The notes under the pieces: generated by a model | What the model was told of the DNA's origin: nothing | The model's input: only the letters and a program-made list of their open reading frames with translations | Databases searched by the model: none | Translations under genes and position numbers: made by a program | Virus record (IMG/VR): IMGVR_UViG_3300025122_000018 | Coordinates: 1 to 55,661 of that record | Source of the DNA: a virus | DNA length: 55,661 nucleotides | Strand: one strand, 5' to 3' | Part shown: positions 1 through 55,661 of the stretch, in pieces | Layout of the letters: every line of letters starts with the position of its first letter | Position numbering within the stretch: position 1 is the stretch's first letter

Positions 1-46
1 GGCTGATCTGCTCAGCTACAAGCGTAAGCGAGCGGGTTATAAGTAG
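1..46 (+). CDS. 3' end of calcineurin-like phosphoesterase (duplicate of the gene at the right end)
   Basis: The last 14 codons and the TAG stop of the gene at 54364-55566 are repeated here because the contig ends overlap. Reading starts at base 2. The copies differ at one codon: AGC (Ser) here and AAC (Asn) at 55534-55536. This is not a separate gene. On the circular molecule it is the same locus. Confidence 0.85.
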   Translation, partial: ADLLSYKRKRAGYK

Positions 47-141
47 TGCATGGGATTTAAGAAGAGAAATATCAAGAGCAACATCGTTGCTTGGTTTCGT
101 AGTCTAGGCGCATTCAGTGTAGGTATGTTTCTCGGCACTTG
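1..141. repeat. Terminal direct repeat, left copy (contig overlap)
   Basis: These 141 bases recur at 55521-55661 with one difference, G at 15 against A at 55535. The repeat runs through the 3' end of the phosphoesterase gene and the 5' part of a small membrane-protein gene. This is what a circular or circularly permuted genome opened at an arbitrary point looks like. A true short direct terminal repeat is possible, but a repeat that starts inside a gene and has an assembler-like length makes overlap of contig ends more likely. Confidence 0.9.
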
Positions 142-202
142 CTACGGCGCTGTGGTTGCGACCCTGACTAGCTACGCTATACTTTCTGTCCTTGGGCCGT
201 AG
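50..202 (+). CDS. Small membrane protein (50 aa)
   Basis: ATG at 50 opens 50 codons ending in TAG at 200-202. The first 18 residues are basic and polar. From about residue 19 to 48 the chain is hydrophobic (GAFSVGMFLGTCYGAVVATL and on), which predicts one or two membrane helices with a positive N-terminus inside. It starts 3 bases after the phosphoesterase stop, so the two are probably co-transcribed. No good Shine-Dalgarno site is visible, and translation may depend on coupling. Its end overlaps the convergent gene at 177-1100 by 26 bases. The function is unknown. A lysis-associated or envelope role is possible but unsupported. Confidence 0.55.
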   Translation: MGFKKRNIKSNIVAWFRSLGAFSVGMFLGTCYGAVVATLTSYAILSVLGP

Positions 203-1100
203 GCGCTTGCTTGAATCCGATTATCTTATTGAATGTATCGGCGGCCTGTTCATTGGTAACGTCGGGGTGTGTATCAAGAAGCTTCTTCATTTCCCAGAAC
301 CAAAGGCCAGTAGCTTTGTAAATATCCTCTCTCTCTCTTATGCTTTGAATATCATCGGGGATATACTGGGGAGTCTCTGGTCGATATAGCGCCAGATGCG
401 AGCGACCAGCGAGTAGCCATGCTATCATCTCTGAGCTACTTTTGTGCTCATCGTCTGTTGCATAGTGTGGAATATCTGGGAAGAGTTCCCTCATGTATAT
501 TAGGTTATACCAGCCAGCCTTTCGGAATGCCTCTCTATATTCGTCTCTGGTGTAATCTACGCCGGGTGGAATGACCACATCGCTTGGCCCCCCCTTTTTC
601 CCAATGGCCCACTCTAGATTTTCCGGTATAAAGCCGTGCGCCAACTCATGGTGCTTCATGCCTGTCTTCAACCCCTCACTTATCTTCGGGCCGCCTATTG
701 TGATCTTCCCCATCCCTGATCCTTGAGATCCGGGGGAGTAATATGCCGGTGCGCCTAGCTCTTCGGCAGCAGCCGGATCGTGTACAGCCTCAGTTTCCCA
801 TATTTGATATTGTAAGTATGGGAATATGTTCTTATCGTACTCTGCCGCCGCTGCTTCGTATGAGGTTGGGTTTCCTGCGTAGTCTCGTTGGTCCATTAGA
901 AACCGTATGTAAGACTCTCTGCCGAGACCACGATGGAGACTTGTTTCTTTCCCAGCCATCTGTTCGATCATGTTGACCGGAGCCTGAGCTTGAGATTCTG
1001 GGTAGCGCCCCCACTCATCGCGTAGGTCTTCAGTCGGCTTAGAGGTAGGCTTAGTCGGCTCAGGGATAATCGGAGGTTGTCGGTAATGGTCAGGCAGCAT
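177..1100 (-). CDS. Putative HExxH zinc metallopeptidase-like protein (307 aa)
   Basis: The protein has a proline-rich, probably disordered N-terminus (residues 1-42), then a compact domain with the zincin signature HELAH at 151-155. Downstream Glu224 in SSSEMIAW could be a third zinc ligand, as in gluzincins. The motif and spacing are seen directly; protease activity is inferred. No signal peptide is visible. It is a lone minus-strand gene in a plus-strand neighbourhood. An extended -10 lies only a few bases before the ATG, and an in-frame stop lies 9 bases upstream, so the ATG is well fixed and the mRNA may be almost leaderless. Two other proteins of this phage carry HExxH motifs. A structural, non-catalytic role remains possible. 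Confidence 0.6.
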   Translation of the reverse strand: MLPDHYRQPPIIPEPTKPTSKPTEDLRDEWGRYPESQAQAPVNMIEQMAGKETSLHRGLGRESYIRFLMDQRDYAGNPTSYEAAAAEYDKNIFPYLQYQIWETEAVHDPAAAEELGAPAYYSPGSQGSGMGKITIGGPKISEGLKTGMKHHELAHGFIPENLEWAIGKKGGPSDVVIPPGVDYTRDEYREAFRKAGWYNLIYMRELFPDIPHYATDDEHKSSSEMIAWLLAGRSHLALYRPETPQYIPDDIQSIREREDIYKATGLWFWEMKKLLDTHPDVTNEQAADTFNKIIGFKQAPTAQGQKV

Positions 1101-1105
1101 GAGGT

Positions 1106-1114
1106 CTTATAACA
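1106..1114 (-). promoter_or_regulatory. Extended -10 (TGTTATAAG) for the minus-strand HExxH gene
   Basis: On the minus strand TGTTATAAG matches an extended -10 (TGnTATAAT) with one mismatch. It sits so close to the ATG at 1100 that transcription would start at or near the start codon. The same TTATGTTATA decamer lies upstream of the minus gene at 4849-5769. No convincing -35 was found, which fits an extended -10 promoter. Inferred only. Confidence 0.35.
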
Positions 1115-1213
1115 TAAAGGGTGTGATTCTCCACCATTGCGAACGGTTCAAGACGATCCGGTACAACACGAATCGCTGTGCAGGTACTAAGTTGTACTTG
1201 CATGGAGGTGCGT

Positions 1214-1411
1214 ATGTCTATGGAGAAGGCTGTAATAGTTTCTTTGGTTGTTGTTGTTATGGTGGGTATCCTATCATTTTTCGGTACAACTATATCGTGG
1301 GGGTTTACTACTCTCGCAGACTGCTTTGCTGAAAGTTTTGATTCGTCCTGTTATAGTAAGAGTGATAACGAACAAGTTGATGTTGACGACCCGATGTGGT
1401 GGCCCCATTAA
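1214..1411 (+). CDS. Small single-pass membrane protein (65 aa)
   Basis: ATG at 1214 is chosen because GGAGGTG ends 3 bases upstream. Reading further upstream in the frame gives Cys-rich sequence with no ribosome site. Residues 5-25 (AVIVSLVVVVMVGILSFFGT) form a strong transmembrane helix. The C-terminal 35 residues are acidic and carry two cysteines. The topology (short N-terminus, one TM, acidic tail) resembles small phage envelope or spanin-like proteins, but there is no diagnostic motif. It lies 12 bases before the 846-aa gene and is probably co-transcribed with it. Confidence 0.6.
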   Translation: MSMEKAVIVSLVVVVMVGILSFFGTTISWGFTTLADCFAESFDSSCYSKSDNEQVDVDDPMWWPH

Positions 1412-1423
1412 AGAGAGGAATAG

Positions 1424-3964
1424 ATGGCGGAAGAGTACACCCTACTTCGATATGGTCTAGGTGGGCAGCACTCTACCGATGAGCAGATCCGTCTTGAGAA
1501 AGCGAGAGCGGAAGAGAGGTTTAGTAAGAAATCGAAACAAGCTGTGATAGATGCTGAGATGGAGGCCGCCCTCCCTACTCCTGAAAATGTTGAAGACTTG
1601 ACTATGGAGCAGATATACCAAACCAGACGAGGGGGGCGGGGCGGAAGCGGTGTCCTCAATAGAATGCGTCTGGCTGAAGAGTTTGAACCAGCGGTGGAAT
1701 CTGAAACAGGAATCAACACTCTGTCTGGGGCGGTGATCGACCCACTTAGGATTGGATATAAGGGTGGCCCACTAGAGAGTGAGAGGGAGTCTCAGGTTAT
1801 GGGAGACTATTTGCTTGGCCCCACTAAAGAGTTTTTGATATCTCCAGAACTGGCAAGAGCATATCTTAACAAGGCCAAGGAAGTGGATGCCTCTGGCACA
1901 CCATACAGATACATAGATCCGAAGATCGAGAAAGAGTTGAGGAACATAGCTTATCCAACCCCTACGATGGACAGGTCTGGCCGAACTAGACCAACCCCAA
2001 CATGGGAAGAAAGGACGCGAGATCTGGCGCTTCCGCTTGATGCTTTAGATCCACTAGGTGATGTCGTTAGGGTCGGCAGTGGTCTTGCCCATGTCGGTGC
2101 TGGTGTTGCTACGGATAAGCCAAAGCTTACTCAGGCTGGTATAGGTCTGAGCACGGAGGGTGCTATTGGCCTTCTGTTCACAGGCGGAATGGCAGCAATG
2201 GGCACTAGGCTTGCAACTAACCCAGAAGCAAGGGCGGCGGTTGGGGAGTTCGTTTCGGGCGTGAGCGGAAATAAGACCGCTATTGTCGCCTCAAAAGTAG
2301 TGCTGAGATATCCAGATTTGTTTGGTCCAGCCCATAGACAGGCGGCGGAAGAGGTGCTTGATAAGGTTGCTCGCAAAGAGAGTGGGGTAGCCGCTCGTCA
2401 GGCCCAGCTTGAGGGTGTCACAGATCCCACTACTACTCAGTTTGATGAAGCCCTAAATCCGGGCCGACCGATCCGGTCTGAAAACCCTATGCTGGCACCG
2501 GGCGTAAAGAGAGGGGAGTTTCAATCAACCCGGCAGGGCTATGACGAGGCGCTTTCCGAACTACAGGAAGCTGGTATTGATCCAATGACTGATACTATTT
2601 TGTATAGACAGGGAGCGTTGGATAGGCTGGCAACAGAGGGCTTTGATACGGCGCTTGCAGCTAAGAAAGCACATATGAAGGAAACTAGACATCAGCTAAA
2701 CGAGGCGCTTGAGCGTGCTTGGGAGGCCGAGCATGGCAGTGTACCCCACAAGCCTTTCCACTTTTACGATCTGGATGATCTACCAGATGTGGCTGAATCT
2801 GCGTTAGTTGAAGGGGAGAATATAATTCTTTCAGATCTTTTCGCTGTTGCGTCAACGGCTCGGGATGATTTTGCTGAGTTTTGGGGGAAGAAGATGGACA
2901 TCGACGACACGGTTAGACAACTTCGGGTAGTGCAAGCGGCAGATGTTCATGGGCAAAAGCTGGCACATGCTAATACGACCAGTGTTGCTGCACGGGCATA
3001 TGGGCCGGACTATAAAAACAATCCTATGTTCCAACTAAAACAAGCAGATTACAAGCTAACGGTTGAGCCGTATGTCTTTGATAAATATATCCGAGAATCT
3101 GGAGAGATTATTCTCTCTGGTCAACAGCATCTTGAAAATATAGTGGCAGATAGTCTGTTAGACCCGGTAACTAATAATATTGCAAAAAGAATGCTTAATT
3201 CTGGGATTCTTAAGAATGTGCCTGTTGTTTTTGGAGGTAAGCCTAATCCGCGTAGTGGTGGGTATTATCGTCCGAAGGGCGGGGGGATGGTGAATGGTAT
3301 CGATCAGGGCATCGTAGTAATTAACGGTGGCTCTAACGCCGTTTATAATCAATATTCGCTTATACACGAACTGGAGCACGCCCTTACTGTCAGGCTTATA
3401 AGGGGTCAGCTTGGGCCTAAATATGTTAAGAAAGCAGAAAAAATGAATCAGGATATTGCGGCTCTAAGAAAGCATGTTGATCGTTATATCTTGGAAGCCC
3501 TTGATCGTGGAGATGAAGGTATGGCTCTTGCTATTAACCGGTCTGGCCTACTCTCAGGGCGTGGCCTCCAACCAGATATAGAACCTAGTGAATTAGCAAA
3601 GCAACTTAGGAGGGGTTCGTCTGGTGGAAGGCCGTCGCCTTGGTCATATGGAAATTATGATAATCTAGAGTTTCTATCAGAGTTATATGGTAACCCCGAA
3701 TTTAGAGAGGTATTAAAGATGGTGCCTATTCCAAGACAGTTTAGGGGTAGCGATCTTGGGCTGGAATCAGCACAACCAAATGCTCTTCAAAGAGTACTGG
3801 GTGGTATATCTGAGGCGCTGGGAGTAGAAAGGAAAGAGCTTGATAGCTTATATCATGCTATGGATGTGAGGGGGAGATTTGGGGCAGATGTTGTTGCTGA
3901 TAATCCGGGTCAAGGTATTCTTAGAGATGTTGGTCAAGGTGAGTACTCGCTCAGACCCCAATAG
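1424..3964 (+). CDS. Large HExxH-containing phage protein (846 aa), putative virion or injected protein
   Basis: GAGAGG precedes the ATG. The N-terminal 200 residues are charged and look extended. Residues 220-265 are Gly/Ala-rich and hydrophobic (GAIGLLFTGGMAAMG) and could insert in a membrane. The middle is helical, with coiled-coil-like stretches around 300-480. A zincin motif HELEH lies at 648-652, in a YSLIHELEHALTV context typical of metallopeptidase-like domains in large phage and mobile-element polyvalent proteins. Length, the membrane-active patch and the motif resemble proteins packaged and ejected with DNA, but that role is inferred. It is followed by a 132-base gap with a possible promoter. 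Confidence 0.65.
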   Translation: MAEEYTLLRYGLGGQHSTDEQIRLEKARAEERFSKKSKQAVIDAEMEAALPTPENVEDLTMEQIYQTRRGGRGGSGVLNRMRLAEEFEPAVESETGINTLSGAVIDPLRIGYKGGPLESERESQVMGDYLLGPTKEFLISPELARAYLNKAKEVDASGTPYRYIDPKIEKELRNIAYPTPTMDRSGRTRPTPTWEERTRDLALPLDALDPLGDVVRVGSGLAHVGAGVATDKPKLTQAGIGLSTEGAIGLLFTGGMAAMGTRLATNPEARAAVGEFVSGVSGNKTAIVASKVVLRYPDLFGPAHRQAAEEVLDKVARKESGVAARQAQLEGVTDPTTTQFDEALNPGRPIRSENPMLAPGVKRGEFQSTRQGYDEALSELQEAGIDPMTDTILYRQGALDRLATEGFDTALAAKKAHMKETRHQLNEALERAWEAEHGSVPHKPFHFYDLDDLPDVAESALVEGENIILSDLFAVASTARDDFAEFWGKKMDIDDTVRQLRVVQAADVHGQKLAHANTTSVAARAYGPDYKNNPMFQLKQADYKLTVEPYVFDKYIRESGEIILSGQQHLENIVADSLLDPVTNNIAKRMLNSGILKNVPVVFGGKPNPRSGGYYRPKGGGMVNGIDQGIVVINGGSNAVYNQYSLIHELEHALTVRLIRGQLGPKYVKKAEKMNQDIAALRKHVDRYILEALDRGDEGMALAINRSGLLSGRGLQPDIEPSELAKQLRRGSSGGRPSPWSYGNYDNLEFLSELYGNPEFREVLKMVPIPRQFRGSDLGLESAQPNALQRVLGGISEALGVERKELDSLYHAMDVRGRFGADVVADNPGQGILRDVGQGEYSLRPQ

Positions 3965-4064
3965 GCATGATTCTCTCCCTCCCGATAAAGAAACTTGGCA
4001 TACTCAAGAGGGCTGGTTGGGTAACGGGTTAAATCATTAGTGTGTCTGCTTCAGTGAAACACAT

Positions 4065-4070
4065 TATAAT
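4065..4070 (+). promoter_or_regulatory. Candidate promoter -10 box (TATAAT)
   Basis: A perfect TATAAT lies in the AT-rich gap before the gene at 4097. About 26 bases separate it from the ATG, leaving room for a leader with the GAGAGG ribosome site. No clear -35 box sits 16-18 bases upstream, so the call is moderate at best. It would drive the two small beta-rich proteins at 4097 and 4468. Confidence 0.35.
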
Positions 4071-4096
4071 AACAAAAGCTTCTAGAGAGGATTCAA

Positions 4097-4459
4097 ATGG
4101 CTACGACTAAGGGTGGATTTAGAAGAACGCTGACTTATAAGTTGAGTCAAGTTACGGACCAAGCAACTGATGTTACTCAAGACCTCTCTGGTTCGTCCGG
4201 TCGGGTCTTCTTTGTTAAGGTTGTCGGCGGTTCTGGAGATGCCTATCTTAAATTCTATGATACCGACCCTGTTGTGGCTGGCACCACCGCACCGCTTTTC
4301 GTCTTATATGCGAAGGCAAGCGTCACAACAGAGATGTTTATTCCTCAAGGCATTCCTTTTACAAACAGTATCTCAATCTATGCTAACAGTACTGACGGAG
4401 ATGGCGGCACTACAGCCGGGTTTGGTTCAACTATAAATGTTACTATAGTGAGTAATTAG
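4097..4459 (+). CDS. Small beta-rich putative structural protein A (120 aa)
   Basis: Start follows AGAGAGG. The sequence is Thr/Ser/Gly-rich with alternating hydrophobic residues, typical of a beta-sandwich virion or decoration protein, and has no cysteines. The central part (YLKFYDTDPVVAGTTAPLFV, then IPQGIPF) aligns by eye with the next gene's product (YLSIWN, GTTKPHTVL, FPGGLAFG), so the two appear to be diverged paralogues. The 8-base gap to that gene suggests one transcript. Its place outside the main late operon argues for an accessory head or fibre protein. Function is inferred only. Confidence 0.6.
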   Translation: MATTKGGFRRTLTYKLSQVTDQATDVTQDLSGSSGRVFFVKVVGGSGDAYLKFYDTDPVVAGTTAPLFVLYAKASVTTEMFIPQGIPFTNSISIYANSTDGDGGTTAGFGSTINVTIVSN

Positions 4460-4467
4460 GAGATATA

Positions 4468-4848
4468 ATGGCAGTTGTTGTAACAGAATTTGGGACGCAT
4501 AGTGTCTCTAAGATCATCAGAGATACTGACTCTGATACTACCGTTGAGTCGAACATAAACTCTGGAGCAGCTACTGTTCAGCAGATCTCAATCAACAACT
4601 CGGTTAATGCAAGTGATCCTTTCTACTTGAGTATATGGAATGTCACAAGTTCTCCGACATTTGGAACGACTAAGCCACATACAGTTTTGTTCTGCCCAGC
4701 AGGAAGCGCCATAGATTATATCTTTCCCGGTGGTCTTGCTTTCGGAACAGGAATGGCAATAGGTGGATCGAAGACTCAGGGTTTGGTAGCGAGTTGGAGT
4801 CCCGCCAACCCAAGCAACTCTGTTGCGGTAGCCATCTATATCCAGTAG
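4468..4848 (+). CDS. Small beta-rich putative structural protein B (126 aa)
   Basis: AGGAG lies 6 bases before the ATG. Like its neighbour it is Ser/Thr/Gly/Ala-rich with alternating hydrophobics and shares the same core pattern, including a GTT-P turn and a (F/I)P-G-(I/L)-F segment near residues 90-100. A tandem duplication followed by divergence is the simplest reading. Its stop abuts the stop of the convergent minus gene (TAG then CTA) with no base between, so no room exists for an independent terminator. A head-decoration or fibre role is plausible. Confidence 0.6.
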   Translation: MAVVVTEFGTHSVSKIIRDTDSDTTVESNINSGAATVQQISINNSVNASDPFYLSIWNVTSSPTFGTTKPHTVLFCPAGSAIDYIFPGGLAFGTGMAIGGSKTQGLVASWSPANPSNSVAVAIYIQ

Positions 4849-5769
4849 CTAAGCCTTTCTGACGACATCGAAGAGTTCTTGCTTATAGCGCATTCCCTCT
4901 TCGGTTTCAGGCTCCCAATCGTTTACGAGATCGGCAACTGATTTTTCTTTGTCATCTGACATCGGATAGCCTTGAGCCTCAAGCCACTCTGACTTGAACT
5001 TCTCTTTGATCTCGTTATAGGCTTTTCCTTTGGTTAAAACTACGCCCTTAGCCTTGCTGCCCTTAGGTACAGTTAAGATTTTGATAGATCCGTCATCTAG
5101 AAACTCGTAAGACCAGCCGCCCTGATCCTTAACCTCGACACCCTTAAGTCCCAGCGGGTCACCCTCTTCTCCAAGAAGCTCAGCCTCTATAGCATCTCCG
5201 GGGCCAGCCTTCTTAGACTTTGACTTTGGAGGAGCAGATGGAAGCTCCTCTTCTGCTGGCGCTCCCTGACGCAAGGTGAACCATTCTTTATCTGGATCGT
5301 CGTGATATTCGGTTCGTCCCTTGGGTGGTGCAGCGCCGGGAAGATAGAAGGCATTCCCCTCCTCATCATATGTAATCTTAGGAAGCTCTGGCTTCTTTTG
5401 AGCCTCTTCTATTATGTCCCAATCTGCAAGGAGGCTTGGCTCCGATGACGCATATCTACCGGGGCTTCCCTTAAGACCCTTGGCGATAGAACCAGTAGTC
5501 GGAGTAACTATATAATCTCTGGGATGTGTTCTTGGGCCGCCGATTGTGGGATACCTACTTCGGGTAGACTTTTCTGCGCCCGTGGCCGCATCTATAATAT
5601 TCTTTAGATTTTGGCCAGATGCCATCGACATGAGCATGTCTCGAACAGCCTGTTTGACGGCCAACTCCTCTGTTGCTTTCGCCTGTTTGACGGCCAACTC
5701 CTCTGTTACTTTCTCTTGAACATCTGCTAGATGTGGTGGTAAGTTGATGGAAATCTTTTCTTTCGCCAT
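4849..5769 (-). CDS. Charged coiled-coil-type hypothetical protein (306 aa)
   Basis: GGGAG lies upstream of the ATG. The N-terminus (MAKEKISINLPPHLADVQ) is followed by a helical stretch with two near-identical 11-residue repeats (TEELAVKQA, residues about 20-42) encoded by a 33-base tandem duplication. The middle is low-complexity, rich in Pro, Lys and Glu (PPKSKSKKAGPGD). The C-terminal 100 residues look globular (WSYEFLDDGSIKILTVPKGS). No membrane segment or catalytic motif is visible. It has its own upstream region with an extended -10. The other lone minus gene, 53574-54065, has a similar charged composition. Function unknown. Confidence 0.6.
   Translation of the reverse strand: MAKEKISINLPPHLADVQEKVTEELAVKQAKATEELAVKQAVRDMLMSMASGQNLKNIIDAATGAEKSTRSRYPTIGGPRTHPRDYIVTPTTGSIAKGLKGSPGRYASSEPSLLADWDIIEEAQKKPELPKITYDEEGNAFYLPGAAPPKGRTEYHDDPDKEWFTLRQGAPAEEELPSAPPKSKSKKAGPGDAIEAELLGEEGDPLGLKGVEVKDQGGWSYEFLDDGSIKILTVPKGSKAKGVVLTKGKAYNEIKEKFKSEWLEAQGYPMSDDKEKSVADLVNDWEPETEEGMRYKQELFDVVRKA
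5649..5708 (-). repeat. 33-base tandem repeat inside the 306-aa gene
   Basis: The segment starting at 5649 repeats from 5682 with period 33 and only a couple of mismatches. It encodes two 11-residue heptad-like units (TEELAVKQA) near the N-terminus of the minus-strand protein. Period 33 keeps the frame. This looks like a recent slippage or duplication event in a coiled coil. Confidence 0.75.
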
Positions 5770-5789
5770 GTGTTCTCCCTAATCAAACA

Positions 5790-5800
5790 TCATATAACAT
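5790..5800 (-). promoter_or_regulatory. Extended -10-like box (TGTTATATG) for the minus gene at 4849-5769
   Basis: On the minus strand TTATGTTATATG lies about 20-30 bases before the ATG, leaving space for the GGGAG ribosome site. It shares the decamer TTATGTTATA with the region just upstream of the minus gene at 177-1100. The -35 is weak, as expected for an extended -10. It sits in the short divergent gap and would let this gene fire independently of the late operon. Confidence 0.35.
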
Positions 5801-5856
5801 AACGATTAACTTGCGACATTGCCCTCGACAATATATCAATGTCTAGGGGTTGTCAG

Positions 5857-6279
5857 ATGAACGGAAGTATCACAGAAAGTGAGCATGAGTTCTTTTTTCA
5901 GGGGAAGGAAAAGGAAGATGCTTTTGATGCGGCTGCAAAAAGATTGTTCGTTGTATTGGGTAGACTTAGGCACACTTTCCGGGGGAATAATCTCCGCGCA
6001 ACTGGCACCCTCTCACTTAAAGAGCCGCTACATAAGGTTGACAAGATCAGATGGTCTGGTATTCGTGGAGACTTTATGATTAAAATGCAGGACAAAGATA
6101 ATTGGATACCTCTCTCAGAGGCTTCAGCAGATAGACCGTGGCTTATGATTCCTTTAGTTAGGAACGGGAAAGAGCTATTTCAGATAGCGTTTGATATAAA
6201 ACAATCAATGTCTGAAGACATGGGGTCTTGCGCGGATAGTGGAGAGGCCCAGATCGCACAAATATTGGAGAACAAATGA
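5857..6279 (+). CDS. Hypothetical protein at the head of the packaging cluster (140 aa)
   Basis: An in-frame ATG also exists at 5839, but AGGGG at 5846-5850 is correctly spaced for ATG 5857, so the shorter start is preferred. The product is soluble and mixed alpha/beta, with a basic middle (RLRHTFRGNNLRATGTLSLK) and a segment IRWSGIRGDFMIKMQDKDNW. No family is recognised. Its stop overlaps the next start (ATGA, 6276-6279), so the two are translationally coupled. Position just before the terminase genes suggests a late accessory role. Confidence 0.6.
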   Translation: MNGSITESEHEFFFQGKEKEDAFDAAAKRLFVVLGRLRHTFRGNNLRATGTLSLKEPLHKVDKIRWSGIRGDFMIKMQDKDNWIPLSEASADRPWLMIPLVRNGKELFQIAFDIKQSMSEDMGSCADSGEAQIAQILENK

Positions 6280-6536
6280 GAGAGCTACTTTCTAAACTAT
6301 CGTCGAAGGATCTTAATCGGCTTAAGATTATAATAATAGACGAGCTTAAAAGCAGGAATCCCCAGAGGGGAAGGAAGATATACCAGAAAACTATTGAGAT
6401 GCTAGAAGACCTCCATGAGTATCCACCCAGAGAGGTCGCAGATATGTATCTAGTATCTAGGCAATATGCCTATTACCTATGCAAGAAGCACAGCATTATA
6501 CCAGTTAGGCATCGCAAATTAGAACGCCGAAACTAG
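6276..6536 (+). CDS. Small helix-turn-helix-like DNA-binding protein (86 aa)
   Basis: The protein is basic throughout. Residues about 40-75 (EDLHEYPPREVADMYLVSRQ) read as a helix-turn-helix, with the recognition helix near SRQYAYYLCKKHSI. This is the layout of small sigma-like, transposase-type or terminase-small-subunit HTH proteins. It is coupled to the preceding gene by ATGA and lies one gene before TerS/TerL, so it could regulate late genes or help recognise the packaging site. Its end overlaps the convergent minus gene at 6505 by 32 bases. Confidence 0.6.
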   Translation: MRELLSKLSSKDLNRLKIIIIDELKSRNPQRGRKIYQKTIEMLEDLHEYPPREVADMYLVSRQYAYYLCKKHSIIPVRHRKLERRN

Positions 6537-6801
6537 GAACAAAGGTGTACTCATCTTTCCCAGAAATGATTGTTGCTGGCTGGCCTCTGGAGCATCTTGC
6601 TGTAATGATTGTCATCGCCGTCTTTACCTCTTGCTCTGTCTCAAAAGGAAGAACTATTGATGTGCCAAATGTTACAACTCGTATCGAATGCTTGGGCTTC
6701 TTTGCAGCCTTCTTAACAGGGGCGGCTTTCTTTTTAGCTGGTTTATCTGCTGCTTTCTTTGCGGCATCTACCCAAGGTGTGTCAACTTTTTTCGTAGGCA
6801 T
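6505..6801 (-). CDS. Histone H1-like Lys/Ala-rich basic protein (98 aa)
   Basis: Residues 12-38 are almost wholly Lys, Ala and Pro (AAKKAADKPAKKKAAPVKK), as in the tails of bacterial histone H1-like and AlgP-like proteins. Residues 39-98 form a small hydrophobic alpha/beta domain (SIRVVTFGTSIVLPFETEQE). The tail would bind DNA non-specifically. ACGGAG precedes the ATG. The gene is on the minus strand between late plus genes with its own promoter-like sequence upstream, so it may be made early and act on DNA condensation, host chromatin or transcription. The coding evidence is good; the role is inferred. Confidence 0.65.
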   Translation of the reverse strand: MPTKKVDTPWVDAAKKAADKPAKKKAAPVKKAAKKPKHSIRVVTFGTSIVLPFETEQEVKTAMTIITARCSRGQPATIISGKDEYTFVPSFGVLICDA

Positions 6802-6828
6802 AGTAACTCCGTGTTATGGTTGCTTGTA

Positions 6829-6857
6829 GCCCTTTGAGCATAACTGGAGTCAACATG
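6829..6857 (-). promoter_or_regulatory. Sigma70-like promoter for the H1-like gene
   Basis: On the minus strand TTGTCA is followed, after exactly 17 bases, by TATGCT, about 30 bases before the ATG at 6801. This is a good sigma70-type arrangement (TTGACA-17-TATAAT). The -35 lies inside the start of the plus-strand gene at 6855, which shows how compact the overlap is. Confidence 0.45.
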
Positions 6858-7160
6858 AGTGACAAGAAAGAAGATACAAATATTTTTGATGATCGCTTCT
6901 CATTAGAGGACTACGATGGTATATTGCGGAGTCTGGAGCTTGTTGCAGATGGAATATTTACTGACAAGCTGAGGAAGGATAAGGCTGACCTTTTGATTAA
7001 GATTCTTGGTGCAGCTAGAATGACTATATCTGAGAGGAGGAAGAGCACTGCCTTGACCAATCAGGCGGTTAATCCACAGCCCCTTAACTCCAAGTCTCAG
7101 TCTTCGATTGGTTCGACTGGGCCGTTCTCTGTGTATCCACTGCCTAAAAAGATGGTATGA
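6855..7160 (+). CDS. terS: Putative terminase small subunit (101 aa)
   Basis: The start is ATG 6855, behind GGAG. An upstream ATG at 6816 in the same frame lacks a ribosome site. The protein is acidic and helical for residues 1-65 (YDGILRSLELVADGIFTDKL). Its tail is flexible, Ser/Asn/Pro-rich and ends in PLPKKMV, which could contact TerL. Its stop overlaps the TerL start by 4 bases (ATGA), the coupling expected for TerS/TerL pairs. No sequence signature of TerS is strong enough to prove this, so the call rests on size, charge pattern and position. Confidence 0.5.
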   Translation: MSDKKEDTNIFDDRFSLEDYDGILRSLELVADGIFTDKLRKDKADLLIKILGAARMTISERRKSTALTNQAVNPQPLNSKSQSSIGSTGPFSVYPLPKKMV

Positions 7161-8794
7161 TATACTCGCCAGATCATCCTGACTTTTGGAACCCAGAGAT
7201 CTTTCTTCCTATGCTAAGCATAAGAACTAAGTCAGGAAAGGTTGAGCCATTTAATCTCTGGAGCCACCAGAAGATATTGGCCGCAGCCACAATGCGTTGT
7301 TACGCAGAGAGAAAGTGGTTGTGCCATGTTAAGCCCCGACAGGAAGGTAGCTCTACATTTTTTACTGGTCTTCTTTACCAGCATGTCGCGTTTAGATCTG
7401 GTTGTTATGCTGGCATAGTAGCCCATAAAAGAGAGGCTGCTGAGAAGTTAGCAAGGATAGCTATACGATATCATCAGACATGCCCGAGGCAGATAAGGCC
7501 ACTAAAAACTCCGGGGCTAAAAAGAACCTTAGAGTTTCCAAGAGATGGCGGTGGAGATAGTCTGCTGACTACTGCATCTACCAAAGATGATGAACCTTTG
7601 CGTGGTGATACTGCTCAGGTAGTCTTGGCGACAGAGATAAGTTCTTGGAGCGGCAGACAGGGCGAGGAGGCTTGGGCCTCGGTTCTTAACGCTGTTCCAG
7701 AAGAGGGCGGCATTGTGTTTGCTGAGAGCACACCCAAGTATTTTGGGGATCAACTACATAAAATATTTGAAGACTCTCACAAGTCTGGGTCTAAGTGGCT
7801 ATCAGTATTCATTCCGTGGACTATGGTTGATGAGTACCAGAAGAAGCCGCCTGTTGGATGGACCCCCCGACCAGAGGTGCTTGATTACGCAAATCAAAAT
7901 GGCCTTACACCTTCTCAGGCTTTTTGGATGCAAACCTCTGGGCTGCCTAAGTGCCGCAATAGCTTTTCTACATTTCAGGCAGAGTACCCAATTAATGAGG
8001 TAGATTGTTTTGGCTTGGCTGGAGATCCGGTATTTGATGTGGAAAAGCTGATGGCTATACTTAAACAGATGGACGGGGGAACGGGGATACTCAAGGAAAG
8101 CAAAGACTTCGAGACTTTCAAAAAGCCGGTGAAGGGGCATCGGTATATTATTGCTGTTGACCCAGCAAGCTCTTGGTCTAAAAAGGATAAGTTTGGGGTT
8201 GAGGTTGTAGACCTGTTCACCTGTGAGCAGGTTGCTGAGTATGAGGGACACATGGATGCCTACTCAATGGCCTCCATGCTTGCTAAGCTGGGCGCAGAAT
8301 ATAACAAGGCAGTCATATATGTTGAAGCAAATGGTGTTGGAGATGCTGTGTTGAGCCATCTCCTATCTCCATCTGTTGGGTATGATCGTGTCTATCATAG
8401 AACTAAGTCAAATGTGTTGAGCGCAGCCTCTGGTGGCTCTCCTGTTCCCGGTTGGTGGGCATCGTCACAATCTAAATCTTCTGCGATAAGTTTTTTAAGA
8501 GAACTCATACATGATGATTCTATTACGATACGCTCTCAGAGACTGATAAGACAGCTTATTCAGTATCGAGGACAATGGGATAAGTTGTCCCGCGATGCAC
8601 GGGGTGGCCACTACGACCTTACCGCAGCCTTCTCATTAGCTGCTTGGGCCTACCGTTATGAGGTTCAGCGTGGTAATATAAGAAAAGAGTCTACTCAGAG
8701 AGAATTGCGGAAAGCTGCTTTCGATAAGCTGTTGGAGAGGATAGAAGGCTCACATGATAATGATTGGAATACCCGATGGGGAAAACATATCTGA
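7157..8794 (+). CDS. terL: Terminase large subunit (545 aa)
   Basis: This is the DNA-packaging motor: an ATPase that pumps DNA through the portal and a nuclease that cuts concatemers. A Walker A-type loop KPRQEGSST lies at 59-67 and Walker B VVLATE with catalytic Glu at 155-160. The C-terminal RNase H-fold nuclease is marked by Asp335 (IIAVDPASS), Glu390 (VIYVEANG) and Asp487 (GHYDLTAA). Length is normal for the family. It is coupled to TerS by ATGA and followed 8 bases later by the portal gene, the classic packaging order. The packaging type (headful or defined ends) cannot be decided from sequence alone. Confidence 0.93.
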   Translation: MIYSPDHPDFWNPEIFLPMLSIRTKSGKVEPFNLWSHQKILAAATMRCYAERKWLCHVKPRQEGSSTFFTGLLYQHVAFRSGCYAGIVAHKREAAEKLARIAIRYHQTCPRQIRPLKTPGLKRTLEFPRDGGGDSLLTTASTKDDEPLRGDTAQVVLATEISSWSGRQGEEAWASVLNAVPEEGGIVFAESTPKYFGDQLHKIFEDSHKSGSKWLSVFIPWTMVDEYQKKPPVGWTPRPEVLDYANQNGLTPSQAFWMQTSGLPKCRNSFSTFQAEYPINEVDCFGLAGDPVFDVEKLMAILKQMDGGTGILKESKDFETFKKPVKGHRYIIAVDPASSWSKKDKFGVEVVDLFTCEQVAEYEGHMDAYSMASMLAKLGAEYNKAVIYVEANGVGDAVLSHLLSPSVGYDRVYHRTKSNVLSAASGGSPVPGWWASSQSKSSAISFLRELIHDDSITIRSQRLIRQLIQYRGQWDKLSRDARGGHYDLTAAFSLAAWAYRYEVQRGNIRKESTQRELRKAAFDKLLERIEGSHDNDWNTRWGKHI

Positions 8795-8802
8795 GGTAAC
8801 TG

Positions 8803-10602
8803 ATGGCAAATGAAACTCAAGAAAGCTCTTACGACTCAGCGACACCCACGAAGTCGGAGATGAAGGAAGAGAAGAGAAAGCGAAGAATGATGGGGTTGGT
8901 CCAGCAAACCGAGAAGTGGTTTAAGGATAATCTCGCCGATGAGGCTGTTCGGAATCTTGCCTACTATCGTGGTAAGTTTTGGGCTGGTGATGGGTACGGA
9001 ACCAACGCAAAGATTAGAAGTTATGCGGCGCAGAAAAACGAGATATTTCCTATTATTGATACAATAGTATCAAGCTTGGCAATGGATCTCCCGCAGGTTG
9101 AGGCTCAGGATATGAGGGCGACAACCGCAGATGAGCCTACCAGACAGACAGACGAAACTATTCAGGGTCGCAGAATATCGGCAGCAATGAATTGGTTTGC
9201 TGAGAGAGATGAGCTTGATGGAGTTGTTCAGGAGTTGGTGTTACACGCCCTCTTGTTCCGATCATCTGTGGTAAAAGTATCTTGGTCATCTGCTTTGGGT
9301 CGGCCAGTTTGGAGAACTAAGCTTCCTTGGGAAATTCACTTTGACCCAATGGCAAAAAGGGTATCAGATGCTGCGTGGTGCTTTGAGAGGTTTAACATCC
9401 ATATTGATGACCTCAATAGTCGAATCAAGTCGGATGTATATTCTAAACCAAAAAAGGGAATTAAACCTGATTCTTATCCGCGAACACTGGTTGAGGCTCA
9501 CGATAAAGATCTCGATTCAAGACAAGAACAACTGAAACAGCTTGGGCTTAAAGAATATATTTCTATTGTTGAGTTTTGGGATTTTAGGGCTGGTAAGTTA
9601 TACCACCTCCATCCCCCAACAGGACAAATACTAATGGAAGCGGCCATTCCCTATGGCAGACCTTACGAGGTTTTGGTCTTCCATAACGGCGTAGGTCGAA
9701 TTGGCGGCATTTCTGATGTAAGCCTTATCGCTGAATTGCAGCGTGATATTAATGAATTGGTTAGTGCCCGTAGAGAGATTGTTTCACGACTTCCGCGCAG
9801 GATGCTTGTTGATTCTTCTTTGTTCAGATCTGATGATGAGTTTTCTCGTTGGAAGAACTCAAGAACTTGGGAGCCACAACTCATTCAGAAACCGATGGAT
9901 GGGAAGATAGCTGATCGAATATTCGTTACACCACCAATGGATACTACCTTTGATTTCAACAAATGCTTAGAAGAAGAGGTTGATGGAGTTAGGAGAATCG
10001 TTGGTGAGGCAGACTACCAGAGAGGACAAGTAAATAATATTCGCACAGCGGCTGAGGCCAATGCTCTTAGAGGCGCTGTTGAGGGTCGCATTAATATACG
10101 AATGAAGAAGCTTGTTCGGGTCGTTAAGGCGATGTTTGAGCGTGGCCTTGATGTTACAAGGTGGGCTGTAGCCAATCCAGAGGAATCGGGGATAGACCTA
10201 GATAAGCTGACCCAGCAGACCCAGAGCGATGTTAGCGGTGATGTTCTTCGTAAGGACTTTCTTGAGGGCGCGGTTAGCTTCAGGCTACTTCCGTTCTCAC
10301 CACTAATGGAAGATAAGAATGCTCGAAGGGAAAGCTTGGCCATGCTTCTGCCACCATTACTAGGTGGGCCGATGGCTGAAGAGTTTGATTTGCATGAGTT
10401 GGGCAGGGAGATTGTCGAACTGTTTGGGTGGAGGCCGTCCATTGTTAGGCCCAAGAAGAAAGATCTCCCAACAACAAAGGAAGCGTCTAAGGACTTATTG
10501 GCCTCTGAAGGCGAGGCCATGCTACAGTCTGGTCAGCCCCCAGCGGAAGGCGTTCCTCCAGATATAGCTCAAGCAATATCACCCATTGGACAGCAGGTAT
10601 AG
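8803..10602 (+). CDS. Portal protein (599 aa)
   Basis: GAGGTAAC precedes the ATG. The product has the length and order of podovirus portals: a charged helical N-terminus, a central wing with alternating beta segments (residues 150-290), then the long stem and tunnel helices (ISDVSLIAELQRDINELVSA) and a region around NIRTAAEANALRGAVEGRIN. The C-terminus is Pro-rich and probably flexible. It would form the dodecameric ring at the unique vertex that docks TerL and later the connector. Adjacency to TerL and scaffold supports the call; there is no short diagnostic motif. Confidence 0.85.
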   Translation: MANETQESSYDSATPTKSEMKEEKRKRRMMGLVQQTEKWFKDNLADEAVRNLAYYRGKFWAGDGYGTNAKIRSYAAQKNEIFPIIDTIVSSLAMDLPQVEAQDMRATTADEPTRQTDETIQGRRISAAMNWFAERDELDGVVQELVLHALLFRSSVVKVSWSSALGRPVWRTKLPWEIHFDPMAKRVSDAAWCFERFNIHIDDLNSRIKSDVYSKPKKGIKPDSYPRTLVEAHDKDLDSRQEQLKQLGLKEYISIVEFWDFRAGKLYHLHPPTGQILMEAAIPYGRPYEVLVFHNGVGRIGGISDVSLIAELQRDINELVSARREIVSRLPRRMLVDSSLFRSDDEFSRWKNSRTWEPQLIQKPMDGKIADRIFVTPPMDTTFDFNKCLEEEVDGVRRIVGEADYQRGQVNNIRTAAEANALRGAVEGRINIRMKKLVRVVKAMFERGLDVTRWAVANPEESGIDLDKLTQQTQSDVSGDVLRKDFLEGAVSFRLLPFSPLMEDKNARRESLAMLLPPLLGGPMAEEFDLHELGREIVELFGWRPSIVRPKKKDLPTTKEASKDLLASEGEAMLQSGQPPAEGVPPDIAQAISPIGQQV

Positions 10603-10604
10603 TT

Positions 10605-11009
10605 ATGAAACTTAAAAAGTTAGCAGGTATGGCAAGCGGTGGAGACACCAATACAGTAAGGGTTTTAATGATGGTTCTTCCTGAAGGCATGATGCCGGAA
10701 GGGGCAGATCCAACAGGCTTTGCGGAAAAATTATCGAAAGATGACTCGACCGCTGACTTTGACCTTTCTGACTCAGACGCAGATTTTGTTGATAAGATGG
10801 GAATCAAAGATGAAGATATTGAGGGTGACGATCCAATGTCTGATGATGAGGGAACAGGATTTCCAGACATGAAGCTAACAAAGGGAATCGCACAGGCACT
10901 AAAGGGTCTTGGTTTAGATGACCATACAGAAAAGATAGTATGTAATGCTATCTATGATGGGATTCTTGGTGGGAAAATCTTTCCGAGAAACGAGAAAGGA
11001 CAAGACTAA
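10605..11009 (+). CDS. Acidic hypothetical late protein (134 aa)
   Basis: The gene starts 2 bases after the portal stop. Residues 50-90 are very acidic (DDSTADFDLSDSDADFVDKM and the following EDIEGDD). The C-terminal third is more compact (KGIAQALKGLGLDDHTEKIV). No membrane segment or catalytic motif is seen. Its place between portal and scaffold suggests a head-assembly accessory, perhaps a chaperone or portal-associated protein. No family is recognised. Confidence 0.6.
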   Translation: MKLKKLAGMASGGDTNTVRVLMMVLPEGMMPEGADPTGFAEKLSKDDSTADFDLSDSDADFVDKMGIKDEDIEGDDPMSDDEGTGFPDMKLTKGIAQALKGLGLDDHTEKIVCNAIYDGILGGKIFPRNEKGQD

Positions 11010-11010
11010 T

Positions 11011-11550
11011 ATGCCTATATATGATTTTACTTGCACTGATGGCCATGAGTTTGAGGAGCTTATCCGTGGGCACGATGTTGTTACAGTTTCCTGCACTGTT
11101 GAGGGCTGTACCTGTATTGCAAATAAGAAAAATGTATACGCCGTAACTACTGTTGGACCTGTCTCCAGTGATCTAGAAGCATTCAATTCAACGCTCTTAA
11201 GCCCAAGACAAAGGGCGGCTGGAATAGAATTGAAAACAAAAAAACAAATTGAAGCATACGAAAGAATGAGAGGACTGCGCCGCCATGATCCCAATTCTAT
11301 AAGCACAAAGGCGGCCATCTCCGACACGCTAGACGACCACCATGATATAATGAAAATTAAGAAGCAGGACGGTTGTGACGCAGCCGCCGATCATGTTTAT
11401 AAGACTGAAATGCAACAAGCCACAGGATGGAACAATGCCGAGTACTCAAATTGGAAACGAACCCACGATGCCGCAAAAACCGCAGCCCTCGATGGCAGGG
11501 TCGGACTTGAATCAGTTGACAGAAGAACAACTGATGAATCTTCCTCTTGA
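11011..11550 (+). CDS. FmdB-like zinc-ribbon protein with extended C-terminus (179 aa)
   Basis: ATG 11011 is chosen over in-frame upstream codons because MPIYDFTC is the characteristic FmdB-type opening. It follows the previous stop by one base. Cysteines near residues 8 and 28-35 (CTVEGCTC) could make an irregular zinc knuckle. Residues 60-179 are helical and charged (SPRQRAAGIELKTKKQIEAY) and unlike short FmdB proteins. The 3' 116 bases are also read in another frame by the next gene, an extensive overlap. A second FmdB-type protein lies at 47082. The role in the head cluster is unknown. Confidence 0.65.
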   Translation: MPIYDFTCTDGHEFEELIRGHDVVTVSCTVEGCTCIANKKNVYAVTTVGPVSSDLEAFNSTLLSPRQRAAGIELKTKKQIEAYERMRGLRRHDPNSISTKAAISDTLDDHHDIMKIKKQDGCDAAADHVYKTEMQQATGWNNAEYSNWKRTHDAAKTAALDGRVGLESVDRRTTDESSS

Positions 11551-12031
11551 GGATTTAGAAGCATTGGTAATGGATAGGTCTTCTCAATTAGCTGCTATGG
11601 GTGCCCCTATGGACCCATTACAGGGTCAGGGAGCAATGAGTCCTTCCGATGTTCCGGGTGGCGGGGCGGTTCCGCTAAATCCAGAAACTGTCATGGCTGC
11701 AACAGCAGTGCTTGTCGAGGCTGGATTTCTTCCAGAAGCTACAGCAGAGCTTAGCCCACCCGTTTTAGCCGCGCTTCAGTCTTTTGTTGACAAGTTGCGT
11801 CCGGGGCTTTATGACTTGTCTAGCCAACAAGATTTGTCGGAGGTAATTGATGGTATCGCAAACGGAACAATCGGACTTGAACTCGCAGGACGAGGCGGAG
11901 AGCCAGCCCCAGTCGGACCAGCCCCAATCCCAGCCGGAGCAGGTGGACCTGCCGGACCAGCCCCAGCCGGACCAGCCCCAGCCGGACCTCTCGCTGGACC
12001 AGCCGGAGGAGTCCCACCAGCAGGATACTAG
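11435..12031 (+). CDS. Gly/Pro/Ala-rich late protein with collagen-like tail (198 aa)
   Basis: ATG 11435 has AGGATGG upstream and lies well inside the preceding gene, in a different frame. Later ATGs at 11468 and 11495 are alternatives. Residues 20-150 are acidic and helical (LNQLTEEQLMNLPLEDLEAL). The last 45 residues are a GPAPAGP-type low-complexity tail. The bases encoding that tail simultaneously encode the N-terminus of the scaffold protein in another frame. Because both neighbours overlap it, this gene is read for much of its length as dual-coding DNA. Its function is unknown, perhaps a head-assembly accessory. Confidence 0.6.
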   Translation: MPSTQIGNEPTMPQKPQPSMAGSDLNQLTEEQLMNLPLEDLEALVMDRSSQLAAMGAPMDPLQGQGAMSPSDVPGGGAVPLNPETVMAATAVLVEAGFLPEATAELSPPVLAALQSFVDKLRPGLYDLSSQQDLSEVIDGIANGTIGLELAGRGGEPAPVGPAPIPAGAGGPAGPAPAGPAPAGPLAGPAGGVPPAGY

Positions 12032-12779
12032 CGAACCCGAAGAGCTTAGTGCTGAGCCAGAATCGCCGATACCGGCAGCGGAAGAGCCTGTTGCTTCTGA
12101 GCCAGAACAGGTTGAGGTAGCTTCTGATCATGCCGATGATGTGCAGTATGCAGATCTAAATGATGTTGCCGCTAAGTTCGAGAGTATGTCTCCAGAACTT
12201 AAGTCTCATGTATCTCCTATTCTGACTATGGCGAGATCCGCACAGACCTCTTACGAGATTGCTGCTCAGAAGTACGAGAGCGCAAAGGCCGAGCTTGTTC
12301 AGTTCGCAGAAGACCTTAAGGACTATGGTGTAGATTCTGAGCCGATCATAGAAAAATTTCAGAGCCAGCAACAGAAAATAGCTGAGCTTAATGATTCTAT
12401 TGTTTCAACAACTTGGTCAGCCTTTATGGTGTCGAATCCAAATTATAAGGAACAGCCACAAAAACTTCAAAATGTTTTTAGCGAAATTGTCAGTACTATG
12501 CTGGACAGATTTCCGGGCAGATCAACGCTTGACAAGTTGAACGCTGCATACAAATATGCTCATTACTCAGTCGGCCCAGAAACGAAGAAGGTAAAGGCTG
12601 TTCAGGCTAAACCCGCTGTACCAAAACCAGTGGTACAGAAGCCCCCTGTTAATGTTGACAGTAAGGCCCAATCACTTGTCAATGATGGGCGGGTTTCCGG
12701 CTCTCAATCCATGTTGGATGTTGCGGATATGAGTTGGGACGAGATACTTGACAGACACAAGCACTTGCTTGGTGATTAA
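11850..12779 (+). CDS. Putative capsid scaffolding protein (309 aa)
   Basis: CGGAGG at 11838-11843 fixes the ATG at 11850. The protein is strongly acidic with a Gln/Pro/Asp/Glu-rich disordered N-terminus of about 80 residues (QPQPDQPQPD), then a long helical region (residues 115-210) and a Lys-rich segment (KKVKAVQAKPAVPKPVVQKP). The C-terminus is amphipathic (MSWDEILDRHKHLLGD). Acidic, helical and placed immediately before the capsid gene is the standard picture of a scaffold, whose basic or amphipathic C-terminus usually binds coat protein. The first 182 bases overlap the preceding gene out of frame. Confidence 0.75.
   Translation: MVSQTEQSDLNSQDEAESQPQSDQPQSQPEQVDLPDQPQPDQPQPDLSLDQPEESHQQDTSEPEELSAEPESPIPAAEEPVASEPEQVEVASDHADDVQYADLNDVAAKFESMSPELKSHVSPILTMARSAQTSYEIAAQKYESAKAELVQFAEDLKDYGVDSEPIIEKFQSQQQKIAELNDSIVSTTWSAFMVSNPNYKEQPQKLQNVFSEIVSTMLDRFPGRSTLDKLNAAYKYAHYSVGPETKKVKAVQAKPAVPKPVVQKPPVNVDSKAQSLVNDGRVSGSQSMLDVADMSWDEILDRHKHLLGD
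11901..12012 (+). repeat. 15-base-period repeat translated in two frames
   Basis: Imperfect copies of a 15-base unit (GGACCAGCCCCAGCC) fill this stretch. The unit length is divisible by three, so each frame yields a regular peptide repeat: GPAPA in the collagen-like protein and DQPQP in the scaffold. Both reading frames stay open through the whole repeat. Confidence 0.85.
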
Positions 12780-12799
12780 CTTTTGCATGGGAGTGGGTA

Positions 12800-13873
12800 A
12801 TGGCCCTTCTAGAATACGCAACATTTACGGTGCCCGATGTAGTTAAGAAGTCGGTCAACTCATTTTATAACCAAGACCCACTTCTTCAGGCACTTCAGTC
12901 TCGTCACAAGGTCAAACGATCTGGCGGAACTCATGTTCGTATTCGTCGCATCAAGTCCGGCCACTCTAAGGTTGTTGAGATCAATGCAACTAATATGGGT
13001 GTCCCTCTCAATAAGCTGGAGACATTCAGCCAAATGACAGGTGATTGGGCGCGATATATTAAGCCCATTATTCTGCCTCATATTGATCGTGACCGTATGC
13101 AGAGTAAAGAGGATCGTGCAACTTGGGTTAAGGATACAACCGAAGCCGCTATGATCAGCCTTAAGAACGATGTTCTTCGTCGTCTTTATATCGGTGACTC
13201 TACTACTACTGCTCTTTCTGGTCTTGGAACCCTTAACGGCGCTATCGCTGCTAACGGTACTAGCTCTGGTTTGACTGAGGGCGCTTTGCGCTTCCAGACA
13301 CCTACGGCTCAGGCTGCTTCCGGCCTCGGATACCTGAACGAGACTCGCGTCGAGGATACAGTGAACTTCCTTGATAACTGGTACAACCAGTATGTTGCTC
13401 ACACCGGAGTCGGAACTGACTTCTTGAAAACTGCCGAGCAGATCAAGATCACTGCTGATACATTCACAGAGGATAGCGAAGGCATCTCTCTGGGTGTCCT
13501 CAGTATTGCTGATCAGGTTGCTCTTGGTGAAGAGGTTCGCTCTTATCCCGGCGGCTCTAATGCTGGCGCCATCATGTATACACCTGAAGATATCAAGTCT
13601 GGTAAGGCTCATCCTACCGTCTGGATGGTCGGCGGTGTTCGTTACTACAGCAACCGATGGATGACAGCAGCCAACATGACCAAGACTGGCGCTTGCTACT
13701 TGCTCAATCCAAATGCTATCGAGTACTGGGTCAACGCCAACAATGATTTCCGTGCTACTAAGTTCACGGATCATCTCGCTACTTCAAACCAAGATGCAGA
13801 CATTGGATACATTGTCCTTGAATCTCAGTTTGTTGTTCCTAACCTTCTTGCTAATGGCTGCACATCTACTTGA
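12800..13873 (+). CDS. Major capsid protein (357 aa)
   Basis: GGGAGTGGG precedes the ATG. The protein has a mixed alpha/beta composition, an N-terminal helical region (PDVVKKSVNSFYNQDPLLQA), a basic beta hairpin (THVRIRRIKSGHSK) that could serve as an E-loop, and a long helix around TTEAAMISLKNDVLRRLYIG, consistent with an HK97-type fold. Codon choice in this gene is richer in C-ending codons than its neighbours (CGT/CGC, GGC, AAC), as expected for a very highly expressed protein. Position after the scaffold and before decoration proteins settles the call. The exact family cannot be named. Confidence 0.85.
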   Translation: MALLEYATFTVPDVVKKSVNSFYNQDPLLQALQSRHKVKRSGGTHVRIRRIKSGHSKVVEINATNMGVPLNKLETFSQMTGDWARYIKPIILPHIDRDRMQSKEDRATWVKDTTEAAMISLKNDVLRRLYIGDSTTTALSGLGTLNGAIAANGTSSGLTEGALRFQTPTAQAASGLGYLNETRVEDTVNFLDNWYNQYVAHTGVGTDFLKTAEQIKITADTFTEDSEGISLGVLSIADQVALGEEVRSYPGGSNAGAIMYTPEDIKSGKAHPTVWMVGGVRYYSNRWMTAANMTKTGACYLLNPNAIEYWVNANNDFRATKFTDHLATSNQDADIGYIVLESQFVVPNLLANGCTST

Positions 13874-13893
13874 TAGGTAGATAGGAGAATAAA

Positions 13894-14373
13894 ATGATTG
13901 GACCTATTGTATATCTAAGTGATCCTTCGGAGACATCGACAAGCCAAATGGCACCTGTCGGTACTATTCGTTCGTATCTTCACACAACTTACGGCTACCA
14001 ACAGTATCGCGCTGTCAAATGTGCGGAAGCTGGTGTCAGTGCCGGGATTGCTGTTGTTTGGAAGAGCGGATCAACGACTGGTGAGGTCGAGCTTCCTGCC
14101 GCTGCGAACGCAGAAGTGAATAAGATTGCTGGTATCGCCCAGCAAGCTATTGCAAACGCAAGCTATGGCTGGGTCTTGTGCTCAGGCGAAGGCCAAGCGA
14201 TGGCTGGAGAGGCTGTTACTATTGACAATCTGATGTTCACTACTGGCACTATTGGTCATGTGGATGACGCGGCTACTGCCAGCGCCATTGAAAATGCCGC
14301 TTTCGGCACCTTCATCACAGGAACATCATCACCAGATGAACTTGTTCGTGTGCGCGTGAGTGGTCTTCTCTAG
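13894..14373 (+). CDS. Putative capsid decoration (cement) protein (159 aa)
   Basis: GGAG precedes the ATG. The protein is small, Ala/Gly/Thr/Val-rich and beta-dominated (AGIAVVWKSGSTTGEVELPA, GWVLCSGEGQAMAGEAVTID). This matches the head-fibre or cement proteins often encoded right after major capsid genes. It shares the high-expression codon style of the capsid gene. It would sit on the outer capsid surface and stabilise expanded heads. A hairpin follows its stop. Confidence 0.65.
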   Translation: MIGPIVYLSDPSETSTSQMAPVGTIRSYLHTTYGYQQYRAVKCAEAGVSAGIAVVWKSGSTTGEVELPAAANAEVNKIAGIAQQAIANASYGWVLCSGEGQAMAGEAVTIDNLMFTTGTIGHVDDAATASAIENAAFGTFITGTSSPDELVRVRVSGLL

Positions 14374-14382
14374 TCACTAACA

Positions 14383-14406
14383 GAGTAGGGGCTTAGGCTC
14401 CTACTC
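14383..14406 (+). other. Intercistronic hairpin between decoration genes
   Basis: GAGTAGGGGC-TTAG-GCTCCTACTC forms a 10-bp stem with one G-U pair and a four-base loop. No T-run follows, so it is unlikely to terminate. It could protect the upstream capsid/decoration mRNA from 3' decay or be a processing site. The ribosome site of the next gene (TTGGAGG) lies just after it. Confidence 0.6.
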
Positions 14407-14418
14407 CTTGGAGGCTAA

Positions 14419-14823
14419 ATGCCAAAACCTATCAAGTACGCAACCATTGGTTCACACAGCCTGTCGAATACGGCTTCGGTTAGCGGTGCGCTGGTAACGG
14501 ACGGAACTGCTGGCTCAGCTACTCCTTTGGGGAGATGTCGGCTGGTTTCTCTGGAATGTACTATTGCATCTGGAAGTAGTCTCACTACTGCTGCCAATGT
14601 TCCAAACGTCTACCTAGCTAAAGATGCTGATGGTTATCACCCGATTACAGATGCGAATACCAGCACCAAGCTTGGGACACTGTTTACTTCCGCTATAGGT
14701 GGCTTCTCAATTAGACTTGAACAGGATGCTTATATCGAAGGTTCCGTTTATGCTGTAGGAAAGCTGGCCTCTGGTGACTCTGGAACAGGAACTTGGAAGT
14801 TGACGTTCGTTCAGGGCGGCTAA
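14419..14823 (+). CDS. Second putative head-decoration protein (134 aa)
   Basis: TGGAGG is correctly placed before the ATG. The product is Ser/Thr/Ala/Gly-rich and beta-rich, with no Lys-rich or catalytic region, resembling small capsid-surface proteins. It is bounded by a hairpin upstream and a rho-independent terminator downstream, so it ends the high-expression capsid transcript. Similarity to the 159-aa protein is only compositional. A minor head or head-tail joining role remains possible. Confidence 0.6.
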   Translation: MPKPIKYATIGSHSLSNTASVSGALVTDGTAGSATPLGRCRLVSLECTIASGSSLTTAANVPNVYLAKDADGYHPITDANTSTKLGTLFTSAIGGFSIRLEQDAYIEGSVYAVGKLASGDSGTGTWKLTFVQGG

Positions 14824-14828
14824 TTTAA

Positions 14829-14885
14829 TCTGATGTTTATCAGACAGGGCTTCCGCGTTATAGTACACGGGAGCCTTTTTTATTA
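14829..14885 (+). terminator. Rho-independent terminator after the capsid block
   Basis: Two hairpins lie in tandem. The first is TCTGAT-GTTT-ATCAGA (14829-14844). The second is GGCTTCCG paired with CGGGAGCC (14848-14875, one G-U pair, 12-base loop), followed directly by TTTTTTATT. The second has the form of an intrinsic terminator. It probably lowers read-through from the abundant capsid mRNA into the tail genes, whose own ATG is at 14896. Confidence 0.8.
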
Positions 14886-14895
14886 GGGGAAGCAA

Positions 14896-16422
14896 ATGAA
14901 TCTATCTCAACTCAGATCTCAGATAGTTGATCTTACGGGCTACCCAGAACGAGGCGCTGCTGGTCAATCAAGATTGAACTCTGCTATCAACTACTCTCTT
15001 CGTCAGATATGGAGAGAGATGCCAGAGTCCTTAATGAAGGAAGAGTTTAGATTTAGAACCGAGCCTAACATTAGTATCAATACAATTAAAATAGATACAG
15101 CAGACCCTCTTGTTTTCTTAGTAGAAGGAACAACTACATCTACAAGCTTCGCTACTGATGGCACACTTCGTGGGCGTTGGCTAGAGGTTCAGAGAGATGG
15201 AAAGTTCTACTACAGACGAATTAAAGATGTTTATATTTACGGTCAGGGTCCATCCGAAATATGGGCGATTGTTGTCGATGAGCCTTGGGACAATCTTACC
15301 GATGAGGAACTATCATATAAGATAGTGACAAAGGAGTATCCTTACCCATCAGATGTTCAGAAGATAAGAAAGGTAATCTATGATCCAGAGAATCTTTCAT
15401 ATAAGGTAATGTATGATTTGCTTCCAGATGAGCTTAGTGAGTGGAAGATTATGCAGGGCTACCGGCGGGAAACAAGACCAACCAGATCAACCCGTGGAGA
15501 CTTCTTTGTTCTTCCGACTCCACACTATGCTCCAATAGCCGACACTGGGCGTGTCCTGATTGACACTGATGTGGCGAAGGGCAGCACCGATCTGACTCAA
15601 GCATGGGGCTACGATAACACTGGGGTTGAAGCTCATAACTATGGACCTGCTGGGACATTCAGCTATAAAGTAATTCATGTCTGGGGAAGAAGGCCATTCC
15701 TTAGCCCCAAGCACGCTAGGCCATCTTCCGGGCTGAAGACTACATTAAGACCATTCTATAGAAGCTCAGAATCTAAAGAGTCTGGTCAGGCAGTTACAAC
15801 TTGGGGCGGAAGCATGATCAAGATATCTACCCCTGATATCGACTATATGGATGGATATGGCAAAAATGTTAGTGCTAAATCATATCATAAGAACGGTGTT
15901 GAGAAGTGGATCTTTAGGGCTAGACATGCCACAGAGAGCACATCTAATTCTACGCATGGAGAATCTGTCGAGAATGATGGGATATATTATCTCTGGAGAG
16001 TTACTCCGGGGTATACCACGGCGACTTACGACAGGGGTGATGATGATCCTGTCGATAAGACAATTACCCTAAAGGATATTCATGGTCACTATCATATACG
16101 GTTTGACTCATATCCAACGGCAGCAGAGGATGTTCTCCTATCCGTTGTTAGGCGACCAGACACCTTGCGGTATGACACGGATTCCTCTCGGCTTCCACCA
16201 GAGTGCTATGGTGCGCTTGTTGACTTGGCTTGCTCATATCTGCTTGGTCGGCGCGATGGAGAGCCAAAGAGGGAGGGCTACTACTACTCTCGGTATATGC
16301 TTGAGCTAGAAAGGCTGAAGGCTATCTATACATTCTCTGGACATACTAACCCATCCTTTGGTGAGGGGTTATCAACCTCAGGGGCAAGAGGTAACTTTGA
16401 TTACACTGTTCAGGAGAGCTAG
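14896..16422 (+). CDS. Putative head-to-tail connector/adaptor protein (508 aa)
   Basis: AGGGGAAG precedes the ATG. The N-terminus (LSQLRSQIVDLTGYPERGAA, then LNSAINYSLRQIWREMP) has the helical style of phage adaptor proteins that bind the portal ring. The rest is beta-rich, with extended loops. Position, after the capsid block and before the large tubular protein, corresponds to connector and tubular A proteins of podoviruses. At 508 residues it is much larger than typical adaptors, so extra domains may project outward. The assignment is by position and pattern. Confidence 0.6.
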   Translation: MNLSQLRSQIVDLTGYPERGAAGQSRLNSAINYSLRQIWREMPESLMKEEFRFRTEPNISINTIKIDTADPLVFLVEGTTTSTSFATDGTLRGRWLEVQRDGKFYYRRIKDVYIYGQGPSEIWAIVVDEPWDNLTDEELSYKIVTKEYPYPSDVQKIRKVIYDPENLSYKVMYDLLPDELSEWKIMQGYRRETRPTRSTRGDFFVLPTPHYAPIADTGRVLIDTDVAKGSTDLTQAWGYDNTGVEAHNYGPAGTFSYKVIHVWGRRPFLSPKHARPSSGLKTTLRPFYRSSESKESGQAVTTWGGSMIKISTPDIDYMDGYGKNVSAKSYHKNGVEKWIFRARHATESTSNSTHGESVENDGIYYLWRVTPGYTTATYDRGDDDPVDKTITLKDIHGHYHIRFDSYPTAAEDVLLSVVRRPDTLRYDTDSSRLPPECYGALVDLACSYLLGRRDGEPKREGYYYSRYMLELERLKAIYTFSGHTNPSFGEGLSTSGARGNFDYTVQES

Positions 16423-16425
16423 AGA

Positions 16426-18675
16426 ATGTTTCCTGAATATAAATCAAAGAATATAACAGCTAAGGTTATTGCCGAACTACCTCGTTCCGCTCCTCAGTTT
16501 GCGTATCAGATTGATAATTTTGATGTCGATTATCTTGGTCATCTGACAAATAAGTTTGCGATTATGCCATTTATACCTAATGAATGGAACGATGGGGTAA
16601 AGCCAACCCCCTTTGGCGATGTGATTGGCATGGCATACGCATATTTTGATGGTGGTTTTAGGCCCGAAATTTTGCTCTTTTGCACCACAGGTGTCTTCAG
16701 GTATACCCCGTGGAGTAGAGAGGCAGGAAGCGCCGGTTTTAGGGGCTTAGAGGAACAACTTGCATATAGGGAGGGCGACACTTCTACATACTCTGTTAAA
16801 CCAACAGGGAGATTGCGGTATCCTGTTCAGTCTGTGAGCATCGGAAATAGAATATATTTTAACTTCTGTGATGGTGCTGGCACTTGGATTTGGGATGGAT
16901 ATAGGATAAGGAAGTACGGCTTTGAATCTGTTCCTAGTCCACCTAGTGCTTCTGGACCGGCTAGGCAGGGAGCTACTTCTGGCTTATCACAGCCGAACGC
17001 AGGGGGGTTCTCTCATCAGGGAAGGATTGGAACAATCAATGGAGATCTAACTGTAAGGTCTGTTGGTGGCAGTGAGGAGGACCTTGCTGTATCTGCTGGC
17101 GGTGTAAGCGATGGTGAGTGGGTATATCATGTGGTCTTTGAGGGGCCAGATGGATCTTACTCAGCAACATCTCCATCTGGTGGAAAGTGTAGGATACGGC
17201 AAGCCTATTCTTCAGATCGAGAAGAAGAAGTAAACCCAACCTTTGCGGAGGAGCTAAGAAGGCAGTTCTGGGTTCATAACATACCAACGGGGCCATTAGG
17301 CACAGCCGCTAGGATCTTATTAAGAAGTCCAGATTTTCTTAATGTCACTACTGGTCTAGACTTTAGGCCAAGGTTCCTTATGAGAATACCAAATAATATT
17401 GCAACGGAGTATGTTGATAATACGCCGGACTTAGAGCTTGGCCCAATATGGGAAGACAGAGAAGCCACGCCTACTGGTGTTTACTTTTTGTCTAGGCATT
17501 CTGGTTCCATGTTTTTGCTTAGGACAGATGGCAATCCGTCTAGGATATGGTGGTCTGAGTTAACGCTAACGACTGGCGGCGTGCCGGAGAGTATCTTAAA
17601 AAATCATTGGATGGATGTCTATCCAGAAACTGGCGCAATAACAGGCGCTAGGTCTGTTAATATCAGGACAGCAGATGCAACGATGGCCTCTTTCTTGATT
17701 TTCAAAGAGGGCGCTGTCCACTATGTCGGCGGGGAATATCCACAGTGGAGAGCCGGAACCCTTCACTCTTCGGCAGGAATGGCTGGGCCAAACCTTATCC
17801 AAGTAACCGCAGATAACCATTTTGTCTGGTACGGAAATAAAACATTCTGGCACCTAGATACAACCACCGGAACGGTAGCAGATGTTGGCCTCACTATAAA
17901 GAAAAGCCTGTCTAGAATTAATGAGGCAAGGGCTGGGGTGGGGGTGTCTTGGATTAAGCCTGAGACAAAAGAGATTTACTTCTGTCTTCCTGTAGATGAC
18001 TCTACAACTCCTAATAAATGTTTCATATGGGATCATAGGTTCGGTGGGTTTAGGACAAGAAGCAATATTGAGATTATCGCTGCCCTGTCGATACCGAAGA
18101 TGGGCTTAACTCTTCTCTCTGGCTCAGTTGATGTTTCTGGTAAGGGAGATGAGGCTAATGTCTGGATTCAAGATAGGGGCTATCCTACATATACAGTGAC
18201 TCAGCCGGTTGCAACATATAAGAGTGCATGGATATCGTTATCTTCATTGGAGGAAATAGATACTGATGATCCTATAGCCCTTCTAACACAAGCCTTTAGA
18301 TCTAAGGATAGGTTATCATCAAGCGCCCATGCGTTTAATAATGCAACAGACCTAATTGTTACCATGAAAGAAAGCAGTTCAGGGTCTGCCGCTGTGAGCA
18401 CATATGAGGATTGGAATCCCGATGATTACATAGATACTGATACAATGACTCTTTATCATCCCGAGCTGGAATCTAGCATTCCATTCTTTGGTGCAGATGA
18501 GTATTCTTCTATAAACTATAGAGAGGCTAGAACATTCTCAGAGCGTATTGCTCTTGGAGTTAGCTCTGCCTCAGTATTCCAAGTTTCGATTACGACAACA
18601 GGCCCAGCTAAGATATTAAATATTGATGTGTACGGGCCTACCGTTGCGCTTCCGGGCGGGAGAACACCACAATGA
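16426..18675 (+). CDS. Putative tail tubular/nozzle protein (749 aa)
   Basis: The gene starts 3 bases after the previous stop. The protein is almost entirely beta-structured, with repeated blade-like segments (GNRIYFNFCDGAGTWIWDGY, PEILLFCTTGVFRYTPWS, HSGSMFLLRTDGNPSRIWWS, ADNHFVWYGNKTFWHLDTTT), consistent with a beta-propeller. Podovirus tail-nozzle proteins have this size and order. It would attach beneath the connector and form the distal tail. No enzymatic motif is seen. The stop overlaps the next start by 4 bases (ATGA). Confidence 0.65.
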   Translation: MFPEYKSKNITAKVIAELPRSAPQFAYQIDNFDVDYLGHLTNKFAIMPFIPNEWNDGVKPTPFGDVIGMAYAYFDGGFRPEILLFCTTGVFRYTPWSREAGSAGFRGLEEQLAYREGDTSTYSVKPTGRLRYPVQSVSIGNRIYFNFCDGAGTWIWDGYRIRKYGFESVPSPPSASGPARQGATSGLSQPNAGGFSHQGRIGTINGDLTVRSVGGSEEDLAVSAGGVSDGEWVYHVVFEGPDGSYSATSPSGGKCRIRQAYSSDREEEVNPTFAEELRRQFWVHNIPTGPLGTAARILLRSPDFLNVTTGLDFRPRFLMRIPNNIATEYVDNTPDLELGPIWEDREATPTGVYFLSRHSGSMFLLRTDGNPSRIWWSELTLTTGGVPESILKNHWMDVYPETGAITGARSVNIRTADATMASFLIFKEGAVHYVGGEYPQWRAGTLHSSAGMAGPNLIQVTADNHFVWYGNKTFWHLDTTTGTVADVGLTIKKSLSRINEARAGVGVSWIKPETKEIYFCLPVDDSTTPNKCFIWDHRFGGFRTRSNIEIIAALSIPKMGLTLLSGSVDVSGKGDEANVWIQDRGYPTYTVTQPVATYKSAWISLSSLEEIDTDDPIALLTQAFRSKDRLSSSAHAFNNATDLIVTMKESSSGSAAVSTYEDWNPDDYIDTDTMTLYHPELESSIPFFGADEYSSINYREARTFSERIALGVSSASVFQVSITTTGPAKILNIDVYGPTVALPGGRTPQ

Positions 18676-19481
18676 GTATATTTGCACCCAAAGGTATAAT
18701 CGATGGAGAGGTTGTTGATCCAGATACCATGTCTGATGATTTCATTGAGGCCAGCAGGATAGCTGAGAATCAAACTCAATACCAGTGGAAGAAAGACCTC
18801 CTTGTTAGTGGGACAGACATAAAGCTTGATAAGCTTGTTCGCGGTGGTCCGGTAAAGATTCATACTGTAAACCAGCAAGCAAAGCTGAGGCTTGATTTCC
18901 ATAGGATTGGCACAACAGATGGGCGCGACCCAGATCTTTATGACGCAGCCTCGGCTACTTCTGTCGGTGACCCTGAGTTGTTTCATATTCCTTACAACAG
19001 GGGCTACCATTTAATTACTGGTACTAATAATATGTCTTTACAGTGGGAGAGCGAGTACCCTGAGCTTATCTTTGCTTTTTTTTCATTCCAATACTCAAGG
19101 AATGAAAAAGCTTTATTTGATCTTAATGATGATTTTAGTGATTCAGATGCAAGGATACGAATGCAGATTAAGCTAATGCTGGATGGATCGGCCATATACG
19201 GAAGTGGGATCTCTAGCATGGGCACGCTGGATGGATATAGAGGTACGGGATACGCCGGTAGAAACCTTAGAACAACCACTCATGGGCTTACTCTGCTTGG
19301 TCCGGGTTCGCATATTATTGAGGCTCACGCTGGGCAGACATCGTGCAGCCCTCAGAACCTTGATACGAGTTTAGAGCCAGAACTACAACACTTTAATAAC
19401 CCACCAGATGAAGGCGTTTGTATCGCGCATAGAACATTGAATGTTATTAGGTTTCCTAAAGGCTCATTCATGGGGGCATAA
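18672..19481 (+). CDS. Tail-associated protein 1 of a tandem trio (269 aa)
   Basis: It is coupled to the nozzle gene by ATGA. The N-terminus (MSIFAPKGIIDGEVVDPDTM) is followed by a beta-rich C-terminal part. That part has the ordered features of the next two gene products: a segment like RIRMQIKLMLDG, a hairpin near GPGSHIIEAHAG and a final strand (RTLNVIRF). I infer a family of three diverged paralogues that could form a hetero-oligomeric tail spike or collar. No glycosidase or peptidase motif is recognised. Confidence 0.55.
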   Translation: MSIFAPKGIIDGEVVDPDTMSDDFIEASRIAENQTQYQWKKDLLVSGTDIKLDKLVRGGPVKIHTVNQQAKLRLDFHRIGTTDGRDPDLYDAASATSVGDPELFHIPYNRGYHLITGTNNMSLQWESEYPELIFAFFSFQYSRNEKALFDLNDDFSDSDARIRMQIKLMLDGSAIYGSGISSMGTLDGYRGTGYAGRNLRTTTHGLTLLGPGSHIIEAHAGQTSCSPQNLDTSLEPELQHFNNPPDEGVCIAHRTLNVIRFPKGSFMGA

Positions 19482-20230
19482 TGGCAGTAACAAAACCAAA
19501 TAGCGGAGACTTAATTACGGAAACATCTGTTACTTCTATGTATGACTCTGTTAAATCTAGGGTTAACTCTGTTTCTACATCTCAGTTTGAGGATGCCTGT
19601 CTTGGCGAACAGCATCTTCCGAGCATTATCCCTAAGATTGATGGGACGCTAACGCCAGCAGCGGATTCGGTGTCTAGAAACACAGACTTCGATATACTCT
19701 CGCCGGAGGTTTCGCTCACCGGACACGCTATAAAATATGAAACAGCCACCGATGTCTTTAGCGATAACTGGAGAGAAGTTCTTACTTTAGACAATAGTGG
19801 CGCAGGGTATCTTCTTCCGCCGTGTAAGATACTGGTTATGTGTGATGTAACTGTATCTAAAATAGTTAAGGACAGCGTTGGTTTTACATCTAGAAATCAG
19901 GCATGGATAGCTGTCTGCTTTAGGGGAACCAACCTTTCAACAGGATTGATAGAAGATCACTTTAGCCCAGTCAATATGGGAATGGTTAATGGTTGGAATC
20001 CAGATGGTTCAGGAGATCTTGGAGACAATGTTCATGAGAACATGTCCATATGGTTTATTATAGACAGGACGAGTCTATCGGGTGTTTGGCCTCTATCGTA
20101 CATACAGCTTAGGGCAACCTGTGGATATGGTGCAGGAACGAAGGGTGCTTCGACAGACAGAAGGCTGCCCGATAAGATTACGATATCAAATGCTCAGCTA
20201 AGTTTTTGCTCATTCTATAGGGACGCATAA
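19481..20230 (+). CDS. Tail-associated protein 2 of a tandem trio (249 aa)
   Basis: The start overlaps the previous stop (TAATG). The N-terminus (NSGDLITETSVTSMYDSVKS) resembles baseplate-binding ends of fibre proteins. The remainder is beta-rich, with a hydrophobic strand IAVCFRGTNLSTGLIEDHF and a final KITISNAQLSFCSFYRDA that parallels the ends of its neighbours. It is probably a virion surface protein. Divergence within the trio makes host-receptor contact plausible but unproved. Confidence 0.55.
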   Translation: MAVTKPNSGDLITETSVTSMYDSVKSRVNSVSTSQFEDACLGEQHLPSIIPKIDGTLTPAADSVSRNTDFDILSPEVSLTGHAIKYETATDVFSDNWREVLTLDNSGAGYLLPPCKILVMCDVTVSKIVKDSVGFTSRNQAWIAVCFRGTNLSTGLIEDHFSPVNMGMVNGWNPDGSGDLGDNVHENMSIWFIIDRTSLSGVWPLSYIQLRATCGYGAGTKGASTDRRLPDKITISNAQLSFCSFYRDA

Positions 20231-20961
20231 TGCCAACTCTACCATCAATGTCGCTGTCAGGAACGATATCTCCAGAGGAGATATATGATGGTGGCCTGTT
20301 TGACCCTAAGCTATCTCCACAAACGCTAGAAATGCTAAACGGTGGGTTAGATATTAATAATTTTGGCGCTCCTGATCATTCTATAGGGCCAAGGATGTGG
20401 CAGCTTGGTTCATTTGCTATGGGATACTCATCTGCCTTTGAAGCAACTGAGTCGCTATTTGCAAGACAGGTCAGTTCTGCCGACAACGCAACATCAGAGA
20501 AGGTGATCCATGCCTCACTCACTCATCGCTTATTCATACCATTTGCTCCAAAGTGTTTAATCTTTGGCTATCAGGCATGGTTTCAGCAGGACGCAACCAT
20601 ATGGAATGTAGAGGATGGCCCTCAAGATATCGAGAGATGGGTAGTTAGACTCTACATTGATGGTGTAGAGCAGAAGCACGCCGAGGTACAGCTTCCCGCA
20701 ACAAGGTGGTCTGATAAACCTGCTGATTGGGTAGACGGCGACCTAACTGGAATTACTCACGATGATGGCAGCACTGTCATAGATGGGAAGTCTTACGAAG
20801 CTAGGTGGAGATATGCTTCAAAAAGCGTTACAGCCTTATCTGTAAGTAAGGGTCACCACGAATTTAAGGTAACTATGGAGGCTGAGATCTCTGGTCCAGA
20901 TGTAAAGCGTGAAAAGTGCAAAAGTGTAATCGGCTCGTTTCAGGCTTTAGCGATTCGATAA
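20230..20961 (+). CDS. Tail-associated protein 3 of a tandem trio (243 aa)
   Basis: It is coupled by TAATG to the previous gene. Its N-terminal segment (SGTISPEEIYDGGLFDPKLS) and the C-terminal strands (ERWVVRLYIDGVEQKHAEVQ, GHHEFKVTMEAE, SVIGSFQALAIR) align in order with the other two members. The shared strand pattern, similar length and uninterrupted TAATG coupling suggest the three are made in equal amounts for one assembly. No enzymatic signature is visible. Confidence 0.55.
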   Translation: MPTLPSMSLSGTISPEEIYDGGLFDPKLSPQTLEMLNGGLDINNFGAPDHSIGPRMWQLGSFAMGYSSAFEATESLFARQVSSADNATSEKVIHASLTHRLFIPFAPKCLIFGYQAWFQQDATIWNVEDGPQDIERWVVRLYIDGVEQKHAEVQLPATRWSDKPADWVDGDLTGITHDDGSTVIDGKSYEARWRYASKSVTALSVSKGHHEFKVTMEAEISGPDVKREKCKSVIGSFQALAIR

Positions 20962-20971
20962 GGGGGTAGGT

Positions 20972-21622
20972 ATGGCTTGGAGTTGGGAAGGAGCAGAAAA
21001 GGGCGCATCATCGGGATCAACGGCTGGAGGTATAATCGGGGGGTTTGGTGGTCCCGGTGGCGCTGCCATTGGTAGCGGAATCGGCTTTGTAGTCGGCGGT
21101 GTTGCTGGTGGGCTTTTTGGCGGAGATCCAATGGAGGCCGCCCTTCAACGAGCAGCGATAAGCATGATGACTGTTGACGCTAGGGAGAAGTACATTGATG
21201 CAACCCAAAGAACACAAAGTCAGGTAGCCCAGAAGTCAGCATATAACGAGGCTGTAAAACAGAGGAATCAGTCGGGTGCATCTGGACAAGACGCTATTAA
21301 CCAGCAGGAGTTGGCTAAACAGGCTGGTTACGAAGCTTCGTCAGTTGCCGCCACAGAGGGCGAAGTGGCAAGAAAGGCTCGGCAGGATCAGGTCATGGCT
21401 GGTGTGACGCTTGGCAAGGATATATATGGAGCCAAGAAGGGGGTCGAGGCCGCGAGATATGAAGCTGGCTACGATCCAAGTGCTGGTTCCAAGCAAATGG
21501 CGCAATACATTGCTGACTACGGAACCTATAAGGTTAAGGGAGGAAGCTATGATGCCGAAGGAAACTGGGTTGAAGGCCCACGGGGCGCTCCAGAATTTAA
21601 ACCATTCCAGCAGCCAGCATAG
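20972..21622 (+). CDS. Putative internal virion protein, Gly-rich membrane-active type (216 aa)
   Basis: GGGGGTAGG precedes the ATG. Residues 10-52 are a long Gly/Ala/Ile stretch with GxxxG spacing (GGIIGGFGGPGGAAIGSGIG), followed by GFVVGGVAGGLFGG. Such sequences insert in membranes and are typical of small ejected core proteins. Residues 60-170 are helical, charged and Gln-rich. Position before two further virion-type proteins and the giant gene mirrors the T7 order gp14-gp15-gp16. It would help form the DNA-ejection channel. This is inferred from composition and order. Confidence 0.65.
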   Translation: MAWSWEGAEKGASSGSTAGGIIGGFGGPGGAAIGSGIGFVVGGVAGGLFGGDPMEAALQRAAISMMTVDAREKYIDATQRTQSQVAQKSAYNEAVKQRNQSGASGQDAINQQELAKQAGYEASSVAATEGEVARKARQDQVMAGVTLGKDIYGAKKGVEAARYEAGYDPSAGSKQMAQYIADYGTYKVKGGSYDAEGNWVEGPRGAPEFKPFQQPA

Positions 21623-21631
21623 GGAGATAAC

Positions 21632-23809
21632 ATGGCAGTTATAACAGGCGGTGGTGCGGTTCAAGACCTTCGTGGCCCGGGTGCGGTTGCAGGAACTTAT
21701 GTTGATGTGGCTGCGCGGGGTAAGTACGCCTACATGACTATGGGCCAGCGCCTTGACTACCAGAAGGACTTGATGACTCGGTTGGCTGATGTCAACAAAA
21801 GCATAGAAAACCTTAGAGTCGGATATGTCCAAACCTCAATGGATAAAGTTGGAAACGCTCATGCTCTGTTCGGCACCATAGCCCAATACGACATGAGTAA
21901 AATTCAATTTAGGGATGCCGCACAGGAACGAAAGTTTGGGCTATTCAAAGAGCAACATGAAGCATGGAACAATAGTCCACACAAGGCAGGGATTCTTACG
22001 CAAAACCCAGATCATATGTACGGGTATACATCCGTGCTCCAAAGCTCGAAGACACAAAATAGTGTGACAGGCTCTCTTGATGGGGCGCTTGATGGTGTTA
22101 CCGAACCGATGTATACAAAGCTGCTAACACAGCCTGAAAAGTTCATGGATGAGGCCGGTAAGCACCTTACCGTAGCGATGACAGATGTTGAGGATCACCT
22201 CCTTCTCGCAAAGAACGCCGCAGGGGGAAGCAACCTAGCACATGGCCTGATGTCTAAGGGTGCCAAAGACCTTATGACAACAGTAATGATACAGAAGCTA
22301 GAAAAAGCCGCCAAGAGCGCGGGAGTAGCTGTTACACAAACTCAGATAGATGCTATACATCAAGTAGTTGATAGACACGGCCCTCAACAAGCGGGTGCCG
22401 TGTATCAAGACGAAGAGTATCGTCGGACTCAGGAAGAGTGGAACGAGATGGAAAGCAACGCAGAAGAGTCTGTTAAGGCTGTTGGTCCGGGTAGCTTTAT
22501 CTATAAAGAATATGAGGAGATGAAGTCACTATATGGTGGCTCTCTTAAGGTTAGTGCTAGTGATTTGGCAGAGGAAGCATCCGGGCTTAAGTTCAAAAAT
22601 CTAGAACAGCAAAAGGCTCTGATTGAAAGAGAACTTAAGGGGGCGCTTGCAGGAAGTGAAATATGGCCATTAATATCAGCAAACATGCAAATTCCGGGGA
22701 TGATGACTCTCAATAAAGCCCTTGGTAATCCACCCACTATGGATGGAATGTACAGGACTATGCGTTATATGGGGAGCGCTCCCGGCCAATCAGCAAAGGC
22801 AGTTAGTCTCTATGTTCAAATGTCTAAAGATCCAGAGTTTGGCGGAAATAAGGTTGCCATCGCTTCAGCCATGCGGATGTATCTAGAAGAACAGGTTGAC
22901 GAAGGCATGATGAAGCACCGTATGTTTAGAACCAAGAAGGGTGTAAAGAGCACCACGGTGGCAAGGGCAATCAAAGGTGGTATGAATCCAATACAGCTTG
23001 GCCGACTACGGAAGGGTGTCCAAGCCTTTAGTCGAACTGGAAAGGTGGAGATAGAGCAACCCGGTCCAGATGAAATGGTTGGCCATCTTCTGAAAACCAT
23101 TAATGATGCGAACACCCCAGAAGAAATAATCGGTATATATCTCTCTGGCATGATGAACAATCCCCAGATTCCGAGCGAGACTTGGAAAAAGATTGAAGAG
23201 GATATTCTCCCAGCCATTCTGATGGGCAGAGAAGATGTGCTCAAGAAGGAAGAGATACGCAAGATGGGAATGCGTCCTTATGAGATGGGACCAGATCTGC
23301 TGGACATGCCAGACGCAACCCTCCTCGGCACTGAGTATTATGATGAAGATCGACGTACACCGGGCGGAGTCTCTAGGGCTGAAGCAGAGAAGAAAGCGAT
23401 ACACGCTGTGCAAGAGGATGTTGATCTCGCTGGCGCACCCTTAACAAGGGGTCCAGATCTGGGAGAGTATGCGTCAGACATTCCCACTCAGTTATCTAAA
23501 ATTGCAAGAATGAAGGATATGGCTAAGGTTGAATCAGAGTTTGCTAAGGAGACACAGCAATCTCAGTTCCCGTACACAGAACCCGGCAAGGCAGAGAAGC
23601 CACCAGCACCTATCGTTGCCCCAGTAACGCCGAAGGCTGGTTCTATTTCCTACAAGGGAAAGCAGGTTGTTCCCCGTAGGATTGCATCAGTTGGTAAGTA
23701 TGATATAAATACTGCATTCTTAGATGACGGAACATTGTTAGTAGAAAAAAGCAAGGGTGTTTGGGATATACCCAGTGCTGAAGATCAGAAGCTAATAGAC
23801 GCGAGGTAA
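21632..23809 (+). CDS. Putative internal virion protein (725 aa)
   Basis: AGGGAG precedes the ATG. The protein is overwhelmingly helical and charged, with no membrane segment or cysteine-rich site, like the middle ejected core proteins of podoviruses. Segments such as YDMSKIQFRDAAQERKFGLF and EEYRRTQEEWNEMESNAEES suggest long helices. The C-terminal 60 residues form a small basic beta domain (ISYKGKQVVPRRIASVGKYD). Its size and position match a gp15-type core protein. No lytic transglycosylase or peptidase motif was found. Confidence 0.6.
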   Translation: MAVITGGGAVQDLRGPGAVAGTYVDVAARGKYAYMTMGQRLDYQKDLMTRLADVNKSIENLRVGYVQTSMDKVGNAHALFGTIAQYDMSKIQFRDAAQERKFGLFKEQHEAWNNSPHKAGILTQNPDHMYGYTSVLQSSKTQNSVTGSLDGALDGVTEPMYTKLLTQPEKFMDEAGKHLTVAMTDVEDHLLLAKNAAGGSNLAHGLMSKGAKDLMTTVMIQKLEKAAKSAGVAVTQTQIDAIHQVVDRHGPQQAGAVYQDEEYRRTQEEWNEMESNAEESVKAVGPGSFIYKEYEEMKSLYGGSLKVSASDLAEEASGLKFKNLEQQKALIERELKGALAGSEIWPLISANMQIPGMMTLNKALGNPPTMDGMYRTMRYMGSAPGQSAKAVSLYVQMSKDPEFGGNKVAIASAMRMYLEEQVDEGMMKHRMFRTKKGVKSTTVARAIKGGMNPIQLGRLRKGVQAFSRTGKVEIEQPGPDEMVGHLLKTINDANTPEEIIGIYLSGMMNNPQIPSETWKKIEEDILPAILMGREDVLKKEEIRKMGMRPYEMGPDLLDMPDATLLGTEYYDEDRRTPGGVSRAEAEKKAIHAVQEDVDLAGAPLTRGPDLGEYASDIPTQLSKIARMKDMAKVESEFAKETQQSQFPYTEPGKAEKPPAPIVAPVTPKAGSISYKGKQVVPRRIASVGKYDINTAFLDDGTLLVEKSKGVWDIPSAEDQKLIDAR

Positions 23810-23812
23810 GCT

Positions 23813-24376
23813 ATGGGGAAATCAGTAGAAGAGATTCGGGCGGAGATTGAGGCAGAAGACGCAGCCAAGGCCGGTAATACTATTACCGATGTCAGTACAG
23901 GCTTGAGTCAAAAGGCTAAGCCTTCAAAACCTGTTGGAGAGAGAGCGGTTTTTGGCAGCCCGGAGCACATGGTGGAAGTTCAGAAAAAGCATGATGAGCT
24001 TCAAAAGGAGGCCCAAGAGAGTCTGGAATCCCTTGCGGCAGTATACGGTGTTAGTGTTGACGATCTTCGCTATGATCTTAAGCATAAACATATTCGTTTG
24101 GGAGAGAGTAGGAAGCAGGTTCCCCCGCCAGAGGCAACAGCAGTGTATGATGAGTTCTTGAGGCGACATCGAGATTTTCCGATAAGGACAGGCGCTGAAA
24201 CAAGTCACATATATGGCATGTCGGATGCTCCTGTTGAGGCCCATCTGCAAAGAGGAGCACAGAAGGTCACAGATTGGCTTGGCTTGACAACCTCAAAGCT
24301 GGAGAGGGCATCTGCGTCAGAGCTTACCTCTCAGATGGAGCCAGCACCACTAGTCTTACCAAAGGCCACAGAATAG
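23813..24376 (+). CDS. Helical late protein preceding the giant gene (187 aa)
   Basis: GAGGTAAG overlaps the preceding stop and precedes the ATG. The protein begins with an acidic helix (SVEEIRAEIEAEDAAKAG), has a coiled-coil-like stretch around 55-85 (MVEVQKKHDELQKEAQESLE) and ends in a Pro-rich tail. It is flanked by core-type proteins, 11 bases before the giant gene. A virion core or chaperone role for the giant protein is a reasonable guess; no family is recognised. Confidence 0.55.
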   Translation: MGKSVEEIRAEIEAEDAAKAGNTITDVSTGLSQKAKPSKPVGERAVFGSPEHMVEVQKKHDELQKEAQESLESLAAVYGVSVDDLRYDLKHKHIRLGESRKQVPPPEATAVYDEFLRRHRDFPIRTGAETSHIYGMSDAPVEAHLQRGAQKVTDWLGLTTSKLERASASELTSQMEPAPLVLPKATE

Positions 24377-24387
24377 CAGGATAACAA

Positions 24388-27300
24388 ATGGCAGAAGAAG
24401 GATCAAAACAGGCAGCGATATCTTCTGACGAGGGTGTAAATCAAGAAGCGTTTGCCCTTAGTCGTTCGCCTATTAAAGATACCGGCATACCTCTTTACCC
24501 AGAACATGCCATTAAGTCTGGTCTAATAGCAGAGGATGTGAATAGCGGGATTAGCTCTAGGTTCTCTGATCCTGTGTCGCCTAGCTATTCTATACCGAGG
24601 ATTGATCAGACAAAATCAGATATCCTGTCTGGGATGCGACATCCATCGCAGGGTCGCACAGAAACTGGCGCAGTTATCTCTACTCCAATGGCTAGAGAGC
24701 GAGCGCATCTGTTGTTCACTCTGGCCAAGCTAAAGCCTCACTTAGATTCTGGCGCAATGTCCAGTGCTGGTGCCTACGCAACTGGCGAAAGGGGTATGCT
24801 GACTCTAGAAGAGCTTCAAGAGGCGCATGATCCAACAGCTTTAGAGTATATTGGTCTTGCCTTTGAGCCATTTGACGCTCCACGGCGTGCTGTGTGGGGC
24901 GCCGCTGCGTATCTGGGTCAATACCTGCCTGACCCCGGATCGCTCGCTGGTGATGCCATACAGTCCGTTGTAGGGGTTGTTGGGGGTCTTGCCTTAGGAA
25001 CCTCTGTCGGGCTTACTGAGGGGGTTTGGACACTGGGGCTTGGCGCTACGGTGGGAGCCATTGCAAGCCTATGGGACGATGATGAGAACGAGGAGTCGCC
25101 ATCATCTCCGATAGTTCCGGGGCAGGAAGCTGTCGATGGTTTCATGGAGATGGTCGAGAATCTATATGATGCCGTAGCTACTGGAGAGCTATATGAAACA
25201 TCTAAGACTCGCATAAGGCCAAATCTATATGCAGATTGGTCTAGAACTGGTATTGTAACTGGCGATATGCTTATAGATGCGATGCTGACTAAGGGTCAGG
25301 CGTGGGAGTTATCTCAAGATGCAACCAAAGCGCCTCACCTAAGGGCGTTTGCTAGGCATGTATCTACGGATGTTGGAAGACTGTCGTATGGTCTTCTTGC
25401 GGAGTTTATAGTAGACCCACTGTGGATATGGGGTCCGGGTAAGGCTGGCTCATTCGCGTCTAGGGTCAGATACGGCGATGATATTTTTCATCTTTTAGGG
25501 CCAGCGGCAAAGGGGGCCAGTTCTGTACAGAATGTTGCTCGCGCTAAGCGTGGTGCCGATGCCCTGATGTTTAACAAGATTGTCGCTAATATGGTTAGGT
25601 CTACAGACCCTAAAGTGGTGGAAAGTTCTACTGCTGCGGTCGCCCATTATGGTAAAATTGCTGCCGCACAGGTAGTTGATTCCAGAAATAACTTAGAAGC
25701 GATTGCCAAAGCCCTACAGGATGGTGGAGATCTCGGTAAGGCGGTCAGATCACAGAGTCAAAGAGTGTTTGATCAGGCAGAAGTTCTATCAAAGGAACTT
25801 ATAATAGAGGGGAAAGAAGGGCAAGCTGCGCGTATTCTTGAGATAGCAAAGCAAAAGAAGATCTTGGCTGATTCAATACAGGATGCTGCCGGTCAGGCGA
25901 GATGGCTTAAGCAGCAGAGCAGGATGATCGCTAATGAGATAAAAACATTTGAGAAACATGCAGATAATATAAGTCTTAGTATCCGCGCAGCAGCAGACGC
26001 AAGACAGGCCGGGGATCTCTCTAAGCTAGTTAAGCAGAAGGGCTTCTTAAGTTATCACATGCCATTCACGACAAAGTTTGGATATGTTTTTAAGAGTGGT
26101 CCACTGGATAATGCAACAGCACTGCTTAGAGCCAGTCCAATAGCATCTAAGTTTATAGATGACTTCTCACTTACTGGTCTACAAGCCAAGGTGGATGAGG
26201 CTGCTATAGGATTAAAGGGTGATGAGAGGGTGCCAACAGCATCAGAAGTCTTTGCGGGTGACCCTGCCGCTCTTCTTGCCTATCAGACTCAAAGGATAGT
26301 GCAGTGGCCAGCACATTGGGCTGGTGCCTTTTTTACCGGCGTGGCTGCTACTATTGGCTCCAGAATGATTCAGCCAATAACTGAGACTATGAGTGTTGCT
26401 AGGTATCAGAAGCAAGGTCTTGTCCGTGGCATTCCGTATCTCGGCAATAAGATGCTTATAAAGATACAAAAGGTAAATCCTGAGCTATGGGAAAAGCAAC
26501 AGGCAAATATTACTGATTATCTAAACTCCTTTACCGGCTTGGATATGAAGCTGACCACCGAGCTTGAGCGGCTAGGGAAGAAAGCACAGGAAGCTCTGAA
26601 GATAAGGAGGAAGATTTCTGTTAAGGAGGGCGCTCGTCTTCAGAGATTGATATCAACCACAAGCGATCAAGCAGAGAAGGCAGAGCTACAAGCCCGCCTT
26701 GAGCGGGTCATGGCTTGGAATAATAAGAAAGAATATTCCGAGCAAGACATTATGCTTGAAGCCCTTGATGCCCTTGATAGGGGAGCAAAGAGATGGCATT
26801 CATTATCTGATGAAGTTCTGGAGGTTATGGAAGAGCTTAAAGCACTGAGGGACGCATTCGCAGCAGACCCCGCTGTTGCCGGTGCTAAGATAAAGTTTGA
26901 GCAGGGCATGGTTTCTATGGCTCGATTTGCTAAGGGAGACATTGACCATAAAGCAAAGCTTCTATCAATGCTTGAAGTCATCAACGCTCAGATGTCTAAT
27001 GTTTCAACCTTCAGAGACTTGAGCAGATCAAGAACCCATCAAGCCATACTGAAGAGAGTTACCCAGCTACGATCTTTAGAAGAGGGGGTTGCAGGACTGG
27101 GCGTTGATGTTCTGGCTAGGGCGCTGGAAGAGGTAAAGGTACTTAAAGATAGCGGTATTGTAGACGAAGCGATCTATGCAGAGCACATGCTTGAGCATCT
27201 GACTAAGGTAACTGGTACAGCGACCTCTGCTCGTCGTGTCTTGAGGCAGTTTGCCCTTGCTCTGGGCGAGACAGATGGAACGCTTGCACTAAGAAAACTC

Positions 27301-30300
27301 TTTGAGCGCCTTGGGGGTTCTCTTGAGTTTGCAGAGGGAGCAAAGCTAAAGAAAAACTTTAACTCGGCAATGACTCATGCGATTAACAAGTATTTAGCTA
27401 CCCTTAAAGAAGAACACCGTATGCTTGACTCGGCATATAAGAAAGGTCTTGTGCTCTCCGAGGGTACAAAGCTGAAGGTTGGTGAGAAAAACTTCTACTC
27501 TGGCATGACAAGGAAAGAGTTTCGCTCCTTACTTAAGGAGATGATTAGAGATAACGATGAGACTTGGAAAGTTCTGGTGCCGGAACATGAGCGAGAACTG
27601 TTTGAAACTTGGGTAACCGGAGTAGAGCCACCATCAGTTAAGGCCCGGAAAGCGCGTGAGAAAACTTACTCAAGCCGTCCGGCAGATTGGTTTGATGGGA
27701 AGGTTGTGACGGACAAGGTTAAGGTTACTGTAAATAACGGCATCATTAATAGAGTCATACGAGAACAGGTTGAAGCATCTAAGGATGGTCTGGTTAGTCT
27801 GAAGGATCTCATACGGTCTATCCCAAAACTAGATGAGTTTGAAAACAATGGCTATGTTTCCTTGCTTAATATTTTGAGTGAGAAGGTTGGTAAAGATGTG
27901 CGAATTGGCTGGTTAGAAGATAGCAAGCTGGTTGGAGAGTATAGGCCGAAGCAAGTGGTAGAGGGCGTTAAGCAGCCGAGAAGGGTTCTGATTTCAGACA
28001 ATGCTCCTGATGCTCTTCAGGCACTTGCCCACGAAACGCTTCATGCTGTAACTGTTAATAGATATAGGAACGCAGCTAAGGCTTGGCAAAAGGGAGAGAA
28101 GACAGCCTCATCCCATGCTTCCGACAATCTTAGAAAGCTATTCAACTATGTTGTTGACCGTGCCAAAAACGATCCAGAGCTACTGCTAAAACACGGCATC
28201 GTACAGGGGCAGCCTCTTCGTGATTTCTTAGCGAGTCCAGAAGAGTTTATATCTTATGGGGTGTCTAGTCCTGAGTTTGCTAGGTTTCTAGATAGCATTC
28301 CTTATCTGGCATCCAAAAGAACAAGTGTATTCGATGTGTTCTGGGGCAAGGTAAAGAAACTGTTTGGGCTTAGAAGAAAGGATACAGCTTATAGGGAGTT
28401 GAATCTAATAGTAAGCGAACTTCTTACTGCGAAGGATTCGATTGTAAGAGGGAGAAAGCCCAAGGGCTTTCCGATGGCAGATAGCGCCAAGAGGTTTGAG
28501 AAGCCACCCTCTGTGGAGAGAAGGGGTGTCTTTGATTTTGAGCCGCATGAGAAGGCTCACTGGAACCAAGCAAGAAGCTACTATGATAGGGTAGGTGTTC
28601 TCAAGGGTGTCTCAAGAAAGACTTATCGCACAGCCAAGGACACTACAGCCAAGAGGCATGAGGTTATCGGACCAGCCGCTACCTTTGCGGAGCATGAGGG
28701 CTATCGTCTTTCAGATGTTCTTACTGGTCGTGGCATTAAGATACACAAAAGATTCCAGCTTGATAAGGATCATGGTTGGTACTTGGTTACTCCGCGTCCA
28801 GCAAAGAAGCTTAATCCCGCCAAGGTTAGAGCAGATAAGGCTGATGAGCTTGAAGAGATTATCGAGCCGGTTGAGCCAGTTAAGCCAGTAAGGGGTCGTC
28901 GTGTTAAGTTTAAGGGTGAAGAGGCCGCCCCAGTTAAGCCCACCAAGAAGGCTAAGCACGCCTCTACCGAGACAGCACAAGTTTCTCATGATGTAGATCC
29001 TGTTGTGCCCACGGAGACAAAGGGCCGCCGTGTGAAGCTTAAACCGGGCAAGCCGAAAACTGGTGTTTACCAGCACCGCAGGGGCGAGCTATCTAAGAAG
29101 GGTTTCTTTAGAAGCTCCTATCGTTTAGACGAAACTTACAAGGTAGAGAAGGTTAAAGAAGAATGGGTAGTTAGAAGATTTAACGAAGATAAGTCACTCT
29201 CTTCTGTTGAGGGTTCTCCTGAGTCCTTCTCAACAAGGGGTGAGGCCGCCCGTTGGCTTAAGAGATTTGATGACGAGAGAGGTCTTCCTGAGTGGAAGCC
29301 AGTTACAGTTAAGTGGGACAGGGTAAGGGTTCCCGGCCTCAAGCAAATGCGGCTATCCTTTACAGATCCGAATGGTAATGGTTTATTTTATTTGTCGATG
29401 ACCGACCCATACTCTCCGACTAAGAGAGTCATTAATATTATAGGCCCAGAGGGTGTGGTGGATACGATTAAGCCATCGAAGAATCCCAAGACTGGGAAGG
29501 TGACCCCAGCTACGAAGGGCCGTGCCGCTGAGGCTCTGAAAGAACATCTCGATAATATCGAGGGGAATGTTCCAGATACTCCTGCTGTTTCAAAGTTAAA
29601 GAAGAAGCTTGTAGAGGAGGCGGAAGAGCAGGGCATCATTGGTTCAGACCCACCTATAGTGGAGAGGATGAGTCAGCCAAGAGCAGGTAACTATGACATA
29701 GATGAGCTTCTTGACACTGGATATAAGCAACTAACTCCGGGCACGAAACTTAAGAAGGACGATGTTGTTGCTATCTTTGATGGGAACTCTGCCTCTCCTG
29801 ACGATATGTGGAGGGTTGAATCTGCTTTTCAAACAATGGATGGCCAAGAGATTGGCCTTGTTGCAAGGAATGGCAAGACAACAAGAACACTAGAGACAGA
29901 TGAGCTTGATGATATACAAGTTTACTTCAAGAGAGATGAGGCCAAGACCAAGACTAAGCCGAAGCAGCCGAAGGTTAAGAAGGGGCGTGGAAAGGTTAAG
30001 TTCAAGGAGGCTGTCGAGGAGGCTCCAGAGGTCACACGGGGCGCACTGGAAGATGTCTTTCCCGAAGAGTATATGGGAATGGTTGACGACGCCAAAAGGA
30101 TTAAGAGATCTGGGGGCGCGGCGATCTATCCAACCTACAAGGCACTAAAGGACGAGTGGCTTGAGGTGATAAAGCCACTAATGCCAAAAGCGACTAAGAA
30201 AGAACTAAACGCGAGGCTTAAGGTTGAGTTAACGAAGTCAGGTATAGAAACGAAAGCTAAGTGGCTTGCCTATAGATCGAAATCAATAGATGAGATTGTT

Positions 30301-33300
30301 GAAGAGCCTGTCAAGCATTTAGTTAAGAAGGTCTTGGACGAGGGGCATAGGCCTACTTATAGCAATGCCTACAATGCAGGAGAGAAAGGCGTTTGGTTTA
30401 CGCGATCAGATGGTTCTGAGGGCTTCTACCGTTTATCTGATAACGAACTAAAGGCTTTATTTAAGGAAGCACCAGAGAAAGCAACTACACGCACCTCTCG
30501 CATTAAGTTCAAAGACAAGAAAGCGCCTAAGAAGCCTCAGCCGGGTCCAGACCTACAGCCATCGACTGATATAGATCGAATCTTTATTGAGCCAGCAGTG
30601 GCCAAGGAAGTGAACCTCTATCCTGAGGTGGTGAAAAGTGGTGCTGAAGTAAAGAGGCTTGGCTGGTATCCGTTTGTTCAGAGGAAGGGTACGGTAGATC
30701 CGCTTAGGCAGCTTGAGATAGGCACGGAGTTTTCTGTATGGTCGCAGGGAGAGAAGAGGAATCAGCTTGTTCTTCAAGCTGGTGGAGTCCTAGTAGATTC
30801 AAGGAAAGCCAAAGATTCTGATGAGCTTGTCTTTTTCTTTGAGAGAAACGGGCTTGGCTTTGATGTGAGAGAGTCAGAGCTAAGGTTGTTTCAAGCCGGA
30901 GATCCGTCAAGCACGATGCACGGTGCCGGTAAGAAAGTATTCTTTAAGACACCTCTAACGAAGGTCGCAAAGACAGACCCAGTAAAGATACCAGATACCT
31001 TCGATGCGGCGCTTGCCGGTGATTTCACTGATGGCGTTGTTGCTGGTAAGCTTCGGCCAATTACGGTAGATTCTGCGATTGCCGTCTATCAGGATGGAAA
31101 GCTTGTTGATGGCGGCAGGATTACATCACAGCACGGGGGAGACTTCAAACTAGATACTGGTCGTTCGATTAATGAAAAGGTCTTTATAAAGATTCTTAGG
31201 GGGAAGCACGAAGATAAGAACGTACAGGCTCTTGTTCTTAGGCCAAACAAAACTAGGCAAGCACAGAGGAATAAGGCTGCCTTGATGGATGACCTTGAAG
31301 AGCAGCTTATCGAATACTATGAGCCAGAGCTTGCCCCTCTAACAAGACCAAAGGGAGCGCCAAAACGGAGACAAGGAAAGATTGCTGAATCTGATTTAAG
31401 GCTCACAAATCTTCAGAAATCCATTGATAAAATTGATGGCGAAATGGGCAATCTCAGATCTTGGGTCTGGGCTTACACAAAAGATACGCTTAAGGTAGCA
31501 GACCCCAAAACCGTGGCTGATGAGGTTGTTGATTTGTTTTGGGGAGCCAGAGAGGTTCTTGAAAAACTGAAAGATTATAAGATCACAGCACAAAAGTTTA
31601 ATGCTAATGACATTGAACTTATGGTGGACTATTTACATAACCTCCGCAGATTAATGGGTGGGCTAGACGCACCAGACACGGGGGTATCAACTGTTCTTAG
31701 AGAGCTTATGAGGAGTGAGGCTTTTAAGAGGAAGCTGTATGAGGTTGCCGATTCATCTAAGATTCTTATGAGCACTTCCAGAAGAATAGACTCAATATTA
31801 CCAAGACTAAAAGGACTAACTCCTTTCCATAAGGACATGCACAACACACTTTCTGGTCTACTTAAGTTTGATGAGAAGGCCGTAGAAGGTGCGCTAAGGT
31901 CGTTAGAGACTGGATTCAAATCTGGTTCTCGGTCTAAGTTTCCTGATGTTGGATCGTATGCTATGGCATCAACAGCAGCCAGCAGACAGCAACTAACCGA
32001 GGCTGGGTTCCGCGCTTTCCGTTTGCGTAGGGCGCTCAAGGATATGTCTGATGATGAGGTAGCAGCAACTCTGGCAAAGATAGTAAGCAAGAATAAGGAT
32101 GTTGATCCTATTGTATTCTCTGTTCTTAAGAAGGCATTCGGCAGAGAGGCAAAGAAGATTAAGGCAGTGTTCGGAAGCCCAGACCTATCTCTTGCTAAGT
32201 TGGATAAAGAGATGGAGATTATTAAGAAATCTGTCTCAGAGTACATAGTCCCCCCAAAGATTCCAAAGAGAGTGCCTAAGAAGGCGAGGGGCAAGGCACC
32301 TAAAGAGGAGTCTGGGCTTGAGTCTTTGCAGAAGGATTTGAAGAAAGAACTTAGCAAGACCAAGGCCAAGCTTCCAAAGCTTGAAGAAGGTGCATACTCT
32401 GGTCGGGACTTGGAGAACTGGGAAACCAAGATGATGGCTGAGTTCAATCACTTAACAAAGGACTTAAGCGAGGAAGATACTTTGCTGGCAGTCATGGGGG
32501 TTCTCAAAGAAGCTCCGATGTTTGTGAATAAGGAGACTCACCCTGCGTTAGCAAAGCTTTATCCGGGGCTTATTGGTAGAAGATATACACCTGTGGACCC
32601 AGTTCTTAAACCAGTTATGGATGAAGCCCATGCTATAATTAAGAGATACGAGGCTGAGTATGCTGAGAGGGGCTATACTTGGGCAGCATCACCAGAAAGA
32701 ATAATGAGAGACTGGGGAGTAATAGAGTTTACTCCCCATATCTACAAAGAGATTGATAAGAATATTCTCTACGAGATCCATCGGGGCAGGGTTCGGGCTG
32801 CGGGTTCGGCTGGTGGTCTTGACAATGCTCTGATGACTACTATGGAGGCAAGCCACCGCAGGAAGCTATCTGGTTCTATCTTAGAACTAAAAGCCCTTAA
32901 GAATACTGGTCACGATAAGATTCTTACTGCTGATCCGCTTGAGATATATGCTAGATATTGTCAGGCTAACAGGGCAATGACCAATGAAGATCTCTTAGTA
33001 ACAATGATGGATACGGGTACGGCTCAGGTTTTGTCGGCACAAAGAGCAGCAGATGGTTCTATTGTAAAGACTATAGAACAGGTCGCTGCTGATGGTGATT
33101 GGGTTCCTGTGTTTAACATGAGCAACATCCAGAGAGATGTGAATGTAATGCACCGTGGCAATCTTGAGCAATGGCTTGCGTCCGGCATGACCCCAGAGGA
33201 TGTGGCGAGTTACTTTAAGAATCGTGGTAAGGAAATGATTGGCGGGGTAATGACTGACACCCTGTTCGCCAGCTTTATCAAGAGTTCTCCGCGCATGAGG

Positions 33301-35580
33301 TACTTGAGAAAGACAGAGCAAACTGTTGTTAGGATTAGGGCAGCACAGGCCGCCGCCGGAGAGGAGCTATTTGATCCTATCGCCGTCTATAGTCGTAGGA
33401 TAGAAGAGCAGATGGACGAAGCAGGACGGGTTTGGGATAGGACTCGTAAATCTGAAGTGCCTCCAGATGATCTTAAATTTGTTCGCTTCGAGGAGCTAAG
33501 AGACACGCGGTCGGCTCTTGGTAAAAAGATATTTGAAGATCTTGCTGATGAGGCCAACACCCTTAGGCAGAAGTACGCGACAGATGCTCCTCGCTTAGAG
33601 TGGGACCATCTTAAATATTATTTTGACCAAGATACCCGCTTCTGGCAAACATATATTAAACGCGCCTTCAAAGTAAATATGGAAGAAGTTTTGGATATGG
33701 GGTCTATTGGTAAGCTGGCAGGGTCGGCACCGGTTCAGTATCTTAGGGCAGCACAGGCTTTCTGGAAGACAAGAGTTACAGTAACTTCTGTTGCCTTCTC
33801 AACTCGTAATGCCATTTCAAATACTGTCTCTAATATCTTAGACCTTGGCATTAAGGGTGCGCTAAGTCCCTTTAATCTTATTCTAGGTGGACAGCTATCT
33901 CTTGGCCTTATGATCAAAGAAAGGTACGGCAGCATAGAGAAATACTTCCATCTGATTGATACTGGTGACGACGCTTTCAGGGCTGCCCAGAAACATATAA
34001 CCAAATTCTCTGGCCTGAGAAAGCTTCATGAGAATGGTATTGATTTCAGGAATGGAATAATTCGTCCACTAGATGATGTGCTTGATGACTTCGTGGAAAC
34101 GAATGTTGTTAGCCCTTCCTTTGTTTCGTTCTCAGATATTACTAAGGCTGAAACGGATCTGCTTGAGCAGATGGCTTCTGGTAATGGTGTGGCCCAACTC
34201 CTTGGTAAGAAGATGGGTGGAGTTGACCTAGAAGATGTTGCTCTTTTTGGAATGACCTTCGCCGTTTCGGGGTTCCCTGTCGCGTTGCCTAAGAACTGGG
34301 GCGGAAAGTACCTAGCAAGAACAGTTGAGAATCAAGCAAGGATAACAAACTTTCTTGGTAACTATAGAAGAACCGGGCAATGGGCTGATTCGGTAAACCA
34401 TGTTCATAAGTTCTTGTTTAACTATGGTGACTTAACAAATACCCAGAAGCAAGTGATGAGGCTTATCTTTCCGTGGTTTACATGGAACATAAAGAATGTT
34501 CACTTGCAGTGGAACATGATGCAGAAGTCTCCTCACTTCTATGCGACATTCCACAGGATGATGACAGATGGTGTGCCACAGATATTTGAGGCAACCCAAT
34601 CACAGGCCGAGGGCCGTGGCTATGTGAAGTCAGACCCCTTAGACATGGAGACACTACGCCTGAGAGAGACACACTATATGCACACAATAGGTGTCCCTCT
34701 ACCCACCCTTGAGGGCACTCCATTTGAAAATATTCCAGTACCATACTTGGATAGAAAAGATAAGGGTGAGTTTTTTAAGATGGGTAAGCTGGGTAAGAAC
34801 TGGTTCCCACTCCTAAAGCACGCGAAGCTTCAAGGTCTTGGCCTACCACAAGAAGCCTTTATGAATCAGGTGTCCTTGCTTAGTGGTCTTGTAGACCCAC
34901 AGAACTGGGGCGTGGGTATGCTCTTGCCGGATGAGTTCCTTAAACCAATAGGGCTTAGTGGCAAGACAGCAAGGGCTAGACAGTATTCAGATAGGGCTAG
35001 GCAGTCTAGGTTGTTGGGGGAGGTTCACTTCTTGGCCCGTGTAGCGGTTGAGCAGATGACTAAAAGGCACAGCTTCTACGGTAAAGAGATATCAGAACTA
35101 AATGATGGCCGTCTTGTTAGTGAGATACTGAGGCCACTAGATGCTATACCGCTGGTCGGCGCACCCATGAAGGCTTACCTTGCTGATAGGGCTGGCTTAA
35201 AGCAGTATACCTATTACGATAAGTTCAATAAACAGTGGCGAACTAAGATACATATTGATGGACAGATGAACTATTTGCTTGGACAGTTGCCTTGGATGCG
35301 TAACTTCAGAGATGCGGCTGCTGCTACAGAAATGTTCTACGCAAGCAGAACTGTTCCGACAGAGACTTTGCTTGCCGATGGTGTTCAGGTATCAGACCTT
35401 AGAGAGATTCCATATGCGGCATCGTTGGCTGATGCTCTGTCTGGCATTAATATCAAACAACTTGACCCAGAGCTAATGGCGGCATATGCTCAGTACAGAT
35501 TGGATAAGCTGCGTAGAAAGCAGTTGAGGTCTTTGGGTATTATCAAGGACTTCTCACAATCTTATGTCCCATACAGATAG
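24388..35580 (+). CDS. Giant polyvalent virion-type protein (3730 aa) with HExxH motif
   Basis: One unbroken frame covers a fifth of the genome. Residues 189-227 are Gly/Ala/Val-rich and hydrophobic, a candidate membrane-inserting segment. Residues 415-560 are coiled-coil-like. A zincin motif HETLH lies at 1215-1219 in LAHETLHAVTV. Four basic linker motifs of the form (R/K)(R/K)(V/I)K(F/L)K occur near residues 1502, 1546, 1867 and 2037 and separate small beta-rich modules. Residues 3157-3175 are hydrophobic. FNYGDLTNTQKQVMRLIFPW near 3342 is the style of sequence seen in C-terminal domains of large polyvalent phage proteins. It sits where podoviruses encode their largest ejected core protein, so injection with DNA is likely but inferred. 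I found no convincing RNA polymerase or transglycosylase motifs. Confidence 0.75.
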   Translation: MAEEGSKQAAISSDEGVNQEAFALSRSPIKDTGIPLYPEHAIKSGLIAEDVNSGISSRFSDPVSPSYSIPRIDQTKSDILSGMRHPSQGRTETGAVISTPMARERAHLLFTLAKLKPHLDSGAMSSAGAYATGERGMLTLEELQEAHDPTALEYIGLAFEPFDAPRRAVWGAAAYLGQYLPDPGSLAGDAIQSVVGVVGGLALGTSVGLTEGVWTLGLGATVGAIASLWDDDENEESPSSPIVPGQEAVDGFMEMVENLYDAVATGELYETSKTRIRPNLYADWSRTGIVTGDMLIDAMLTKGQAWELSQDATKAPHLRAFARHVSTDVGRLSYGLLAEFIVDPLWIWGPGKAGSFASRVRYGDDIFHLLGPAAKGASSVQNVARAKRGADALMFNKIVANMVRSTDPKVVESSTAAVAHYGKIAAAQVVDSRNNLEAIAKALQDGGDLGKAVRSQSQRVFDQAEVLSKELIIEGKEGQAARILEIAKQKKILADSIQDAAGQARWLKQQSRMIANEIKTFEKHADNISLSIRAAADARQAGDLSKLVKQKGFLSYHMPFTTKFGYVFKSGPLDNATALLRASPIASKFIDDFSLTGLQAKVDEAAIGLKGDERVPTASEVFAGDPAALLAYQTQRIVQWPAHWAGAFFTGVAATIGSRMIQPITETMSVARYQKQGLVRGIPYLGNKMLIKIQKVNPELWEKQQANITDYLNSFTGLDMKLTTELERLGKKAQEALKIRRKISVKEGARLQRLISTTSDQAEKAELQARLERVMAWNNKKEYSEQDIMLEALDALDRGAKRWHSLSDEVLEVMEELKALRDAFAADPAVAGAKIKFEQGMVSMARFAKGDIDHKAKLLSMLEVINAQMSNVSTFRDLSRSRTHQAILKRVTQLRSLEEGVAGLGVDVLARALEEVKVLKDSGIVDEAIYAEHMLEHLTKVTGTATSARRVLRQFALALGETDGTLALRKLFERLGGSLEFAEGAKLKKNFNSAMTHAINKYLATLKEEHRMLDSAYKKGLVLSEGTKLKVGEKNFYSGMTRKEFRSLLKEMIRDNDETWKVLVPEHERELFETWVTGVEPPSVKARKAREKTYSSRPADWFDGKVVTDKVKVTVNNGIINRVIREQVEASKDGLVSLKDLIRSIPKLDEFENNGYVSLLNILSEKVGKDVRIGWLEDSKLVGEYRPKQVVEGVKQPRRVLISDNAPDALQALAHETLHAVTVNRYRNAAKAWQKGEKTASSHASDNLRKLFNYVVDRAKNDPELLLKHGIVQGQPLRDFLASPEEFISYGVSSPEFARFLDSIPYLASKRTSVFDVFWGKVKKLFGLRRKDTAYRELNLIVSELLTAKDSIVRGRKPKGFPMADSAKRFEKPPSVERRGVFDFEPHEKAHWNQARSYYDRVGVLKGVSRKTYRTAKDTTAKRHEVIGPAATFAEHEGYRLSDVLTGRGIKIHKRFQLDKDHGWYLVTPRPAKKLNPAKVRADKADELEEIIEPVEPVKPVRGRRVKFKGEEAAPVKPTKKAKHASTETAQVSHDVDPVVPTETKGRRVKLKPGKPKTGVYQHRRGELSKKGFFRSSYRLDETYKVEKVKEEWVVRRFNEDKSLSSVEGSPESFSTRGEAARWLKRFDDERGLPEWKPVTVKWDRVRVPGLKQMRLSFTDPNGNGLFYLSMTDPYSPTKRVINIIGPEGVVDTIKPSKNPKTGKVTPATKGRAAEALKEHLDNIEGNVPDTPAVSKLKKKLVEEAEEQGIIGSDPPIVERMSQPRAGNYDIDELLDTGYKQLTPGTKLKKDDVVAIFDGNSASPDDMWRVESAFQTMDGQEIGLVARNGKTTRTLETDELDDIQVYFKRDEAKTKTKPKQPKVKKGRGKVKFKEAVEEAPEVTRGALEDVFPEEYMGMVDDAKRIKRSGGAAIYPTYKALKDEWLEVIKPLMPKATKKELNARLKVELTKSGIETKAKWLAYRSKSIDEIVEEPVKHLVKKVLDEGHRPTYSNAYNAGEKGVWFTRSDGSEGFYRLSDNELKALFKEAPEKATTRTSRIKFKDKKAPKKPQPGPDLQPSTDIDRIFIEPAVAKEVNLYPEVVKSGAEVKRLGWYPFVQRKGTVDPLRQLEIGTEFSVWSQGEKRNQLVLQAGGVLVDSRKAKDSDELVFFFERNGLGFDVRESELRLFQAGDPSSTMHGAGKKVFFKTPLTKVAKTDPVKIPDTFDAALAGDFTDGVVAGKLRPITVDSAIAVYQDGKLVDGGRITSQHGGDFKLDTGRSINEKVFIKILRGKHEDKNVQALVLRPNKTRQAQRNKAALMDDLEEQLIEYYEPELAPLTRPKGAPKRRQGKIAESDLRLTNLQKSIDKIDGEMGNLRSWVWAYTKDTLKVADPKTVADEVVDLFWGAREVLEKLKDYKITAQKFNANDIELMVDYLHNLRRLMGGLDAPDTGVSTVLRELMRSEAFKRKLYEVADSSKILMSTSRRIDSILPRLKGLTPFHKDMHNTLSGLLKFDEKAVEGALRSLETGFKSGSRSKFPDVGSYAMASTAASRQQLTEAGFRAFRLRRALKDMSDDEVAATLAKIVSKNKDVDPIVFSVLKKAFGREAKKIKAVFGSPDLSLAKLDKEMEIIKKSVSEYIVPPKIPKRVPKKARGKAPKEESGLESLQKDLKKELSKTKAKLPKLEEGAYSGRDLENWETKMMAEFNHLTKDLSEEDTLLAVMGVLKEAPMFVNKETHPALAKLYPGLIGRRYTPVDPVLKPVMDEAHAIIKRYEAEYAERGYTWAASPERIMRDWGVIEFTPHIYKEIDKNILYEIHRGRVRAAGSAGGLDNALMTTMEASHRRKLSGSILELKALKNTGHDKILTADPLEIYARYCQANRAMTNEDLLVTMMDTGTAQVLSAQRAADGSIVKTIEQVAADGDWVPVFNMSNIQRDVNVMHRGNLEQWLASGMTPEDVASYFKNRGKEMIGGVMTDTLFASFIKSSPRMRYLRKTEQTVVRIRAAQAAAGEELFDPIAVYSRRIEEQMDEAGRVWDRTRKSEVPPDDLKFVRFEELRDTRSALGKKIFEDLADEANTLRQKYATDAPRLEWDHLKYYFDQDTRFWQTYIKRAFKVNMEEVLDMGSIGKLAGSAPVQYLRAAQAFWKTRVTVTSVAFSTRNAISNTVSNILDLGIKGALSPFNLILGGQLSLGLMIKERYGSIEKYFHLIDTGDDAFRAAQKHITKFSGLRKLHENGIDFRNGIIRPLDDVLDDFVETNVVSPSFVSFSDITKAETDLLEQMASGNGVAQLLGKKMGGVDLEDVALFGMTFAVSGFPVALPKNWGGKYLARTVENQARITNFLGNYRRTGQWADSVNHVHKFLFNYGDLTNTQKQVMRLIFPWFTWNIKNVHLQWNMMQKSPHFYATFHRMMTDGVPQIFEATQSQAEGRGYVKSDPLDMETLRLRETHYMHTIGVPLPTLEGTPFENIPVPYLDRKDKGEFFKMGKLGKNWFPLLKHAKLQGLGLPQEAFMNQVSLLSGLVDPQNWGVGMLLPDEFLKPIGLSGKTARARQYSDRARQSRLLGEVHFLARVAVEQMTKRHSFYGKEISELNDGRLVSEILRPLDAIPLVGAPMKAYLADRAGLKQYTYYDKFNKQWRTKIHIDGQMNYLLGQLPWMRNFRDAAAATEMFYASRTVPTETLLADGVQVSDLREIPYAASLADALSGINIKQLDPELMAAYAQYRLDKLRRKQLRSLGIIKDFSQSYVPYR

Positions 35581-35588
35581 GAGAGACT

Positions 35589-35771
35589 ATGTTAGAAAAA
35601 TTGAAATCCCGTAAGTTTTGGATGGCCCTTGGTGGAGCGTTGCTGCCCATCGTTGCTCAAGCAATGACCGGAGAGGTTGGCTGGGAAGAAGCCTGTATGT
35701 TTTCTGTCGGTGTTCTGATGTCTTATATCATTGGTCAAGGCTATGTTGATGGTCAGATTGCTGGTCAGTAG
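35589..35771 (+). CDS. Putative holin (60 aa)
   Basis: GGAGAG precedes the ATG. A short basic N-terminus (MLEKLKSRKFW) is followed by two hydrophobic helices (MALGGALLPIVAQAM and ACMFSVGVLMSYIIGQGYV) and a short polar tail. Two-helix proteins of about 60 residues with this layout are common phage holins. The next two genes also look lysis-related, and the location at the end of the late operon fits. The amidase is encoded apart, at 46048. An alternative is an unrelated small membrane protein. Confidence 0.6.
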   Translation: MLEKLKSRKFWMALGGALLPIVAQAMTGEVGWEEACMFSVGVLMSYIIGQGYVDGQIAGQ

Positions 35772-35787
35772 ACAAGGATAGGTCAAC

Positions 35788-35982
35788 ATGCTTGGCGGGA
35801 AAGTCATGATACTGTTAGCTAGGGTTCTTCCTGCAATAATCAGGGAGAGACAGACTCAGCGGAAGATGGCTAAATTGTCAAGCAGCGATGGTGGCACCGA
35901 CATAACTAGGGAAGAGAGGGTTATGATAGTGAGAGAAAGCCTAGAGGCTGCTCTTGAAGCCATTATAGACGACTTGGATTAG
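35788..35982 (+). CDS. Small lysis-region protein (64 aa)
   Basis: AGGATAGG precedes the ATG. The first 18 residues are hydrophobic (GGKVMILLARVLPAIIRER), long enough for a weak membrane or amphipathic anchor. The rest is charged and helical (REERVMIVRESLEAALEAII). It lies between a holin-like and a TM/coiled-coil protein. No family is recognised; a lysis accessory or structural scrap is possible. Confidence 0.5.
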   Translation: MLGGKVMILLARVLPAIIRERQTQRKMAKLSSSDGGTDITREERVMIVRESLEAALEAIIDDLD

Positions 35983-35984
35983 TT

Positions 35985-36248
35985 ATGGAAGACAGTCAGC
36001 TAGTGTTATCGGTCGCCCAAGGGATACTGATGGTAGGTATTACTATTGTTGGTTACTTCATTAGGCGACTGATAACCAATTACGACCATCTCAGTAGGGA
36101 TATCTTAAAGCTGCGGGAGCGGGTTATCAGGCTTGAGTCTAAGTCTGAGAACTACAATGAAAAGCTTGCTGAAGTCAAGACCAAGCTTGATGATATCGAT
36201 GCTAATATTATGTGGGTTAGAGAGAAGGTTGCCTCGCTTAGTGGTTAG
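35985..36248 (+). CDS. TM/coiled-coil lysis-type protein (87 aa)
   Basis: Residues 6-28 (LVLSVAQGILMVGITIVGYF) form one transmembrane helix. Residues 33-80 form a strong coiled coil (LSRDILKLRERVIRLESKSE). This resembles inner-membrane spanins and XhlA-type hemolysin accessory proteins. Together with the holin-like gene it completes a plausible lysis trio. Its stop overlaps the end of the convergent primase gene by 11 bases, marking the boundary of the late operon. Confidence 0.6.
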   Translation: MEDSQLVLSVAQGILMVGITIVGYFIRRLITNYDHLSRDILKLRERVIRLESKSENYNEKLAEVKTKLDDIDANIMWVREKVASLSG

Positions 36249-37884
36249 CTGTCCACTGTAGCTTTAGTCTTTTCCTTTGCGCGTCAAGCCTCTCTGTTCC
36301 ACTAAGCTCAGTGATAGACCTCTCTATGTACCGAAGCTCTAGTCGGGAAGCTGTCTGGCTAATAGAGCACTGCTGGTCATCAGATACAGCCAGCTTTAGA
36401 AGCTCTCCCTGTAGGTGTGGTGCTGCCTTTCTTGCTGCTTCATGTATGGGTGCGCCATTTACCAGCAGCCGTATAACAGATCTCTCTTCTTTGCCATCTA
36501 TCCACTTTAGTTTAATTGATTGCTTGATCTCACTAAGTTCATTGGGCCTCATAATACAGCACCTAGCCACGGAAAGGACAAGTGGATCAGCTATGCGCTC
36601 TTGCTTCTCTTCCATGATAATAGATGGTGCCTCTGAGACAAGAGACTTTAGTGCTTCTGGTGATGTGCCCAGAACGCTTGCTGCCTGTCTAAGAACAATG
36701 TCTTTAGCCACGCCTTGGTAAAGTCTAATCACTGGCTTGATAGCTATGGCTGCTTCTTGTCTTCCGTTTGGTGTGCTTGGGTACGAGTCGGATAAGTGCC
36801 TAAGCCAAACATCAAGCAATGGCTTAGCATCTTCAATCGCATTTACAACAATCATCTCATCAGTATCGCAGCAGTCTGCTGGATCTCTGCCCTCTGGTAG
36901 ACGGGCTATAGCTGCATCAACATTGTACTTGGATAGAACAGGCAGGGCTTTCATTGCAGCACCGTTCCCAGCCTTGTCTCCATCAAAGAAGCATATGGCT
37001 TTCTTCGTTAGTCTAGAGAAGCTCTTAACCATATCCTTAGTTAGTGCTGTTCCGCAGGTTGCGACGACTTCCTTGTATCCGGTTTGGTTAACCCTTATCG
37101 CATCAAAGTATCCTTCGACTATTACAATCTGACCGTTCTCTCTGACATGTGGCAATGCGTTTGATAGTCCGTATAGTATTTGAGACTTCTGGTATAGGCT
37201 GGTTTCCTTTCCGTTGATATACTTAGCCTTTGATTTGCCGGTGATATCCCTTCCAGCAAACGCAACCACCTTACCTATCTTGTTCTTTATAGGGAAAACA
37301 ATCCTTCCTTTGAAGGTAGAGTATATGCCGTATTGTCCATCAGAAAGTATACCGGCATTGATGGCGTGTTCCGTCAGGTTCAAGTCTCTAAAGGTTTTGA
37401 TGAACTCTGGATCATTACTAGGAGCATAACCAATTTCCCAATCAACTATAGAACCGACAAGTATTCCCCTGCTGCCCAAGTATTTCATTGCCTTTTCGTT
37501 TGAGGAAAGTTGTTTCTTGTAGTATCGGCAAGCAATGTCTAAGGCTCTACGCATCTGGTACTGTGCCTGTATTCTCTCATCATCTACCTCATCACTAATC
37601 TCTATGTTGAATCTTTCAGCAACATGGTGAACAGCCTCTCCGAAGGCTAGTCCATTGAGAACCATTGGAATAGTAAAGATGTCACCCTTCGCTCCACAGC
37701 CGTGGCAATAGTATACTCCGCGCTTAGGCTCTAGATGAAGGCTTGCGGTCTTCTCTTCATGGAATGGACACATAGCCCAGTGCCCCTTCTTCTTCTTATC
37801 TAGCGTTGTGTAGTCGCTTATTAGATCAAGAAGGTCTGCCTTCTTTCTAACTGTTTCTATTAGGTTATTACTATACTTCATCAT
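36238..37884 (-). CDS. DnaG-type DNA primase (548 aa)
   Basis: The protein synthesises RNA primers for replication. A CHC2 zinc finger is formed by C39, H42, C60 and C63 (CPFHEEK, YCHGCGAKGD). The catalytic core and TOPRIM domain follow, with Glu257 in IVIVEGYFDAI and DGDKAG at 301-306 as metal-binding acidic residues. The C-terminal 180 residues are helical and would bind the DnaB helicase. No helicase Walker motif is present, so priming and unwinding are split between two proteins, as in bacteria. An AGGAAAG site lies just upstream. It is the last gene of the minus operon. Confidence 0.93.
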   Translation of the reverse strand: MMKYSNNLIETVRKKADLLDLISDYTTLDKKKKGHWAMCPFHEEKTASLHLEPKRGVYYCHGCGAKGDIFTIPMVLNGLAFGEAVHHVAERFNIEISDEVDDERIQAQYQMRRALDIACRYYKKQLSSNEKAMKYLGSRGILVGSIVDWEIGYAPSNDPEFIKTFRDLNLTEHAINAGILSDGQYGIYSTFKGRIVFPIKNKIGKVVAFAGRDITGKSKAKYINGKETSLYQKSQILYGLSNALPHVRENGQIVIVEGYFDAIRVNQTGYKEVVATCGTALTKDMVKSFSRLTKKAICFFDGDKAGNGAAMKALPVLSKYNVDAAIARLPEGRDPADCCDTDEMIVVNAIEDAKPLLDVWLRHLSDSYPSTPNGRQEAAIAIKPVIRLYQGVAKDIVLRQAASVLGTSPEALKSLVSEAPSIIMEEKQERIADPLVLSVARCCIMRPNELSEIKQSIKLKWIDGKEERSVIRLLVNGAPIHEAARKAAPHLQGELLKLAVSDDQQCSISQTASRLELRYIERSITELSGTERLDAQRKRLKLQWTANH

Positions 37885-37906
37885 CTTTCCTTATTAGTTG
37901 TTATTA

Positions 37907-38386
37907 TTAAGATATCTGGTTGATGAAGGTTGCTGCAACCCATAAGGCATCAGCCTCATCATCACTCTTTGTTTTCCACCCCCCTGTTCCCCACCGTTCA
38001 ACGGCGGTAGCTATCATTGCGTTCTTCTTTGCGTTGCCCTTTCCGGTCGCAAACTTTTTTATAGTACCCACCCCTATTCCTGTGTACGGTATCTTTGGAT
38101 CTCTTCCTTCCAGCGTTGCCTGTAGTGTTGCTAATAGTCCTCCGTATACATGGGCAGCGGCGACACCCCTATGTCTATGGATTGCTTCAAAGGCTAGGCT
38201 GCTACATGGCCACTCTTTGAGTAAGGATTCTATTGCTGCTCTGAATCTTATGTATCGCATACCCCCACCCTCAAACCTCTTTGGCTGAAAGTTCCAGTGA
38301 CCAGAGGCGAGTCGGTTACCATCCATATCAAGAACAGCCCACCCTGTCTTTGTTCCTAAGTCTAAGCCAATAATAATCTTATTCAT
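37907..38386 (-). CDS. RuvC-like Holliday junction resolvase (159 aa)
   Basis: The RNase H-fold opening IIIGLDLGTKTGWAVLD carries the first catalytic Asp9. A second acidic residue lies in SLAFEAIHRHRG. The C-terminal DDEADALWVAATF supplies the last metal-binding Asp pair. This is the RuvC pattern at normal length. It would cut four-way junctions made by the Rad52-type annealing protein or at packaging branch points. The start overlaps the end of the upstream gene by 8 bases, so the two are probably coupled. A branch-specific nuclease of related fold is the main alternative. Confidence 0.85.
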   Translation of the reverse strand: MNKIIIGLDLGTKTGWAVLDMDGNRLASGHWNFQPKRFEGGGMRYIRFRAAIESLLKEWPCSSLAFEAIHRHRGVAAAHVYGGLLATLQATLEGRDPKIPYTGIGVGTIKKFATGKGNAKKNAMIATAVERWGTGGWKTKSDDEADALWVAATFINQIS

Positions 38387-38723
38387 TTGGTAGCTCTTTG
38401 AGTTTGTTCTTGCTCTGGTATACTGGTGTCCACCAGTCTTGTTCCCTGAACGGGAGTTTGTTTTTTGATGGGACTATATCTTCATGTCCCTCTATCCACT
38501 TGTTCACCAAGTATCTTACTGGTGGTGCTAGTCGTTTTACCCTACCGTCTGGACAGGCTAAGCCATCTAGCCATTTATAGAATCTTGTTCTGTCTAGCCT
38601 TAGCCCAGTAGACACAAACAGATTGTGCTGCATAGCTGCAATAGAACCGTAGTACTCATGCAACTCCAGAAGCCTTCTTCTTGCTACTGTTGCAGACACA
38701 AACTGCCTGTGCGCTCTGGTCAC
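38379..38723 (-). CDS. Basic hypothetical protein with GTG start (114 aa)
   Basis: The start is GTG, immediately after the TAG of the upstream gene (TAGGTG). The N-terminal 60 residues are basic and helical (ATVARRRLLELHEYYGSIAA, RTRFYKWLDGLACPDGRVKR) and could form an HTH-like DNA-binding unit. The C-terminus is Trp/Lys-rich (FREQDWWTPVYQSKNKLKEL). It lies between SSB and the resolvase in the replication operon, so a DNA-binding accessory role is plausible. No family is recognised. Confidence 0.6.
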   Translation of the reverse strand: MTRAHRQFVSATVARRRLLELHEYYGSIAAMQHNLFVSTGLRLDRTRFYKWLDGLACPDGRVKRLAPPVRYLVNKWIEGHEDIVPSKNKLPFREQDWWTPVYQSKNKLKELPNE

Positions 38724-38978
38724 CTAAGGGCCATCGGATATGCCTATCACTGAATCCATCAGAAAGTTGTCATCAGAATAGAGCATTACATTACCGTGCT
38801 CGACTAAAATTACACCACCAACCTTGCCACCACGCCTTACAAGAATGCGAGTGACATGATCAAGAGAGCAAGCATCAACCGCCCTCTTTGCGCTGCCGAT
38901 GTTGTGAGCACAAAAGATGTGATCACCAATGACATCTGATTCTAATTCTTTCGGCTTTAGTTTAACTCGACGACCCAT
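38724..38978 (-). CDS. Small hypothetical replication-operon protein (84 aa)
   Basis: It follows SSB by 10 bases and overlaps nothing. The N-terminus MGRRVKLKPKELE resembles the GRRVKLKP linker of the giant virion protein, an unexplained likeness. The rest is a compact alpha/beta domain (AVDACSLDHVTRILVRRGGK, VGGVILVEHGNVMLYSDDNF) with no catalytic motif. A partner of SSB or a polymerase-recruiting factor are both possible; neither is supported beyond position. Confidence 0.6.
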   Translation of the reverse strand: MGRRVKLKPKELESDVIGDHIFCAHNIGSAKRAVDACSLDHVTRILVRRGGKVGGVILVEHGNVMLYSDDNFLMDSVIGISDGP

Positions 38979-38988
38979 GCTTCACCTC

Positions 38989-39435
38989 CTAGAACGGAAC
39001 ATCATCGGACTCACCAGAGTAGCCACTTGGCGATGGGTTGCCCGTGTTAATGGCTCCCCTACCCCTACCCTGAGGTGGTGTACTAACAGTAACAGACTCA
39101 TTGCTTCTGTCGTCGGCCCGAATTACATTGCCTTCTATATCAACCTGCTGTGCAGAGTTAGCAGTCAGCGAAGAGAAGTACGACGACTGCCCGTTCTTTT
39201 CTACTTTTCGGGTTGAGTATTTGCCCTGAACCATAATTAGCTGGCCCTCTTGGAAAGTCCTTGCTGTCTTCTTAACATAGTCAGACCATACATTGATGGT
39301 GTGATAGCTGTCATAAGTGTTGCCACCGTATGACTCCCATGTTTTAATTCTTATGTTAAGAACTGACTTTTGCCCAACAGATTTTTCTTCTGGAGTAGCG
39401 ACAACTTTTCCTATTAATGTACAATGATTCAACAT
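38989..39435 (-). CDS. ssb: Single-stranded DNA-binding protein (148 aa)
   Basis: An OB-fold begins at MLNHCTLIGKVVATPEEK, with strands NIRIKTWESYGG and TINVWSDYVKKTARTF. A Gly/Ser-rich linker and the acidic tip DDVPF follow, the bacterial SSB protein-interaction tail that recruits host repair and replication proteins. Length is slightly below the usual bacterial size. AGGAG lies before the ATG. The tip suggests it plugs into host factors, which matters because no phage DNA polymerase is visible. Confidence 0.92.
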   Translation of the reverse strand: MLNHCTLIGKVVATPEEKSVGQKSVLNIRIKTWESYGGNTYDSYHTINVWSDYVKKTARTFQEGQLIMVQGKYSTRKVEKNGQSSYFSSLTANSAQQVDIEGNVIRADDRSNESVTVSTPPQGRGRGAINTGNPSPSGYSGESDDVPF

Positions 39436-39437
39436 TT

Positions 39438-40448
39438 CTATTCTCCTATTTTAAGTTTCATTTTAGTGGTGCGTTGGAACCAGCCGCTTTGTACCGGCTC
39501 TTCATATGCAGTAGGCCAACAAGTTCTCCAATGTGAGCACCAGTCACAAGGGAAACCAAGCTGTCCTTTCGTCTTGGGTTTGGTTGAAGGTTCTTGTATT
39601 CTCGGAAAGTCCTCTGGGTGTTCCGAGTTGATCACATCCCTCAACCGATCTATTATATCTTCTTTCATATCGTCGTCGCCCGGAATATACCGGCCAACTA
39701 TAGGCCACAATTTGTAGTGTGACCCGTCTTCTCTGATCACACAGTCCTTTGCGGTGACAGCCTTACCAAACGCAATCATATATGTCCAGCTAACATCTGG
39801 CCCTCTCTGCTCTAGGGCCAACTGATATGCCTGTGCCTGATAGTTATACTGATCTTCTTTGTCTAGTCCCTTTGTCCTGAACTTCTTGAAGCCGTAGTCG
39901 CTCATGGACTTTACTTCAAGGACCACATTAACCATCTCATATTCATTAGTATCTTTTCTGTATGCCGGAACCCGCAGGATACCATCTGGGTGCCCTGCTA
40001 CCTTGGCTGTTTGTTGAGGGCCAAGGGGTATCTCCAAAGATACTGTCTTTTGGTTGAGTCCTGTGTAGTATGCTTCAATCCCAGTATCAGGGATAGCCTC
40101 TCTTAAGGCAGTGACAATTATCATTTCAAGGATATCCCCCATAGCAAATACTAATGGGGCGCTTGCGTCACCAACAAAGCCGTCAGGCTTGTAGTGGTGG
40201 TAGTCATAGGCCAATGCTCTCTTGCACTTACCTGCTGAGCTTAGCCTTAGCGCACCTGTTGATGGTGCTTCGCCTTCCTCTAGTTGCCTAACGAGCATCT
40301 TCCCAAGCTCTGATGTGTCTATACTAGACGACAGACCCCTTCGATATTCAAGCCTATCTCTTATAAGCCCTGCTATATCTGGCAACTGTAGCGTATCGTT
40401 AACATCTATCCATCGCATACTATCTGTTATCTTCTGCATATTATTCAT
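39438..40448 (-). CDS. Cas4/RecB-like PD-(D/E)XK nuclease with cysteine cluster (336 aa)
   Basis: The nuclease core shows GHPDGIL (catalytic Asp), VVLEVKSMSDYGFKKF (E-x-K) and the helix YNYQAQAYQLALEQ that follows it in this family. One cysteine lies near the start of the domain (AGKCKRALAYDY) and three near the C-terminus (FPCDWCSHWRTCWP), the layout of the Cas4/AddB iron-sulphur cluster. It would resect DNA ends for the Rad52-type annealing protein encoded upstream. The gene overlaps the preceding one by 8 bases. Not CRISPR-linked: no array or cas gene is present. Confidence 0.85.
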   Translation of the reverse strand: MNNMQKITDSMRWIDVNDTLQLPDIAGLIRDRLEYRRGLSSSIDTSELGKMLVRQLEEGEAPSTGALRLSSAGKCKRALAYDYHHYKPDGFVGDASAPLVFAMGDILEMIIVTALREAIPDTGIEAYYTGLNQKTVSLEIPLGPQQTAKVAGHPDGILRVPAYRKDTNEYEMVNVVLEVKSMSDYGFKKFRTKGLDKEDQYNYQAQAYQLALEQRGPDVSWTYMIAFGKAVTAKDCVIREDGSHYKLWPIVGRYIPGDDDMKEDIIDRLRDVINSEHPEDFPRIQEPSTKPKTKGQLGFPCDWCSHWRTCWPTAYEEPVQSGWFQRTTKMKLKIGE

Positions 40449-40758
40449 CCTCTCTTAGTGGTACTTCGTCGTCTAAGAAATAAACCTTATCCGCTAGTAC
40501 TATGACTTTGTTTCGTTCTGATCCTACTCTCCCTTCTATTGATACCAACTCTCCGCGAGACCGAATCATCCTTGCAGCATTAGCGCCATAAGCATAGCCA
40601 CGGATATAGGTATCGAACCTCCTCTTACTTAGGCTTGGGTTTAGTAATGTGAAGTGGCACTTCTTACCGCTGGCCGCAGATGGGCCAAGGTCTTCCACCC
40701 TTTCTATTGTTCCAGACACCGATATGATGTTTGGATATTGACTACCGAACGCCATCAC
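40441..40758 (-). CDS. Small OB-fold-like protein (105 aa)
   Basis: The pattern NIISVSGTIERVEDLG, KKCHFTLLNPSLSKRRFDTY and SRGELVSIEGRVGSERNKVI reads as a five-strand barrel of OB type, as in short ssDNA-binding proteins. It lacks an acidic SSB tail proper, though it ends in EVPLREDE. The start overlaps the previous stop by 4 bases and its end overlaps the nuclease gene. A second ssDNA-binding or nuclease-loading protein is a reasonable guess. Confidence 0.55.
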   Translation of the reverse strand: MMAFGSQYPNIISVSGTIERVEDLGPSAASGKKCHFTLLNPSLSKRRFDTYIRGYAYGANAARMIRSRGELVSIEGRVGSERNKVIVLADKVYFLDDEVPLREDE

Positions 40759-40991
40759 TCACCTCCGTACAGCACCACTAGGGCGCTGAGTGCGTTCATC
40801 TGTTCCTTTAGCTCCTTCAACCCGAAGGCTTCAGGTGTTGTGTCAGCATCAGACCTAAATGCGCCGTCATCTGCCTTGTAGTCTTCCTCAAACCTCTTTA
40901 TAAGCAGCATCTTCACAGCAGAGTGCTCCATGCCGTTTACTATATGAGTAGCTAGTAGCCCCCTGTTCTCTTTATTATTAACCATCCTCAT
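40755..40991 (-). CDS. Small helical hypothetical protein (78 aa)
   Basis: This charged helical protein (MEHSAVKMLLIKRFEEDYKA, KELKEQMNALSALVVLYGGE) has no motif I recognise. Both ends overlap neighbours by 4 bases (ATGA), so it is translated as part of a coupled run of four small genes between the Rad52-type and nuclease genes. A subunit or adaptor for the recombination proteins is possible. Confidence 0.6.
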   Translation of the reverse strand: MRMVNNKENRGLLATHIVNGMEHSAVKMLLIKRFEEDYKADDGAFRSDADTTPEAFGLKELKEQMNALSALVVLYGGE

Positions 40992-41182
40992 TCTTCACCT
41001 CCTATCAACGAGTCATGTACAAGGCCCATGTTCATGTTCAATATTCTTGTCTCGCTCCAACCCTGCTTACGCGCTGCCCTGATAATTACCTTCGACCACG
41101 CTTCAGCCGTAGCAAAATTACTACATCTCTTGATTCTTCCTGCGGCAACTAGCCACCATGCACCATCATAATTAAACATCAC
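40988..41182 (-). CDS. Small hypothetical protein (64 aa)
   Basis: Trp-rich at the N-terminus (NYDGAWWLVAAGRIKRCSNF) and basic in the middle (AEAWSKVIIRAARKQGWSET), it could be a mini DNA-binding domain. It is coupled on both sides by ATGA overlaps. No family is recognised. Confidence 0.55.
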   Translation of the reverse strand: MMFNYDGAWWLVAAGRIKRCSNFATAEAWSKVIIRAARKQGWSETRILNMNMGLVHDSLIGGEE

Positions 41183-41493
41183 TCACCTCCACATTTTTTA
41201 CAGGGTTCTTTCTCTCCGCATAGCTCACACATTCCGATTGGTTCCAGTAGTTGACCATAGCTGTTGGCCTTTTTGTCTCCCTTCTCTGTGCGCTTATACA
41301 AGACAAGCTTCCGTATTTGGGGGTCAACATCCATTGCCGTCCAGTAGTATATTTCTGAGAGATAGCCCCTTGCAACAAGCCTATCTATTACACGGCGAGG
41401 ACTATCAACACCTGATATTAAGGCTAAGCCCTTCTTATCGTAGGTTCCAGTGCTCATCTTCTTCAGCAATTTGATTTGTAATTCACCCATCAT
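41179..41493 (-). CDS. Winged-helix-like protein with C-terminal zinc knuckle (104 aa)
   Basis: Residues 1-70 read as a winged helix (GELQIKLLKKMSTGTYDKKG, then SPRRVIDRLVARGYLSEIYY, then a wing KLVLYKRTEKG). The last 20 residues hold four cysteines (CELCGEKEPCKKC), a two-CxxC zinc site. It would bind DNA and could regulate the minus operon or assist recombination. It follows the Rad52-type gene by 14 bases and couples to the next by ATGA. Confidence 0.65.
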   Translation of the reverse strand: MMGELQIKLLKKMSTGTYDKKGLALISGVDSPRRVIDRLVARGYLSEIYYWTAMDVDPQIRKLVLYKRTEKGDKKANSYGQLLEPIGMCELCGEKEPCKKCGGE

Positions 41494-41507
41494 TCACCTC
41501 TTCTTTG

Positions 41508-42317
41508 TTAGTTTCCTGCTAAGTATTCCATATAGCTATTGCGCTTATCTATAACTTCTCCGTTTTCGTACCACTTCAGTATCCTATGGCTTGCTATCTT
41601 TAGCTGCATGTCTGATGCAACCCTTGAGCTTAGCAACCCCTTACCCATGAAGCCGGTGTCCACCTTGAATGGAGCAGACGCAGCCTCAAACAAGAACGCC
41701 AGATCATTCTTGGGTATGCCTACAGCATTCGCTACTGCTACAAACCTTTGTGTCCTTCGTTTCTTAGGGTCTTGTATGTGTCTAGTCATATCATCTGGGC
41801 TTAGTAGGTGAGCTTGTATCTCCCTGATTGACGGGGCAATAGCCCACCCTCTAGTGCCCTTGGCATTGATGTACACCCGGCGACACTCAGGAACATTGGT
41901 AGGCTTGTCCTTCTGTACCTTTACCCATGTTGTAGGCAGGTCATACAGGTGTCTAGCCATACCCCACTGAACACAGGCTCTCTTAATGGCATCAGATATA
42001 CCACCCTTCTGTGCCTCTATGGCTGTATCTCCAGCGCCATCCCACTTCCAGACCCACTCGCCCATGATGTTAATGCCAACACCAGCAAGGTTCTTATTGC
42101 CATTGACAAGTAGGTTAGTCTGCCAGTTGTGTGGTCCAACTATAGTATCAAGTCTATTGAACTCAGCACGGGCATCGACATAGCAGAGTATCATTGCGCT
42201 GCCATTCTTACTCATCTGTTGTACTCTCCACTGAACCTCTTCATCTACGAAGGGTCTTCGCAAAGACTCTAGAACTTTGTTAATGTTCTTATCTGTTATT
42301 GTTTTTGGGTACTTCAT
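41508..42317 (-). CDS. Rad52/22-type single-strand annealing protein (269 aa)
   Basis: The N-terminal domain has the Rad52-family run EVQWRVQQMSKNGSAMILCY, ARAEFNRLDTIVGPHNWQTN, a beta hairpin ending in GEWVWKWDGAGDT and the helix KGGISDAIKRACVQWGMARH. It anneals complementary single strands during recombination-dependent replication. The C-terminus differs from eukaryotic Rad52 and has a helical, charged region. AAGAGG lies before the ATG. The downstream nuclease, SSB and resolvase complete a recombination set. Confidence 0.88.
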   Translation of the reverse strand: MKYPKTITDKNINKVLESLRRPFVDEEVQWRVQQMSKNGSAMILCYVDARAEFNRLDTIVGPHNWQTNLLVNGNKNLAGVGINIMGEWVWKWDGAGDTAIEAQKGGISDAIKRACVQWGMARHLYDLPTTWVKVQKDKPTNVPECRRVYINAKGTRGWAIAPSIREIQAHLLSPDDMTRHIQDPKKRRTQRFVAVANAVGIPKNDLAFLFEAASAPFKVDTGFMGKGLLSSRVASDMQLKIASHRILKWYENGEVIDKRNSYMEYLAGN

Positions 42318-42361
42318 TTGTTTCCTCTTGTTGGTTGGTTGTGAAAAAGAATTTTAGAAAG

Positions 42362-42784
42362 ATGACTGGCAAATTCCGTGAAGGTAATCGCTCAGAAAGA
42401 TATCTAGCCGAAGCCAGACCTACGCATGGCAACAGAGGATTCATACTGCTTAGACTCTGGAGGCAGAGAACATCTGTGAAGATAGGGTACTCTGAGTTAC
42501 GCCATGTAACGATGTTAAAGAAAGGGATTAAAGCCCTCAGTATTATTGAAGAGCAACTGTCTGTTGACTTTGAAGAGATGTTAGATGGTGTCCTTGAGCT
42601 ATACTTCAACCAGCATATGGGTAGCTTCCCTAGTCCTAGCCGCTTCTTTGCTATGGCTGATGACTTAGCTATGTCTTGGTATGAGCAAAGGTTCCAAGCT
42701 AAGCCAAAGCTTCCAGAAGAAGATGTTGTTACGCTCTCGATTGATGAGTTGGTTAAGGTCAAGGGATACCTCACGACCATTTAG
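42362..42784 (+). CDS. Plus-strand hypothetical protein embedded in the minus operon (140 aa)
   Basis: ATG 42362 is the first convincing start; GTG 42341 in frame is an alternative. Codon use matches the phage (AGA/AGG, ATA, GAG) and the product is a normal globular basic/acidic mix (FREGNRSERYLAEARPTHGN, IKALSIIEEQLSVDFEEMLD), whereas the opposite-strand reading is Ser-rich and implausible. The 3' end overlaps the dnaB end by 14 bases. It separates the helicase from the Rad52-type gene, yet is transcribed against them. No family is recognised. It might be an autonomously expressed insertion or produce an antisense effect. Confidence 0.7.
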   Translation: MTGKFREGNRSERYLAEARPTHGNRGFILLRLWRQRTSVKIGYSELRHVTMLKKGIKALSIIEEQLSVDFEEMLDGVLELYFNQHMGSFPSPSRFFAMADDLAMSWYEQRFQAKPKLPEEDVVTLSIDELVKVKGYLTTI

Positions 42785-44165
42785 GTGGCCATACTCCGGT
42801 CCACCATTCTGGTTTATGCTCAGTGGTATCATAGATTCTACCCCAAGCTGATTGATATACTAGGTTCATTGTCTTCCTGCTTGACTCTCTAGCTGCCAAG
42901 CACACTAGCTCTAGTGGTTGGAACATGGGTGATAGGTCATCGTCTGTGTATTTATCTCCGTTGGTTAGGGTTGGTGGTGCATAGTAGAATGGTCTGTAGA
43001 TACCAAAGGCAAGGCCAGCATCATGTAAGAACTTATCTGAGCCACGAAAGTCAGAGGTAATAGGTACTCCCATCCTTCCATCTGTCCTCCTAGAGTCAAG
43101 CTGTCTGTTGAACTGGGCGAGTGCTACTATGGCTATGCTTTCCTCCTTTGCTACCTGTCGTATCGCATCTGCTATTGAGTCTAGCCTAGATCGTTCATCA
43201 CTTGCTCTACCATACCCAGTTACCAGTTGAGCATAATCTATCCATACTGTCTCACACCCATGAACCCTACGCATCTGCCGTATCGTAGATGATACGATAT
43301 CAATATTCCTAGACGAATCATCTATGTGTATTGGTAGCCTAGATATTTCTCCTAAGCCCCAGCGGAATAAGTCTTGGTACTCCTCATTGTCACTCATTGC
43401 TTCTCTTAATGAGACACCAGAGAAGTAGCTGGCAAGCCTAAATGCTAACTGCTTCTTGCCCATCTCGATAGAGATTACACCTTGTGGTACACCCTGCAAT
43501 GCTGCCTTAGCTACTGATGCTAACATCAATGCTGTCTTGCCCATCTTACTCCGACCACCAATGTAGGTTGGTAATCCTCTAGGCCACCCCATGTAATGCC
43601 TGTCTAGTTCTGGGAATCCAGAGGGTATGAACTCACCATAGCCCTCGCCCCTTACCATCATCTCAAAGCTCTCTGAAGCAGCAGCAGCTATCTCTTCACC
43701 ACTCTCTACCGAGCCAACAGTTATGTCTGACCTACCATCTAAGATAGCTGACTCAGCATAAGCTTTGATTCTATCTACCGGATCATCACCAGTTAGTATC
43801 TTGCTTTCGATAGACTTCACTGAAGACAAGAGCCTTCTAAGCTTAGCCATATCTGATACTACCTTAGCATATCTAGGCAACCTCTCTGAAAGAACAGCCT
43901 TATCACCCAGAGACTCCAGATATTGTAGGCTACCATATCTCTCTGAACAAATGGTTGTGCCCTCTTTCTCCACCAATACATGGACACTGATAGGCTCGCC
44001 TTTAGCATACGATAACTTAATCCAGTCATATAAATTAGAGTGATTAGGTGCGCTAAAATCTAAAGATGATAATGATGATTCTATGAATTGTAAGTCTGAT
44101 CCTTCTGTTAATAGTAATGTCCCGAGAACTACTCGTTCTGCTTCTATAGGATATAGTCTATCCAT
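42771..44165 (-). CDS. DnaB-type replicative helicase (464 aa)
   Basis: An N-terminal helical collar domain (IEAERVVLGTLLLTEGSDLQ) is followed by a RecA-like motor with Walker A GRSKMGKT at 204-211 and Walker B in CETVWIDYAQLVTGYGR. Further typical segments are ESIAIVALAQFNRQLDSR and FRGSDKFLHDAGL. It unwinds DNA ahead of the fork and would partner the DnaG-type primase at the far end of the operon. AAGGAG precedes the ATG. It is the first gene of the minus operon, behind a 150-base leader. Confidence 0.93.
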   Translation of the reverse strand: MDRLYPIEAERVVLGTLLLTEGSDLQFIESSLSSLDFSAPNHSNLYDWIKLSYAKGEPISVHVLVEKEGTTICSERYGSLQYLESLGDKAVLSERLPRYAKVVSDMAKLRRLLSSVKSIESKILTGDDPVDRIKAYAESAILDGRSDITVGSVESGEEIAAAASESFEMMVRGEGYGEFIPSGFPELDRHYMGWPRGLPTYIGGRSKMGKTALMLASVAKAALQGVPQGVISIEMGKKQLAFRLASYFSGVSLREAMSDNEEYQDLFRWGLGEISRLPIHIDDSSRNIDIVSSTIRQMRRVHGCETVWIDYAQLVTGYGRASDERSRLDSIADAIRQVAKEESIAIVALAQFNRQLDSRRTDGRMGVPITSDFRGSDKFLHDAGLAFGIYRPFYYAPPTLTNGDKYTDDDLSPMFQPLELVCLAARESSRKTMNLVYQSAWGRIYDTTEHKPEWWTGVWPPKWS

Positions 44166-44197
44166 TCTCTCTCCTTCATTGGTTTTTTATTCTCCTT

Positions 44198-44215
44198 ACT
44201 CTAAAGTTTTAGAGT
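44198..44215. promoter_or_regulatory. Perfect 18-base palindrome (operator candidate)
   Basis: ACTCTAAA-GT-TTTAGAGT is a perfect 8-bp inverted repeat around 2 bases, 33 bases before the dnaB ATG. A related half-site (TTCTAAAGC) lies about 20 bases away near 44238. Short loop and symmetry favour a protein-binding operator over an RNA hairpin. It could respond to one of the phage HTH proteins (45406, 41179 or 6276). Confidence 0.5.
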
Positions 44216-44274
44216 TAACATTTTAATGTATTATTATTCTAAAGCTTTGGGGAAATGCAGCAGTGGAGCAGCAA

Positions 44275-44290
44275 CCCCCCCAGCCCCCCC
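44275..44290 (-). other. G7-CT-G7 tract (possible G-quadruplex)
   Basis: On the minus strand the leader of the helicase operon reads seven G, CT, seven G. Each run can supply two G3 tracts, enough for an intramolecular quadruplex in DNA or RNA. It lies between the three-block element and the dnaB start, so it could modulate transcript elongation or strand opening. Homopolymer length may also be an assembly weak point. Confidence 0.5.
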
Positions 44291-44317
44291 TTCGGAAACT
44301 TCCGGGGACAACCAACC

Positions 44318-44380
44318 TAACCCGTCCGGCTCGATTCACCGAAACCGAGGTTCAAAGCCAAAAATCAGCCGCGAGCTAGG
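44318..44380 (-). promoter_or_regulatory. Three-block early element, copy 1 (upstream of helicase operon)
   Basis: On the minus strand: CCTAG with GGC 10 bases in, then GAACCTCGG starting 27 bases after CCTAG, then CGGGTTA with GGGTTA 30 bases after GAACC. Between the last two blocks TCGGTTTC and GAATCGA form a hairpin; AACC and GGTT can pair around it. Copies 2 and 3 show the same spacings with a different hairpin sequence. It lies about 150 bases upstream of dnaB and would direct transcription or leader control of the minus operon. Confidence 0.65.
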
Positions 44381-44387
44381 GTGACCC

Positions 44388-45311
44388 ATGCCTAAGAAAC
44401 CCAGTAGAAGAATCATAAAAGAGAAGTTAAATGAATCTAATGCCTACGCATCTGGTAGGATTAGACCAGAAGATTATGGGACAACCATCGGGCATTGGTC
44501 TTTCTACAGGTACGGGAAAGCTAGAAACAAGAGGATAATAAACCTTGGCCCAGTCATGCTTGGCACCGAAGTGTACCTACTGGGTGCAGCAGTGGGAGAA
44601 TCAGCAGTATTCCTTGGGCTAAACGGAAAGCTATGGAGGCTCAAAGGTGATCGAACAAACCTAAAGTTTGATGTGATTGCTCCGAAGACAGTAGATCCAG
44701 ATGGCCTCAAGGTATGGGCAAGTACTATCTCACAGAAGATTGTAGATGCTCTATCCCCAAAGCTAGAGGTACGAGTAAACAGAGAAACAAACCTACGATA
44801 CAAGCACATGGTTAAGTCTCTTGCCTCTCATAGAATAGAAGAGGCCATATCGTTAGGGTATGAGAGAAGCTTCAGCTACTATGCCAAGTCAATTAACAAT
44901 GATTGGAAAGTAAATGACTTGTTATCCCCACGATTCCCAACCATGAAGCACGCTATCTATGTCGCATTAGTACTAGCAATACCAGCCAAGCAAGCAGCGC
45001 AGCTTGTAGCCGGTGCTGCAATGTCTGAGTACAAGTCTCCTTATATAACAGAAGAGATAGCACTAACCATATACCAACAGGCTGTCTCTCTACTCAGTAG
45101 GCTATGTCCTGAGTGGTGGAACAACGGGGCATTCACACGATGGGAATACATCGGTAGTATAGACAGCCTATTCACAAAGCAATATGCCAACACGATAATC
45201 AATGCAAAGAACTTGGATGTAGATCTTAGCACAGCAGCAGGTATGGTAAGGGACGAGCCGCTGGGCGCCCTGCTCCGCCGCCGTCCGGCGTGGCCGACAG
45301 GCGAGGAGTGA
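44388..45311 (+). CDS. Hypothetical early protein (307 aa)
   Basis: It is the first plus gene right of the divergent region. A weak AGGGTGA lies before the ATG. The N-terminal half is beta-rich and basic (WSFYRYGKARNKRIINLGPV, GTEVYLLGAAVGESAVFLGL). The C-terminal half is helical with Ala-rich hydrophobic segments (AIYVALVLAIPAKQAAQLVA). No catalytic motif or family is recognised. Its last codons lie in a GC-rich inverted repeat that may belong to a terminator. Opposite orientation to dnaB from a shared region suggests early expression, perhaps in replication initiation or regulation. Confidence 0.65.
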   Translation: MPKKPSRRIIKEKLNESNAYASGRIRPEDYGTTIGHWSFYRYGKARNKRIINLGPVMLGTEVYLLGAAVGESAVFLGLNGKLWRLKGDRTNLKFDVIAPKTVDPDGLKVWASTISQKIVDALSPKLEVRVNRETNLRYKHMVKSLASHRIEEAISLGYERSFSYYAKSINNDWKVNDLLSPRFPTMKHAIYVALVLAIPAKQAAQLVAGAAMSEYKSPYITEEIALTIYQQAVSLLSRLCPEWWNNGAFTRWEYIGSIDSLFTKQYANTIINAKNLDVDLSTAAGMVRDEPLGALLRRRPAWPTGEE

Positions 45312-45330
45312 GCCGGTTTTGATTTTTTTT
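45285..45330 (+). terminator. Possible terminator overlapping the end of the 307-aa gene
   Basis: CCGGC (45285-45289) can pair with GCCGG (45312-45316), with a nested GCC/GGC, followed by TTTTGATTTTTTTT. The T-run is good, but the outer stem is short with a long loop, so efficiency is uncertain. It would separate the 307-aa gene from the promoter just downstream. Confidence 0.4.
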
Positions 45331-45331
45331 C

Positions 45332-45359
45332 TTGACGGGTCACGGCAGCGGGTTATGCT
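45332..45359 (+). promoter_or_regulatory. Sigma70-like promoter before the HTH gene
   Basis: TTGACG, a 16-base spacer and TATGCT form a recognisable sigma70 promoter, 47 bases before the ATG at 45406. The 13-mer CGGCAGCGGGTTA at 45343-45355 is identical to 47308-47320 in copy 2 of the three-block element, linking the two kinds of regulatory site. The GAACCT block is not present here at the expected distance. Confidence 0.5.
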
Positions 45360-45405
45360 TCGGGGGTTGCGAATCGACGACAACGAACCGCCATTAGGAG
45401 GCACA

Positions 45406-45669
45406 ATGAAAGACAGAGAAGGGAACTACTTAAGCCCAAAGAAGAGTCACACGCAGAGGATGAGAGCTATGGACTTCGTTCACTTATGGGAATCATCTGA
45501 ATCATTAGATGAGTTCATAAGATATTCTGGGATGAAGAAATCTACAGCTATATCAAGGGCATCTTTATACAGGAAGAGAGGCATTAACTTAAAAAGACAG
45601 ACAGGTAAGGGAAACAGAAGAACACTAGACATCGAACTACTAAACTCAATGACCAAAGGAAATCAATAA
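45406..45669 (+). CDS. Small HTH-like regulatory protein (87 aa)
   Basis: AGGAGG at 45395-45400 fixes ATG 45406; codons upstream in frame lack a ribosome site. Residues 22-60 (FVHLWESSESLDEFIRYSGM, KKSTAISRASLYRKRGINL) form a helix-turn-helix of the type in phage transcriptional regulators, with a basic C-terminal tail. It is preceded by a sigma70-like promoter and begins a run of coupled genes, so it could regulate early genes, for example via the palindrome at 44198. Confidence 0.65.
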   Translation: MKDREGNYLSPKKSHTQRMRAMDFVHLWESSESLDEFIRYSGMKKSTAISRASLYRKRGINLKRQTGKGNRRTLDIELLNSMTKGNQ

Positions 45670-46055
45670 TGAACAAGATCTACGAACAGATATCAATGAC
45701 AGAACCAGAGCTATACCTTATAGCCAAATCTATAATAGAACATTGCGTTGGCAATGATGATGTAAGGACAACCTTCGCCGCCTCTCTAGTCGAGAGACTT
45801 AGCTTCAACCTCAGTAACGACTCGCTTCAACTACTAAGTGATAGGCTTCTCGACATAGAAGCAGCAGATATACTAGCAAAGAAAGCTGCTGATTATTTTA
45901 ATGTAACCAAAGGGGGATACCCCGATCCAACAAACCATCCAGACGGATGGCCAATGGGATATGGTATGAACAAGAGCATTTGGATAGAGCTTATGGATAG
46001 CCTGAAGTATAAGGTTGTAGCTAATAAAAGAGCAGAGGAGTCCAACCATGAGTAG
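45669..46055 (+). CDS. Helical hypothetical protein (128 aa)
   Basis: The start overlaps the previous stop (TAATG). The protein is helical and acidic (MTEPELYLIAKSIIEHCVGN, LQLLSDRLLDIEAADILAKK) with a Gly/Pro-rich loop (GGYPDPTNHPDGWPMGYGMN). No motif is recognised. Its stop overlaps the amidase start by 8 bases, so it may be expressed together with the endolysin. An inhibitor or chaperone of the amidase is one guess. Confidence 0.6.
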   Translation: MNKIYEQISMTEPELYLIAKSIIEHCVGNDDVRTTFAASLVERLSFNLSNDSLQLLSDRLLDIEAADILAKKAADYFNVTKGGYPDPTNHPDGWPMGYGMNKSIWIELMDSLKYKVVANKRAEESNHE

Positions 46056-46806
46056 ATTTATAGACGCAAGGGCCACGCTGCCTCGCCACCCAACTAAGAA
46101 GTTCACAAGACGACCAGTAGAATCTATCTTAGGTGGAGTCATACATCATACAGCAGGTGGAGATGATATAGAGAACACAGCAATGTATCATGTCGGACCC
46201 AATCATGTATCAGCAACAGGCTGTCCTGCTCTGCTCTATACATTCTATATTACTGGACAAGGAGTAATCTATTGGGCAAATGATTTAGAAGATGTCACTT
46301 GGTCACAAGGTGGGCACGGCTCACCAATACCGGGAACGAATCCTAACGCAAACTTCCTAGCGATATGTTGTGCCGGAGATTTCTCGAATACAATCGGGCC
46401 ACAGTTTGCCCAGATATATTCTTTCATCACATTATGGGGGCACCTAGCTGGAACGAGGAAGCTATCTAGATACCCAGACAGCCTATACAATGTGCTCAAC
46501 TGTTCTGTTGAATCCCTATGGGGTCATCACAACTTCGGTAAGCCAGCGTGCCCCGGACAATTTCTGTCCGGCTTGGCAGACACAGTAAGATCTCATATGA
46601 GTATTTGGTGGGGGCTTGAGACAGATGCAGATTGGCAGGATGCACTCAACGGATGGGGTGCCTTCCTCGTTGTCGATGGTATCTGGGGTAGGCTAAGCAA
46701 GGCAGCATTAGTAGAGTTCCAAAGAGATCACGACCTTGTAGCTGATGGTATTCGTGGCCCACTAACGGAGGCGCAATTAATATCTTACTGGAATCCTGAT
46801 GCCTAA
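46048..46806 (+). CDS. N-acetylmuramoyl-L-alanine amidase (endolysin) with peptidoglycan-binding domain (252 aa)
   Basis: It cleaves the amide bond between MurNAc and L-Ala of peptidoglycan at lysis. The amidase_2-type core shows the zinc ligand region GGVIHHTAGG (His33/His34) and HHNFGKPACPG with His160/161 and Cys168. Residues 185-250 form a PG_binding_1-type domain (FLVVDGIWGRLSKAALVEFQ, LVADGIRGPLTEAQL). No signal peptide is visible, so export would need the holin at 35589. Located far from the holin in an early-type cluster, it may be made early and held back. Confidence 0.92.
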   Translation: MSRFIDARATLPRHPTKKFTRRPVESILGGVIHHTAGGDDIENTAMYHVGPNHVSATGCPALLYTFYITGQGVIYWANDLEDVTWSQGGHGSPIPGTNPNANFLAICCAGDFSNTIGPQFAQIYSFITLWGHLAGTRKLSRYPDSLYNVLNCSVESLWGHHNFGKPACPGQFLSGLADTVRSHMSIWWGLETDADWQDALNGWGAFLVVDGIWGRLSKAALVEFQRDHDLVADGIRGPLTEAQLISYWNPDA

Positions 46807-47065
46807 CTTTGTTACGAGCTTTAGGAACAGCAACGGTGCCAACCCTATATTTGAAAGAATGAATGGTTGGTATTTGCCAGCCCGTAACAAGATCATATGC
46901 GTTGGCCATGTACCCAACAAGACTAAACCATGCCTCTACCTCCTCAACAATACCACTAAGGAGATGGAGATACTTGCAACATTCAAAAGCAGAGAGGCAG
47001 CGACAGCAACAAGGATGATACTAAAAGAATTAGGAGAAGGGTTAGCTGAAGGTAAACTAAAATAG
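46799..47065 (+). CDS. Small hypothetical protein (88 aa)
   Basis: It overlaps the amidase stop by 8 bases. The product is a small alpha/beta protein (NKIICVGHVPNKTKPCLYLL, NNTTKEMEILATFKSREAAT) with an Ala-rich helix and a basic C-terminus. No catalytic motif or family is recognised. The segment encoding LPARNKII contains GCCAGCCCGTAA, a string that recurs twice within 320 bases. Confidence 0.55.
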   Translation: MPNFVTSFRNSNGANPIFERMNGWYLPARNKIICVGHVPNKTKPCLYLLNNTTKEMEILATFKSREAATATRMILKELGEGLAEGKLK

Positions 47066-47081
47066 CCAGCCCGTAAATCAT

Positions 47082-47279
47082 ATGCCGATATACGAATACA
47101 GATGTAAGGAGTGTAGCCATAGGTTTGAAAAGCTTATGAAGTATAAAGACCCTATACCTAAGTGCCCAAAATGTGAGGCGAGCCAGCCCGTAAAGCTTAT
47201 CAGCGTTGGCTCTTTTGTTTTGAAGGGTAGTGGCTGGTATAAAGATGGCTATGGGCTGGGGGGCGACGGCAAAAAGTAG
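47082..47279 (+). CDS. FmdB-family zinc-ribbon protein (65 aa)
   Basis: The sequence MPIYEYRCKECSHRFEKLMK and then CPKCE give two CxxC zinc-binding pairs, and the end GSGWYKDGYG is typical of FmdB-family regulators. The family occurs in bacteria and phages; its role in phages is unknown, possibly transcription or redox sensing. No Shine-Dalgarno site is visible before the ATG; the sequence there is AGCCCGTAAATCAT. The three-block element copy 2 begins inside its 3' end. Confidence 0.8.
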   Translation: MPIYEYRCKECSHRFEKLMKYKDPIPKCPKCEASQPVKLISVGSFVLKGSGWYKDGYGLGGDGKK

Positions 47280-47320
47280 CGGTCGAACCTCGGTTTTCGT
47301 GAAAAATCGGCAGCGGGTTA
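47258..47320 (+). promoter_or_regulatory. Three-block early element, copy 2 (upstream of DUF932-like gene)
   Basis: The first block is degenerate but keeps GGC at the same offset. GAACCTCGG begins at 47285, 27 bases after the block start, and GGGTTA at 47315, 30 bases later. TTTTC-GT-GAAAA forms the variable hairpin, flanked by CG pairs. The region downstream (GTCGCCAGAGGTG, then an AACAA-rich leader) also resembles that of copy 3 (GTCGCCAGTGGTG). It lies 61 bases before the ATG at 47381. Confidence 0.7.
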
Positions 47321-47380
47321 GATTCGCTGGTCGCCAGAGGTGCGGCACTGATAGACAACAATAACAACAAGGAAGGAAAG

Positions 47381-48598
47381 ATGATAGAAGCATTAAAGGA
47401 AAGAGTATTGGTAGATTACAGGGCAACACATAAAGGTGCCTACCTATCAACGCTTAAAGTTAGAAGCCGTAAGCTAACAAATCCACTAAGCCTAGAGGAG
47501 CTTGCTCATGCTGTTTCTGCGGTAGAAAAGCATGAAGACCATGAGGATATTGAGAGAGAACTAAAGTTAGTTCAAGTAAAGTTCATTGGTAGAAAAGCTA
47601 TGGGTGTTATCCATGATAGACATGGCAGAACTACAGAGATGCCCTTCACTGAGTCAGCACTACGACAGTATGTTGGTTTCGTTGATAACATTCGCTATGG
47701 TAATATGAGTAAGTGGTGTGAACAGAAAAGCGGAAGAGATATAACATCGGCATTGCTAACAGAACAAGCACTCAAGCAGGTGAATAGACCAGTCCTTGTT
47801 AGGACAAGCCTAAGGGCAGGTGCTGGTAGATGTATTAGAAGTGTTCATGGATCTGGATCAGCGTCATCTTACACCCCATATGGAAACGCAAGACTATTAA
47901 AAGATCTTCTCTCAAGTATAGGAGAGCTTAAGAATTGTATTGTTGCGTCTATGAAAATAACAGACAACTACTTTAGGTGTAGACTATTCGCACCGCAGAA
48001 GGTAGCGCATACTGGGGAGTATATCTATCATAAGCCCATTGATATGGAGCTAAGGATACCAGTACCAGTGATTGATATTAACAACTCAGCTACTGGACAC
48101 TCAGCATTAGAGATTCTACTAGCATTCCTAACGCTGATTTGTACTAATGGTTTAGCGATACCAGATATCCAAACCAAATGGACTAGGCAGCATCGTGGTA
48201 ACACATCTAGACTAAGACATGGTATGCTCGGTGCCTTTGAGTCTGCGTTAGCACAAACATATGGTGTTGCTAATGATATAAGGGCAGCCCACGATATACA
48301 GGTTGCTAACCTATCACAAGTAACAACCCGTCTGCTTAATGAAGCAGCGAAGAGGTATGATGTTGTTAATGATAACTTCATCGGGAAGGTTATTGGCACA
48401 GGTCTTAACGATCCAACCACTCCACAAGACAACAGCATAGCACAGATCGTACAAGCTACCTCTCTCATTGCTCAGACTATGAGGGATGTAAAGAGGGAAC
48501 GAATGGTAGAAGAGATGAGCCATTGGATTCTTAAGAGAGGGCTTGAGTTAGGTGATGAGCACGGTGGTCGTATACCTGTAGTTGTAGGAGAGGCATAG
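47381..48598 (+). CDS. DUF932-like phage/plasmid protein (405 aa)
   Basis: GGAAGGAAAG precedes the ATG. The segment DINNSATGHSALEILLAFLT LICTNGL followed by a His-rich stretch (WTRQHRGNTSRLRHGML) is the signature region of DUF932-type proteins, which occur near recombination and single-strand DNA genes of phages and plasmids and whose biochemical function is unsettled. Overall length fits the family. It starts an early plus operon under the control of the three-block element copy 2. Confidence 0.7.
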   Translation: MIEALKERVLVDYRATHKGAYLSTLKVRSRKLTNPLSLEELAHAVSAVEKHEDHEDIERELKLVQVKFIGRKAMGVIHDRHGRTTEMPFTESALRQYVGFVDNIRYGNMSKWCEQKSGRDITSALLTEQALKQVNRPVLVRTSLRAGAGRCIRSVHGSGSASSYTPYGNARLLKDLLSSIGELKNCIVASMKITDNYFRCRLFAPQKVAHTGEYIYHKPIDMELRIPVPVIDINNSATGHSALEILLAFLTLICTNGLAIPDIQTKWTRQHRGNTSRLRHGMLGAFESALAQTYGVANDIRAAHDIQVANLSQVTTRLLNEAAKRYDVVNDNFIGKVIGTGLNDPTTPQDNSIAQIVQATSLIAQTMRDVKRERMVEEMSHWILKRGLELGDEHGGRIPVVVGEA

Positions 48599-48599
48599 G

Positions 48600-48713
48600 A
48601 TGAAATACAAAAGCAATATAGTAGACGACTTCATTGCCATACTGCTTGTATCTAGCATGGTAGTATGCACTGGCTACTTGTTACTTCAATTTATATGGGG
48701 GTTGTTCCAATGA
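48600..48713 (+). CDS. Tiny membrane protein (37 aa)
   Basis: ATG 48600 lies one base after the previous stop. Residues 11-36 (FIAILLVSSMVVCTGYLLLQ, FIWGLFQ) form one transmembrane helix behind a polar N-terminus. Its TGA overlaps the next start (ATGA), the coupling used throughout this region, which supports it as a real gene. Function unknown. Confidence 0.5.
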   Translation: MKYKSNIVDDFIAILLVSSMVVCTGYLLLQFIWGLFQ

Positions 48714-48886
48714 TTCTAACTACAAGACATTTCATACTAATAGCAGCAGCCATTAAGGAGCTAGATCTTGGTAAGAGAAGCAAGAAGAAAGTCATTGATG
48801 GCTTTATAGACATGTGCTCAGGTGTTAACCCAAGATTTGATGAGGCCTTATTCAGAGCAGCGTGTAATGAGGGAGGCAAGCCATGA
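48710..48886 (+). CDS. Small hypothetical protein (58 aa)
   Basis: ATG 48710 (MILTTRHFI) is favoured because it overlaps the previous stop as ATGA; a longer reading from 48665 has no ribosome site. The protein is helical and basic (IAAAIKELDLGKRSKKKVID) with two cysteines. It is coupled to the next gene by ATGA. No family is recognised. Confidence 0.6.
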   Translation: MILTTRHFILIAAAIKELDLGKRSKKKVIDGFIDMCSGVNPRFDEALFRAACNEGGKP

Positions 48887-49176
48887 TTACACTACACTCA
48901 TATGGATTCAGGTCGTTTAGTCTTAAACTTAACCACCCAAATAGCCCAGAGGTAGAGTATGTTGTTCAGTACAACAATCAGAATCTACCGTGGCGCATAT
49001 GGAAGAAGAACTATCGCATTGCTGAGAGCACGTTAGATTATATGATAAAGAAGACTATTGCTGGACATACAGTTCGTAGTCTTATCAAGCAATGGGTCAA
49101 AAGGATAGAGGCTGTATCATGTCATCGTCCAATAGAGGGTGGCACGACAGCACTCTTTATATATGGAGGTGCATGA
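48883..49176 (+). CDS. Small hypothetical protein (97 aa)
   Basis: An ATGA overlap couples it to both neighbours. The N-terminal half is beta-rich (TLHSYGFRSFSLKLNHPNSP, VEYVVQYNNQNLPWRIWKKN). The C-terminal half is basic and helical (YMIKKTIAGHTVRSLIKQWV). It may bind nucleic acid, but no motif proves it. Confidence 0.6.
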   Translation: MITLHSYGFRSFSLKLNHPNSPEVEYVVQYNNQNLPWRIWKKNYRIAESTLDYMIKKTIAGHTVRSLIKQWVKRIEAVSCHRPIEGGTTALFIYGGA

Positions 49177-49370
49177 TGCCCGATGACTATAACAATTTCT
49201 ACTACACCTGTGAATGCGGAAGGACATACCATTCTGCTGAAGGGTGTACCTGTGAACAGTGTGCAGAGGAGGGATGTGAGAACAGAGTATTGTATGATGA
49301 TCTCTGTGATGAGTGTGAAGATAACCGTTACCAAAAAGCCATAAACAATAATGAAACAGAGGAAGAATAA
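49173..49370 (+). CDS. Cys-rich zinc-binding miniprotein (65 aa)
   Basis: ATGATG at 49173 gives two possible starts; the first couples with the previous stop. It contains paired cysteines in CECGRTYHSAEGCTCEQC and a later CENRVLYDDLCDEC, enough for two zinc sites, and ends in an acidic tail. Such miniproteins often bind host enzymes. It is immediately followed by the GHKL ATPase with no gap and could work with it. Confidence 0.65.
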   Translation: MMPDDYNNFYYTCECGRTYHSAEGCTCEQCAEEGCENRVLYDDLCDECEDNRYQKAINNNETEEE

Positions 49371-50714
49371 ATGAATGATGTAAAAGAAACAATAGAGCTA
49401 ACCATTACCCCAGACTATGTTGATTGGAATACATGGGAGGCAGTCAGAGAGTTCTTACAGAATGCTAAGGATGCTCATGACAGGGGGTATAGTGGCACCG
49501 TAGACTATAACGAAGAGACAAGAAGGCTTATCATCTGCAATGAAGGCGTGGTCTTACCTAAGTCAAGCCTTCTCTTGGGGATGGGTACTAAGAAGGATGA
49601 TGACTCGCAGATAGGACAGTTTGGTGAGGGATATAAGCTCGCCTTAGGTGCCCTATGTAGGCTGGATAAATCAGTTGTGATTAGAACAGGAACACAGGAG
49701 TGGTCGCCATCTATCGTAAAGTCAAAGCAATTTGGAACAGATGTTATCTCTATTGACATCGACTATCTTATGAAAGACCATCATGGTACATTTATATGTA
49801 TCAATGGTATTACTGTAGAAGAATGGGAAGAGATTAGCAATAATGTTTTATGGTTAGATCCGGTAGACTCAGCCTTGTCAATCACAACCTATGACATTGG
49901 TGAATCTAGTGGAGACTTCCTGTTCTCTTGCGATAATGGTGACATCATAAGGAATGGGTCAGGTAACCTGTATTGTAAGGGCATCTATGTCGGCCCGTTA
50001 GGGACATCTGGCCTTAAGTATGATTACAATCTTAACAATGTAAAGCTAGATAGGGATAGACGAATAGCAAATAACTATGATGCTACCTCTAGAATTAGAG
50101 ATGTGCTTAGTGAAATGTCTTATGAAGAGATGATGGAGTTCGCTACCCTTGAGGAGTTTATTGGTGGGGCTAAGGATATCTGTATGATAGCTGATTGGTG
50201 GTGTTCAGCCGTCCATTGTCACTACTATACTGCGTTCATGGAGGAGTACGGTGGTGATTCATATCCTTACCATTATCATGACAACAGAGCAGACATAGAA
50301 GACATTGGCCTAACACCTGTTGAAGTACCTAATGTCTTTCTAACAGTAATGCAGAGGAGTCCGCTTGATTCGATTGCTCTCCTAAGGCGTGAATACTATA
50401 GCAACTATAGTATAATGGAACACGAAGATATAGAAGAAGAAGAGCGCGAAGTTCTTAACACAGCACTAATAATCTGCATAAAGCACAACGAATACCTTGC
50501 AGGTAGAGCAATTAAGATAGCTTCGTTTCCAGAGAAGGGCGTTAAATCCCTAGTGGTAAACTCAGAGAATGACTATGAGGCCAATCCAATAGTCGTAAAC
50601 ATAGAGGCTATGAGATCAGGGCTTGGGTCCACAATCTGTGCGCTTATGCTAAACGGAGACTACCTATCAGTAATGACAGACCTAGTAGACAATCACCTTG
50701 ATACTATCAAGTAA
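49371..50714 (+). CDS. GHKL (Hsp90/MutL/histidine-kinase fold) ATPase (447 aa)
   Basis: An N-box EFLQNAKDA (Glu27, Asn31, Asp34) binds Mg-ATP. The G1-like element is NEGVVLP (57-63) and the G2 lid is GQFGEG (82-87). These are the Bergerat-fold motifs of gyrase, Hsp90, histidine kinases and MutL. The remaining 330 residues are acidic and not recognisable as a histidine kinase, topoisomerase or MutL domain. Its function is unknown. It is stop-to-start with a zinc miniprotein upstream and a membrane protein downstream. Possible roles are chaperone-like remodelling or counter-defence. Confidence 0.8.
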   Translation: MNDVKETIELTITPDYVDWNTWEAVREFLQNAKDAHDRGYSGTVDYNEETRRLIICNEGVVLPKSSLLLGMGTKKDDDSQIGQFGEGYKLALGALCRLDKSVVIRTGTQEWSPSIVKSKQFGTDVISIDIDYLMKDHHGTFICINGITVEEWEEISNNVLWLDPVDSALSITTYDIGESSGDFLFSCDNGDIIRNGSGNLYCKGIYVGPLGTSGLKYDYNLNNVKLDRDRRIANNYDATSRIRDVLSEMSYEEMMEFATLEEFIGGAKDICMIADWWCSAVHCHYYTAFMEEYGGDSYPYHYHDNRADIEDIGLTPVEVPNVFLTVMQRSPLDSIALLRREYYSNYSIMEHEDIEEEEREVLNTALIICIKHNEYLAGRAIKIASFPEKGVKSLVVNSENDYEANPIVVNIEAMRSGLGSTICALMLNGDYLSVMTDLVDNHLDTIK

Positions 50715-50854
50715 TGGGGGTGGCCTTAAAGGTGATACTATTAACCGCTCTATACTCTTGGTTCTTAATCTTCTGCTTAAGGGTCGGAGTAGTAGCAGCA
50801 CTACCAGCAACAATCATGTATGTACTATTCATAAAGGAACTAATCAATGACTAA
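50714..50854 (+). CDS. Tiny membrane protein (46 aa)
   Basis: The start overlaps the GHKL stop (TAATG) and its end overlaps the next gene by 8 bases. The whole chain is hydrophobic apart from the termini (ILLTALYSWFLIFCLRVGVV, then ALPATIMYVLFI), giving two possible membrane helices. Tight coupling supports it as real. Function unknown. Confidence 0.5.
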   Translation: MGVALKVILLTALYSWFLIFCLRVGVVAALPATIMYVLFIKELIND

Positions 50855-51161
50855 TAACAAGACAACACTTGAGAGTATTCTCAGAGACATCCAAACTATT
50901 AACACACTAGCCCAAGAGGTTGGGACAAAGGTGGCTATGCTAAAGAACAAGGAAACTCTTAGTGAGTTAGATGATCCTCGTATTGACCAAAGCCATAGAC
51001 CTGCTGAACAAGCAGTAGCTAGGGCAGAGAACAAGCAAGCCCGTAGCTTACTTGGTGGGAGAAGGAATAGAAAGGTATCCTTCAAGGCAGACAGCCAAAC
51101 AGAAGAGACTAGGGAACCAAGCAGTGATGTTAGTAATATGATTAACGATATGTTCGTCTAA
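50847..51161 (+). CDS. Charged helical protein (104 aa)
   Basis: The N-terminal half is a helix or coiled coil (TTLESILRDIQTINTLAQEV, TKVAMLKNKETLSELDD). The C-terminal half is basic then acidic and probably disordered (RSLLGGRRNRKVSFKADSQT). No family is recognised. It ends the DUF932/GHKL operon, followed by a terminator. Confidence 0.6.
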   Translation: MTNNKTTLESILRDIQTINTLAQEVGTKVAMLKNKETLSELDDPRIDQSHRPAEQAVARAENKQARSLLGGRRNRKVSFKADSQTEETREPSSDVSNMINDMFV

Positions 51162-51184
51162 TAACTATCGGCAGATAATCATGG

Positions 51185-51231
51185 AGGGATAATGCTTACT
51201 AATATAGTAGGTGTTATCCCTTCTTTGCTTT
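51185..51231 (+). terminator. Intrinsic terminator of the DUF932/GHKL operon
   Basis: AGGGATAA (51185-51192) pairs with TTATCCCT (51214-51221), enclosing a second stem TACTA/TAGTA with a three-base loop. The tail TTCTTTGCTTT is moderately T-rich. Position just after the operon's last gene and before copy 3 of the three-block element fits a terminator-promoter junction. Confidence 0.65.
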
Positions 51232-51316
51232 GTCGGCCCGTATAAGAGCGCCCGTAATAAATCAAGGAGATTAAATCAGTGTTGTTATAGCACAACAACC
51301 AATCAAACCCACGAAC

Positions 51317-51379
51317 CCTAGTCGCTGGCCGATAGCTCAGGTTGAACCTCGCTTTTCGTCCGGCATAGCGAACCGGTTA
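51317..51379 (+). promoter_or_regulatory. Three-block early element, copy 3 (upstream of the 51431 operon)
   Basis: CCTAG at 51317, GAACCTCGC at 51344 (27 bases on) and CGGTTA at 51374 (30 bases on) repeat the spacing of copy 1 exactly. The hairpin here is TCGCT paired with AGCGA, different bases from the other copies but the same position, and AACC can pair with GGTT around it. It lies about 50 bases before the ATG at 51431. Confidence 0.7.
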
Positions 51380-51430
51380 AGTTGTCTTGTCGCCAGTGGT
51401 GACGTCAACAAACAACAACAGGGAGTGAAC

Positions 51431-51706
51431 ATGAGTAGGATACGATTTACAAAAGCAGCCATGATGGGGAACAAGAAACCAAAGGAGATAGAAGAGAAAC
51501 AGAGAGAGACTACATGGATATACCGTAGAGTTAAGAAGGCTCAATGGTTTAGCGTAGACAAGTACAATGCGACTGATGGAAAGGACATACGGCTTGACTA
51601 TACAGCTAAGTGTCCAACAGAGAAGATAGAGGGTGCCGTTGGTGGATGGAGCATATTCAAGAGAGAAGATGACTATACAACATTTAGAAAGAAGGTGTGG
51701 AAATGA
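51431..51706 (+). CDS. Basic hypothetical protein (91 aa)
   Basis: GGGAG at 51421-51425 favours ATG 51431 over the GTG at 51425. The protein is strongly basic (IRFTKAAMMGNKKPKEIEEK, TWIYRRVKKAQWFSVDKYNA) with a more globular end (EGAVGGWSIFKREDDYTTFR). It may bind nucleic acid. It is the first gene of a coupled cluster under the three-block element copy 3. Confidence 0.6.
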   Translation: MSRIRFTKAAMMGNKKPKEIEEKQRETTWIYRRVKKAQWFSVDKYNATDGKDIRLDYTAKCPTEKIEGAVGGWSIFKREDDYTTFRKKVWK

Positions 51707-51888
51707 GAGGTAAAGCAATAATGAAAGCTAACGATGTACCAGTCATGGTCATCAATGATAAAGGCGAGGCTATAAGGCTGATTGACTTACCAACAGGTAA
51801 GCACACAACAGACGATGGCGGTCACTGTATAGTGATAAGAGACAGAACAACAACAGAGATACATTACCATAAAGGAACGAAACAATGA
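51703..51888 (+). CDS. Small beta-rich hypothetical protein (61 aa)
   Basis: ATG 51703 overlaps the previous stop (ATGA) and is preferred over GTG 51697. The product looks like a small beta protein (VPVMVINDKGEAIRLIDLPT, GGHCIVIRDRTTTEIHYHKG) with several histidines. No family is recognised. It couples to the next gene by ATGA. Confidence 0.6.
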   Translation: MRGKAIMKANDVPVMVINDKGEAIRLIDLPTGKHTTDDGGHCIVIRDRTTTEIHYHKGTKQ

Positions 51889-52193
51889 GATGTTTATACT
51901 GTATAGATAACGAAGCAGGTGAGACAGGCTACTGTGACTCATGTCTAATAGAGATAGTGGCGGAGGCTCCGCAATGTATGGAGTGCAACGAACCGATGAT
52001 AGGCTTTTGGATGTGGCCTAAGAACAGAATAGCTAAGCACTGTTCAGATGACTGTAGAGGTATAGCACAAGCACGGTATATGGATAGCATTACCGACATC
52101 ATGCTATCAGACAGAACAATACCGATGATACAGGCTATCAGTGTAAACATTGCACTAGACATGACGAACCCAGACAAAAATGAGGTGAACTAA
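51885..52193 (+). CDS. Zinc-ribbon/knuckle protein (102 aa)
   Basis: Cysteine pairs occur in MRCLYCIDN, YCDSCLIE, QCMECNEP and CSDDCRG, enough for two zinc sites within the first 60 residues. This resembles treble-clef or HNH-like zinc modules without the nuclease residues. The C-terminal 40 residues are a helix (YMDSITDIMLSDRTIPMIQA). It may bind DNA or a host protein. Confidence 0.65.
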   Translation: MRCLYCIDNEAGETGYCDSCLIEIVAEAPQCMECNEPMIGFWMWPKNRIAKHCSDDCRGIAQARYMDSITDIMLSDRTIPMIQAISVNIALDMTNPDKNEVN

Positions 52194-52432
52194 TGATACA
52201 ACTAGTACGAATCATAGAGCCAGAAACTACTGAACAAGAGACAGCTGGTATTCAGGCTACTGAGAGCCAGCAGACTACTGAACAAGAGGCTGAACAACGC
52301 ATTGCCAAACAGGAGGTGCTAGTTAATGAGGCTCAGATAGCACTAATGGAAGCCAGAGAGAAGCTAATCCACATGTATGACCAACACCCTTTCTGTGGTC
52401 AGGGATGGGAGTTTGGAGAGCATGAGGAGTAG
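52193..52432 (+). CDS. Gln/Glu-rich coiled-coil protein (79 aa)
   Basis: The start overlaps the previous stop (TAATG). Residues 10-60 are Gln/Glu/Thr/Ala-rich with repeated TTEQE units and a coiled-coil heptad pattern (EAEQRIAKQEVLVNEAQIAL). The C-terminus HPFCGQGWEFGEHEE is conserved-looking and aromatic. Function unknown. Confidence 0.6.
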   Translation: MIQLVRIIEPETTEQETAGIQATESQQTTEQEAEQRIAKQEVLVNEAQIALMEAREKLIHMYDQHPFCGQGWEFGEHEE

Positions 52433-52433
52433 G

Positions 52434-52619
52434 ATGATAGCCCGTAACTATTTACATGTAAGGAGTGTTAACCAATATAGGCTGGTTACCTATGATACCC
52501 TAGTTCATGGGGGTGACTGTCGAATAGTGACGGTTGAACCTATGTTTCCCAAAATAATGGGAAAACGTGCTACTAATAGTCGTGACCACAATTCAGTGGT
52601 TGCAAACAAAGGAAGATAG
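52434..52619 (+). CDS. Small hypothetical protein (61 aa)
   Basis: GAGGAG lies directly before ATG 52434, one base after the previous stop. The product is basic with alternating hydrophobics (YLHVRSVNQYRLVTYDTLVH, CRIVTVEPMFPKIMGKRATN). Inside it, bases 52536-52565 resemble the GAACCT block of the three-block element and hold a TTTCCC/GGGAAA inverted repeat. The function is unknown. Confidence 0.55.
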   Translation: MIARNYLHVRSVNQYRLVTYDTLVHGGDCRIVTVEPMFPKIMGKRATNSRDHNSVVANKGR

Positions 52620-52620
52620 A

Positions 52621-53034
52621 ATGAAACTCAAAGGAAGAGAGAAGACGACAACCCGAACCAAGAACTCAACCGGTGGAGCTAGGGCTTCAAAGGTAGAAGG
52701 CATCAAAGGCGGCGTCTATGGTAAGAAACCAAACCAGTGGAAGGTAGTATTCGAGGAGACAACGACGAAGGCCGGTATGCCGGTTGTCTACACTAAGATA
52801 CAGGGCAAGATTGAAGGCAGTGATGTCTCATGGTCTGGTAAGGTATCGGTACACCGGCTAGCCGCTGCTCTACTCGACAACGGGGATAGGGTCGATGATG
52901 AAGGTGAGCCAACCAGTGATTGGATTGACTACACTCCACTATTAGAGGCCATCTGTGACCGTAAAGACATCGAGGACGTCGTCAAGGAGTCTGGAGCGGT
53001 GTCAATGCGAGCCGCTCAAGGCCTCATAGCGTAG
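52621..53034 (+). CDS. Basic hypothetical protein (137 aa)
   Basis: GGAAG precedes ATG 52621; an upstream in-frame ATG at 52567 lies within the previous gene and lacks a ribosome site. The N-terminus is Lys/Thr/Arg-rich and flexible (GREKTTTRTKNSTGGARASK). The rest is a compact alpha/beta domain (QWKVVFEETTTKAGMPVVYT, VSVHRLAAALLDNGDRVDDE). No motif is recognised. It is the last substantial gene before the terminator at 53108. Confidence 0.6.
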   Translation: MKLKGREKTTTRTKNSTGGARASKVEGIKGGVYGKKPNQWKVVFEETTTKAGMPVVYTKIQGKIEGSDVSWSGKVSVHRLAAALLDNGDRVDDEGEPTSDWIDYTPLLEAICDRKDIEDVVKESGAVSMRAAQGLIA

Positions 53035-53093
53035 TGCTAGTTAGCGTTGTCTTTATCACTACGGTGATGCTGGTAGCTCTGCTGATACGATAG
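53034..53093 (+). CDS. Candidate 19-residue transmembrane peptide
   Basis: GTG 53034 overlaps the stop of the previous gene (TAGTG) and opens 19 codons ending at TAG 53091-53093. The product (MLVSVVFITTVMLVALLIR if GTG is read as Met) is a perfect single membrane helix. The stop-start overlap matches the coupling style of this operon. It is too short to be certain and may be chance. Confidence 0.25.
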   Translation: MLVSVVFITTVMLVALLIR

Positions 53094-53107
53094 CTCTTAG
53101 AGCCATC

Positions 53108-53149
53108 AACCCAACGCCAGGACGACTACTGGTGTTGGGTTCTTTTTTG
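53108..53149 (+). terminator. Strong rho-independent terminator of the right plus operon
   Basis: AACCCAACGCCAG pairs with CTGGTGTTGGGTT (13 bp, one G-U pair) around an 8-base loop, followed by CTTTTTTG. This is the clearest intrinsic terminator in the window and ends the early plus transcripts. Confidence 0.9.
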
Positions 53150-53272
53150 TCTCGACATTATCCTATAGGTTACCCTAGCTCACGGCTGGGGCGGCTCGCC
53201 CCCCCGAGGCGTCTTTCTATCTTAAACAATACCTCTCTCCAAAATTTTTTCTTGATTTCAGCTACTTTTTCC
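53150..53272. other. Short non-coding stretch with GC-rich dyad
   Basis: CCTAGCTCACGGCTG at 53174-53188 matches, with one mismatch, the first block of the three-block element copy 1 (15 bases), but the GAACCT and GGGTTA blocks are missing. A CTCG-C7-CGAG dyad follows. On the minus strand the same bases would be translated if the putative frameshift at 53284-53289 is real. Confidence 0.4.
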
Positions 53273-53482
53273 TCAATATAAAACCCCCCAGCACGGATCA
53301 ATCGCACCTGCACCATATTGCCGTAGCTCAATGCAGAAAAATACCCAAGACCAACATGGATCGACCTCTGGAGGTACGCTTTCCTTGCGGAAGTCGGGCA
53401 TATCGGCGATTGTCCACGCTCTATCCCTAGCACAGAGGTCTTTTGTCCCGCAAGGTAGCCTCTTCGGAGGCATTTCGGTCAT
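53273..53482 (-). CDS. Possible frameshifted small Cys/Trp-rich protein (69 aa as read)
   Basis: ATG 53482 opens a frame with credible composition (MPPKRLPCGTKDLCARDRAW, DPCWSWVFFCIELRQYGAGA) that stops at 53273. Directly before the stop is a run of six G on the minus strand (53284-53289). Removing one G would continue into the other frame to a stop at 53170, adding a basic helical tail (YIEEKVAEIKKKFWREVLFK). So the gene is either a short protein, uses a +1 frameshift, or is mis-assembled at the homopolymer. It follows the 163-aa minus gene and would share its transcript. No family is recognised. Confidence 0.35.
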   Translation of the reverse strand: MTEMPPKRLPCGTKDLCARDRAWTIADMPDFRKESVPPEVDPCWSWVFFCIELRQYGAGAIDPCWGVLY

Positions 53483-53573
53483 TGTACCTGAGTCTAGTCC
53501 CGTATATCGGGCAACCCTGCGCGTTGGGGTGCGCTGTTGTCTAGAACATAACAGGTGTTCTGGATCGTGCAAG

Positions 53574-54065
53574 TTACTTAAGGTATTCTGCTTCTCGCCG
53601 TGCCCTCTGCGCTCGCTCATACGCCTGATTTGCTTCCTTCAGCCTCTCCGCTTGAGCAGCCATCTCCTTAAAGGCTCTCATTTCCTCCGCCTTAAGCCCT
53701 CCACTACTTATTGACTCGTAAGTTTCTCCGGTCAACTGAGTCGGCTCGCCCCGCCCTACACTATGGCGACCTTCGATCTCGAAACCGGGTCTATCCCCTT
53801 TCTTGAATATGATCTCTTCGGAAGCTTCGGCATCCTCTCTGGATTCCTGCTCTCTTCTTGCTCTCTCTTGCTCTGGGGTATGTTCGCCTAGCTCGCCCTT
53901 TAGTCTCTTTGCCTCTGATGCAGTATGAAGTATCTCTTGAATCCTATTCCAGCTAAAGCCTTCTCCCTCTCCTTGATGGGGATAGTTCATGAGTATATCC
54001 TGAGTCTCTTCTGGGGTGAGGTGTCCATAACTTAGTCCTTCTGGGAACTTGCTTTCTGTAGCCAT
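53574..54065 (-). CDS. Charged coiled-coil hypothetical protein (163 aa)
   Basis: GCAGGAG precedes the ATG. The protein is Glu/Arg/Ala-rich and mostly helical (ERARREQESREDAEASEEII, AQAERLKEANQAYERAQRAR), with an N-terminal segment GLSYGHLTPEETQDILMNYP. It resembles the other lone minus gene at 4849-5769 in style. No motif is recognised. It is divergent from the membrane protein at 54172, and a TATAAG box about 55 bases upstream may be its promoter. Confidence 0.65.
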   Translation of the reverse strand: MATESKFPEGLSYGHLTPEETQDILMNYPHQGEGEGFSWNRIQEILHTASEAKRLKGELGEHTPEQERARREQESREDAEASEEIIFKKGDRPGFEIEGRHSVGRGEPTQLTGETYESISSGGLKAEEMRAFKEMAAQAERLKEANQAYERAQRARREAEYLK

Positions 54066-54171
54066 TGGTATTCTCCTGCGTGAGTCTTGAATCCTTTAAC
54101 ATGCTACTATGTCTTATATCGGATTTTTGCATGATCGGCATCAGGACGCTATTGTTATGGGGCGGAGTACC

Positions 54172-54360
54172 ATGCAGAACAAGCTTTCGGACATGCTCAG
54201 GGCGACAGACTGGGTATTTATACTCACCATCTGGGTATGCTTCCTGTTTGTTTGTTCTATCGTGTTCGCCGCTTTCAGAATAGAACAGAAGCTCAACGAG
54301 GCCGTTATTTCCGATTGCGAGAAGTGGGGGAGTCGTTGTGCAGAACAAAAACAGGAGTAA
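54172..54360 (+). CDS. Small single-pass membrane protein (62 aa)
   Basis: GGCGGAG precedes ATG 54172; a longer reading from 54109 lacks a ribosome site. Residues 14-36 (WVFILTIWVCFLFVCSIVFA) form one membrane helix. The C-terminus is charged with two cysteines (EAVISDCEKWGSRCAEQKQE). The topology resembles small spanin- or holin-like proteins. It is 3 bases before the phosphoesterase gene and likely co-transcribed. Confidence 0.6.
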   Translation: MQNKLSDMLRATDWVFILTIWVCFLFVCSIVFAAFRIEQKLNEAVISDCEKWGSRCAEQKQE

Positions 54361-54363
54361 GAT

Positions 54364-55566
54364 ATGTCAGGGATAGGACTACCACAGTGGATGTATGATG
54401 ATAAACCAGTTGTGCCAGAGAAGTATTTGGACATGCTCTCGGAGATTGATGATAAGTTCGGGTATTCGATAAGGAATGAGGGGCTTGGTCGGAGGAACCT
54501 GTCAGAAGAGACTGGTCTTTCGCAGTTCACGGCTAGGATTCTCATAGCGTTAATTAAGAATCCAGAGAAGTATGGACTTAGTGCTTCGGCTGGCCTTGCT
54601 GACGAGGTGGAGTTTACCGGGCGGGGCGTAGTTCGTGATCTGCCTAAGCTAGAGCGGTGGGATCGGACAGACCAGATATTCAAGGAGGTCGGTGGGCTTA
54701 GCTGGGACCAGAAAGATGATGAGATATCTATAGAGGAGCTTATCCGTAGGCGGGAAAGGCGCTTCAGGGAGCTATCTAAGGCCAAAAAGAACTCTAAGGT
54801 TAGGCATATCAATGTAAAGATGCACGGACCTATCGCTATTACCCACTTGGGCGACCCTCATGTGGACGATGACGGCTGTAACTTCCCAGAATTGCGCCGT
54901 ACTGTGGAAACTATAGCGAAAACAGAGGCTATGTACGCCGGAAATATCGGAGATACGGTTAATAACTGGATTGGGCGGCTAGAAAGGCTCTATGCGAAGC
55001 AGACTGCGACCTATGATGACGGTATTCGGCTTGCTGAGTGGCTCCTTTCATCGATTCCGTACATATATGTGCTGTTAGGCAACCACGATCTATGGGGTAA
55101 GACCCCTGCGGTGCTTCGCCAGATACTAAAGACTACTGATGTGGCTGTATGTACGGCTGGTACGGCTAAGATACAGCTTAATTTCCCCAAGGGGGAGCCT
55201 GTGCGCCTTATGGCAAGGCATGACTTCAAGGGTTCTAGTGCTTGGAACCGAGCGCACGGCCCCTTAAAGGCCGCGAAGCTCGACCCGTGGGCCGATATCT
55301 ATGTCTCTGGCCATAAGCACCACTGGGTTCAGCATATTCACGAAGGTATGGACGGTAAGCCCCGGTGGTCATTGACCGTTCGAGGGTATAAGTACTTCGA
55401 TGACTTTGCTGAAGAGAGAGGATTCTACGAACACCAGCATGGTGAGTCCTGTACGACCATCATAGACCCTACCGCTAGGCCAACTGAGCGCGTTCAGTGC
55501 GTTTGGGATATAGAGGAGGCGGCTGATCTGCTCAACTACAAGCGTAAGCGAGCGGGTTATAAGTAG
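54364..55566 (+). CDS. Calcineurin-like metallophosphoesterase (400 aa)
   Basis: The two-metal phosphoesterase motifs are in order: GDPH with Asp164 and His166, GD with Asp197, GNHD at 239-242 and GHKHH with His317/His319. The N-terminal 150 residues are helical and charged (LSEETGLSQFTARILIALIK looks HTH-like), an unusual extension that may bind DNA. Substrates could be phosphodiesters in nucleic acid or nucleotides. The gene spans the contig junction: its last codons are repeated at bases 1-46 with one Asn/Ser difference. Confidence 0.88.
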   Translation: MSGIGLPQWMYDDKPVVPEKYLDMLSEIDDKFGYSIRNEGLGRRNLSEETGLSQFTARILIALIKNPEKYGLSASAGLADEVEFTGRGVVRDLPKLERWDRTDQIFKEVGGLSWDQKDDEISIEELIRRRERRFRELSKAKKNSKVRHINVKMHGPIAITHLGDPHVDDDGCNFPELRRTVETIAKTEAMYAGNIGDTVNNWIGRLERLYAKQTATYDDGIRLAEWLLSSIPYIYVLLGNHDLWGKTPAVLRQILKTTDVAVCTAGTAKIQLNFPKGEPVRLMARHDFKGSSAWNRAHGPLKAAKLDPWADIYVSGHKHHWVQHIHEGMDGKPRWSLTVRGYKYFDDFAEERGFYEHQHGESCTTIIDPTARPTERVQCVWDIEEAADLLNYKRKRAGYK

Positions 55567-55661
55567 TGCATGGGATTTAAGAAGAGAAATATCAAGAGCA
55601 ACATCGTTGCTTGGTTTCGTAGTCTAGGCGCATTCAGTGTAGGTATGTTTCTCGGCACTTG
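55521..55661. repeat. Terminal direct repeat, right copy (contig overlap)
   Basis: Identical to bases 1-141 except A instead of G at 55535. It holds the end of the phosphoesterase gene and the start of the 50-aa membrane-protein gene. See the left copy for interpretation. Confidence 0.9.
55570..55661 (+). CDS. 5' part of the 50-aa membrane-protein gene (cut by window end)
   Basis: ATG 55570 begins the same frame as ATG 50 and runs to the window end without a stop, covering the first 30 codons. On the circular molecule it is the gene at 50-202. Confidence 0.55.
   Translation, partial: MGFKKRNIKSNIVAWFRSLGAFSVGMFLGT

Follow-up and report, generated by a model that had tools for sequence, protein, structure and literature searches.

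A three-block sequence element in an uncultured phage genome as a probable promoter family with a candidate activator site

The window (the whole 55,661-nt stretch of viral DNA analyzed here, from an IMG/VR virus record) contains three copies of a short element composed of spaced sequence blocks (Table 1). The positions and fixed spacing reported in the original prediction were borne out, with GAACCTCG and CGGGTTA/CCGGTTA found at identical distances in copies 1 to 3. When the window was scanned with the combined pattern KTYSRACCKMGSTTTY-N18-GGTTA, the matches with no mismatch were exactly these three copies, and no fourth place in the window was retrieved with up to three mismatches allowed. 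Three matches arose in none of the shuffled sequences (0/100); thus, the set is not a chance expectation. Copies 2 and 3 also share the described GTCGCCAG(A/T)GGTG block and AACAA-rich leaders. The CCTAG block, by comparison, is confined to copies 1 and 3 and missing from copy 2; CCCTAG has 21 occurrences across the window, approximately as base composition predicts. A degenerate further copy lies behind a promoter-like sequence, TTAACC-17-TATGAT (52468-52496). In a search of 2.9 million viral contigs, a near-identical pattern matched only two contigs, L002 and L003, which are known relatives already used in designing the pattern.

Table 1. Coordinates of the element copies and associated features in the window
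Feature	Position	Strand	Sequence	Remarks
Copy 1 of the element	44380-44318	-		
Copy 1, dyad	44343..44352	-	AACC-TC-GGTT	Center -40.5
Copy 1, proposed -10 box	44314..44319	-	TAGGTT	GGTTA block; 148 nt from dnaB start codon
Copy 1, short hairpin near +1	44287..44308	-	TCCCCGGAAGTTTCCGAAGGGG	P 0.008
Promoter of p45319, sigma70 type	45332..45359	+	TTGACG-N16-TATGCT	Overlooked in the original prediction
p45319	45406..45669	+		HTH-like protein of 87 aa; conserved in every relative covering the region
Copy 2 of the element	47258-47320	+		
Copy 2, dyad	47286..47295	+	AACC-TC-GGTT	Center -40.5
Copy 2, proposed -10 box	47319..47324	+	TAGATT	56 nt from p405 ATG
Copy 2, hairpin or operator near +1	47330..47346	+	GTCGCCAGAGGTGCGGC	
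Copy 3 of the element	51317-51379	+		
Copy 3, dyad	51345..51354	+	AACC-TC-GCTT	One mismatch; center -40.5
Copy 3, proposed -10 box	51378..51383	+	TAAGTT	
Copy 3, near-palindrome or hairpin near +1	51389..51403	+	GTCGCCAGTGGTGAC	P 0.07
Degenerate further copy	52497..52560 (about)	+	CCCTAG, GGTTGAACCTATGTTT, TTTCCC/GGGAAA hairpin	Overlooked in the original prediction
Relic	53165-53188		CCCTAGCTCRCGGCTG	Overlooked in the original prediction

The element had been described as a set of covarying hairpins. We compared five cores (copies 1 to 3, the L002 orthologue of copy 1, and one core from L003), and the claim is not supported, with neither covariation nor unusual stability in the cores. The outer AACC/GGTT pairing exists but varies by no more than a single A-U to G-U change, with no two-sided change in the five sequences, and RNAalifold returned a covariation term of +0.12 kcal/mol. 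The inner stems do not form one covarying helix, as copies 1, 2, and 3 use different registers; the TTTTC/GAAAA stem quoted for copy 2 would enclose a 2-base loop, and a shifted stem is possible. Against shuffled interiors, core fold energies were not lower in any of the three copies (P 0.32, 0.70, and 0.42), and the longest perfect inner stem of copy 2 was somewhat long (P 0.03). DNA folding z-scores for the three copies were 0.5, -1.0, and -1.3. The covariance-model search proposed as a check, run with the five cores, recovered its own members and, beyond these, just one gapped site in L017 with an E value of 0.35; a sequence-only model recovered the same members. No Rfam family matched the element at the gathering threshold.

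These results bear directly on one alternative, in which the element would be a structured leader or antitermination RNA whose hairpins modify RNA polymerase from the nascent transcript. The put sites of HK022 and nut sites of lambda are short, hairpin-forming elements beside early operons, and the copies here likewise sit ahead of operons and are followed by short hairpins at similar positions. The copies are unlike those sites in covariation and Rfam matches, as given above, and in that the core would lie upstream of the predicted start on a promoter reading and so be absent from the RNA. The ordinary stability of the cores also argues against a leader, and we consider this reading improbable.

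Relatives of the window were found by scans with dnaB and the Cas4-type exonuclease. DNA identity to the window is 96% for L002 and about 72% for L003; in further contigs, the exonuclease and DnaB proteins are about 55-62% identical to those of the window. The gene order common to the relatives is p405 ... p307 - [XRE-type HTH gene] - dnaB - p41508, with the XRE gene not found in the window. Phage records yielded no DNA match and only distant terminase and primase matches, Roseobacter phage CRP-7 was too distant for comparison, and no relative of dnaB was found in GTDB genomes. In the searched collection, the phage family has no close annotated relative.

Promoter-like sites occupy homologous places in these relatives. 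Upstream of p405 they carry TTGACA-N16/18-TACATT (N17-TAGTAG in L012) with almost unchanged spacing to the ATG, the interval from the -10 box to the ATG being about 47-51 nt, compared with 56 nt for copy 2. TTGACR-N17-TATCNN or a similar sequence precedes the XRE and p41508 genes, and one relative record has two members of its own promoter family. Upstream of the p45319 orthologue, L003 carries the core as TTGACG-N16-TACGTT; the p45319 promoter of the window lies at the corresponding place, likewise 46 nt before the ATG, and shares the 13-mer CGGCAGCGGGTTA with copy 2, where none would be expected by chance. Because of these sites, we take GGTTA to be GGT joined to the first bases of TANNNT. 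Each of the five cores has NNT directly after GGTTA, which places a TANNNT hexamer at a fixed position in the direction of the gene. A TTGACA-like -35 box 16-18 bp upstream was not found in copies 1 to 3 (2-3/6 matches, as in random sequence); the L003 copy and the p45319 promoter match at 5/6 positions. With a -10 profile built from the relatives, the four window sites fall within the top 0.6% of positions, a ranking in which only the flanking bases are independent evidence, as the training sites were picked for TTGAC and TA. GGT or GGC directly precedes TA in 11/16 of the relative promoters used, and this GGY may be partly a repressor half-site signal. There are 23 occurrences of GGTTANNNT in the window. 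Those that are intergenic, correctly oriented, and no more than 160 nt from an early gene are copies 1 to 3 and the p45319 promoter; one more intergenic occurrence, at 35919 (+), precedes a small ORF that is not part of the early region. The -10 hexamers are imperfect, which we count against a promoter reading.

The cores share a dyad, RACC-NN-GGTY, centered at -40.5 when numbered from the -10 box. The strongest symmetry common to the cores is ACC-NN-GGT at this center, with 17/20 arm matches. A dyad near -40 to -44 at the place of the -35 element, as at class II or Mor-type promoters, is present. The dyad is short and perfect over 10 bases only in copies 1 and 2, and its conservation, seen in five related sequences, argues with no more than moderate strength for symmetry. 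Across copy 1, about 14 of 43 bases are substituted in L002 relative to the window, with no indel and with identical flanks. L002 retains ACC--G-TTT and GGTTA at their fixed distance while the -35 columns are changed, and its counterpart of the dyad, GACC-GA-GGTT, keeps the ACC/GGT arms. A -10 box with an upstream operator can mimic an inverted-repeat hairpin.

The spacing and key bases are retained at three window loci and in L003, and also in L002 although many bases around them are substituted. This weighs against the copies being now-functionless leftovers from duplication of an XRE-gene 5' end and promoter. Copy 2 does correspond to the XRE start region of L017 over 33 bp at 88%, but we regard the remnant explanation as very improbable. 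In L017, the AACCTCGGTTTTCG block is antisense to the beginning of the XRE gene, with 24 additional bases between it and GGTTA, so coding constraint may have contributed to the conservation of the block.

Taken together, we consider it probable, judging from sequence comparison, that the copies are promoters for the host RNA polymerase that carry an activator dyad. In GGTTA, the final TA would open a sigma70-like -10 box that GGT borders on the upstream side (GGT-TANNNT), and the 5' block GAACCTCGGTTT would represent the dyad overlapping the place of the -35 element. A phage-encoded dimeric activator would bind the dyad and recruit sigma70 RNA polymerase, such that the dnaB, p405, and p51425 operons are turned on together, after the immediate-early genes. 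From the positions of the -10 boxes, we infer start sites near 44307 (-), 47331 (+), and 51390 (+), at which transcripts would begin with a short hairpin or would have an operator just downstream of +1. Most of the promoters have a hairpin, such as GTCGCC-AGT-GGTGAC, that begins close to the predicted +1; apart from that of copy 1, these hairpins are individually weak, and they could be operators or structures at the 5' end of the mRNA. Of the readings offered in the original prediction (a promoter, an operator, or a structured leader), the relatives favor a promoter combined with an operator and not a covarying-hairpin element.

This architecture has parallels. At class II activated bacterial promoters (e.g., CRP at -41.5), a dyad overlaps the -35 region; the copies are alike in this respect and unlike in site sequence. 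In the phage Mu middle promoter Pm, a Mor dimer dyad centered at -43.5 replaces the -35 element, and a UP-element stretch lies just upstream (PMC4390567). Mu Pm and the window copies both have such an upstream stretch, and the copies, like Mu Pm, would pair sigma70 RNA polymerase with an inverted-repeat activator site instead of a -35 box. They differ in the sequence of the site, its center (-43.5 versus -40.5), and the number of operons (one versus three here), and no Mor-like match was found among the window proteins scanned. T4 middle promoters (MotA/AsiA) also keep the -10 box, replace the -35 element by a phage-specific box, and serve many operons (PMC2988021), in which they resemble the copies. 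The MotA box has a TGCTT consensus centered at -30 and is bound by a monomer, compared with the dyad at -40.5 here; no such box is present at -30, where the copies are variable. The element is undescribed as a sequence family within the searched collections and not as an architecture. Most likely, it represents an early/middle promoter family that is new in sequence and ordinary in kind, from a poorly known phage family. It provides a concrete promoter class, predicted start sites, and a candidate activator site for an uncultured phage family.

The small, conserved gene p45319 may encode the activator. Its protein is predicted to fold into three to four helices, and the matches obtained were weak and for the most part to HTH regulators; p45319 is a candidate at most. 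The fuller proposal is that the p45319 family would supply a dimeric activator at RACC-NN-GGTY, replacing the -35 contact and driving a replication/recombination regulon whose site and promoter change quickly between close relatives. We put this forward tentatively and consider it unlikely in that full form.

Alternatively, the promoters could be repressor controlled, with the dyad and GTCGCCAGTGGTGAC-type sites serving as repressor operators and not as an activator site. In the relatives, an XRE-type HTH gene is oriented divergently to dnaB, and symmetric ATAGCC-NNN-GGCTAT sites occur within their promoters. The near-palindrome GTCGCCAGTGGTGAC of copy 3 resembles the GCCAGTGG spacer of the relatives' p405 promoters and could therefore be an operator. 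In contrast, no XRE gene was found in the window, and copies 1 to 3, having no -35 box, would be weak promoters in the absence of an activator. We consider repressor control unlikely.

A promoter for a phage RNA polymerase, whether T7-like or of the N4 virion type with hairpin promoters, would fit the hairpins of the original prediction, and a 3730-aa protein is encoded in the virion gene block (24388-35580). Neither this protein nor an 846-aa protein matched Pfam or PHROGs, though, and the window, from a record that may be incomplete, gave no RNA_pol (PF00940) match under conditions in which the control phage CRP-7 was positive. The stems also differ in position and loop size. We consider a phage polymerase very improbable. 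Two other candidates were dropped: attC-like sites (RYYYAAC...GTTRRRY), as the 5' side does not fit, and ECF-sigma promoters (GGAAC...GTT), given a spacing of 25 here versus 16-17.

Several additional features were observed in the relatives. Upstream of dnaB in L010, L012, L013, L014, and L017, the layout is that of a bidirectional promoter: dnaB and the divergent XRE gene each have a promoter-like site, the two sites point toward one another, and their -10 boxes, on opposite strands, overlap (e.g., L013:2233-2280). The promoters of p41508, which encodes an Erf-like annealing protein, contain GCC-NNN-GGC dyads, such as ATAGCC-NNN-GGCTAT, between the -35 and -10 elements (L010:8763, L012:8798, L013:4250, and L017:6259); these dyads are perhaps operators of the XRE repressor. 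Tandem units of about 45 bp (GAAACGATGCAACGGTACCC...) lie upstream of dnaB in L014 and L013, those of L014 containing GTTTCACTATATTGAAAC inverted repeats. A very stable hairpin, GTCGCGAAA/TTTCGCGAC (DNA z -5.6), is found at L003:4090-4160 (-), upstream of the p405 orthologue, which is the place of copy 2 in the window. Finally, at window positions 53147-53200, a promoter-like TTGTCT-18-TACCCT lies ahead of a strong GGGGCG/CGCCCC hairpin and of CCCTAGCTCACGGCTG, which resembles copy 1. The promoter-like site points into a stretch whose likelier ORFs are on the minus strand and could possibly specify a small or antisense RNA.
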